A stretch of 40,742 nucleotides of DNA from Actinokineospora pegani. GTDB lineage: Bacteria > Actinomycetota > Actinomycetes > Mycobacteriales > Pseudonocardiaceae. This document shows positions 1-40,742 of this stretch, one piece after another. Under the pieces are notes generated by a model. That model had not been told where the DNA came from, did not search any database, and was given only the letters and a program-made list of their open reading frames with translations. Each line of letters opens with the position of its first letter. Position 1 is the stretch's first letter. A program made the position numbers and the translations under genes. Where the stretch lies: NCBI RefSeq assembly GCF_009745975.1, contig NZ_WHOL01000076.1, forward strand, positions 1 through 40,742. Reading direction: 5' to 3'.

Positions 1-383
1 GTGTCGATGGTGAAGACCACGAAGCCCTGGGAGGCCAGCCGCCGTCCCAGCCAGGAGATGCTCGACTCCAGCGCGGTGAACCCGGGGGAGATCGCGACCG
101 CGCCGAAGGTGCCCTGCGCGGTGCTGGTCGGGTAGTAGATCGTGCCGCCGCCGAAACCGTTTGCCGCTGAGCGTGACACGCTCGAGGTGGCGACGGAGAA
201 GCTGCCGGTGGGCGCCTCGATGCTGGACACCGTCGGGTCCGGGCCGCGCTGGTAGGGGTTGTCGGCCGCGGGGGCGGCCGTCGCCGTGGTGACACTCGCG
301 ACCAGGGCCAGTGCGACGGCGATCGGGGCGCCGAACCTGGCCAGGCGGCGGGGTGCGGTGGGTGCGTTGGCGAGTGTGGTCAT
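1..383 (-). CDS. Secreted cutinase / PET-hydrolase-like polyester hydrolase, N-terminal part
   Basis: The first 127 residues are visible; the rest runs off the left edge. The ATG at 383 is preceded by GAAAGG. An arginine-bearing N terminus, a hydrophobic alanine/valine stretch (about residues 18-38) and an Ala-x-Ala region form a Sec-type signal peptide. The mature part begins [10 protein letters not shown] and continues with [21 protein letters not shown] and [18 protein letters not shown]. This is the conserved start of actinobacterial cutinases such as those of Thermobifida, which are alpha/beta hydrolases cleaving aliphatic and aromatic polyesters outside the cell. The catalytic Ser-Asp-His lie outside the window, so activity cannot be judged. 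It follows a TetR gene on the same strand, with a palindrome about 50 bases upstream of the start, which suggests repression by that TetR. Confidence 0.88.
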
Positions 384-431
384 CGTTGACCTTTCGCTCG
401 GGTGGGGTGCGCTGGGGAGCAGGCCACCTCA

Positions 432-458
432 GTGAAACATTATGGGGAAATGTTTCAC
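432..458. promoter_or_regulatory. 10-bp inverted repeat, probable TetR operator of the cutinase gene
   Basis: Perfect arms GTGAAACATT (432-441) and AATGTTTCAC (449-458) are separated by 7 bases. The element is AT-rich against a GC-rich background and lies between the end of the TetR gene and the cutinase start, about 50 bases upstream of that start. Size and symmetry fit a dimeric TetR-family repressor site. Binding by the adjacent TetR is inferred from position. Confidence 0.6.
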
Positions 459-484
459 CATCGGCCGATCGAGTGAGCGCCCGC

Positions 485-1072
485 TCAGCGCTCCAGCGCG
501 CCGTTGACCAGTGCGTCCAACAACGTCGTGGCCACGTCCAGGTCGACGGTCCGCGACGCCAGCGCGTCGGCGTAGAGGAACGACTCGCCCAGCCGCACCA
601 CCGCGAAACTCAGGTCGTCGATCCCCACCAGCGGCCGCAAACCCGCCTCGGCCACGTCGGCCCGGAACAACGCCGCGTGCGCCCGCACCACCTCCGGCTG
701 CACACGCCCGCGGGGGTCGGTCAACACCCGCATCGCCACCACCGGTTCGGTGTCTATCAGCTTCCGCAGCCCCTCGTCGGCCGCCACCGCGCGCCGGTAG
801 TCCTCCATGACCGCCAGGCAGCGCAACCGCCCCGCCTCGTCCCGCACCGCCTCGCCGCGACCATCCCGCCACCGCCGGAGGGCCGCGTCCCAAGTGCGAT
901 CGGACAGCAGCGACAGCGCGGCCCCCAGCAAGTCGTCCCGGTTGCCCACGCGGCGGAACAACGTGGCCCGCGAGATCCCCAGCTCCCCGGACAACCGCCC
1001 CAGTTCGAGCCGCGCGCCACCGTGCAGGGCCTTGGCCGCATGCCGGACGATGTCTTGTGTCGACGCGGTCAC
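485..1072 (-). CDS. TetR-family transcriptional regulator
   Basis: This encodes 195 residues from a GTG at 1072. The start overlaps the stop of the upstream membrane-protein gene in a GTGA junction, so the two are translationally coupled. The N-terminal 50 residues form a TetR helix-turn-helix, with the recognition region LGISRATLFRRVGNRDDLL. The rest is a helical ligand-binding and dimerisation domain. The following gene on the same strand is the secreted cutinase, and a perfect inverted repeat lies between them, so control of the cutinase is the likely role. The ligand is unknown. Longer readings of this frame extend into the YhhN gene and are not used. Confidence 0.85.
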   Translation of the reverse strand: MTASTQDIVRHAAKALHGGARLELGRLSGELGISRATLFRRVGNRDDLLGAALSLLSDRTWDAALRRWRDGRGEAVRDEAGRLRCLAVMEDYRRAVAADEGLRKLIDTEPVVAMRVLTDPRGRVQPEVVRAHAALFRADVAEAGLRPLVGIDDLSFAVVRLGESFLYADALASRTVDLDVATTLLDALVNGALER

Positions 1073-1725
1073 GCGGCAAACCCTAGCGCCCGGCGCGCGC
1101 GGACGATGCCCGCGACGATCAACGCCTGGCCGGTGGCGTAGGTCAGCATCACCCAGAACCCCGGCACCGGCGGCGCGTACCAGCTCGCGAACGCGTCGAG
1201 CGCGATGAGGCCGTCGGAGACGAAGAACAGCGCTCCGCCGATGCCCGTGAGCGGGTGGACACCGGTCGCCAGCACGGCCATGAGCGCCAGGCACACCCCG
1301 TAGACGATCACCGGGCCCAGCAACCCGCCCGCGCCCGGCGCGCAGGCCGCCAGCAGGCCCGCGAACGCGGCGAGGTACGCCAGCAGGGCGGGTCGGCGCA
1401 GGGCGGAACGGCGCCAGGACGGGAGGAACGCCGCGATGTAGGCCACCTGCGCGCACAGGAAGAGGCCGACCATGGCCAGGAACCGGGTGTCGTCGGTGAA
1501 CAGGGCGGGGACGGTGTCGCCCAGCCAGGAGAAGCCCAGCGCGAGCAGCACGAGCCGCTTGACGCCCGCCGCGGCCACGAACGCCGCCGCGAGCAGGGGC
1601 ATCAGCGACCACTGGCTGACCGCGGCGACCATCCCCGCGCCGGCGAGCTGAGCCGCCAAGTGCACGACGGCGGCAGCCGCGAACAGCGCCACCAGTGGCC
1701 CGGCCGAACCCACTCGATGTCGCAT
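1069..1725 (-). CDS. YhhN (TMEM86/lysoplasmalogenase) family membrane protein
   Basis: This 218-residue protein consists almost entirely of hydrophobic segments, about eight transmembrane helices. The pattern matches the YhhN family: a short basic N terminus, ALGFSWLGDTVP in the first third and GALFFVSDGLIALD in the second half. Both segments carry the conserved acidic residues that follow small-residue helices in this family. Animal members hydrolyse the vinyl ether bond of lysoplasmalogens; bacterial members are mostly uncharacterised. The ATG at 1725 has a strong GGAGG site (GAGGAGGGCC). The stop overlaps the start of the TetR gene. Family membership is well supported, but the substrate in this organism is not known. 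Confidence 0.8.
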   Translation of the reverse strand: MRHRVGSAGPLVALFAAAAVVHLAAQLAGAGMVAAVSQWSLMPLLAAAFVAAAGVKRLVLLALGFSWLGDTVPALFTDDTRFLAMVGLFLCAQVAYIAAFLPSWRRSALRRPALLAYLAAFAGLLAACAPGAGGLLGPVIVYGVCLALMAVLATGVHPLTGIGGALFFVSDGLIALDAFASWYAPPVPGFWVMLTYATGQALIVAGIVRARRALGFAA

Positions 1726-1808
1726 GTGGCCCTCCTCGGGCGGTCGGGGTCGCTGATCGTGGGCGCACCTCGGCGTCCACTCTCACCGCCGCACGGGCGC
1801 CCCGTGTT

Positions 1809-2534
1809 CTAGTCGGACCCCAGCCAGGGTGTGAGGACGGCGGGGTCGGCGACGGTCGACCTCACCTGGTCGCGTTCGGCGTCGGTGAGCGGGAGGGCGC
1901 TCAGGGCGGCGCCCCACTCCGGGACGCGGTCGAGCTGGTCCACGGTCTCGGCCAGCTCGATCAGCAGCGCCAGCGCGGTCGCTCGCTCCACCGCGGGCGC
2001 TGTCCCACCGTGCCTGCGCAGACCGGAGTTGAGAGCGCGGTAGGTGGCCTGGGGGTCTGTCTTGAACTCCAGCAGGATGCGGGCGTTGTCGAGGACCTTC
2101 GCCAGTCCCGAGAGCGACGCCGACCCGCCGTACTCCACCTCCTCCACCTGGTCCCGCTGGATGAAGATGACCGAGTTCCCCGACGGGTCCATCACCGTGA
2201 ACCGCGACGCCCCCGGCCGGTACCGGGTGATCCTCGGCAGCCCCTTGGCCAGCACCTTCCCGTACTCGGCCCGCATCGCCGCCGTGAACGCGGCGTGGTA
2301 GGCCGCCACGGAGTCCACCAGCACCAGGCACCCGCCGGTGTCCTCCGCCGCCGGGTCGGCCCCCTTCGGGGCCCGCTTGTAGTGCAGGTCGAACCCACTC
2401 CAGTGCAACGACAGGTACAGGTACGGCTTGTGCTGCTCGTAGGTGACCGAGAACCCCAGAGCCCTCCAGAACGCCAGCGTCTCCTCGGGCAGGACGCACG
2501 GCAGCATCGGCACAACGGTCTCATTCGGCGTCAC
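1809..2534 (-). CDS. VOC (glyoxalase/bleomycin-resistance fold) family protein
   Basis: This 241-residue protein is read from the GTG at 2534; a longer upstream reading adds a low-complexity arginine-rich leader and is not favoured. The first about 120 residues have the paired beta-alpha-beta-beta-beta layout of a VOC domain: PMLPCVLPEETLAFWRALGF at the start, FDLHY in the middle, and FTVMDPSGNSVIFIQ, where the strand ends in the metal-ligand or equivalent position. The C-terminal half is helical and does not look like a second VOC unit. It could be a small-molecule-binding resistance protein or an enzyme; nothing visible decides this. It is the first gene of a same-strand series with YhhN, TetR and the cutinase. 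Confidence 0.75.
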   Translation of the reverse strand: MTPNETVVPMLPCVLPEETLAFWRALGFSVTYEQHKPYLYLSLHWSGFDLHYKRAPKGADPAAEDTGGCLVLVDSVAAYHAAFTAAMRAEYGKVLAKGLPRITRYRPGASRFTVMDPSGNSVIFIQRDQVEEVEYGGSASLSGLAKVLDNARILLEFKTDPQATYRALNSGLRRHGGTAPAVERATALALLIELAETVDQLDRVPEWGAALSALPLTDAERDQVRSTVADPAVLTPWLGSD

Positions 2535-2633
2535 GGACAAACGTCGCTCCTCAAGCGAGTGAACCGGGGATCGGTCCAACCTAGCCCGGACGCGGTGGGC
2601 GCCGGGCCCGATTTCGCGAAGCGGGCGGTGAGG

Positions 2634-2663
2634 TTGCGGCGGTCGGCGAACCAGCTCTAGCGT
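2634..2663 (+). promoter_or_regulatory. Possible promoter of the CocE-type hydrolase
   Basis: A TTGCGG hexamer (2634-2639) and a TAGCGT hexamer (2658-2663) are 18 bases apart, about 30 bases upstream of the GTG at 2696. Both are only partial matches to the vegetative consensus. The remainder of the 161-base gap between the divergent VOC and hydrolase genes shows nothing further. Confidence 0.3.
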
Positions 2664-2695
2664 GCGGGCACGGCAGCTCACACCCCGGAGGCCCG

Positions 2696-4351
2696 GTGCC
2701 CAGTCCCACCAAGCCCGTCCGCCGATCGCTCGGCCAGCGCCTGGTCGACGCGGCGGTGGACAGGATCTACAAGCTGCCCCCGCCTGCCGGCGACTACACG
2801 GTCACCCGGGACGTGCGCATCCCCATGCGGGACGGGGCGGTGCTGCTCGCCGACCACCTCGCCCCCGACGGCCCCGCCTCGGGCACGGTGCTCGTGCGCC
2901 TGCCGTACGGGTTCGGCACGGCGACCACGGCCCTGTCCGGCAGTCCTTTCGCGACCCGCGGCTACCACGTCGTCCTCGCCCGGTGCCGGGGCACGTTCGG
3001 TTCGGGCGGGGAGTTCGAGCCGTTCACCAGCGAGGTCGACGACGCCGCGGACACGGTGGCGTGGCTGCGGGGGCAACCGTGGTTCGACGGGCGGTTCGCC
3101 ACCTACGGCGGCTCCTACGGCGCGTTCACCCAGTGGGCGCTGCTCATGGACCCGCCCCCGGAGTTGGCCACCGCCATCCTCCAGATCGCCCCGCACGACA
3201 TGAGCGGCACCATGTACCCCGGCGGCGGGTTCGCCCTCGACACCGCACTGTCGTGGAGCGACCAGGTGGTCCACCAGGAGCAGCCCGCCTCCTGGGCCAA
3301 GCTGTCCCGGGTGGTGACGCGGCGGCGACGCCGCACGGGGGCCATGGCCGGTCTCCCCGTCGCCGACAGCATCGACGAGCTGACCGCGGGGCGGGCGCCC
3401 TGGTACCGCCAGTGGGCGACGCACCGGGACCGCGCCGACCCGTACTGGTCGCCCATGCGGCTCGGGCCCGCGCTCGACCGGGTGCGGGTGCCCGTCCTGT
3501 TGCAGACCGGGTGGCAGGACCTGTTCCTCGAACAGACCCTCGAGCAGTACCGGACCCTGCGCGGCCGAGGGGTGCGGGTGGCGATGACCGTTGGCCCGTG
3601 GACCCACGTCGGCTCGATGGTGAAGGGGTCGTCCACGACGCTCCCCGAGGCCCTCGACTGGCTCGCCGAGCACCTCGCCCGCACGGGGGAGCGGACCCGG
3701 CCCGAGGCGGTGCGCGTGCACGTCACCGGGGCCGACCGGTGGCTGGACCTGCCGCAGTGGCCGCCCCCCGCGGTCGACCGGGTGCTGCACCCCCTCCCCG
3801 GCGGCGGCCTGGGCGCCACCCCGGCTCCCGCGGGCGCCCCGCCCGCCACGTTCACCTTCGACCCCGCCGACCCCACCCCCACGGTCGGCGGCCGCCTCCT
3901 GGGCGTCCCCGAGGGCGGCTACACCGACGACACCGCACTGGCCACCCGCGCCGACGTCCTCACCTTCACCGGCCCGGTCCTCACCGAGTCCCTCGAGGTC
4001 CTGGGCGCGCCCGTGGTCGAACTCGCGCACACCAGTGACAATCCGCACACCGACCTGTTCGTCCGCATCAGCGAGGTCGGCCCCAGCGGCGCCTCCCGCA
4101 ACGTCACCGAGGCCTTCCTCCGCCTCGACCCGCACACCCCGGCCGACCCCGTCCGCCTGCGCCTCGACGACATCGCCCACCGCTTCACCCCGGGCTCCCG
4201 CATCCGCCTGGTCGTGGCGGGCGGGTCGTTCCCCCGCTTCGACCGCAACCTCGGCACCGGCCAGGACCCCGCCACCTCCACCGACCTGGCGCCCTCCCAC
4301 CGCGCCATCGACCTCAGCGCGTCCCGCGTCATCCTCCCGGTGCGGGCCTGA
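2696..4351 (+). CDS. CocE/NonD family hydrolase (X-Pro dipeptidyl-peptidase S15-like)
   Basis: This encodes 551 residues from a GTG with a nearby GGAG. The N-terminal alpha/beta-hydrolase domain shows IPMRDGAVLLADHL, the entry strand typical of the family, then GGSYGAFTQW, which holds the nucleophilic serine. The acid and His follow in the region of LQTGWQDLF and GPWTHVGSM. The C-terminal half is a jelly-roll beta domain (VLTFTGPVL, HTDLFVRISEV, GSRIRLVV, SFPRFDRNLGTG) characteristic of cocaine esterase and X-Pro dipeptidyl peptidases. No signal peptide is visible, so it is probably cytoplasmic. It is likely to hydrolyse an ester, amide or acyl compound of unknown identity. It stands alone and divergent from the VOC gene. 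Confidence 0.88.
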   Translation: MPSPTKPVRRSLGQRLVDAAVDRIYKLPPPAGDYTVTRDVRIPMRDGAVLLADHLAPDGPASGTVLVRLPYGFGTATTALSGSPFATRGYHVVLARCRGTFGSGGEFEPFTSEVDDAADTVAWLRGQPWFDGRFATYGGSYGAFTQWALLMDPPPELATAILQIAPHDMSGTMYPGGGFALDTALSWSDQVVHQEQPASWAKLSRVVTRRRRRTGAMAGLPVADSIDELTAGRAPWYRQWATHRDRADPYWSPMRLGPALDRVRVPVLLQTGWQDLFLEQTLEQYRTLRGRGVRVAMTVGPWTHVGSMVKGSSTTLPEALDWLAEHLARTGERTRPEAVRVHVTGADRWLDLPQWPPPAVDRVLHPLPGGGLGATPAPAGAPPATFTFDPADPTPTVGGRLLGVPEGGYTDDTALATRADVLTFTGPVLTESLEVLGAPVVELAHTSDNPHTDLFVRISEVGPSGASRNVTEAFLRLDPHTPADPVRLRLDDIAHRFTPGSRIRLVVAGGSFPRFDRNLGTGQDPATSTDLAPSHRAIDLSASRVILPVRA

Positions 4352-4376
4352 ACGACGGGGCGGACCCCGGTTCGAC

Positions 4377-4410
4377 TTGAAAGGTTCCAGATAAGGCCTA
4401 CAGTTGCGGT

Positions 4411-4411
<1 letters not shown>
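4377..4411 (+). promoter_or_regulatory. furA-katG promoter with the start codon at the predicted transcription start
   Basis: TTGAAA (4377-4382) and TACAGT (4399-4404) are 16 bases apart. The GTG of furA begins 7 bases after the -10 hexamer, where transcription should start, so the message is probably leaderless. Leaderless furA transcripts are known in mycobacteria. FurA of this type usually binds its own promoter, and the AT-richer stretch 4377-4400 would be the site. Confidence 0.55.
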
Positions 4412-7145
<2,734 letters not shown>

Positions 7146-7157
7146 CCGCCACCACCA

Positions 7158-7196
7158 GACCGCCCGGCCGATCCGCGAGTGATCGGCCGGGCGGTC
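7158..7196 (+). terminator. Rho-independent-type hairpin after katG
   Basis: A perfect 16-bp stem (7158-7173 with 7181-7196) has a 7-base loop and starts 13 bases after the katG stop. There is no T-run, which is usual for actinobacterial terminators. Confidence 0.75.
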
Positions 7197-7370
7197 CTGT
7201 GCGGGGCCGGTGAGCTGGGTCCCGGTGCGCTCTCGCCCCGGTCGGTCTGGTGTGCTGGGATCGCGCACACCGAGGCAGGCTCGGGTCGGTCGGTTGGCGC
7301 GTTGCCGCTCGCCGACGCCGCAGGCGCCGTCGAGCGCCGTGTTCGGCTGGACGGAGAGGCGGTCACCGCG

Positions 7371-7817
7371 ATGCGCGGCGATCCACAGCAGACGCCCGGA
7401 GCGGCCGGGTCCGACGACGCGGTGGCGCTCAGGGAACGCCGCGTGGCCCGCGCGTTCGTGAGCCTCGCGGACACCATGGTCGACGACTTCGATCCCAGCG
7501 AGTTCCCGCACGTCCTCGTCGAGCACTGCGTGGACCTGCTCGAGGTGGACGCCGCGGGCGTGCTGCTCCGGGACCGGCGCGGCGGTGTGCGGGTGGCCGC
7601 GGCCCCGTCGGACAAGGCCGAACTGCTGGAGCTGTTCGGCGCCGAGCCCGCGGGCGTGCGCCCGACGTCGGCGCACCTGGGCCAGGCCCTCGTCGACGTC
7701 GCCACCATCGCGATCCTGCGACAGCGCAGCATCGGCGTCGCCGAGGGCCTCGCCGGGCAGGTGCAGACCGCGCTCAACGCCCGCGCCATCATCGCCCACC
7801 ACGCGGGCCGGGCTTGA
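7371..7817 (+). pseudogene. GAF-ANTAR regulator remnant with internal deletion and truncated ANTAR domain
   Basis: The ATG at 7371 gives 148 residues. The opening (RERRVARAFVSLADTMVDDF, then a Cys-Val-Asp-Leu-Leu run) is the N terminus of the large actinobacterial family of GAF-ANTAR antiterminators, which are normally about 230-240 residues. At about residue 89 the reading jumps from the early GAF strand (ELLELF) straight to what is normally the end of the GAF domain (GAEPAG, then HLGQALVDVATIAIL). Most of the GAF core, roughly 60 residues, is therefore missing. The protein ends in QTALNARAIIAHHAGRA, just where the RNA-binding ANTAR helices should begin. The reading frame is intact but the product lacks both ligand pocket and RNA-binding domain. 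It is probably a decaying gene, though a small regulatory derivative cannot be excluded. Confidence 0.6.
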
Positions 7818-7820
7818 CCG

Positions 7821-8429
7821 TCAGGGGGCGGTGACCGCCATGCCCATCACCATGGTCACCGCGCGCTTGAGGTAGTCGCGCAGGTCGTCGGCCGTGTCGA
7901 TCTGGACCAGGCCGTTGGTGAAGGTGAACGACAGGATGATCCGGCCGAACAGGTCGGCGGCGAAGTCGATGTCGATCGGCGGGATCGCGCCGTCGGCGAT
8001 GCGCTGCTCGATGCGCGGCTTGAGCAGCGACATGGCGTAGCGCAGCGGCAGGAACGCCTGGCCCGCGAACTGGGCGGGGAGGGTGCCGTGCCCGTCGGGC
8101 GGCGCGGCGTTGAACAGCGGGTGGTCGCGCACGAAGGTGACGATGAAGCCGATCAGGTTGCCGAACGACTCCGCGTCCCAGGTCAGCTCGTCGGCGAGCG
8201 GGAGCAGCCGCTCGACCAGGCTCGCCAGCTCCCGCTGGGTCAGCGCGTCGCGGATGGCCGCGTAGTCGTCGAAGTACCGGTACAGGGTCGGCCGGGAGAT
8301 CCCCGCCTCGCGGGCGATGGCCGACAGCAGGCGGTCGGACCGCAGGCCGCCGCGGACCAGGCAGGTCATCGCCGCGTCGAGGATCGTCTCCCGCTGTTGC
8401 TCGGCCTTGGCCTGGCGGACGCTTCCCAT
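7821..8429 (-). CDS. TetR-family transcriptional regulator
   Basis: This 202-residue TetR protein has an N-terminal helix-turn-helix with recognition region AREAGISRPTLYRYFDDYAAI. The helical C-terminal effector domain runs to the end. It is divergent from the AurF-like diiron oxygenase gene, and the intergenic region holds three copies of TGTAACG in both orientations around a strong promoter. It therefore probably represses the oxygenase gene and itself. The 3' end faces the GAF-ANTAR remnant with a gap of three bases. The inducer is unknown. Confidence 0.88.
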   Translation of the reverse strand: MGSVRQAKAEQQRETILDAAMTCLVRGGLRSDRLLSAIAREAGISRPTLYRYFDDYAAIRDALTQRELASLVERLLPLADELTWDAESFGNLIGFIVTFVRDHPLFNAAPPDGHGTLPAQFAGQAFLPLRYAMSLLKPRIEQRIADGAIPPIDIDFAADLFGRIILSFTFTNGLVQIDTADDLRDYLKRAVTMVMGMAVTAP

Positions 8430-8439
8430 CCCATCCTCA

Positions 8440-8521
8440 CGTTACACATCGACAGTGGGTTGTAACGAAATGCTTGACACTCGCCGCCGAACTTCTTACA
8501 GTCGAAGCATCGAGTGTAACG
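8440..8521 (+). promoter_or_regulatory. Promoter of the diiron oxygenase gene with three TGTAACG half-sites
   Basis: TTGACA (8474-8479) and TACAGT (8497-8502) are 17 bases apart, a near-consensus promoter placing the transcription start near 8509. CGTTACA (8440-8446) and TGTAACG (8461-8467) form an inverted repeat upstream, and a further TGTAACG (8515-8521) lies just after the predicted start. The arrangement fits autoregulation and repression by the divergent TetR protein. Binding is inferred. Confidence 0.65.
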
Positions 8522-8571
8522 CTGAGCGTCTCTTCGTGAAGCCACCGCCCATCCAAGCCGAGGAGTCGGGA

Positions 8572-9471
8572 ATGACCAGCGTGCACCACAGCGCCGCCGA
8601 ACGGGAGCGCGCCGCCCGCCGACTGCTCGATTCGTCGGCCGTGCTGTCCCTCGACCCGCTGCTCGAGGTCGACTGGGACGCTCCCCTGGACACCTCCTAC
8701 TACGGCTTGAGCCCGGAGTGGAGCGCGCTGTTCGGCACGCGGTACTGGTCGGAGATGGACGAGGACCAGCGCAAGGAGCTGACCCGGCAGGAGATCGCGT
8801 CGATCTTCTCCACCGGCATCTGGTTCGAGACGGTCCTGCAGCAGATCGTGCTGCGCGACTTCTACGCCGCCGACCCGACCGACCCGAACTTCCAGTGGGC
8901 GCTGACCGAGGTCGCCGACGAGTGCAGGCACTCGATCATGTTCGCCCGCTCGGTGGCCAAGCTCCGCGCCCCCCGCTACCGCCCGCACCCCGCCGCGGTG
9001 CGAGCGGGGCGCTGGTTCGCCGCGATGGCCGGGGGAGAGGCGGCCTACGCGGCGATCCTCGTCGCCGAAGAGGTGCTTGACGTGCTGCAACGCGCCAGCA
9101 TGTGCGACGAGCGGGTGCTGCCCCTGGTGCGCACGGTCAACAACATCCACGTGGTCGAGGAATCCCGGCACATGAAGTTCGCCCGCGCCGAGACGCGGGA
9201 CCGGCTGTCCACCGCCTCCACCGCCCGGCGGCACGCCAGCGCTGTCGTGATCGCGTCGGTGGCCTTCTACATCGTGGAGGGGATGGTCAGCCGGAAGGTC
9301 TACCGGACGGCGGGCCTGGACGTCGCCAGGGCCGTGCGGGAGGCCGCGGCGAACGAGCACCGCAAGGCGGTCCTGCGGTCCAGTTGCGCCGGACTGATGG
9401 ACTTCCTGCACTCCTGCGGCCTGCTCACCCGGCCCGCCGTGGCCATCTACCGCCGGGCGAACCTGATCTGA
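8572..9471 (+). CDS. AurF-like diiron oxygenase
   Basis: This encodes 299 residues from an ATG with a GAGGAG site. The helical sequence carries the carboxylate-bridged diiron ligands of the AurF family: a Glu in EIASIFSTGIWFE, then EVADECRHSIMFA (ExxH), a Glu in ILVAEEVLD, and VVEESRHMKFARAE (ExxH). AurF oxidises p-aminobenzoate to p-nitrobenzoate; relatives hydroxylate or N-oxygenate other substrates. Many chromosomal members next to TetR genes have no assigned substrate, and that is the position here. The gene has its own strong promoter and is probably not part of the aminoglycoside cluster. Confidence 0.82.
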   Translation: MTSVHHSAAERERAARRLLDSSAVLSLDPLLEVDWDAPLDTSYYGLSPEWSALFGTRYWSEMDEDQRKELTRQEIASIFSTGIWFETVLQQIVLRDFYAADPTDPNFQWALTEVADECRHSIMFARSVAKLRAPRYRPHPAAVRAGRWFAAMAGGEAAYAAILVAEEVLDVLQRASMCDERVLPLVRTVNNIHVVEESRHMKFARAETRDRLSTASTARRHASAVVIASVAFYIVEGMVSRKVYRTAGLDVARAVREAAANEHRKAVLRSSCAGLMDFLHSCGLLTRPAVAIYRRANLI

Positions 9472-9480
9472 GCAGGCGCA

Positions 9481-9515
9481 CCAGACCAGGTGTGTCACAC
9501 CCGACCTGGTGCTGG
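9481..9515. repeat. Intergenic hairpin between the diiron oxygenase and luciferase-like genes
   Basis: CCAG-A-CCAGGT (9481-9491) can pair with ACCTGG-TG-CTGG (9504-9515), leaving small bulges. Inside it lies the odd palindrome GGTGTG-T-CACACC (9489-9501), which offers a competing fold. It may terminate transcription from the oxygenase gene or act as an operator; position alone does not decide. Confidence 0.4.
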
Positions 9516-9549
9516 GAATCAACACCGGCCCGCAGGCGCTGCAGGTGGG

Positions 9550-10572
9550 GTGAAGAAGATTGGTTTCCTCTCGTTCGGCCACTGGTCGCCGGACGCGCAC
9601 TCCCAGACCCGCTCGGCCGGGGACTTCCTGCGCCAGTCGATCGACCTGGCGGTGGCCGCCGAGGAGCTCGGGGTCGACGGCGCGTACTTCCGGGTGCACC
9701 ACTTCGCGCGGCAGGCGGGCAGCCCGTTCCCGCTGCTCGCGGCGATCGGGGCGCGCACCTCGAAGATCGAGGTCGGCACCGGTGTCATCGACATGCGCTA
9801 CGAGAACCCGCTGTACATGGCCGAGGACACCGGGGCCGCCGACCTCATCTCGGGGGGCAGGCTCCAGCTCGGCATCAGCCGGGGGTCGCCCGAGCAGGTG
9901 ATCGACGGGTGGCGCCACTTCGGACACGTCCCGGCCGAGGGGGAGACCGACGCGGACATGGCCCGGCGGCACGCCGAGAAGTTCCTCCAGGTGATCGAGG
10001 GGGAGGGTTTCGCCCAGCCGAACCCGAGGCCGATGTTCGCCAACCCGCCGGGGCTGCTGCGGCTCGAGCCCTACTCCGAGGGGCTGCGCGAGCGCGTCTG
10101 GTGGGGTTCCAGCTCGAACGCCACCGGTGTCTGGGCCGCCAAGCTCGGCATGAACCTGCAGAGCTCCACGCTCAAGGACGATGAGACGGGTGAGCCGCTG
10201 CACGTCCAGCAGCGCAAGCAGATCGAGGCCTACCGCGCCGCGTGGGCGGAGGCCGGACACCCGCGCGAGCCCCGGGTGTCGGTCAGCCGCAGCGTCTTCG
10301 CGCTGACCACCGACCTCGACCGCGCCTACTTCGGCCGCGACCGCGCCTCCCGCGACCAGGTCGGCATGATCGACGAGACGACCAGGGCCATCTTCGGGCG
10401 CTCGTACGCGGGCGAGCCGGACGAGCTGGTGCGGGCGCTGAAGGCCGATGAGGCCATCCAGGCCGCGGACACGCTGCTGCTGACCATCCCCAACCAGCTC
10501 GGGGTCGACTACAACGCCCACCTGCTGGAGAGCATCCTCACCCACGTGGCACCGGAGCTCGGCTGGCGGTAG
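9550..10572 (+). CDS. Luciferase-like (LLM-class) flavin-dependent monooxygenase
   Basis: This 340-residue protein has the TIM-barrel pattern of bacterial luciferase-like enzymes: KKIGFLSFGHWSPD at strand 1, AAEELGVDGAYFRVHHF (flavin-side His pair), GTGVIDMRYENPLYMAED, and GRLQLGISRGSPEQ. These enzymes use reduced FMN or F420 to oxygenate or reduce small molecules. The GTG at 9550 was chosen because the family starts directly at this strand; the ribosome site (GGTGGG) is close and weak. It is adjacent to the diiron oxygenase, but a hairpin separates them. It resembles the general chromosomal family rather than BtrO of butirosin, so no role in aminoglycoside side-chain hydroxylation is claimed. 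Confidence 0.82.
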   Translation: MKKIGFLSFGHWSPDAHSQTRSAGDFLRQSIDLAVAAEELGVDGAYFRVHHFARQAGSPFPLLAAIGARTSKIEVGTGVIDMRYENPLYMAEDTGAADLISGGRLQLGISRGSPEQVIDGWRHFGHVPAEGETDADMARRHAEKFLQVIEGEGFAQPNPRPMFANPPGLLRLEPYSEGLRERVWWGSSSNATGVWAAKLGMNLQSSTLKDDETGEPLHVQQRKQIEAYRAAWAEAGHPREPRVSVSRSVFALTTDLDRAYFGRDRASRDQVGMIDETTRAIFGRSYAGEPDELVRALKADEAIQAADTLLLTIPNQLGVDYNAHLLESILTHVAPELGWR

Positions 10573-10660
10573 CGGGGATGACGGCCGTCCGCGGCAGGCA
10601 GGCGAGCCGCGTCTGAGAAGATGATCCGGTGGACGAGACCGTTCGGACGGCAGCCGTGCG

Positions 10661-11209
10661 ATGAACGACGACCAGCTCATCGCACGGCGAACCCCGCGGT
10701 CGCGCGCCATCGCCGACCGGGTCCAGGTGGTCCTCGACCTGACATCGAGGTTGAACGTGCTGCCGTTCGCGGACGGCGCGGGGCGCGCCGCCTTGCTGAG
10801 CCAGATCCTCGGCGAGCCGCTTCCCGCGAGCGTCACGATCTACCCACCGTTCTACTGCGACCACGGACTCAAGATCCGACTCGGTGAGCACGTCTTCGTC
10901 AACCAGAACTGCTCGTTCTACGACATCGGGGGCATCACGGTCGGCGACCGCACGATGATCGGGCCGGGGGTGACGCTCAGCACCGCCGGGCACCCGGTCG
11001 CCCCGGCCCAGCGCTACGACGGGATCACCACCGCCCCGATAGTGATCGAGTCCGACGTCTGGATCGGGGCCAACGCCACGATCGCGCCCGGCGTCACCGT
11101 CGGCCGCGGTGCGGTCATCGGCGCGGGCGCGGTGATCGCCAAGGACGTCGCGCCGCTCACCGTGGTCACGAGCGCGGGTCACGTGGAGCGCAGGACCCTC
11201 ACTCCCTAG
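10661..11209 (+). CDS. Maltose/galactoside O-acetyltransferase-type hexapeptide-repeat acyltransferase
   Basis: This encodes 182 residues. The N-terminal helical cap is followed by left-handed beta-helix hexapeptide repeats (VFVNQNCSFYD, ITVGDRTMIGPGVTLS, VIESDVWIGANATIAPGVTVG, AVIGAGAVIAKDV). The TAGHPV motif contains the catalytic His of the maltose acetyltransferase (LbH_MAT) group. It uses acetyl-CoA to acetylate a hydroxyl, usually of a sugar; the substrate here is unknown. It is the last gene before the cluster, and its stop overlaps the convergent epoxide hydrolase stop within CTAG at 11206-11209. Sugar acetylation related to the neighbouring aminoglycoside genes is possible but unsupported. 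Confidence 0.87.
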   Translation: MNDDQLIARRTPRSRAIADRVQVVLDLTSRLNVLPFADGAGRAALLSQILGEPLPASVTIYPPFYCDHGLKIRLGEHVFVNQNCSFYDIGGITVGDRTMIGPGVTLSTAGHPVAPAQRYDGITTAPIVIESDVWIGANATIAPGVTVGRGAVIGAGAVIAKDVAPLTVVTSAGHVERRTLTP

Positions 11210-12348
11210 GTCGTCCTAGTCAGCTCGGCGAAGAACGCCGCGATGTCGCGGGCGAGCAGGTCCGGCTCCTCCATCGCCGGGAAGTGGCCGCCCCGGGGCA
11301 TCTCCGTCCAGCGCCGGACGTCGTAGAGGCGTTCGGCCCAGGTCCTGGGGACCTTGCCCTGGTGGGCGAACTCCCGCCAGAACAGGGCCACCGCGGTGGG
11401 GACCCGCACCCGGTCGGCACTGGTCAGCTCGTACAGGTCGCGGTTGTCGTGGAAGTCGCGCATGGAGTCGGTGATGGTGTTGGTCGCCCAGAACAGGGTC
11501 AGGGTGGTCAGCAGGTCGTCGAGGGCGAAGCGGCTGGTGAGGTCGCCGTCGCAGTCGGACCAGGCCCGCCACTTCTCCAGGACCCAGGCGGCCAGCCCGA
11601 CGGGGGAGTCGGCCAGCGCGTAGCCGAGGGTCTGCGGTTTCGTCTCCTGGACGAGGTGGTAGCCGCCCTCGCGCTCGACGAAGTCCGCCTCGGCCGCGAC
11701 CAGGTCCCGCTCCGGCCCGGTCAGCTCCGAGCCGAGCCACGGGTCGAGCTCCAGGTTGCCCAGGTGCAGCCCGATCAGCGACGGGCCGTGGCGCAGGCCC
11801 AGGAACGTGGCCACGCCCGCGCCGAAGTCGCCGCCGTGCGCGGCGTAGCGGTCGTGGCCGAGACCGGTCATCAACGCGTGCCACAGGTCCGCCGTGTCGG
11901 CCATCGTGTGCCGCCGGGGCGGGCGCGGGGTGAAGCCGTACCCCGGCAGCGACGGGATGACCAGGTCGAAACCCGGGCCCGGGATCCCGTGCGCCACCGG
12001 GTCGGTGAGCGGGGCCACCAGCGGCAGCAGCTCGGTGAACGTGCTGGGCCAGCCGTGGGTGAGCAGCAGCGGGACCCGGCCGTGGCCGGACACGGCGCGC
12101 TGGTGGACGAAGTGGACGTCCACATCGCCCACCAGCGCCGTGCTGTGCTCGAAGCCGTTCAGCCACGCTTGCCGCGCCCGCCAGTCGAACCGGTTCGCCC
12201 AGTGGTCGACCACCTCGCGCAGGAAGGCCAGGTCGGTCCCCTGCGACCAGGGCGCGCCCGGGGCCGGGGTCGGCCACCGGGCGGCGCGGAGCCTGGCCCG
12301 CAGGTCGGCCAGCACCGCCTCATCGATCGAGACGGTGAACGGTCTCAC
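11206..12348 (-). CDS. Microsomal-type epoxide hydrolase (alpha/beta hydrolase with EHN domain)
   Basis: This 380-residue protein begins MRPFTVSID, the standard start of the epoxide hydrolase N-terminal domain. The GTG at 12348 overlaps the preceding aminotransferase stop as GTGA; a second GTG at 12354 is less likely. The family layout is complete: an N-terminal lid with RWPTP, the oxyanion motif HGWPSTFTE, IPSLPGYGFTPRP, and HGGDFGAGVA with the nucleophilic Asp at about residue 174. The His is near PRGGHFPAMEEPDLLA. It opens epoxides to diols through a covalent ester. It is the last gene of the operon that starts at 17750. An epoxide intermediate is not part of known aminoglycoside routes, so its role is open; it may be a hitch-hiker from the flank. 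Confidence 0.85.
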   Translation of the reverse strand: MRPFTVSIDEAVLADLRARLRAARWPTPAPGAPWSQGTDLAFLREVVDHWANRFDWRARQAWLNGFEHSTALVGDVDVHFVHQRAVSGHGRVPLLLTHGWPSTFTELLPLVAPLTDPVAHGIPGPGFDLVIPSLPGYGFTPRPPRRHTMADTADLWHALMTGLGHDRYAAHGGDFGAGVATFLGLRHGPSLIGLHLGNLELDPWLGSELTGPERDLVAAEADFVEREGGYHLVQETKPQTLGYALADSPVGLAAWVLEKWRAWSDCDGDLTSRFALDDLLTTLTLFWATNTITDSMRDFHDNRDLYELTSADRVRVPTAVALFWREFAHQGKVPRTWAERLYDVRRWTEMPRGGHFPAMEEPDLLARDIAAFFAELTRTT

Positions 12349-13688
12349 CCGCACGGCTTCGGGGCGGCCCCCACCTCGCCGCGCTCGCGGGCGGCGATGG
12401 CGGCGACCGTCTCATCGATCTTGGCCAGCAGTGCGGCGTCGTCGACCAGCGCGCCGCCGAACGCCTCGGTGGCGAACTGCAGGCGCCGGGCCTCGGTGAC
12501 CTCGCTCGGCCGGTGCCCACCCGCCGCCAGCACCGTGGCCACGGCCTTGTCGAACGCCCCGAGCGCGAAGTCGACCTCGTCGTCGCCCCACGCGGCCGTG
12601 ATCATCTGCGTGCCGCCGTCGTCGAAGTAGACGCCGTTGTCGAACGCGGCCCGGAAGATGTCCCTGGTCAGCTCGTCGGAGTCGAGCACGACGTCGAACA
12701 GCATCGGCGGGCCCGCCACCAGCGCGGGCACGCCCGCCGCGGCGAGGATGTCGGCCATGCCCGTGCGCAGCCGGGTGCCCACCTCGGCGGTGCGCTCGTA
12801 CACCGAGCCGTCCGCCATCGTGTCCAGCACCGCCAGCGCCGCGGCCATCGGCACCACCTCGCGGGTGTAGGTGCCGCAGATGCCCGCCTTGTCGTAGGCG
12901 TTGATGACGTCGGCCTTGCCCAGCACCGAGGAGATGCTGTGCCCGTTGCCCAGGCCCTTGCTGATCGTCATCAGGTCGACCGGGACGCCGTTCGTGCCCG
13001 CCAGACCCCTGGTGCCCCAGCGGAAGCCGGTGATCACCTCGTCCAAGGCGAACAGCACGCCGTGGTCGGCGCAGAGCTTCGACAGCCGCTGGTAGTAGTC
13101 GACGTCGAACCAGGCGGGCTCGGGGGTGACGAACACGCAGGCGATGTCGTCGGCGAACTCCTCGAGCAGCCGGGCCAGCGCGGTCTCGTTGTAGCCGAAG
13201 TTGACCACCCGGGTGCGCGGCTCGAAGCCCATGTTGAGGTAGGCGAGCTGCCAGTCGTGCCAGCCGTGGTAGCCGGAGGTCAGGACCAGTTCCCGGTCGG
13301 TGGCGGCGCGGGCCAGCCGGATCGCGGTGCTGGTGGCCTCGGAGCCGGTCTTGCAGAAGACCGCCTTCTCCACCGGGTAGCGCTCGATCAGCTTGTCGGC
13401 CAACCGGACCCGGTGCGGGGTCAGCGTGGTCGCGAACACGGTGCCGTTCTCGCGCACGCAGTCGACGACCGCCTCGACCACGGCGGGGTGCCGGTTGCCC
13501 AGCAGCAGCGCGCCGCTGGCGGCGGTGGCGTCGAGGATGCGGTTGCCCTCGACGTCGCGCATCCAGGAGCCCTCGGCGGCCTCGATCACCACGGGGTACC
13601 GGCTGGCGATGTCGTACTGCTCGGCGGCGGTGACCCGGCGGGCGTGGGCGAGGGTGTCGAGGTTGCCCTTGGCGAGGGTTCCGGTCAT
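12345..13688 (-). CDS. Class III PLP aminotransferase 1 (BtrB/Neo18-like, glutamate-1-semialdehyde mutase fold)
   Basis: This 447-residue fold-type-I enzyme contains the family signatures AVFCKTGSEATSTAIRLARA, YHGWHDW, FALDEVITGFRWG and MTISKGLGNGH, with the PLP lysine at residue 244. In neomycin and butirosin, Neo18 and BtrB aminate the 6'-aldehyde of oxidised paromamine to neamine using glutamate or glutamine, and this gene is a candidate for that step. A strong AAGGGGAAG site precedes the ATG. A second enzyme of identical length and lysine position is encoded at 16407-17750, so the two probably arose by duplication and divided the work. Which one acts at C6' cannot be decided from sequence by eye. 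Confidence 0.88.
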   Translation of the reverse strand: MTGTLAKGNLDTLAHARRVTAAEQYDIASRYPVVIEAAEGSWMRDVEGNRILDATAASGALLLGNRHPAVVEAVVDCVRENGTVFATTLTPHRVRLADKLIERYPVEKAVFCKTGSEATSTAIRLARAATDRELVLTSGYHGWHDWQLAYLNMGFEPRTRVVNFGYNETALARLLEEFADDIACVFVTPEPAWFDVDYYQRLSKLCADHGVLFALDEVITGFRWGTRGLAGTNGVPVDLMTISKGLGNGHSISSVLGKADVINAYDKAGICGTYTREVVPMAAALAVLDTMADGSVYERTAEVGTRLRTGMADILAAAGVPALVAGPPMLFDVVLDSDELTRDIFRAAFDNGVYFDDGGTQMITAAWGDDEVDFALGAFDKAVATVLAAGGHRPSEVTEARRLQFATEAFGGALVDDAALLAKIDETVAAIAARERGEVGAAPKPCG

Positions 13689-13702
13689 GGGATGCTTCCC
13701 CT

Positions 13703-14965
13703 TCACTTGGTGGTGTCTGCGGTCGGGTTGGGAGTGGCGGCGCGCACGGCGCCGCCGAGGTCGCGCAGTTCGGCGTCCAGCACCCGCTGCGGGTAGAGCA
13801 CCGACAGCAGCGGGGCGGCCATGGCGGTGGTGACCAGGGCCATGATCACCATGAGGGTGTAGAGCTGTGGGGTGAGCAGGCCCATTTGGACACCGATGCT
13901 GAGCACGACGAGTTCGGTGAGGCCGCGGGTGTTCATGAGTGTGCCCAGGACCGCTGATTGCCGTGGCGGGCAGCCGCAGGCCCTGGCCGCCGCGTAGGCG
14001 CCGAGGAACTTGCCCGTGATGGCCGCCACGAGGATGAGCGCGAGCCAGCCCAGGCCGCTCGAGGTGAACGCGCCCAGGTCGATGTTCAGCCCGGCGACGA
14101 TGAAGAAGATGGGCAGCAGCAGGACGCCGTTGAGCTCGGCGACCTTCTCGTGCACCAGTTGGCGCACGCCGCTGGGTGGCATGACGACGCCGAAGAGGAA
14201 CGCGCCGAAGATCAGGTGCAGGCCGATCCACTCGGTGAACGCCGCGGACAGCAGCATCCCGGCCACGACGACGGCGAGCTTCCCCGGCCCCAGCACCCGG
14301 TCATCGGCCATGATCTTGGCCAGCGCCGGGCGCACCCCCCACAGCATCAGCGCCAGGTAGGGCACCGACAGCGCGAGCAGCCACTGGTCGTCCGCGCCCT
14401 GCCCGCTCAGCGCGACGGCCACCGCCAGCAGCACCCAGGCCAGCGCGTCGTTGATGGCGGCCGAGGTCAGCGCCAGCGACCCGGAGGCCGTGCGCTGCAT
14501 ACCCCGGTCGGTGAGCAGGCGCGCGAGCACGGGGAACGCGGTGATCGACATGGCGACCGCGAAGTAGACCAGGAACGCGGTGTGCGAGCCGTCCGGGGCG
14601 TGCCGGCCCGCCAGTGCCAGCGCGACCAGCAGGCCGAGGCCGAAGGGCAGGGCCATGCAGCTCACCGCCACCGCCACGGCGGTCTTGCCGCTCCTGCGCA
14701 CGGTCGCGGTGTCGAGCTCCATGCCCACGACGAACATGAACAGTGCCACGCCGAGGTTGGCCAGGACGGACAGGTCGGAGCGGATGGCGTCGGGGAACAG
14801 CGCGGCCCCGGGCGCGGTGGCGACCAGCAGCGGCAGCACCAGCACCCCGGCGAGGACCTCGCCGATCACCGGCGGCTGACCCAGGCGCCGCGCTCCCGCG
14901 CCCAGCAGGCGGGCCAGGGTGATGATCAGGGCCAGGACGACGAGCAGGGTGACGATGTGGCTCAC
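13703..14965 (-). CDS. CPA2-family Na+(K+)/H+ antiporter
   Basis: This is a 420-residue membrane protein with about 12-13 hydrophobic segments. Signature stretches include PPVIGEVLAGVLV, ANLGVALFMFVVGMELD, SITAFPVLARLLTDRGM and SAAINDALAWVLLAV. The Asn-Asp pair in the last is the ion-binding position of electroneutral cation/proton antiporters. Further on is MNTRGLTELVVLSIG, typical of KefB/NapA-type carriers. The GTG at 14965 overlaps the deacetylase stop (GTGA), so the gene belongs to the operon. Antiporters of this family occur in several 2-deoxystreptamine clusters, and a role in export or in balancing charge and pH during production is inferred. A longer reading of the frame past 14965 is a shadow of the upstream genes. 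Confidence 0.87.
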   Translation of the reverse strand: MSHIVTLLVVLALIITLARLLGAGARRLGQPPVIGEVLAGVLVLPLLVATAPGAALFPDAIRSDLSVLANLGVALFMFVVGMELDTATVRRSGKTAVAVAVSCMALPFGLGLLVALALAGRHAPDGSHTAFLVYFAVAMSITAFPVLARLLTDRGMQRTASGSLALTSAAINDALAWVLLAVAVALSGQGADDQWLLALSVPYLALMLWGVRPALAKIMADDRVLGPGKLAVVVAGMLLSAAFTEWIGLHLIFGAFLFGVVMPPSGVRQLVHEKVAELNGVLLLPIFFIVAGLNIDLGAFTSSGLGWLALILVAAITGKFLGAYAAARACGCPPRQSAVLGTLMNTRGLTELVVLSIGVQMGLLTPQLYTLMVIMALVTTAMAAPLLSVLYPQRVLDAELRDLGGAVRAATPNPTADTTK

Positions 14966-15654
14966 GACGCCACCAGCGAGCCTGCGAGCAGGTCGGTCAG
15001 CAGCGCCGCCGCGGCGGCGTCGTCGGTCCACAGCCGCTCGCCGTGGCGGTGCAGCACCGGCAGCACCTCGCCGGGTAGCTGGGAGGGGAAGTGGTGCACC
15101 CCGGTCGCCTTCGCGGCCCAGCGCGCGCCGAGGTCGACGGTGACGGTGTGCGCGGCGTACGCCGCGGACCGCCCGTCGGCGTAGGGGAGGTCCTCGTACC
15201 ACACCACCGGGGCCGCCGGGGCGACGCGCAGCACGGCCTGGCGGACCGCGGCGTGGTCGACGTGCCCGCCGACCGCCAGCGGCGCCAGGACGAGGTCGGG
15301 GGCGACCGCGTCCAGCGCGGCGCCGAGCAGGGCCGCCGCGGAGTCGACGACCTCGGCCGCGGGCTCGGCGCCCATCTCCGTCTCGTCGGTGTACCCGCGC
15401 AGGCTGGCGTCGGACAGGTCGTGCCGGGTCAGCCGCACACCGGCCCACGCGGCCCAGGCGTCCTCCTCCGCGGCCCGCACCGCGACGGCCTCGAGCGTGC
15501 CGTGCGCCGGGTCGCCGGGCGCGTAGCGGGTGGTGCCGAAGAACGTCTGCCCGGCCAGCCCGACGCCCGCCTCGGTCAGGCCCCGCACCGCGCCGCCCAA
15601 CGACCAGGCCAGGTCGTCCGGGTGGGGGGACAACAGAAGCGCTGTCGCCGCCAT
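14962..15654 (-). CDS. PIG-L zinc N-deacetylase, candidate 2'-N-acetylparomamine deacetylase (BtrD/Neo16-like)
   Basis: This 230-residue LmbE/PIG-L protein has the zinc-binding HPDD at residues 11-14 (SPHPDDLAWSLGG) and the third ligand in GGHVDH (His131 or His134). In neomycin and butirosin, Neo16 and BtrD remove the acetyl group left by transfer of GlcNAc to 2-deoxystreptamine, giving paromamine. The presence of a DOS N-acetylglucosaminyltransferase in the same cluster makes that the natural role. The ATG at 15654 has a good AAGGAG site, and the stop overlaps the antiporter start. The APH gene lies 15 bases upstream in the same operon. Confidence 0.86.
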   Translation of the reverse strand: MAATALLLSPHPDDLAWSLGGAVRGLTEAGVGLAGQTFFGTTRYAPGDPAHGTLEAVAVRAAEEDAWAAWAGVRLTRHDLSDASLRGYTDETEMGAEPAAEVVDSAAALLGAALDAVAPDLVLAPLAVGGHVDHAAVRQAVLRVAPAAPVVWYEDLPYADGRSAAYAAHTVTVDLGARWAAKATGVHHFPSQLPGEVLPVLHRHGERLWTDDAAAAALLTDLLAGSLVAS

Positions 15655-15669
15655 GGTCGCTCCTTAAGC

Positions 15670-16410
15670 TCAGAAGAACTCGTCCAGCAGCAGGTAGAAG
15701 TGCAGGCGCTGGGCGTCCTCGGCCGTGCCGTACTCGGTGAGGACGCCGGGGCCGAGGTCCCGCACGAGCAGGGACAGGTCGCGCCACCGGTCGGCGCGGC
15801 CCAGCCTGCCCACATCGATCAGCCCGGTGACCCGGCCGGTGCCCGGGTCGACCAGGACGTTGTCCGCGCCCAGGTCGCCGTGGCAGGTGACCAGGTCCTC
15901 CTCGGGCGCGGGGGTGGCGTCGAGCTCGGCGAGCAGATCGGCCGCCGACCACCCGGCGTGCGCCGGGTCGAGGTCGTCGAGGTCGACCAGGCCCCGTTCG
16001 GTGGCCGTCGCCGCCCACGCCCGCGCGGCGGGCAGCGACAGGTCGAACGGGCAGTCCTCGACGGCGTGCAGCTCGCGCGCCAGTTCCGCGACCGGGCCCA
16101 GCACCAGCCCCTTGTCCACAGTGGAGGCTGGAACGCCCGGCACGGCCAGTGTCACCAGCCACGAGAGGCTGTCGTGACCACCGACCTCCACCACCTCGGG
16201 AACCGGGAAGCCCTTGCCGCGCAACCACTCCAACCGCTGCGCCTCGCCCGCCGGGTGGAACCGGCGGTCCTGCTCGCGCCGAGGGGGCGTGGTCTTGACG
16301 TAGTGCGTGTGCTTGCCCTCGACCCGGTACACCCGGGTCCCGTACGACCGGACGGCGACCGTGCGCCACCGCCCGGGCAGCGCGGGCAGCGACAGGGCCG
16401 GGGCGTTCAC
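15670..16410 (-). CDS. Aminoglycoside 3'-phosphotransferase-type kinase, APH(3')-like, self-resistance
   Basis: This 246-residue protein shows the aminoglycoside kinase core: a conserved N-lobe lysine near VYRVEGKHTHYVKT, the catalytic motif CHGDLGADNVL (Asp179, Asn184), and the metal-binding Asp199 in GLIDVGRLGRADRWRD. It ends in HFYLLLDEFF, the C-terminal signature of APH(3') enzymes from neomycin-type producers. It would transfer phosphate from ATP to the 3'-hydroxyl of a 4-substituted DOS aminoglycoside and so protect the host or mask an intermediate. It is slightly shorter than usual (about 260-270). The GTG start overlaps the aminotransferase stop (GTGA). An APH(3') implies that the product, or an intermediate, keeps a 3'-hydroxyl, consistent with no deoxygenation genes being visible. 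Confidence 0.87.
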   Translation of the reverse strand: MNAPALSLPALPGRWRTVAVRSYGTRVYRVEGKHTHYVKTTPPRREQDRRFHPAGEAQRLEWLRGKGFPVPEVVEVGGHDSLSWLVTLAVPGVPASTVDKGLVLGPVAELARELHAVEDCPFDLSLPAARAWAATATERGLVDLDDLDPAHAGWSAADLLAELDATPAPEEDLVTCHGDLGADNVLVDPGTGRVTGLIDVGRLGRADRWRDLSLLVRDLGPGVLTEYGTAEDAQRLHFYLLLDEFF

Positions 16411-17750
16411 TCCACCACCGGTGTCGCCGAGGTGCCCGGCCCCGGGGTGCCCCGGCCGATCAGCTCGACGGTCTCGGCGAGGCGGGCCATCGCGGGCCCG
16501 GTGTCGACCGGGGACCCGCCGAACGCGTCGAGGGCGAACTTGCTCCGCAACCGCTCCGGCAGCTCACCCGCCTCGACGTCGGTGCGCGCGGCGACCTGCC
16601 TGGCGCCCTTCTCGAACGCCTCCAGCGCGTGGTCCACCTCGGCCTGGCCGAACGCGGCGGTCACCATCTGGGTCCCGCTGTCCTCGAACCACGCGCCGTG
16701 GGTGTACGCGGCGGCGTAGATGTCCCAGGACAGCTCCTCGGAGGCGGTGACGACGTCGAACATCATGTCCGGGCCCGCGACGTGCGCGGCGATGCCGACC
16801 GAGGCCAGCACGTCGCGCATGCCGTCCTTGAGCGCGCGGCCCATCCGCTCGGAGTGCTCGTGCACCGACCCGTCCTCGATCTCGTCCAGCACCGCCAGCG
16901 CGGCGAACATGGGCGTGATCTCGCGGTTGTAGGTGCCCGCGATCCCGGCGGCGTCGTAGTGGTCCATCAGCTCCCGGCCGCCCAGGACCGCGGCGATGGC
17001 GTGCCCGTTGGCGATGCCCTTGCTCATCGTGACCATGTCCGCGCGCACCCCGCCGGTGCCGTTGAGCCCGCGCGACCCCCAGCGCAGCGCGGTGATCACC
17101 TCGTCGAGGATGAACAGCACGCCGTGCTCGGCGCACAGCCGCGACACCCGGTGGTGCCACTCGAGGTCGAACCACGCGGGCTCGGGGGTGAGGATCACCG
17201 CGGCGACGTCCGAGCCGAACTCGGTGAGCAACCGGCGCAGCGCGGTCTCGCTGTAGCCGAAGTTCGCCACCCGCGTCCTCGGGTCGAAGCCCATGTTGCG
17301 GTAGGGGCGCTGCCACTCGAACCACCCGTGGTACCCGGCGGTCAGCACCAGGTCGCGGCCGGTGGCGGCGCGCGCGATCTGGATGGCCGCGGTCGTCGCC
17401 TCCGAGCCGGACTTGCAGAAGACCGCCTTCTCCCCGGCCGGGTAGCGCGCGCACAGCCGCTCGGCCAGCTCCAACCGCTGCGGGGTGATCGTGCTGGCGA
17501 ACACCGCGCCGTGGTCGCGCACCGAGCGCACCACGGCCTCGACGACGGCCGGGTGCCGGTTGCCCAGCAGCAGCGCGCCGCTGGCCGCGGTCACGTCGAG
17601 CACGCGGTTGCCCTCCAGGTCGCGCATCCACGACCCGTCGGCGCTGTGGAACACCGACCCGAACCGGGTTCCCACGTCGAACCGCTCGGCGGCGGTGACC
17701 CGCCGCGCCCTGTCGATCGCGGCGGCGTTGGACTCGGCGACGGCCGTCAT
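16407..17750 (-). CDS. Class III PLP aminotransferase 2 (BtrB/Neo18-like)
   Basis: This 447-residue paralogue of the enzyme at 12345-13688 has the same length and the same PLP lysine (residue 244, MSKGIANGH). It shares AVFCKSGSEATTAAIQIARA, YHGWFEW and FILDEVITALRWG. It opens the six-gene minus operon, with an ATG preceded by GGGAGGAAA. One paralogue should convert the 6'-oxo intermediate to the 6'-amine; the other could aminate a second oxidised carbon. A longer reading (start at 17783) adds a short histidine-rich leader before the good ribosome site and is not used. Confidence 0.88.
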   Translation of the reverse strand: MTAVAESNAAAIDRARRVTAAERFDVGTRFGSVFHSADGSWMRDLEGNRVLDVTAASGALLLGNRHPAVVEAVVRSVRDHGAVFASTITPQRLELAERLCARYPAGEKAVFCKSGSEATTAAIQIARAATGRDLVLTAGYHGWFEWQRPYRNMGFDPRTRVANFGYSETALRRLLTEFGSDVAAVILTPEPAWFDLEWHHRVSRLCAEHGVLFILDEVITALRWGSRGLNGTGGVRADMVTMSKGIANGHAIAAVLGGRELMDHYDAAGIAGTYNREITPMFAALAVLDEIEDGSVHEHSERMGRALKDGMRDVLASVGIAAHVAGPDMMFDVVTASEELSWDIYAAAYTHGAWFEDSGTQMVTAAFGQAEVDHALEAFEKGARQVAARTDVEAGELPERLRSKFALDAFGGSPVDTGPAMARLAETVELIGRGTPGPGTSATPVVE

Positions 17751-17833
17751 CGGTTTCCTCCCAGGAAGGTGGAGATGGTGCACAATGGAGTGAAGGTGGT
17801 TTTCCCAGTAATACCCGAGAAACGAGGGCGCGA
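17751..17833. promoter_or_regulatory. Short divergent promoter region between aminotransferase 2 and the unknown plus-strand gene
   Basis: These 83 bases must hold the promoters of the six-gene minus operon and the plus gene at 17834. On the plus strand TAATAC (17809-17814) is a plausible -10 hexamer about 20 bases before the GTG, but no good -35 is seen. No palindrome stands out. Confidence 0.3.
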
Positions 17834-18712
17834 GTGGACACCGTCGAGGTCGAGGCAGGCGACTGGCTGCGCGAGTGGGTCGCGGACAACCCGGCGCTGG
17901 GCGAGCGCGCGGCGCTGGTGGCGCGCTGGGTGTCGGACCCGACCCCCCGGGAGGAGATCGCGCCCGCCGAGGGGATGGCGCTCGGCGAGCTGCTGCGCGC
18001 GTTCAACGACACCGGCCCGCTGGGCGAGCCGCTGCGGTTCGCCTACCGCGCGGCGGGTTTCGAGTGCGTCCCGATGACGGGCACCTGCGACGACATCGCC
18101 GACGACCGGTGGCCGCAGTTCGGCGTGCCGACGACCCTGCGGGTCTACCTCGCCGACCCGTCCCTGCTGCCGCCGGGGATGTGCGAGGCGGCCGACTGGA
18201 ACTTCATGGACGCCGGGCGGCCGGGCTTCCTCGGCTACGCCTACGGCGCCAGCCACGACGGCACGCTCTACCTCGCGGGCGTGCAGAGCGACATCGCCGT
18301 CCGCTACAGCTACCTGTTCCAGGGCCGGGCGGGCGGCGCCGAGGTGCGGGTGGGCCAGGACGTGGTCACCGTGCCCGCCCAGGAGATGGTCGACCGCTAC
18401 GCCGCGCACGTCCCGGTGCTGCGCCGGACCTTCCAGCGCTACTGGATCCAGGTCATGCTCGGCGCGGCGACCGCCTGGGCGCTGCGCGAGGGTGTCGGGG
18501 GCATCGGCATCCTGCGCTTCCCGCCGCGCCCCGAGGAGGACGTGCGCGGGCACGTGGTGGACCGCGTGTACCGGGAGCTGCCCGACCGGATCGGCGCGGT
18601 CAAGCGGCGGGTTGTGGTGGGGGGCAGGGGACACGACTACGCCGTCTCCGCCGTGGCCGACGTGGTCGCGTACCTCGGCTCGAGGTTCAGCCGGGACGAG
18701 TCCGCGCCGTAG
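17834..18712 (+). CDS. Protein of unknown function within the aminoglycoside cluster
   Basis: This encodes 292 residues from a GTG with a GAGGG site. I do not recognise the family. The sequence is soluble, without signal peptide or transmembrane segments. It has a Cys- and aromatic-rich centre (ECVPMTGTCDDIADDRWPQF, then AADWNFMDAGRPGFLGYAYG), SYLFQGR, a long amphipathic helix around RYAAHVPVLRRTFQRYWIQVM, and LREGVGGIGILRFPPRP. It is the only plus-strand gene between two minus operons. Its last 76 bases overlap the 3' end of the convergent GMC oxidoreductase, yet both frames look coding. It could be a tailoring enzyme or a binding protein; no function is assigned. Confidence 0.7.
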   Translation: MDTVEVEAGDWLREWVADNPALGERAALVARWVSDPTPREEIAPAEGMALGELLRAFNDTGPLGEPLRFAYRAAGFECVPMTGTCDDIADDRWPQFGVPTTLRVYLADPSLLPPGMCEAADWNFMDAGRPGFLGYAYGASHDGTLYLAGVQSDIAVRYSYLFQGRAGGAEVRVGQDVVTVPAQEMVDRYAAHVPVLRRTFQRYWIQVMLGAATAWALREGVGGIGILRFPPRPEEDVRGHVVDRVYRELPDRIGAVKRRVVVGGRGHDYAVSAVADVVAYLGSRFSRDESAP

Positions 18713-20283
18713 ACGTCGCGCAGCAGCCGGTGCGCGGTGCGCAGCGCGACGGCCTGGATGGTCAGCGTGGGGTTGACCCCGCCGGGGAACGGCAGCACGG
18801 CGCCGTCGCCGACATGGACGTTGTCGGCGTCGTGCAGCCGCCCGTCGGTGTCGGTGACGCTGGTGGCCGGGTCCTCGCCCATGCGGCAGGTGCCGTGCAG
18901 GTGGCTGCTGCCCAGCGCCCAGCCGGAGGCCTCGCGCACCGTGACGGTGCAGCCCGCCGCGGACAGCGCGCGCTCCGCCTGCCCCAGCACGTGCTCCAGC
19001 CTGGCCAGGTCGCGCGGGTGCGCCTGGTAGTCCATGAGCACGTCCGGCACCCCGTGCGCGTCGGTCCCCGGTCCCAGCCGCACCCGGTTGCCCGGCTGCG
19101 GCTCGTCGGCGACCAGCGCCTCGACCCGGACCAGTTGCTCGCTGGCGCGCAGCCGGAACGGCCGCTCCGGGCGCGCCTCGTACAGCAGCCCGCCCAACCC
19201 GCCCGGCGCGGCCGGGTCCTCGTACAGGTCGGTGACCGCGCAGGTGGAGAACGGGCCGAGGCCCATCGTGGCGCTCTCGCCCGGCCCGCCGTTGTAGCGG
19301 TAGCCGACGACGTACTCGCTGAGCTTGAAGCACAGCCCCCGGCCGACGAGGTCGCCGGTGTTGCCCAGGCCCATCGGGTACCGGTCGCCGGTGGAGCGCA
19401 GCAGCAGCGCGGCCGACTGCACGGCGTTGGCGCACACGACGAACCGGCGCGCCCGCACCTCGTACCGCGCGCCGGTGTCGACGCGCACGCACTCCAGCGC
19501 CGTCGCCGTGCGCCCGGCGGTGCGCAGCCGCACCGCCTTGAGCCCGGCGAACAGCCGCGCGCCCCGGCGCAGCGCCGGGTCGAGGAAGCGCAGCGCGTCG
19601 CCCTTGGCGCCGATCGGGCACTTGCGGCAGATGCACGGGGCGTCCGCCTCGCACGCCGGTCTGCCCAGGTGCCCGCGGGTGTTGAGGGCGAGCGGGGTGG
19701 CGAACGGCGACCACCCCAGCGCGCTCGCCCCGTCCGCCAGCAGCGCGCCCTCGGCGGAGCGGGCCACCGGCGGCAGCGGGTACGGCCTGCTCGACGGCGG
19801 CAGCGTGGGGTCGGCCCCCGGCTCGCCCGCCACTCCGAGGAGCTGCTCGACCGCGGTGTAGTACGGCTCCAGCTCGTCGTAGCCGAACGGCCAGCGCAGC
19901 GGCAGCTCCGCGGCGCCCAGCGCGGTCTCGGCGTCGAAGTCGACCGGCCGGTTACGGAAGAACGCGCCGCCGTAGAACAGCGTGCCGCCACCGACGTTGC
20001 AGGTCGTCCACGGGTAGCCGATCTTGCCCCAGGTCCCGTTCTCCTGGCGGACCCACGCCGCCTCGGAGTCGGCGAGCAGGTCGTCGTAGGAGACCCCGTC
20101 GACGACGTGGCCGCCCTGCTCGACCACGGCCACCGACAACCCCGCGCCCGCGAGCGCCCAGGCGGTCAGCGCGCCGGACGCCCCGCTGCCCACCACGCAC
20201 ACGTCGTAGGCCTCGGCCAGATCCTCCTGGGTCGGCGCCGGTCCGAGGTCGACCCGGGGCCCCTCGCCCCGGGCAGCGGTCAC
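18637..20283 (-). CDS. GMC-family FAD oxidoreductase, candidate paromamine 6'-oxidase (BtrQ/Neo11-like)
   Basis: This 548-residue glucose-methanol-choline oxidoreductase has the N-terminal FAD motif VVGSGASGALTAWALAGAG. A mid-protein iron-sulfur-like cysteine cluster with CICRKCPIGAKGDALRFLDP follows, and the C-terminal GMC signature contains HLHGTCRMG and GGVNPTLTIQAVALRTAHRLL. Neo11 and BtrQ oxidise the 6'-hydroxyl of paromamine to the aldehyde, which a class III aminotransferase converts to neamine; both partners are present here. The GTG start overlaps the DOI synthase stop (GTGA), so the two are co-translated. Its 3' end overlaps the convergent unknown gene by 76 bases. Confidence 0.85.
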   Translation of the reverse strand: MTAARGEGPRVDLGPAPTQEDLAEAYDVCVVGSGASGALTAWALAGAGLSVAVVEQGGHVVDGVSYDDLLADSEAAWVRQENGTWGKIGYPWTTCNVGGGTLFYGGAFFRNRPVDFDAETALGAAELPLRWPFGYDELEPYYTAVEQLLGVAGEPGADPTLPPSSRPYPLPPVARSAEGALLADGASALGWSPFATPLALNTRGHLGRPACEADAPCICRKCPIGAKGDALRFLDPALRRGARLFAGLKAVRLRTAGRTATALECVRVDTGARYEVRARRFVVCANAVQSAALLLRSTGDRYPMGLGNTGDLVGRGLCFKLSEYVVGYRYNGGPGESATMGLGPFSTCAVTDLYEDPAAPGGLGGLLYEARPERPFRLRASEQLVRVEALVADEPQPGNRVRLGPGTDAHGVPDVLMDYQAHPRDLARLEHVLGQAERALSAAGCTVTVREASGWALGSSHLHGTCRMGEDPATSVTDTDGRLHDADNVHVGDGAVLPFPGGVNPTLTIQAVALRTAHRLLRDVYGADSSRLNLEPRYATTSATAETA

Positions 20284-21476
20284 CGGGCCGCCCCGGTCGG
20301 CTCCAGCACCCTGGTCTGCACCGCGACCAGCGCGGCGCGCACCTCCTCCAGGGTGACCGGCACCAGCGGCAACTGCGGATCACCGGCGGGGGAGCCGAGG
20401 TCGCGCAGCAGCACGAAGGCCAGCGAGTCGGGCGCCAGCGCCAGGTACCCGCGCTTGTTGTCGTCGCGCACCACCGCGAGCACGTCGTCGATCGAGACGC
20501 CCTCGGGCAGCCGCACCGGGGCGCCGAGCGCGGCGACCACCTCGTGGTGCACCTCCGCGTCCGCCGGGCTCAACCAGCCGCGGGCCAGGCTGATCGTGGC
20601 CGCGACGAGCATCCCGAACGCGATCGCCTCGCCGTGCGACACCCCCTCCGCGCCGCGCAGGCGGTGGTCCGCCAGCTCCACCGCGTGGCCGACGGTGTGC
20701 CCGTACTCCAGGACCAGCCCGCCGCGCTGCTCCCGGGTGTCGTCGACGGTCACCCTGGACTTGGCGGCGATGCTCTCCTCCAGCAGCCACAGCAGCGACT
20801 CGGGGGTGGCCAACGTGCCCTCGGCCAGCACCTTGCGCAGTGTCGGCAGCGCCCGCGGCCAGATCGCCAGGCAGTTCTTCGCCGCCTCGCACAGCCCGGA
20901 CCTGAGTTCGCGCTCGGGCAGCGTGGCCAGCATGGCCACGTCGGTGAACACCGCGTGCGGGGCCAGGTACGTGCCGATGTGGTTCTTGCCGATGTCGCTG
21001 TTGATGGCCTGCTTCAACGACAGCACGGAGTCCATCGCCGCGGTCGTCGTCGTCGGGATGTGCACCAGTCGCACGCCGCGGAACATCAGGGCGGCGACCA
21101 CTCCCGCGAGGTTGCCCGGCACGCCGCCGCCGAGGCCGATGACCACCGACCTGCGGGTCGCGCCCGCGGCGAGCGCGCGCCGCAGGCACTCGGAGAGCAC
21201 GGTGAGCGTCTTCATCGACTCACCGGGTGGGTGGCTGAGCACCTCGACCGGGGCCAGCTCCCGCAACCCGGTGAGCAGGCGGCCGCCGTGCAGCCCCAGC
21301 ACCGTGTCGTCGGTGACCACGACGAAGAGGTCCGCGTCCATCGTGGCCAGTTCGTCCAACACCCTGTCCGCGCAGTCGATCCCGTGGTAATACGGGAAGT
21401 CGCTGTCGCCGATCCGGATGCGCCGGGCCTGCCACCGCACCTCGGGTGTGGCGTGGCCGCTGTCGCTAGTCGTCAT
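20280..21476 (-). CDS. 2-deoxy-scyllo-inosose synthase (BtrC/NeoC-like)
   Basis: This 398-residue member of the 3-dehydroquinate synthase superfamily carries out the committed step of 2-deoxystreptamine formation, cyclising glucose 6-phosphate to DOI with catalytic NAD. The NAD loop GGGVPGN (116-122) and zinc ligands Glu197, His260 and His281 are in place. The substrate-defining segment is LSLKQAIN (152-159) followed by GKN, the DOI-synthase type; DHQ synthases have GGKTG-type and valiolone synthases GIKNAVN-type segments here. A notable variation is SGLCEAAKN where SGLGEVVKN is usual. The ATG at 21476 is preceded by GGGAG. It is the first gene of a two-gene operon with the GMC oxidase, facing the 590-base intergenic region. 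Confidence 0.93.
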   Translation of the reverse strand: MTTSDSGHATPEVRWQARRIRIGDSDFPYYHGIDCADRVLDELATMDADLFVVVTDDTVLGLHGGRLLTGLRELAPVEVLSHPPGESMKTLTVLSECLRRALAAGATRRSVVIGLGGGVPGNLAGVVAALMFRGVRLVHIPTTTTAAMDSVLSLKQAINSDIGKNHIGTYLAPHAVFTDVAMLATLPERELRSGLCEAAKNCLAIWPRALPTLRKVLAEGTLATPESLLWLLEESIAAKSRVTVDDTREQRGGLVLEYGHTVGHAVELADHRLRGAEGVSHGEAIAFGMLVAATISLARGWLSPADAEVHHEVVAALGAPVRLPEGVSIDDVLAVVRDDNKRGYLALAPDSLAFVLLRDLGSPAGDPQLPLVPVTLEEVRAALVAVQTRVLEPTGAAR

Positions 21477-22066
21477 CGATCATCTCCCATCCGCCTGCTG
21501 GACCCGCCCATGGGTCTGAACGGCCTACGCGATTGCGCTGATCGGATTTCCATAGACCGGTGGATCGTGCTGTACACGTGTCCGAGCAATTCGTCACGCG
21601 CCGAAATGTCACCGACACGTGAATTAGGTGTTCAGTTCGGATGTCGGCGGAGGGGATCGACGACAAACGACGTCACCGAACGTGATGGCGATCGGCGAAA
21701 AAATGATTAACACTGTCGCTGTCGCGGCCGTCGGAAACTTTCGGACCTGACCGTGTCCAAGGCGCTTCCGGCACTCCCCGTGTTCGTGAACCGACCATGT
21801 GCTGGTGTCGGTGGTGCGGCGTTGCTACCCCCTCTGAACAGCAAGTAACGACAGTTGTGCGCTGTGTTGTGCACAAGTGTTCACTGATGACGCGGGTGAA
21901 CTTCGGGATAACCGAATTCGATGCCCCCACCGATTTCCCCGCGATACTTGCCCTGTGTGCTTCGTCCTGCACTAGTATGGTCTTAGCCGATCCGGGATTG
22001 TCAAGTATCGGGTCGGTGCGCGCAGGTCTTTTCACTGCGGAGCTGCTGCCAATCGGAGGCGTGTAA
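21477..22066. promoter_or_regulatory. 590-base divergent control region between DOI synthase and radical SAM operons
   Basis: No gene is supported here. Base composition is clearly less GC-rich than the neighbours. On the DOI-synthase side two CACGTG palindromes (21575-21580 and 21616-21621) lie 41 bases apart, flanked so that GACACGT appears in opposite orientations. In the middle is the perfect palindrome TTGTGCACAA (21867-21876), with a direct half-copy TTGTGC at 21855-21860. A weak plus-strand promoter candidate is TTGCCC (21948-21953) with TAGTAT (21973-21978), 19 bases apart. The plus operon starts after a good GGAGG (22055-22059). This is probably the main control region of the cluster. 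Confidence 0.5.
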
Positions 22067-23200
22067 ATGGTCCATTTGCCCTTACTTCCGGTCACTCCCA
22101 GGCACGTCACGGTCTTCGTGAACTGGGCCTGCAACCTGACCTGCCGCGAGTGCTGGATGTACGGCGACTCCTCGGCCGAGAGCACGTGGCTCGCCGAGGT
22201 CCAGCGCGACCAGGTGAGCATGGAGATGTGGACCGGGATCGTCGACGAGCTCGCGGCGACACCCGGTGGCGACACCTACCTGACGATCATGGGTGGCGAG
22301 CCGCTGATGCATCCCAAGCTCGTCGAGCTGGTGCGGGAGGCCAAGACGAGGCTGCCCGGGTGCAACCTCGACATGAGCACCAACGCGACGCTGCTGCCCC
22401 GCTTCGCCGACGACCTGGTCGCCGCGGGGATCGACGACGTCTACGTCTCCATCGACGGACCCAACGCCGAGGTCAACAACCCGATCCGCGGCCGCAAGTC
22501 CTTCGAACGCGCCATCGAGGGCATGCGCTCGCTGAAGGAGGCGTCCCGCAAGGCGGGCCGCGGCCCCAAGATCGCGCTGAACTTCGTCGTCACCGGCATG
22601 AACTACACGCACCTGCCGGAGATGGTCCGGATGGCCGAGCGAGAGGGCATCTCCGAGCTGACCGTCGGCCTGGCCAGCTTCTTCACCAAGGAGGAGGGCA
22701 AGGCCAGCCGCGCGGCGTTCGAGGACGTCACCGGCCGCCCGTTCCTGAGCTGGGCCGGGTACTGCAACGCCCACCAGCACGCCGACATCGACCCCGACCG
22801 GCTCGGCGAGCTGCTGGAGGAGGCCGAGAACATGTCCTCGGACGTCTCGGTGCTCATCGCCCCCACCCGCTACGACAACAAGAGCAAGGGGCGCTTCTTC
22901 ACCGACGACTGGCGCAACATCGTGCAGGACAGCACGTGCGTCAAGCTGTGGGCGCAGACCACGGTGCTGCCCAACGGCGACGTCATCAGCTGCACGACGT
23001 TCTCCGACACCGTCATGGGCAACATCAAGGAGAGCAGCCTCACCGACGTCTTCCACGGCGACATGTACACCAAGATGCGCGGCATGATCCGCGAGGGCTT
23101 GCAGCCCATCTGCCACCGGTGCTGCGAGCTCAACATGGACATCGACGTCGACCCGGGCCTCTACGCCCCGATCCCGCTCATCGTGGAGGGCGCCAGGTGA
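22067..23200 (+). CDS. Radical SAM/SPASM-type enzyme 1
   Basis: This 377-residue protein has the canonical CxxxCxxC motif (Cys22, Cys26, Cys29 in ACNLTCRECW) that binds the SAM-cleaving [4Fe-4S] cluster and the GGEP motif at 76-79. Strands typical of the partial TIM barrel follow (LDMSTNATLL, DDVYVSIDGP). The C-terminal region has further cysteines (a Cys in DVISCTTFSD, then CHRCCEL) of a SPASM or twitch auxiliary cluster, together with VMGNIKE and DVFHG. BtrN, the radical SAM dehydrogenase of 2-deoxy-scyllo-inosamine, has the same C-terminal architecture but is about 250 residues. As a Zn dehydrogenase is encoded two genes downstream, this enzyme may instead oxidise, epimerise or rearrange a sugar carbon. 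GGAGG precedes the ATG; the stop overlaps the next gene. Confidence 0.88.
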   Translation: MVHLPLLPVTPRHVTVFVNWACNLTCRECWMYGDSSAESTWLAEVQRDQVSMEMWTGIVDELAATPGGDTYLTIMGGEPLMHPKLVELVREAKTRLPGCNLDMSTNATLLPRFADDLVAAGIDDVYVSIDGPNAEVNNPIRGRKSFERAIEGMRSLKEASRKAGRGPKIALNFVVTGMNYTHLPEMVRMAEREGISELTVGLASFFTKEEGKASRAAFEDVTGRPFLSWAGYCNAHQHADIDPDRLGELLEEAENMSSDVSVLIAPTRYDNKSKGRFFTDDWRNIVQDSTCVKLWAQTTVLPNGDVISCTTFSDTVMGNIKESSLTDVFHGDMYTKMRGMIREGLQPICHRCCELNMDIDVDPGLYAPIPLIVEGAR

Positions 23201-23988
23201 CCAGCACAGTCCCACACGGCAACGGCGTCGTGCGCACGGCGGCGGAGGTCACCAACGCGACCTACACCGACCTGGCGCGCGCCAACAAGGTCTACGGCGA
23301 GGCGTTCCGCGCGACATTCGAGTACATCTGGGGCAGTCACATCCCCGGCGACATCGTCGAGTTCGGCTGCTACGAGGGCTTCTCGGCGCTCCTGCTCGCC
23401 GACCTGATGCTCGAGTTCGACGCCCAGGACGACTGGTACACCGCGATCATGCCGCGGCGCATCCACGTCTACGACTCGTTCCGCGGCTTCCCCAAGAGCG
23501 TCAACGCCGTGGACTCGGTGTCCTACGAGGTCGCCGACAGCGGCTACTGGCGGGAAGCCGAGGACGCCTCGGCCCCCGGCACCGAGGAGCTGCTGCGCTC
23601 GGAGTTCGCCCGCCGCTTCGGCGACAACGGGTGGACGGTCGTGCCCGGCATGTTCAACGAGAGCCTGGTGTCGAGCCCGCTGCCCGGTGAGGTCGCGGTG
23701 GCCAACCTCGACTGCGACCTGTACTCGTCGTCGGTCGAGGTGCTCGAGCACATGCTCAGCCGCAGGCTGCTGCCGGACGGGGCCGTGCTGCTGCTCGACG
23801 ACTACAACTGCAACCGCGCCAACCCCCGCTTCGGCATGCGCCGGGCGATGCGCGAGTGCTTCGCCCGCACGGACGGGTTCTACGAGTACGACGAGTTCCT
23901 GCGCTACGGGTGGCACGGGCGGGCGTTCTTCGTCCACCGCCTCGGCGACACGCTCAACCCCGAGACCCCCGACCCCACCTCGCTGTGA
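23197..23988 (+). CDS. TylF/MycF-type metal-dependent sugar O-methyltransferase
   Basis: This 263-residue TylF-family methyltransferase has SAM-binding DIVEFGCYEGFSALLLADL (residues 52-70), a mobile region with YDSFRGFP, and the metal-binding acidic motifs NLDCDLYSS (Asp172, Asp174) and LLLDDYN (Asp201, Asp202). MycF and TylF methylate sugar hydroxyls on macrolides in a Mg-dependent way, so O-methylation of a hexose or cyclitol hydroxyl of the aminoglycoside is the likely job. The GTG start overlaps the radical SAM stop (GTGA), and the Zn dehydrogenase follows after 11 bases. The coupling suggests that the methyltransferase and radical SAM act on the same intermediate or ring. Confidence 0.86.
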   Translation: MTSTVPHGNGVVRTAAEVTNATYTDLARANKVYGEAFRATFEYIWGSHIPGDIVEFGCYEGFSALLLADLMLEFDAQDDWYTAIMPRRIHVYDSFRGFPKSVNAVDSVSYEVADSGYWREAEDASAPGTEELLRSEFARRFGDNGWTVVPGMFNESLVSSPLPGEVAVANLDCDLYSSSVEVLEHMLSRRLLPDGAVLLLDDYNCNRANPRFGMRRAMRECFARTDGFYEYDEFLRYGWHGRAFFVHRLGDTLNPETPDPTSL

Positions 23989-23999
23989 AGGAGCGTGCA

Positions 24000-25027
24000 T
24001 GACCCAGGTCGCCGAGAAGGCCTCCGACGCGCCGCGGCCCGGCCAGGACATGCTCGCGCTCGTCGTGCGCGGGCACCGGGAGCACGCCATCGAGCGCGTC
24101 CCGGTGCCCGAGCTCGGGCCGGGCGAGGCCCTGGTCGCGGTGACGCACGTCGCCGTGTGCGGCACGGACATCCGGCTGCTGCGGGGGACCCTGCACGACG
24201 CGGAGTACCCGGTGGTGCCCGGCCACGAGTGGGCCGGGCGGGTGGTGGCCGCGCCGAGCAGGCCGGAGCTGGTCGGCGCGGCGGTGGTCGGCGACGGCAT
24301 CACGCCGTGCCGGTCCTGCGCGCGCTGCGCCGAGGGCAAGCACAACCTGTGCACCGACCTCGACGAGGTCGGCTTCACCAGGGCGGGGGCGTTCGCCGAG
24401 GCGTTCACGATCCCGGCGGCGAACCTGCGCGTGCTGCCCGAGGGGTTCTCCGGCCCGGAGGGCTGCCTGCTGGAGCCGCTGTGCGTCGCGCTGCACGCCG
24501 TCGAGCGGGCCCCCGCCGTGGCGGGCCGCTCGGTCGGGGTCATCGGCGGCGGCACGATCGGCCTGCTGGTCGGCCAGCTCGCGGCAGCGGGCGGGGCGGC
24601 GTCGGTGGTCGTCGCCGAGCCGTCCGCGCACCGGCGGGGGGTGGCCGCGGAGCTGGGCCTGGCCTCGGTGGCGGCGATGGCCGACTGGGACGAGCCCGAC
24701 CTGGTCTTCGACGCGACCGGGGTCGCCGCGGTGTTCCCGCACGGGGTCGAGGCGACCCGGCCGGGTGGCGACTACGTGCTCGTCGGCTACTCCGGCGACG
24801 AGTCGGTCGGGTTCGCGCCGAGCGCGGTGATGCTGCGCGAGATCTCCGTGCACGGCGTGCTCTCCGGGTACGACCAGATCGATCGGGCCATCGAGGTCGT
24901 CGCCGCGGGCGTGGTCCGGCTCGGCCCGCTGCTCGGCCCGGTGCTGCCGCTGGCCGACTACCGGGTGCTGCTCGACGAGGTGGACGCCCCGCCGCTGCGG
25001 TCGGTGTTCGCGACCGGCCGGGACTGA
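24000..25027 (+). CDS. Zn-dependent 2-deoxy-scyllo-inosamine dehydrogenase (Neo5/NeoA-like)
   Basis: This 342-residue medium-chain dehydrogenase has a catalytic zinc site in VCGTD (Cys54) and GHEWAG (His76, Glu77). The four structural-zinc cysteines Cys104, Cys107, Cys110 and Cys118 lie in CRSCARCAEGKHNLC, and the NAD-binding motif is GVIGGGTIGLL. The sequence around VVPGHEWAG, LDEVGFTRAGAFAE and LEPLCVALHAV closely resembles the DOIA dehydrogenases of neomycin-type clusters. These oxidise 2-deoxy-scyllo-inosamine to amino-dideoxy-scyllo-inosose before the second transamination to 2-deoxystreptamine. AAGGAG lies before the ATG. It is the last gene of its operon, with a strong hairpin behind it. 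Confidence 0.86.
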
Positions 25028-25040
25028 CCGGCGTGGCACA

Positions 25041-25079
25041 GGACGAGGGGGCCGGGCGCGCGGCGCCCGGCCCCCGTCC
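25041..25079. terminator. Bidirectional hairpin terminator between convergent operons
   Basis: A perfect 13-bp GC stem (25047-25059 with 25063-25075) has a 3-base loop. The stem extends past a 2-base bulge by GGAC/GTCC. It occupies nearly the whole 59-base gap between the dehydrogenase and glycosyltransferase stops and would serve both strands. Confidence 0.8.
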
Positions 25080-25086
25080 GCTCCGG

Positions 25087-26358
25087 TCAGCCCTGCGCGG
25101 GCAGCGGTCCCCCCGCGGCGACCGCGCGGTAGACCGTGGTGGTCAGCGCCGAGACCTGGGCCAGGTCGTAGCGGGCGCGGACCGTCTTGCCCGCGCGCTC
25201 GGCGCAGTCGCTGCGCCACTGCGGGTCGGCCAGCGCCTTGCGGATGCCCTCGGCGAACGCCTCCGGGGTCCGCTCGGGCACCAGCCAGCCCAGCTCGCCC
25301 TGCTCGAGCACGGTGGCCACCCCGCCGACCCCGACGGCGATGATCGGCACGCCGACCGCCATCGCCTCCAGCATCACCGAGCCGAACTCCTCGTGCAGCG
25401 AGGACATCATGAGCAGGTCGAGCGTGCCCAGCACGGCGGGCACGCGCTCGTTGGGCACGTAGCCGGTGACCGTGACCCGGTCGGTCAGGCCGCGCTCGGA
25501 CAGGTCGCGCTCGAACAGGTCGCGCTCGTTGCCGTCACCGCACACCACCACGTGCACCGGCTCGTCGCGCAGGCGCTCGGCGATGTCCAGGATGATCGGC
25601 CAGCCCTTCTCCCTGGCGATCCGGCCGACGTAGCCGACCACGGCGCGCTCGCCGGGGACCGGCCACTGCGCGCGCACCCCGGCCACGGCCTCCGGGGTGG
25701 CCCGCGCGGCGAAGGCGTCCGCGTCGATCACGTCGGGGAGCACGACGAACCTGTCCGCCGCGACGCCGGTGTGCTCGGCCAGCACCGGGACCGTGCGCGG
25801 GGTCAGCACGACCGTCGCGGCGGCCGCCTTGATGGCCCGCTTCTCGACCCACCGCGCCAGCGGCTGCATGAACCGGTCGATGACGGTCATGGGGTGGTAG
25901 GTGGCGATGATCGAGCAGTGCACGGTCAGCACCAGCGGCGTGCGCAGCACCCTGGTCAGCAACCAGCCGAGCAGCGGCGGGATCATGACGCCGCTGCAGT
26001 GCACGTGGATGACGTCGTGGCGCCCGCGGTGGCGCACCAGGTGCCACAGCACACCCAGCGCCCAGGCCAGGTTCAGGTCGACCATGCCCCGGATGCGCGA
26101 GCGGATCGGCAGCACCGGGACGCGCACGCCGCGCACCTCGGTGTGCCCGGACATCGCCCAGTTGGTCGGGGCGCCCGGCAGGCGCAGGGTGAGCACGGTC
26201 TGCGCGACGCCGAGCGAGTCCAGCTCCTGGGTCAGCCGGTGGATCTGCGACTGCATGCCGCCGATCGCGTCGAACTTGACCGGCCAGGACGTCTCGGCCA
26301 GTTGCGGCCAGTAGTAGTGCGGGGACAGGCGCAGCACTCGGGGCGGGGAATCTGGCAC
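25087..26358 (-). CDS. GT4-family glycosyltransferase, candidate 2-deoxystreptamine N-acetylglucosaminyltransferase (BtrM/Neo8-like)
   Basis: This 423-residue GT-B retaining glycosyltransferase shows GGMQSQIHRLTQEL in the first Rossmann half and DVIHVHCSG and PLVLTVHCSIIATYHPMTVID before the hinge. In the second half VGYVGRIAREKGW, VVCGDGNERD and HEEFGSVMLEAMAVGVPII form the EX7E nucleotide-sugar site. The segment around VHCS and the paired RIAREKGW match the enzymes that transfer GlcNAc from UDP-GlcNAc to DOS (Neo8, BtrM). The GTG at 26358 was chosen over an earlier ATG because CTGGAGG lies 6 bases upstream and the family begins at this strand. It is the only glycosyltransferase in the window. 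Confidence 0.86.
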   Translation of the reverse strand: MPDSPPRVLRLSPHYYWPQLAETSWPVKFDAIGGMQSQIHRLTQELDSLGVAQTVLTLRLPGAPTNWAMSGHTEVRGVRVPVLPIRSRIRGMVDLNLAWALGVLWHLVRHRGRHDVIHVHCSGVMIPPLLGWLLTRVLRTPLVLTVHCSIIATYHPMTVIDRFMQPLARWVEKRAIKAAAATVVLTPRTVPVLAEHTGVAADRFVVLPDVIDADAFAARATPEAVAGVRAQWPVPGERAVVGYVGRIAREKGWPIILDIAERLRDEPVHVVVCGDGNERDLFERDLSERGLTDRVTVTGYVPNERVPAVLGTLDLLMMSSLHEEFGSVMLEAMAVGVPIIAVGVGGVATVLEQGELGWLVPERTPEAFAEGIRKALADPQWRSDCAERAGKTVRARYDLAQVSALTTTVYRAVAAGGPLPAQG

Positions 26359-26615
26359 GGGCGGCCTCCAGGACGTCGGCGAGCGCTGGCTGGGGGAGTG
26401 GGCCCGTCCGGCGGGGAGCACGCTCCACTTCGACCGGACGACGTGGCGATGGTATCACCGAGACGTCTCGGTGGCCGCTTTCCCGTGGAATTCCTGCCGG
26501 CGTCCGCCGTCATCGAAACTCGTGTAAACAATCCGCGCCGACGCCCTCCTCGGGTGTCTGCTTCACGGTATAGTCCGACTGCCCGCACAAGTGCAAGGAA
26601 AGGTCTGCCAACCCC
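26359..26615. promoter_or_regulatory. Divergent promoter region with an 18-bp perfect palindrome
   Basis: This 257-base region separates the glycosyltransferase (minus) from the AhpD operon (plus). CACCGAGACGTCTCGGTG (26456-26473) is a perfect palindrome about 100 bases upstream of the glycosyltransferase start and is a candidate operator. On the plus strand TATAGT (26569-26574) is a good -10 hexamer without a convincing -35. AAGGAAAGG provides the ribosome site for the gene at 26616. No coding sequence is seen. Confidence 0.5.
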
Positions 26616-27143
26616 ATGAGTGAAGCGGTTGACGCTGCCCCGGAAAATGATTCCGAGGATTCTCGGGAAGCCGGTCCCGAGGCGGTCCCGATGCCGACCC
26701 CGCCGCCGGTGCGGCTCGCCGTCGACGAGTTGCTGCCGCTGGTGAACCGGCGGATGGAGGGCTTGGACGCCGCCGCGGAGAAGGTCAGCCTCGACATCGG
26801 CCTGCTCGAACTGGTCCGCACCAGGGCTTCCCAGCTCAACCACTGCGCGTACTGCACGGACGCGCACGGCGCGGAGGCCGTCGACGTCGGCCAGCACGTG
26901 CGCAAGGTGCTCGCCCTGCCGGTGTGGCGCGAGGCCCCGTTCTTCACCCCGCGCGAGCGCGCGGCGCTGGAGTTGACCGAGGCGATCACCCAGCTCTCGA
27001 ATGGCCCGGTGACCGATGAGGTGTGGGACGGCGCGGCCAAGGAATTCACCGAGGTGGAACTCGCCGAATTGGTGTGGTCCATCGCGATCATCAACACCTG
27101 GAACCGGCTCGCCGGGCCGGCGCGGCCGTGGCCGGTGGAATAG
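26616..27143 (+). CDS. AhpD-like / carboxymuconolactone decarboxylase family protein
   Basis: This 175-residue all-helical protein begins with an acidic, disordered N terminus of about 30 residues. The AhpD core contains the redox pair and acid/base His in HCAYCTDAH (Cys77, Cys80, His84) and closes with LVWSIAIINTWNRLA. Related proteins act as thiol peroxidase adaptors or small redox enzymes; many family members in biosynthetic clusters have no known reaction. It opens the operon with a methyltransferase, the DOI aminotransferase and a radical SAM enzyme. It might reduce or protect a partner such as the iron-sulfur enzyme at the operon end, but this is speculation. Confidence 0.84.
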   Translation: MSEAVDAAPENDSEDSREAGPEAVPMPTPPPVRLAVDELLPLVNRRMEGLDAAAEKVSLDIGLLELVRTRASQLNHCAYCTDAHGAEAVDVGQHVRKVLALPVWREAPFFTPRERAALELTEAITQLSNGPVTDEVWDGAAKEFTEVELAELVWSIAIINTWNRLAGPARPWPVE

Positions 27144-27161
27144 CGGAACGGGGTATTGCCG

Positions 27162-27992
27162 ATGACCGGGACCACAAGCACCGAAACCGGCCTCGCGATG
27201 TCCGAGGACGAGGTGTTCGCCGATTTCACCCGGCGGGTCGACCTCACGGGCGCCGTCGTGGCCGAGCTCGGCGGGGCGTTCCCGCCCGAGCTGCTCGCCG
27301 CCCACGGGGTGGCCCGCTGGTACTCCATCGACCCGCACCGCCAGGCGCGCCGCGACGCCGACGGCCTGCGCGAGGTGCTGGCCGTGCGCGCCGAGGAGCT
27401 GCCGCTCGCCGACGAGAGCGTCGACGCGGTGTTCACCTGCAACGCCCTTCAGTTCATCGATGTCGGCCCCGCGTTCGCCGAGGCGTTCCGCGTGCTGCGG
27501 CCGGGCGGGCTGGTGCACGCCCACTTCGGACCGATCTGGTCCGGTGTGGACGGACACCAGCTCGAGTACGTGTCCTACCGGGGCAGGCCGCTGACCTTCT
27601 GGGAGGACACGCTCCTGCCGCCGTGGGCGCACCTGCTCTACGGCAAGGAGGAGCTGCGCGCGCTGCTGCGCAGCGGGGTCGACCACGAGCTGGCCGACCT
27701 GCTGGTGTGGCACGTGCACGACAGCCCCACGATCAACCGCGCGTTCTACGAGGACTACCTCGCCGCCGCGGCCGCCTGCGGGCTGGAGGTCGTCGAGGCG
27801 GCCACCGCCGACCAGCTCGACTACCCGATCACCACCCCGGACTACGACCCCGCGCTGCTGCGGGAGCCCGACCTCGCCGCGCTGGCCGCGGCGGTGTCCG
27901 CGCGCCGGGGCGCGCCCACCCGACTCGGCGTTCGCGACGTGCTGCTGGTGCTGCGCAAGCCCGGGTCCCGACCCCGTTCAGGAGACTCATGA
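27162..27992 (+). CDS. Class I SAM-dependent methyltransferase (type 11)
   Basis: This 276-residue protein has a compact Rossmann methyltransferase core: [20 protein letters not shown] (motif I), a Ser-Ile-Asp acidic turn, [24 protein letters not shown] (motifs II-III) and [16 protein letters not shown]. The second half holds an aromatic-rich insertion ([21 protein letters not shown]) that could form the substrate pocket. N- or O-methylation of the aminoglycoside or a precursor is the expected role; the atom is unknown. The ATG at 27162 follows GGAACGGGG; a TTG six bases earlier is in frame but less likely. The stop overlaps the aminotransferase start (ATGA). Confidence 0.82.
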
Positions 27993-29263
27993 GCGACCTC
28001 GCCATCCTCGGCGGAGCCCCCGTGCGGTCCGGCTCCACCTGGCCGGAGTGGCCCCAGTACGACGAGCGCACCGAGCACGAGCTGCTCGCCGCGCTGCGCT
28101 CGCGCCGCTGGGCGGTGAGCTGGCCGACCGACGGCACCCGCTCCAGGGAGCGCCGCTTCGCCGAGGAGTTCGCCCGCTACAACGACGTCCCGCACGCCGT
28201 CAGCGTCGACCACGGGTCCAGCGCCCTGGTCGTGGCGCTCGAGGCGCTCGACATCGGTCCCGGGGACGAGGTCGTCGTCCCGGTCATGACCTGGGTCGCG
28301 CCGGTCGCGGCCGTGCTGCGGGTCGGCGCGCTGCCGGTCGTGGTCGACGTCGACCCGGAGACCGGGTGCCTGACCCCGGAGACCGTGCGCGCGGCGCTGT
28401 CCGAGCGCACCAAGGCGGTCCTGGTCGTGCACCTGGCCGCCACCGTCGCCGACCTCGACGGGTTGCAGCAGGTGACCGAGGAGGCGGGCGTCGCGCTGAT
28501 CGAGGACTGCGCGCAGGCCCACGGCGCCCGCTGGCGGGGCCGCCGGGTCGGCACCTTCGGCCGCGTCGGCTGTTTCAGCTTCCAGGTCGGCAAGGTCCTC
28601 GCGGGCGGCGAGGGCGGCGCGGTCATCACCTCCGACGAGGCGCTGTACCAGCGGATGCAGCAGTTGCGCGCCGACTCCCGCCGCTACGTCGACACCGAGC
28701 TGGCGCCCGGCGACCTCGAGCTGCTGGAGGCGGGCGAGGTCATGGGCGGCAACTACTGCATGTCCGAGCTGACCGCGGGCGTGCTGCTCGACCAGCTCCC
28801 GCGCCTGGACCAGCAGCACGCGCACCGCGACCGGATGGCGGCCGAGCTGGAGCGGGGACTGGCCGCGCTGGGCGACTTCGGGCCCATCCCGGTGCCCGAG
28901 CACGCCGACCAGCGCTCGATCTACGAGTACGGCATCCGGTTCCGCCCCGGCACCTTCGGCGACGTCCCGGTGGAGGCGGTCGCCGAGGCGGTGGGCGCCG
29001 AGCTGGGCATGGCGCTGTGGCCGCCGGACCTGCCGCTGCACCGCAGCGTCATGCTGCACCCGCACACCAAGAACCGGTTCCGGCTGGTGTGGACCGAGCA
29101 GGGCCGCGCCCGCGCGCTCGGCCGCGAGTACCCCGGCGCGGAGACCTACCGCGACACCACGCTGGTCTTCCACCACAAGGAGCTGCTCGGCGGCGAGGAG
29201 GACATGGCGGACCTGGTGCGGGCGGTGGCGAAGGTGCGCGACGCGCACAAGGAGCTGTTGTGA
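27989..29263 (+). CDS. L-glutamine:2-deoxy-scyllo-inosose aminotransferase (BtrS/Neo6-like, DegT fold)
   Basis: This 424-residue DegT/DnrJ/EryC1-type PLP enzyme has the PLP lysine at residue 202 in [17 protein letters not shown]. The N-terminal block [19 protein letters not shown] and the segments [27 protein letters not shown] and VFHHKELLG are characteristic of enzymes that aminate DOI and later amino-dideoxy-scyllo-inosose, delivering both nitrogens of 2-deoxystreptamine from glutamine. With the DOI synthase and Zn dehydrogenase this completes DOS formation. Starts and stops overlap both neighbours by four bases. Confidence 0.9.
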
Positions 29264-30237
29264 GCACGGCCGAGGCGATCTGGGACCGGTTCGACGCCCG
29301 CGACCGGGTGGCGATCAACTTCACCCTGACCTGCAACATCGCCTGCGCGCACTGCATCGTCGAGTCCAGTCCGCAGCGCACCGAGCGGCTGACCGTGGAC
29401 GAGGTGCGCGCGGCGCTGCTGACCGCGAAGCGGGCGGGCAAGAAGCACGTCACCTTCAGCGGCGGCGAGGTGTTCCTGTTCCCCAAGCCCATGTGCGAGG
29501 TCATCGCCTACGGCCGGGAGCTGGGGCTGGTGGTCGACGTGGAGTCCAACGCGTTCTGGGCCCGCGACGAGCGCATCGCCGCGCTCAAGCTGGCCCCGTT
29601 CGTCGAGGCGGGCATCGCGGGGCTGTCGCTGAGCGCGGACGCCTACCACGTGGCGTACTTCCCGGTGACCCGCACGATCACCGCGGCGCGGGCGGGGCGG
29701 GCGGCCGGACTGCTCACCGAGATCAACTTCTGCCCGTCCGACCAGACCGCGGTGGACGCCGACATCCGCGCCGCGCTGACCGAGGCGGGCGAGCCGTTCC
29801 TGGTCAACGAGCTGCTCGACCGCGGCCGCGGCGCCGACCTGCACCAGGTCGTCGTCGCGCGCAAGGTCGCCGACCTGCCCGACTGCACCAGCCTGACGAC
29901 CACGGTGCACGCGACCGGGGACGTCTACGCCTGCTGCGAGCTGGACATCAGCACCGACGCCATGAAGCGCACGCCGGTGTTCCTCGGGTCCATCCGGTCG
30001 CACGACGCGGCCGCGCACGCCGAGCGGGAGCAGTTGGTGTCGGCGTTCTACGACCCCGCGTCGCCGATCTACTTCCGGCGGATCGTCGAGGACCACCCGG
30101 AGTTCGCGGAGCTGGCCGTCGACACGTTCGCCACGATCTGCGACTTCTGCATGCGCGCGCTGTCCGACCCGGTGAAGGTGGAGGTGTTGCGCCGCATCCT
30201 CGCCGAGCACGGGTCGGCGCAGCCCGCGATGTCCTGA
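29260..30237 (+). CDS. Radical SAM enzyme 2, possible sugar or cyclitol epimerase/dehydrogenase
   Basis: This 325-residue protein has CxxxCxxC at Cys25, Cys29 and Cys32 (TCNIACAHC), GGE at 68-70 (VTFSGGEVF) and [13 protein letters not shown] in the barrel. C-terminal cysteines ([14 protein letters not shown]) could hold an auxiliary cluster. It differs from radical SAM enzyme 1 in the GGE context and length and is not its close copy. Neomycin NeoN, an epimerase, and hygromycin HygY, a DOIA dehydrogenase, are radical SAM enzymes of similar size in related clusters, and either type of chemistry is possible. The GTG overlaps the aminotransferase stop (GTGA), so it is coupled to the DOS-forming enzyme. 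A strong terminator follows. Confidence 0.85.
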
Positions 30238-30243
30238 GCCCGA

Positions 30244-30289
30244 ACGAGGAGCTGGGGGCGGCCCGATCGGGCCGCCCCCAGCTCCTCGT
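30244..30289. terminator. 46-base perfect palindrome, bidirectional terminator
   Basis: A 23-bp perfect inverted repeat is centred between 30266 and 30267, with no unpaired loop bases beyond those forced by geometry. It fills the 57-base gap between the convergent radical SAM 2 and flavin oxidase genes and should stop transcription from both sides. Confidence 0.82.
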
Positions 30290-30294
30290 CGTCG

Positions 30295-31755
30295 TCAGCT
30301 GTGCGCGTCGTAGTACCGGCGCAGCGCGGTGTGGATGTCGTCGTCCACGAAGAACAGCAGCTCCGGCGGCGGGACGAAGTCGTGCTCCATCTCGTCGAGC
30401 ATCTGCTTGAACGAGCGGCGGAACTGCTCCTCGATCAGCGGCGGGAAGTCCTCCGGCAGGTGCCAGTCGTGCTCGACGCCGACGGCCATGGTGTGCGTCA
30501 GCGCCGTCTCCAGCGCCTCCTCGCGGGTCATGGTCTGCAGCGGCGGGCGCACCGGGGTGAACACGTCCAACGCGGGGTCGTGCGCCTCGCCGAGGATGCG
30601 CGCGGCCATCTCGTGGGCCAGCATCGGCGACTGGTGCAGGCCGTCGCGGTAGGTGCCGGTCATCATCCACAGCCCCTCGACCCCGGCCCGGCCGAGCAGC
30701 GGGTACCCGTCCAGCGGCACCGGCCGGTTGCCCACGTTGATCTTGAGGATGTGCCCGTTGACGAGGTCGGCGCGCATCTGCCGGATGCCGCTGAGCAGCA
30801 GGTTGACCTCACCGATCGCGGCGGTCGAGATCGGGTGCGGCAGGATCTCGTTGGTGGCGCCCAGGTAGATCACCCCGTCCCCGCGCGGGACGACGTGCAG
30901 CCCGCAGGCGAACGCGCGGTTGGGCGTGCGGATCACGCTGTCGGGGGTCAGGCCGTTCTCGGTGCGGACCAGCAGCGACACGCCGCCGCCGGACACCAGC
31001 GCCGGGATGCGGTCGCGGATGCCGGGGTCGATGGCGGAGAGCAGGTCGTGCGAGGACGCCCCGGCGGCGAGCACCACGGTGTCCGCGGCGAGCACCCGCC
31101 CGCTGCCGCGCAGCGCCACGCCGGTGACCCGGTCGCCGCTGAGCACCAGCTTCTCGATGTGCGCGTCCACCAGCGTCCCGCCCGCGCGGGTGAAGGCCGT
31201 GGGCAGCGCGCGCAGCAGGGCGGGGGTGTCCACGGCGTGCTCGCCGGGGATGAACATCGCCTTGAGCGGGCGGGACTTGGGCTCCGGGGCCAGCCACTGG
31301 ACCTGGTCGGCCTCCAGGTCCTCGTAGGGCTCCTTGTACTCCTCCATCGCCTGCCGGATGGCGGCGTAGCCCGCGCTGTCGATCCCCGGCACGCCGATCG
31401 TGTTGAGGATGACGATGGTCCCGTTGGCGCTGCGGATGCGGGTCTCGTCGGACTCCTCCATGAGCCCCTCGGCCCAGGCGTCCCACATCCCGGTGGCGCG
31501 CACGTCCATCGCCAGCTTCAACCTGCCGTACTCGCTGGCCATCAGCGTCGGCGTCACCTCGCCGAAGCAGCCGTTCATCGCCCCCGCCGCGGTCGAGGCG
31601 GCCAGCGGCCTGCCCGCCTCGCCGACGACGGCGACCCGCTGGCCCCGGCGCGCCAGCACCAGGCCCAGGGACAGGCCGAGCCCGCCGTTGCCGACGACGA
31701 TCGCGTCGAACCCGGAGGGGGGCGCGTCGGTTGTCACGTCAGAGTTCTCGCTCAT
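30295..31755 (-). CDS. DAO-family FAD-dependent amine/amino-acid oxidase
   Basis: This 486-residue protein carries an N-terminal dinucleotide motif (VVGNGGLGLSLGLVLARRG, Gly22 to Gly27) and the DAO-fold landmarks DTPALLRALPTAFTRAGG, ADTVVLAAGASSHDLL and YPLLGRAGVEGLWMMTGTYRDG. These place it near glycine oxidase (ThiO) and D-amino-acid oxidases, which oxidise C-N bonds with oxygen. The C-terminal 90 residues extend past the usual fold end. It lies 63 bases downstream of the PLP decarboxylase in the same operon, so an amine or amino acid made by that pair is the obvious substrate. The ribosome site (GGGTG) is weak. Confidence 0.82.
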   Translation of the reverse strand: MSENSDVTTDAPPSGFDAIVVGNGGLGLSLGLVLARRGQRVAVVGEAGRPLAASTAAGAMNGCFGEVTPTLMASEYGRLKLAMDVRATGMWDAWAEGLMEESDETRIRSANGTIVILNTIGVPGIDSAGYAAIRQAMEEYKEPYEDLEADQVQWLAPEPKSRPLKAMFIPGEHAVDTPALLRALPTAFTRAGGTLVDAHIEKLVLSGDRVTGVALRGSGRVLAADTVVLAAGASSHDLLSAIDPGIRDRIPALVSGGGVSLLVRTENGLTPDSVIRTPNRAFACGLHVVPRGDGVIYLGATNEILPHPISTAAIGEVNLLLSGIRQMRADLVNGHILKINVGNRPVPLDGYPLLGRAGVEGLWMMTGTYRDGLHQSPMLAHEMAARILGEAHDPALDVFTPVRPPLQTMTREEALETALTHTMAVGVEHDWHLPEDFPPLIEEQFRRSFKQMLDEMEHDFVPPPELLFFVDDDIHTALRRYYDAHS

Positions 31756-31818
31756 GCGGCACCCACTGGTGAGAGGAACGGAAAGGGAGACGGCGGGCGC
31801 GGCCCGCCGGACGGCGGG

Positions 31819-33012
31819 TCACCTGGCGGGCCCGCCGGGCCGCACGGCGGTCATCGACTGCCGCGCGACCCCGTTGAACTCTGCGCTGAGTTCCATCGAG
31901 TACCCCGACACGTTGCCGAGCACGACGTGGTCCCCCGCGCGGGGCGTGGGCGCTGTCCGCGCCACCGGGACCACTTCGGACTCCTCGAGCCAGTCCTCCT
32001 CGAAGCACGTGCGGCCGCACACCCGCCACGGACCGCCCGGCGGCGGTCCGAGCACCGGGACGCGCAGCAGGTCCGACCACTGCAGGTGGCTCATCAGCCC
32101 GATGTCGAGCACCAGCGCGGTGAACGCGCGCATCGGCTTGACCTCGAGCACGGGGGCCACCAGCGCGGCGCAGTCGGTCAGCCACCACCGGCCCGGCTCG
32201 AGCACCACCTCGACGTCGGGCCCGGCCGCCGCGCGCACCGCGCCGAACAGCGACCCCAGGCCCTCGGGCGTCGGGTCGGCGAACACGCCGCCGCCCAGGT
32301 CGAGCGCGGCCAGCGCGATCCCGTGCCTGCGCGCGGCCGCGGTGATAGCCCGTGCGGCGAAGGTGAACGCCTCGCGGGTGTTCTCCTCCGAACCGTTGTG
32401 CGTGTGCAGCCAGCGGATCTCGCAGCCGTGCGCGGCGGCGGTCTCCCTGGCCAGCGGCAGGTGGTCCAGCGCGATGCCGAAGCGGCTCGGCCGCCACAGC
32501 GGGATGTGCTCGGGGACCTCGACCCCGTCGAGGTTGACCCGCAGGCCGACGTCGGAGCCGGGGAAGGCCGCGCACAACTCGGCGAGCTGGTCGAGGGAGT
32601 CGCAGTGCCAGCGGTCGACCCGGCCCGCGGCGAAGGCGCCGAACAGCGCGTCCTTCTCGTGCAGCGCCAACGCGGGCGGGGTCAGGCTGATCACACCGCT
32701 GGGCGCGGCGCCCAGCGCGTGCTCGAGCTCCACCGCGTTGGCGACGTCGAACCCGAGCCCGTGCGCCGCGGCCAGCCGCAGCACCCGCGCGTCGGTGCTC
32801 GCCTTGACCGCGCACAGCAGCCGGACGCCGTGCGCGGCCGCGGCCCTGGTCGCGACGTCGTAGCGGCGCTCCAGCGCGTCCAGGTCGAGCACGACGCCCG
32901 CGACGCCGTCCGCGGCGCGCCCGCGCAGCACGTCGGCGAAGGCAGGGGACAGACCCTGCTCCGGCACGTGCACCACACTCCCGGCCACCACCGGTCCACT
33001 CCCGACGGTCAC
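31819..33012 (-). CDS. Fold-type III PLP decarboxylase (Orn/DAP/Arg decarboxylase family; BtrK/Mur23-like logic)
   Basis: This 397-residue enzyme has the PLP lysine at residue 70 (LLCAVKAST) in an N-terminal alanine-racemase-like barrel. The phosphate- and substrate-side motifs are WLHTHNGSEENT and LDLGGGVF, and EPGRWW is also present. The catalytic Cys336 is in GRTCFEEDWL, contributed across the dimer interface in this family. It should decarboxylate an L-amino acid or an amino-acid moiety held on a larger molecule. Butirosin BtrK (acting on an ACP-bound glutamyl chain) and muraymycin Mur23 are precedents; no acyl carrier protein is visible here, which favours a free or aminoglycoside-linked substrate. 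The GTG overlaps the upstream PLP gene stop (GTGA). Confidence 0.86.
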   Translation of the reverse strand: MTVGSGPVVAGSVVHVPEQGLSPAFADVLRGRAADGVAGVVLDLDALERRYDVATRAAAAHGVRLLCAVKASTDARVLRLAAAHGLGFDVANAVELEHALGAAPSGVISLTPPALALHEKDALFGAFAAGRVDRWHCDSLDQLAELCAAFPGSDVGLRVNLDGVEVPEHIPLWRPSRFGIALDHLPLARETAAAHGCEIRWLHTHNGSEENTREAFTFAARAITAAARRHGIALAALDLGGGVFADPTPEGLGSLFGAVRAAAGPDVEVVLEPGRWWLTDCAALVAPVLEVKPMRAFTALVLDIGLMSHLQWSDLLRVPVLGPPPGGPWRVCGRTCFEEDWLEESEVVPVARTAPTPRAGDHVVLGNVSGYSMELSAEFNGVARQSMTAVRPGGPAR

Positions 33013-34400
33013 GGTGCGCTCCCCTCGCTCAAGACCTCGACCACGGTGCGCGCGACGGCCGCGGCGACCTCCGGGTCGTGCATGCCGAAGCACACGCGCA
33101 GCACGGTGTGCGGCTCCTCGCCGGGGTCGTCGGAGCCGTACCAGCTCAGCCCGGTGTAGTGGAAGCCGAAGCTGGCCGACTTCCACACCGGCAGGTCGCG
33201 GGCCTGCGCGCGGCGCTCCAGTTCGGTCAGCCGCACGTCGAAGGCGTCCCACGGCGGCCACGGCGCCGAGCTGCCCGGGTCGGCGGGACCGGGGATGTCG
33301 AGCACGTGGACCTCGACGAAACAGCGGTGGTCGTTGGTCACCACGCGGAAGGCGCCGGCCAGTCCCTCGGCCAGCACGCGCGCGCCTACCCCGTTGGCCG
33401 CGCGCAGCAACCGGTTCGCCGCGCGGGCCCAGTCGTGGTCGGGCAGGCCGAGCGCGTCGAGCAGGCGCAGCGCGGTGGGGGAGGCGCAACCACCGGTGAC
33501 CATCAGGCACTCGGGGATCAGCGCGCGCAACCGCGTCGCCCAGTCCTGCTGCCCGGCCAGGAGCGCCAGCGAGCCGAGTGGGCTGAACTCCAGGCCGAAC
33601 TGGTCGAGCTTGACGTGGCTGCGGATCAGCAGCAGCGGCCGGTCCGGCTCCCCGGCCGGGGGCTGCGCGGTGGAGGCGCAGGTGTTGTCCCAGACGACCA
33701 GCGGGACCTGGCCGGGCGTGGTGGCCGACAGCACGCGACCCACCGCCGCCGCGTCGCCGAACGGCCTGCTGGAGTCGAGGAAGACGACCACCGGGGTGGT
33801 CGAGTCCGTGCCGGTGTGGACGATCTCCTCGATGTCCTGGCAGGTGGTGAATGCCACCCTGGTCAGGTCCATCGACCGGAACAGGACGGCGGTCTCGTGG
33901 TAGAGCCGGTTCGACACCACGCGGACCGGCCCGAGCACCGCCGCGATCCGCGCCACCGCGAGCGCCCACGCGGTGATCGCGGCCATGCCGGTCCGGCTGT
34001 ACCAGACCTGCGCCGGGGTCTGCTCGTCGGTCCACGGGTACGGCCGTGCCCAGGCCGAACCCGCCGCCAGGCGCAGTTCGGCGCGGTCGTAGTCGTACCC
34101 GCACACGCGCTGGTCGGCCGGGTCGGCGTCGCCGATGTAGGACACCGAGGTGCGCCAGGACCCCGCGCTGTCGGCCGCGCGCAGCGCGAGCTGGCGGACC
34201 AGGAACGACCGCCGCACCGCCGCCACCAGCGGCCGGTCCTCGTCGGACCACCACGCGCGTTCCTCGGCCAGGTCGGCGCGGGAGACCCCGGGGCGGGCAG
34301 GGGCGGCCAGCAGCCGGTCCAGCAGCGTGCGCACCTCGGCGGCGAGCCGCGCGCGCTGCGCGCGGCTCGCGGGCGCCGAGATCTGGTCAGGTGAAGGCAA
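33009..34400 (-). CDS. Fold-type I PLP enzyme, cystathionine-synthase-like; possible SAM-dependent aminocarboxypropyl transferase
   Basis: This encodes 463 residues from a TTG at 34400 with a GGGAA site; an upstream ATG would add a proline-rich leader and lies past a good promoter. The fold is shown by WYSRTGMAAITAWALAVARI (PLP-phosphate region), VVWDNTCAST (the Asp that contacts the pyridine nitrogen, as in the Cys/Met metabolism family), SHVKLDQFG with Lys264 as the PLP lysine, and a C-terminal HTVLRVCFGMHDPEVA. Enzymes of this type perform gamma-elimination or gamma-replacement. Coupling to a decarboxylase resembles Mur24/Mur23 of muraymycin, where SAM donates an aminobutyrate unit that is then decarboxylated. 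The function here is inferred; a conventional sulfur amino-acid role is the alternative. Confidence 0.72.
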   Translation of the reverse strand: MPSPDQISAPASRAQRARLAAEVRTLLDRLLAAPARPGVSRADLAEERAWWSDEDRPLVAAVRRSFLVRQLALRAADSAGSWRTSVSYIGDADPADQRVCGYDYDRAELRLAAGSAWARPYPWTDEQTPAQVWYSRTGMAAITAWALAVARIAAVLGPVRVVSNRLYHETAVLFRSMDLTRVAFTTCQDIEEIVHTGTDSTTPVVVFLDSSRPFGDAAAVGRVLSATTPGQVPLVVWDNTCASTAQPPAGEPDRPLLLIRSHVKLDQFGLEFSPLGSLALLAGQQDWATRLRALIPECLMVTGGCASPTALRLLDALGLPDHDWARAANRLLRAANGVGARVLAEGLAGAFRVVTNDHRCFVEVHVLDIPGPADPGSSAPWPPWDAFDVRLTELERRAQARDLPVWKSASFGFHYTGLSWYGSDDPGEEPHTVLRVCFGMHDPEVAAAVARTVVEVLSEGSAP

Positions 34401-34734
34401 GGGCGGTTCCCAAAGGCGGTGGCACGGGGGAGGGAGACAGTAGGGGTGCGGGGGGAGCGACCGGATTGGATAGACGGGGCGTCCCGGAGGTGTGGCGCCG
34501 ATCGTAGAGACGGAGCCCCGGTGTGGCAAGGAAACCAGACCCGCACGTCGGCTTTGTCAAATCGCGCCACACCGTGGGCGAATCCGGTAATGTCAGGCCC
34601 AGTGCGACGGGCGCCCGCGTCGCACGTCCGGTCCCCACCGACCCGTACTTCCGTTCGGGGGAACGGACTTGCTCCACACAGCGCACTCGGTGCCGCTCGT
34701 GGAAGCCGCCGAATGGTGACGGCACACGAATGGA
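34401..34734. other. Divergent intergenic region between the PLP module and the flavoprotein operon
   Basis: This 334-base region holds no supported gene. The minus strand has a clear promoter at 34501-34529. For the plus operon no convincing promoter or ribosome site was found before 34735. The segment 34554-34593 is AT-richer and contains TTGTCA without a partner at normal spacing. Confidence 0.45.
34501..34529 (-). promoter_or_regulatory. Promoter of the PLP-enzyme operon
   Basis: Read on the minus strand, TTGCCA (34529-34524) and TACGAT (34506-34501) are 17 bases apart. Transcription should start near 34494, giving a leader of about 95 bases before the TTG at 34400. Confidence 0.5.
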
Positions 34735-36669
34735 ATGGCGGTGGCGGCTTTGGCCCCCAGGGAGACTGCATCCTCGCGCGCCTCGGCGCTGCGGGAACAC
34801 CTCGACCCGACCCCCGGTTCGATCGGGGTCAAGGAGGAGAACCTCGCCGGTGTCCGCGATCCGGGCTTCCTGGCCCTGGGTCTCGGCGGGACGAACATGA
34901 TGGCGATGCTGTGGAGCATCGCGATGGGCAAGCGGGCGGTCGGCGTCGAGCTGCGCGGCGACCCCGCCCTGGGCATCCACTGGAACATCCGCGAGGACCT
35001 CTGGCACCACCTCGGCCTGATCGACGCCCTGATGGAGCAGCGCTACGGCGTCGACCGGCTGCCCAGGCGCGGCGACGGCAAGATCTTCCGGCTCGCGGAG
35101 ACCTTCTACAGCGCCCAGACCAAGGGCGGGGCGTACTACTCCGACGAGGTCATCAGCGGCTTCCTCGAGTCCTTCGGCGAGCACGGCCACGCCGCGGGCC
35201 GCATCTACCACACCGAGTTCATCGACGACCGGTGGAAAGATGGCGGGCCCTGCCGGTCGGTGACCATCGTCGAGCCGCCGAAGCCGCCGGACCAGCCGCA
35301 CACCGAGACCATCGGCCGCCCGGTCGCCGAGGTGCTCGACGGCCCGTCGACGTTCCAGATCGGCGCGTCCGAGGCGCTGGTGCTGCTGCGCCGCTACCTC
35401 GAGTACATGGAGGAGATGGACCTCGAGGCCGGTGTCGAGCCGCGGGTGCGCCTGTTCCTGACCCACCGCGTCGTCGCGGGCGAGCCGGGGGAGTCCAGCT
35501 ACATCAAGTGGTTCCGCCGCGAGGACGGCTTCATCGGCCTGCCCGACGGGCGCAAGCAGGTGCGCATCGAGCAGGTCCGCGAGCTCGACCACCGCGGCAA
35601 GTTCCGCAGGCAGCGCACGCCCGGCACCCAGGTCATCGACATCGGCACGCCCGAGCTGTTCATGATCGCCCAGGGCTTCTCCAGCGACGACGCCGACCGG
35701 CTCGGCTTCCGCCAGGACGACGTCAAGGTCGACCACCACGACGGGCACGGCCCGGTCGTGGCCCAGGCCGACTACCTGGCCGGGCTGATGGAGATCAACG
35801 TCGGCGGCAGGCTGCGCCGCCGGATCGCCTCGGAGTTCGACCGCGACGGCAACGAGTACTGGGTCCGCCAGATCGCGGTGGGGCACGAGGAGGACGCCGA
35901 GGTCGGCTGGATCCTGGTGCAGGTGCCCGACTTCAAGACCTTCGACCCGGTGCTCGCCGGACTCGTCCCCGAGGGCACCGGCCGCAAGTCCAAGGAGTAC
36001 CTGGGCGCCCACCAGCAACTGCTGCGCGAGTACTACCTCGAGCAGGTCGCGATGATCACCGAGATCCCGCTTGCCGAGCTGGAGGAGGTCGAGATCCCCT
36101 ACGGCCCCAAGCTGTTCAGCCTGGTCGAGCGCATCGGCCCGGACCCCCGCGTCGCGGGCAACGGCGTCGTCGCGGGCGACACCTTCGGCAACGGCCACTT
36201 CATGACCAGCGGCGGCGCGATGACCGGCATGGTCGGCCACGCGCACCGCGTGCTGCGCTACTGGCAGGGCCGCGAGGAGGGCATGTCCACCGAGGACGCC
36301 ATCCTGCGGCTCGCGGCGGAGATCAAGGAGGACACGCTCGGCTGGCTGCAGGTCAGCTCCCAGGAGTTCAGCCAGGCGGTGCCGATCAACTTCGGCCAGG
36401 AGCGCATCAGCGCGATCGAGCGGTCCACCGGCCGCAGCAGCGCCCAGCGCGCCAACGCCATCGACGCGACCCGCCGCCACCGCCACTCGCTGGTGCCGCT
36501 GAACCCGTCGGACTGGCGCCGCCTGGTCGTGCACCCCGGCAAGCTCTACACCAACGACCTGCCCCCGCTCAGCGACGTGCACCCCGCCCTGCGCGACAAC
36601 ACCCCCGCCGACCCCGCTCCCGTGGCGGCCCCGGAGCCGGAGCGCGTGCTGGTGGGTGAGCAGGTTTGA
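34735..36669 (+). CDS. Putative Rossmann-fold FAD-dependent oxidoreductase A of unknown substrate
   Basis: This encodes 644 residues from an ATG with a weak ribosome site. A dinucleotide-binding beta-alpha-beta unit near the N terminus reads FLALGLGGTNMMAMLWSIAM and ends at VGVEL, with Gly49, Gly51, Gly52 and the ribose-binding Glu72. The end of the protein has NGVVAGDTFGNGHFMTSGG, which looks like the Gly-Asp motif holding the flavin ribityl chain in FAD monooxygenases. I do not recognise the family more closely. It shares extended similarity, for example EYWVRQIAVGHE followed by an acidic stretch and FDPVLAGL, with the C-terminal 596 residues of the next protein, so the two are paralogues. 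Its stop overlaps the start of that gene (TGATG). FAD use and an oxidation role are inferred from motifs. Confidence 0.6.
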   Translation: MAVAALAPRETASSRASALREHLDPTPGSIGVKEENLAGVRDPGFLALGLGGTNMMAMLWSIAMGKRAVGVELRGDPALGIHWNIREDLWHHLGLIDALMEQRYGVDRLPRRGDGKIFRLAETFYSAQTKGGAYYSDEVISGFLESFGEHGHAAGRIYHTEFIDDRWKDGGPCRSVTIVEPPKPPDQPHTETIGRPVAEVLDGPSTFQIGASEALVLLRRYLEYMEEMDLEAGVEPRVRLFLTHRVVAGEPGESSYIKWFRREDGFIGLPDGRKQVRIEQVRELDHRGKFRRQRTPGTQVIDIGTPELFMIAQGFSSDDADRLGFRQDDVKVDHHDGHGPVVAQADYLAGLMEINVGGRLRRRIASEFDRDGNEYWVRQIAVGHEEDAEVGWILVQVPDFKTFDPVLAGLVPEGTGRKSKEYLGAHQQLLREYYLEQVAMITEIPLAELEEVEIPYGPKLFSLVERIGPDPRVAGNGVVAGDTFGNGHFMTSGGAMTGMVGHAHRVLRYWQGREEGMSTEDAILRLAAEIKEDTLGWLQVSSQEFSQAVPINFGQERISAIERSTGRSSAQRANAIDATRRHRHSLVPLNPSDWRRLVVHPGKLYTNDLPPLSDVHPALRDNTPADPAPVAAPEPERVLVGEQV

Positions 36670-39600
36670 TGGACAACGAGGAGCCCCGCCCCAGGGGTGA
36701 CGCGTTCGGCTCCCGCGGCGAGACCGTCGTCACCCAGAACGTGCACCGGGAGCTGCGCACGCTCCGGCAGCGCCAGTTGGCGCTGCTGGTGCTGTGCGTC
36801 AGCTCGCTGGTCATCATCCTGGACGCGTCGGTCGTCAACGTGGCGCTGCCGTCGATCCAGGCCGACCTCGGGTTCGAGCAGCACAACCTGGCCTGGGTCG
36901 TCAACGCCTACCTGGTGCCCTTCGGCGGCATCCTGCTGTTCGCGGGCAGGCTCGGCGACCTGGTCGGGGCCAAGCGGGTGTTCATCAGCGGCCTGGCCCT
37001 GTTCACCGCCGCGTCCGTCGCCTGCGGCCTGGCGCAGAACCAGGCCATGCTCATCGGCGCCCGGTTCGTCCAGGGCATCGGCGGCGCGCTGGCCGCGGCC
37101 GTGGTGCTGGGCATGATCGTCCGGATGTTCCCCAAGCCCGCCGAGCAGACGCGCGCGCTGTCGTTCTACGCGTTCGTCGCCTCCTCCGGCGCGGTCATCG
37201 GCGTCCTGCTCGGCGCGCTGCTCACCGACGCCGTGAGCTGGAACTGGGTCTTCTTCGTCAACGTGCCCATCGGCGTGGCCGCGCTGGTGGCGGCCAGGGC
37301 GCTGCTGGTGGACGAGCGCGACGAGGACACCAAGGGCGTCGACCTGCCCGGCACCGTGCTGCTCGTCGGCTCGCTGACGCTGCTGGTCTACGCGGCCGTG
37401 CAGACCACGGAGAGCGGCTGGCTCTCCGCGCGCACCGGCCTGCTGTTCGGCGGCGTGGTCGTCGGGCTCGCGCTGTTCACCTGGTGGCAGGCCAAGGCCC
37501 GCGACCCGCTGCTGCCGCTGTCGGTGTTCCGCGGCCGCAACGTCGCGGGCCCCAACCTGGTGATCACGCTGATGGTGTGCGGCCCGACCGCCACCTTCTT
37601 CTTCATCGCCCTGCACCTGCAGCAGGTCGAGCGCCTGTCGGTCATGCAGGTCGGCCTGGCCTTCCTGCCGATGGCGCTGGTGGTCGCGGTGGTGTCGCTC
37701 AAGCTGACCCCGAGGATGGTCAAGAAGGTCGACGCCAAGGGCGTGCTGCTGCTCGGCCTGGGCAGCATGGCGCTCGGCCTGGCGTGGCTGGGCAGGCTCG
37801 GCGCGGACAGCGGCTACCTGCTCGACGTGCTGCCCGGCCTGCTGCTCATCGGCCTGGGCGCCGGTCTCGGCATGCCCGCCTCGCTCGGCGTGGCGGTCGC
37901 GGACGCGACCCGGTCCGACAGCGGCGTGCGGTCCGGCCTGGTCAACACGACCCAGCAGGTCGGCGGCGCGCTCGGCCTGGGCGTGCTCGCCGCGCTGGCC
38001 GCCGGGCGCACCGAGTCGCGGCTGGCCGCGGGCGAGTCCGCCGAGGTCGCGCTGACCTCCGGGTTCAGCCTCGGCTTCCTCGTCGCGGCCGGGGTCGTGG
38101 CGCTGGCGCTCGGGCTGGCCACGGTGGTCATCGAGCCCGCGGTGCCCAAGACCGCGCCCGCCGAGCTGGACCCCACCCGGCGCGGCATCGTCGAGCACCG
38201 CGAGGACCTGACCGGAGCGGTCGACCCGGACTTCCTGGCCATCGGCCTCGGCGGGGCCAACATGATGTCCATGCTGTGGTCGATCGCGCACGGCAAGCGC
38301 TCCGTCGGCGTCGAGCTGCGCGGCGACCCGGCCGCGGCCGTCATGCACTGGACCGTGCAGGAGGACCTGTACCACCACCTCGCCGAGATCGACCGGATGA
38401 TCCTGGAGCGCTACGGCGCCGACCGGGTGCCGAGGCTCGACGGCGGCAGGCCGTTCCTGCTGCACGAGTGCATGTACAACCCGGACAACAGCTCCGCCGA
38501 CGCCAGGGCCGACGAGGTGCTGACCGTCTACGCCGGTGACGCGCACGTCGCGGGCCTGGTCCGCTCCACCGAGCTGGTCGACGACCGGGTGGTCGACGGC
38601 GTCGCGCAGCGCACCCTGACCAGGCAGGGCCCGGTCGGGTGCCCCGGCCCGCCGGACCCGGCGAAGGTCGGCAGGCCGCTGGAGGTGGTGCTCGGGGAGC
38701 CGCCCAGGTTCCTGGCGGGCGCCAGGGAGCTGGTGCTGATCCTGCGCCGGTACCTGCAGGCCCTGGAGCGCATGGACCTCGAGTCCGGGCACACCCCGCG
38801 GTGCAGGCTCTTCCTGTACCACCGGGTCATCCCCGCGGGCTCCGGCAGGGGCCGCCGCGCCGCGACCGCGGAGGAGGGCTTCTCCCGGGAGGCCGACGGC
38901 AGGCTGCGCGTGCGGATCGAGGGCGTGCGCGAGCTGGAGAGCAAGGGCTCCTACCGCCGGGTCCGCAGGCCGGGCACCGAGACCATCGACCTCGGGGTGC
39001 CCGAGCTGTTCGTCATCGCCGAGGGCCCGGAGGCCGAGGACGCCGCCCGCCTCGGCTTCCGCCAGGAGCCGATGCTGGTCGACCGCGGCGACGGCCTCGG
39101 CGCGGTCCCGGCCCAGGCCGACTACCTCGTCGGGCTGATGACGATCTACCTGGACAGCCGCTACCGCAGGCGCATCTGCTCGGAGTTCGACCGGACCGGC
39201 GCGGAGTACTGGGTCCGCCAGATCGCCGTCGGGCACGAGGACGACGCCGAGATCTCCTGGATCGCGGTGGAGGTCCCGGACTTCATGACCTTCGACCCGG
39301 TGCTCGCCGGGCTCTGCCCGCCGGGCACGGCGGTCGGCTCGCGCGAGTTCTACGCCGGCTACCAGCACCTGGTCCGCGAGTACTACCTGGACCAGGTGGC
39401 CGTGCTGACCGAGCTGCCCAGGCGCGAGGTCGGCCGCATCAGCGTCGCCCGCACCCCGCAGCTCGTCACGGTGACCGCCCAGTCCGGTGTGGACGCCGTG
39501 GTCGCGCCGAACGGCGTGGTCGCGGGCGACTCCTTCGGCACGTCGGACTTCCTGCTCAGCGGCGGGTTCACCGCCGGGGGCATCGGGCACGCCTGCCGGG

Positions 39601-39956
39601 TGCACGCCTACTGGACCGACCGGGCGGCGGGTGTGCCCGCCGAGCAGGCCACGCGCGCGCTCGGCGACCGGATCAAGGCCGACACCGAGGCGTGGCTGCG
39701 CACCACCGTCGACAACTTCGCCCAGCCGCCCGCGCCGGACGACCCGGCCTGGCGGGCGTCGGTGCTGGAGATGACCCGGTCCCAGCGCCGGGCCGTCGCC
39801 CCGGTCACCCACCGCGACGAGTGGAGCAGGCTGCACGTGTTCGTCGGCAGGCTGCACAGCTACCCGCTGCCGCCGATGGACCACCGGCACCCGGACCACC
39901 GCGACCCGGACGGGGCCAAGCCGAGCTGGGAGGACTTCGAGGCGGTCCGGGGATGA
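36669..39956 (+). CDS. DHA2-type MFS exporter fused to a FAD-dependent-oxidoreductase-like domain
   Basis: This 1095-residue protein is one open frame. Residues 1-490 are a 14-TM drug:H+ antiporter: a basic N terminus, DASVVNVALPSIQADLGF at TM1, GRLGDLVGAKRVF as motif A, SSGAVIGVLLGALLTD as the antiporter motif C region, and NTTQQVGGALGLGVLAALA late in the sequence. About ten residues after the last helix (IEPAVPKTAPAE), residue 500 begins the flavoprotein domain (LDPTRRGIVEH), with Gly526, Gly528, Gly529 and Glu549, through NGVVAGDSFGTSDFLLSGG near the end. The topology would put this domain in the cytoplasm. No stop, frameshift or strong internal start separates the halves. The protein may oxidise a late intermediate and export it. 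Substrate and flavin binding are unproven. Confidence 0.78.
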   Translation: MDNEEPRPRGDAFGSRGETVVTQNVHRELRTLRQRQLALLVLCVSSLVIILDASVVNVALPSIQADLGFEQHNLAWVVNAYLVPFGGILLFAGRLGDLVGAKRVFISGLALFTAASVACGLAQNQAMLIGARFVQGIGGALAAAVVLGMIVRMFPKPAEQTRALSFYAFVASSGAVIGVLLGALLTDAVSWNWVFFVNVPIGVAALVAARALLVDERDEDTKGVDLPGTVLLVGSLTLLVYAAVQTTESGWLSARTGLLFGGVVVGLALFTWWQAKARDPLLPLSVFRGRNVAGPNLVITLMVCGPTATFFFIALHLQQVERLSVMQVGLAFLPMALVVAVVSLKLTPRMVKKVDAKGVLLLGLGSMALGLAWLGRLGADSGYLLDVLPGLLLIGLGAGLGMPASLGVAVADATRSDSGVRSGLVNTTQQVGGALGLGVLAALAAGRTESRLAAGESAEVALTSGFSLGFLVAAGVVALALGLATVVIEPAVPKTAPAELDPTRRGIVEHREDLTGAVDPDFLAIGLGGANMMSMLWSIAHGKRSVGVELRGDPAAAVMHWTVQEDLYHHLAEIDRMILERYGADRVPRLDGGRPFLLHECMYNPDNSSADARADEVLTVYAGDAHVAGLVRSTELVDDRVVDGVAQRTLTRQGPVGCPGPPDPAKVGRPLEVVLGEPPRFLAGARELVLILRRYLQALERMDLESGHTPRCRLFLYHRVIPAGSGRGRRAATAEEGFSREADGRLRVRIEGVRELESKGSYRRVRRPGTETIDLGVPELFVIAEGPEAEDAARLGFRQEPMLVDRGDGLGAVPAQADYLVGLMTIYLDSRYRRRICSEFDRTGAEYWVRQIAVGHEDDAEISWIAVEVPDFMTFDPVLAGLCPPGTAVGSREFYAGYQHLVREYYLDQVAVLTELPRREVGRISVARTPQLVTVTAQSGVDAVVAPNGVVAGDSFGTSDFLLSGGFTAGGIGHACRVHAYWTDRAAGVPAEQATRALGDRIKADTEAWLRTTVDNFAQPPAPDDPAWRASVLEMTRSQRRAVAPVTHRDEWSRLHVFVGRLHSYPLPPMDHRHPDHRDPDGAKPSWEDFEAVRG

Positions 39957-40651
39957 GCCTGCGCAACGACTGGAAGATCTTCCGGCAGGGCGCGGGCGCC
40001 TGGGGCCTGCGCAGCGCGCTGATCGAGCAGGGGCACTACTTCCGCGCGCGCCTGCACGAGCGGGTCGATCGGTTCGACGCCCGGTTCGGCACCGAGACCA
40101 GCGGCATGGTCGGCATCGGCGACCTCGACGGCGTCGGCGACAACGGCGCCGACGCCGTCCACTACTGGCCGACCAGGCCGGTCGACTTCGACCGGGTGAT
40201 GGCGGAGCTGGGCGAGATCGACCACCGCGGCCACGTCTTCGTCGACGTGGGCTGCGGCAAGGGCCGGGTCGCGCTGCTCGCCGCCGGGCTGCCGTTCAAG
40301 CGGGTGATCGGCTTCGACTTCTCACCCGCGCTGGTCGAACGGGCGCAGGAGAACCTGGAGCGCTACCGCGGTCCGCTCCTGACCGACGTCGAGCTGCTGG
40401 TGTGCGACGCCGCGGAGTTCGACTTCCCGGTCGACGACCTGATCGTCTACATGTTCGACCCGTTCGGCCCGGTCGTGCTCACCAGCATGATCGCGAAGCT
40501 GGCGGCGTCGGCGCGCGGGAACGGCCAGCGGATCACGATGATCTACTACTCGCCCGACTACGAGGACATCATCACCGGCGGCGGGTTCGAGCTGGTGCGC
40601 CAGGGCAAGGGGCACAGCTTCCCCTGGCAGCTCTACCGGATCGGCTTCTGA
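39953..40651 (+). CDS. Class I SAM-dependent methyltransferase
   Basis: This 232-residue methyltransferase is coupled to the fusion gene by an ATGA overlap. The Rossmann core has VFVDVGCGKGRVALLAAGL (motif I), VIGFDFSPALVERAQENL (motif II), ELLVCDAAEFDFPVDDLIVY and FDPFGPVVL (motif IV region), then the C-terminal strands ending FPWQLYRIGF. The N-terminal 75 residues are a helical cap rich in Arg and aromatic residues. It does not resemble the Arm/Kgm 16S rRNA methyltransferases that protect producers of 4,6-disubstituted aminoglycosides, so small-molecule methylation is more likely, but ribosome modification cannot be wholly excluded. It is the last visible gene of the right-hand operon. Confidence 0.8.
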   Translation: MSLRNDWKIFRQGAGAWGLRSALIEQGHYFRARLHERVDRFDARFGTETSGMVGIGDLDGVGDNGADAVHYWPTRPVDFDRVMAELGEIDHRGHVFVDVGCGKGRVALLAAGLPFKRVIGFDFSPALVERAQENLERYRGPLLTDVELLVCDAAEFDFPVDDLIVYMFDPFGPVVLTSMIAKLAASARGNGQRITMIYYSPDYEDIITGGGFELVRQGKGHSFPWQLYRIGF

Positions 40652-40682
40652 CGGCGGTCCTGCTGACAACAGCGTGGTGCGC

Positions 40683-40713
40683 GGTCCGGCCGCCCCCGAC
40701 GGCCAGCCGGACC
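40683..40713 (+). terminator. Hairpin after the right-hand operon
   Basis: GGTCCGGC (40683-40690) pairs perfectly with GCCGGACC (40706-40713), and an inner GGCC/GGCC pairing shortens the loop. It lies 31 bases after the methyltransferase stop and probably ends the operon. Confidence 0.5.
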
Positions 40714-40742
40714 CCGATGCCCAGGTCAGTGCGCACGGACAC

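Follow-up and report, generated by a model that had tools for sequence, protein, structure and literature searches.

A candidate aminopropylation module formed by two coupled PLP enzyme genes in an aminoglycoside cluster of Actinokineospora pegani

Two neighbouring genes for PLP enzymes lie inside an aminoglycoside gene cluster of Actinokineospora pegani, and the question raised by this locus is which reaction such a pair might contribute to an aminoglycoside. The window, meaning the whole stretch of 40,742 nucleotides that was analysed, corresponds to contig C76 in a genome of 6.44 Mb, and both genes are read from its complementary strand. The first encodes a cystathionine-synthase-fold PLP enzyme of 463 aa, here called PLP-I (33009..34400), for which a role as 3-amino-3-carboxypropyl transferase is proposed, and the second a fold type III PLP decarboxylase of 397 aa with a GTG start (31819..33012), proposed to turn the aminocarboxypropyl group into an aminopropyl group. 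Codon-position GC supports both open reading frames as coding and ruled out their origin as chance frames; the TTG start of PLP-I at 34400 is putative, with alternative in-frame starts on both sides. The sequence-only reading of this DNA had described the pair as carrying Lys264 and VVWDNTCAST in one product and Lys70 and Cys336 in the other, with an overlap of four bases under one promoter, and each of these elements was recovered. All motif residues are present at the positions named, and the stop and start codons of the two genes overlap at GTGA (33009..33012, complementary strand), an arrangement of translational coupling; a four-base ATGA/GTGA overlap occurs in four of the five independent loci examined, the overlap in genome G002 being 19. 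A single sigma-70-like promoter match, which is a match to the consensus only, lies about 100 bases upstream of the pair (34501..34529, complementary strand; one match vs 0.0 in shuffled sequences), and 31600..34800 yielded no terminator-like site.

The assignment of PLP-I to a fold was made with a predicted model (pLDDT 87.9). Model comparison found in it the characteristic fold of the Cys/Met-metabolism PLP enzymes (the cystathionine gamma-synthase superfamily), the structural rows that matched it best in VIA-align were of the Cys/Met-metabolism type, and Foldseek lent further support to the cystathionine-synthase-like fold that had been suggested earlier. VVWDNTCAST starts at residue 235 and Lys264 sits within RSHVKLDQ; profile alignment assigned the Schiff-base Lys, the PLP-binding Asp and the stacking Tyr to K264, D238 and Y167, respectively, and R435 was assigned by motif only as the carboxylate-binding Arg. 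These four residues, together with E169, are invariant in 31 of 31 members of family alignment A1, which comprises the window PLP-I and, of the 34 proteins found, 30 (all but P0010, P0030, P0033 and P0034), and our reading of the alignment places an invariant Glu of the family at the position of methionine lyase Cys116. Support from the profile alignment is modest (E 8.1e-5, probability 60.9), and three of its five template rows are flawed, L029 being in the wrong frame and L028 and L030 including upstream non-gene stretches; known gamma-enzymes were matched only weakly by sequence, at scores that unrelated FeoB chains also reach. The window PLP-I itself passes no Pfam cut-off, PF01053 is matched by 4 of the 31 family members (E <= 0.01), and the nearest named relative is a protein of Actinokineospora sp. 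G85 with 95% identity. On the predicted model, PLP-I is a divergent cystathionine-synthase-fold enzyme with its catalytic residues intact. That it would instead perform another fold type I reaction, such as transamination, C-C bond formation or a beta- or gamma-elimination, with the decarboxylase acting on the product to leave an arm different from 3-aminopropyl, seems rather unlikely: the divergence of the family, the Glu at the Cys116 position and the aminotransferases and KAPA synthases that rank near the top in Foldseek, close behind, speak in its favour, but the VIA-align rows are of the Cys/Met-metabolism kind, and the Tyr, which we take to be linked to gamma-chemistry, is invariant along with the Lys, Asp and Arg, whose roles we likewise presume.

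The product of the second gene was identified as a fold type III enzyme by its match to PF02784 (4.5e-20), as had been claimed, and its K70, H205, E272 and C336 are invariant in all five proteins compared. In ornithine and lysine decarboxylases an acidic residue after the catalytic Cys serves the distal amine; this residue is missing here, with Phe337 following the catalytic Cys in 5/5 proteins and Asp at that place in 5gjm, a lysine/ornithine decarboxylase. The lysA model gives the decarboxylase 78.9 bits vs a cut-off of 297.9, which places it outside LysA, and BtrK, a relative (1.3e-9), ranks like the carboxynorspermidine decarboxylases under most of the LysA and ODC chains. The fold families of the pair are those of MetB/MetC and LysA, as would be expected of ordinary methionine- or lysine-pathway enzymes that merely lie here; such an origin is hardly credible, however, given that the genome harbours elsewhere five strong PF01053 genes, a metX-like gene (400.5 bits, model cut-off 500) and a lysA over cut-off, and this candidate was rejected on those genes. 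The rarity of the pair argues in the same direction, as full-length PLP-I copies were found in only 4 of 390 genomes of the family, its own included, and decarboxylase copies (E <= 1e-40) in the same four; a match in G074 (E 3.1e-4, about 100 residues) is weak and partial and was not counted as a PLP-I copy. Judged by sequence, neither enzyme of the pair is a housekeeping enzyme, and their closest relatives did not prove to be ordinary methionine-pathway enzymes or transaminases, a prospect that the sequence-only reading had itself raised against its proposal. A class-wide sample of 394 genomes returned only the PLP-I copy of the window's own genome, a search of genome contigs with a single protein returned eight stretches, none of them a relative, and searches of viral contigs and plasmids were fruitless.

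The pair is adjacent and lies inside a homologous aminoglycoside cluster derived from 2-deoxy-scyllo-inosose (DOI) in all four of these family genomes, thereby bearing out the earlier linkage to aminoglycoside genes. In the window the cluster includes a DOI synthase (20280..21476, complementary strand; closest solved relative a DOI synthase at 4.5e-68, next a 3-dehydroquinate synthase at 4.2e-42), a DegT enzyme of the L-glutamine:DOI aminotransferase type (27989..29263, forward strand; 6.1e-103), genes for a Zn-ADH, a GT4, a PIG-L deacetylase, a GMC oxidoreductase and two class-III aminotransferases, as well as two radical SAM enzymes and two methyltransferases. Several conserved genes of the window have no known family, and a carrier or amide-forming enzyme could hide there. 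An APH(3')-like kinase gene and a GenB3/GenB4-like aminotransferase gene, overlapping by four bases (15670..17783, complementary strand), form a GenP/GenB3-like pair for which a role in 3',4'-dideoxygenation is proposed; the aminotransferase matches the PDB entries named 'C-6' aminotransferase', 7lm0 (3.3e-141) and 7lld (3.1e-139), which we take to be GenB3/GenB4, and NeoN at only 1.2e-40. Gentamicin owes its 3',4'-dideoxy sugar to GenP and GenB3, a step reportedly common to fortimicin and istamycin (PMC7941887). Adjoining the coupled genes is a homologue of N-formimidoyl fortimicin A synthase (30295..31755, complementary strand; 8gri, 2.3e-112), the homology being full-length with the reactive Cys present as Cys284 in the aligned RAFACGLH; Cys284 equals C281 of Orf1 only if the chain carries a 20-residue tag. 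Orf1, an enzyme of the N-formimidoyl fortimicin A synthase kind, is described as adding a glycine-derived formimidoyl group (PMC10156733). A complete neamine gene set had been claimed for this DNA, and neamine-type genes are broadly present; the GenP/GenB3-like pair and the formimidoyl-synthase homologue nevertheless favour a fortimicin/istamycin-like scaffold, and the likeness to those clusters resides in these two features. From gene content, the scaffold is probably of the 3',4'-dideoxy fortimicin/istamycin type and not plain neamine.

We read the pair as an optional two-step aminopropylation module of a DOI-derived, probably 3',4'-dideoxy (fortimicin/istamycin-like) aminoglycoside, and hold this reading with slightly better than even confidence; the donor, the acceptor, the order of the steps and the product are what we infer. 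PLP-I would bind SAM or an O-acylhomoserine as an aldimine, and loss of the gamma leaving group would produce a vinylglycine-type intermediate, at whose C-gamma an amine belonging to the aminoglycoside or to an aminoacyl arm that it carries would add to yield an N-(3-amino-3-carboxypropyl) group, from which the fold type III decarboxylase would then take off CO2 to leave N-(3-aminopropyl). Transfer is placed before decarboxylation because the invariant Arg suggests that an amino-acid carboxylate is present during the PLP-I step; none of the cluster's genes was recognised as one for making the donor. We know of no aminopropyl arm in the fortimicin/istamycin group, and no report of an aminopropylated antibiotic of this aminoglycoside class was found in the accessible text of the open-licence literature, outside which most subscription papers fall. 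If true, the reading would represent a natural N-alkylation of aminoglycosides with an amine-bearing arm, comparable to the semi-synthetic side chains introduced by chemists, would add amine alkylation to what the cystathionine-synthase fold does in bacterial secondary metabolism, and would make the enzyme pair a tool for aminoglycoside N-alkylation chemistry.

LolD, from the loline pathway of Epichloe fungi, is an ornithine-decarboxylase-like fold type III enzyme. In one published gene list, lolC and lolD stand side by side as genes for a gamma-class and an alpha-class PLP enzyme (PMC3585121), and another source has LolC proposed to condense proline with homoserine (PMC4274035). The likeness to the present pair, a gamma-class PLP enzyme adjacent to a PLP decarboxylase, is an agreement of class, drawn from description, and the loline system differs in being fungal, in using an amino-acid acceptor and in having no aminoglycoside. 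Mur24 and Mur23 of muraymycin biosynthesis, the precedent that the sequence-only reading had put forward, are two PLP enzymes described as transferring an aminocarboxypropyl group from SAM to an amine and then decarboxylating it (PMC10491745, PMC9814697), and this precedent stands as chemistry. A family relationship with Mur24 is not supported, since Mur24 is described as similar to ACC synthases, another fold type I branch (PMC10491745), whereas PLP-I is modelled as cystathionine-fold and its best structural rows among those listed are of the cystathionine type, a distinction drawn by description. The Mur24/Mur23 acceptor is a nucleoside. By analogy, LolC/LolD may be a closer precedent for the pair than Mur24. 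In MccD/MccE of microcin C, aminopropylation likewise consists of aminocarboxypropyl transfer, with decarboxylation before or after it, but MccD is placed there among SAM-dependent ACP transferases and not PLP enzymes, and the substrate is a peptide-nucleotide (PMC10491745).

A fifth locus with the coupled pair was found in Actinomadura madurae, where the pair comes after an A-PCP gene with a four-base overlap and has as neighbours the A-PCP protein, a condensation domain and Asn-synthase-like proteins, in addition to a GMC oxidoreductase (46%) and an aminotransferase (39%) related to those of the window. The only DOI-synthase-like match of that genome is 37% identical, lies on another contig and is probably its 3-dehydroquinate synthase. 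On its gene content the Actinomadura locus is peptide-synthetase-like and outside an aminoglycoside cluster, so that the pair is portable and its acceptor could be something other than a sugar amine. In one alternative, the same chemistry takes place on a small amino acid, such as glycine, free or carrier-bound, to give an N-(3-aminopropyl)amino acid or diamine that is joined to the drug as an acyl arm; the glycyl arm of fortimicin-type drugs counts for it. This alternative, further favoured by the A-PCP overlap in Actinomadura and by the proposal of proline as acceptor of LolC (PMC4274035), is nonetheless unlikely, as the window genes that were scanned included neither a recognisable carrier protein nor a recognisable amide-forming enzyme. 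It is very improbable that the decarboxylase acts, like BtrK in butirosin, on an amino acid bound to an acyl carrier protein, the pair then making an aminoacyl side chain: the relationship to BtrK and the A-PCP protein adjoining the Actinomadura pair are consistent with such a role, but BtrK falls behind LysA and ODC chains, and no carrier protein was seen in the window cluster or in the pair-bearing clusters compared with the window genes by BLAST.

Returning to two-step aminopropylation of the aminoglycoside, the optional nature of the module is derived from three related aminoglycoside clusters without the pair, in G003 (of the same genus as G002), G344 and G355, for none of which the pair was listed by either whole-genome search (with PLP-I or with the decarboxylase). 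The clusters of G344 and G355 were covered only in part, and the class-III aminotransferase, APH and PIG-L genes were not found in the 40 kb covered of G344, whose edge cuts the cluster. The existence of otherwise related clusters with and without the pair makes the claim directly testable by product comparison. Trees were built for six genomes (G355, being partly covered, was left out), and the tested clades were named after the identities had been inspected. A core tree of ten concatenated proteins from the six clusters joined G002 and G003 as sisters (100/100), and the core proteins reject a clade of the four pair-bearing clusters (p 6e-73). In the trees of the formimidoyl-synthase homologue and of a 644-aa protein (34735..36669, forward strand), however, the four pair-bearing clusters form a single group (100/99), with the G002 and G003 pairing rejected (p 0.00096 for the former, 4.3e-6 for the latter). 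The 644-aa protein has no Pfam match, and Foldseek points to FAD monooxygenases, a flavoprotein label that is tentative because the model is weak (pLDDT 61.7). Because these two companion genes follow the pair and not the core genes in the trees, with an AU test in the case of the synthase variant, the pair, the formimidoyl-synthase homologue and the 644-aa flavoprotein-like gene are suggested to be a co-inherited cassette.

Downstream of the 644-aa gene lies an MFS exporter (36666..39956, forward strand; PF07690, 2.2e-49) that continues into another protein of the 644-aa type, a second copy, its C-terminal half aligning to the same places as the 644-aa protein; the fusion is continuous in the pair-bearing clusters, and its halves match separate places in G003 and G344. 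Within such a cassette, capping of an amine on the decorated product may fall to the formimidoyl-synthase homologue. It is an unlikely extension that transferase, decarboxylase, formimidoyl synthase, flavoprotein-like enzyme and flavoprotein-fused exporter together lead to a fortimicin/istamycin-type drug with an N-(3-aminopropyl) arm whose new terminal amine bears a formimidoyl amidine cap; if true, a 2-deoxyinosose-derived aminoglycoside would carry an amidine-capped arm of the polyamine type, installed by a branch of the cystathionine-synthase fold that is new in alkylating amines. A dependence of formimidoylation on the pair is weakened, as formimidoyl-synthase homologues (E <= 1e-60) occur in 32 of 390 genomes, of which 28 do not have the pair. 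The cassette reading is complicated by the divergence of the window pair, and the pair may have been exchanged again: the window PLP-I shares 46-48% with the three other family copies, which share 68-90% among themselves, and the corresponding values for the decarboxylase are 55-58% and 70-88%. Given this unusual divergence from its counterparts, the acceptor or donor could differ between clusters. In a quick tree, the window PLP-I groups with the metagenome proteins P0002-P0005.

The window's PLP-dependent pair (31819-34400, minus strand) diverges from its counterparts in the related aminoglycoside clusters of G002, G010 and G019, three other family genomes, far more than do the core genes, and it looks as if the pair had been exchanged from a different lineage. 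A PLP pair is also present in an uncharacterised Actinomadura madurae locus, extending over positions 13764-19535 of stretch L022 and 18-9467 of stretch L023, where it is accompanied by A-PCP, condensation and asparagine-synthase-like proteins.

An APH(3')-like kinase gene overlaps that of a GenB3/GenB4-like aminotransferase (15670-17783, minus strand), and this pairing suggests a function in 3',4'-dideoxygenation rather than in resistance alone. The product of a further window gene (30295-31755, minus strand) is homologous to N-formimidoyl fortimicin A synthase; such homologues occur in 32 of the 390 family genomes searched and possibly mark further formimidoylated products. The AurF-like, luciferase-like and hexapeptide-transferase genes at 8317-11209 had no match in those parts of the related clusters that were retrieved, and therefore probably lie beyond the limits of the aminoglycoside cluster. 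A conserved 292-aa protein without a Pfam match (17834-18712, plus strand) is present in related clusters both with and without the pair. Two clusters that lack the pair, those of G344 (L042, 1549-2556) and G003 (L044, 705-1685), each encode an extra radical SAM protein which is approximately 30% identical to the second radical SAM protein of the window.

A 644-aa protein (34735-36669, plus strand), assigned to no Pfam family, is probably a flavoprotein, and a second copy of it is fused to an MFS exporter (36666-39956, plus strand). Among the candidates scored, 525 relatives of the 644-aa protein were obtained at E <= 0.001, and some of the 120 matches listed carry FHA or ATP-grasp domains.
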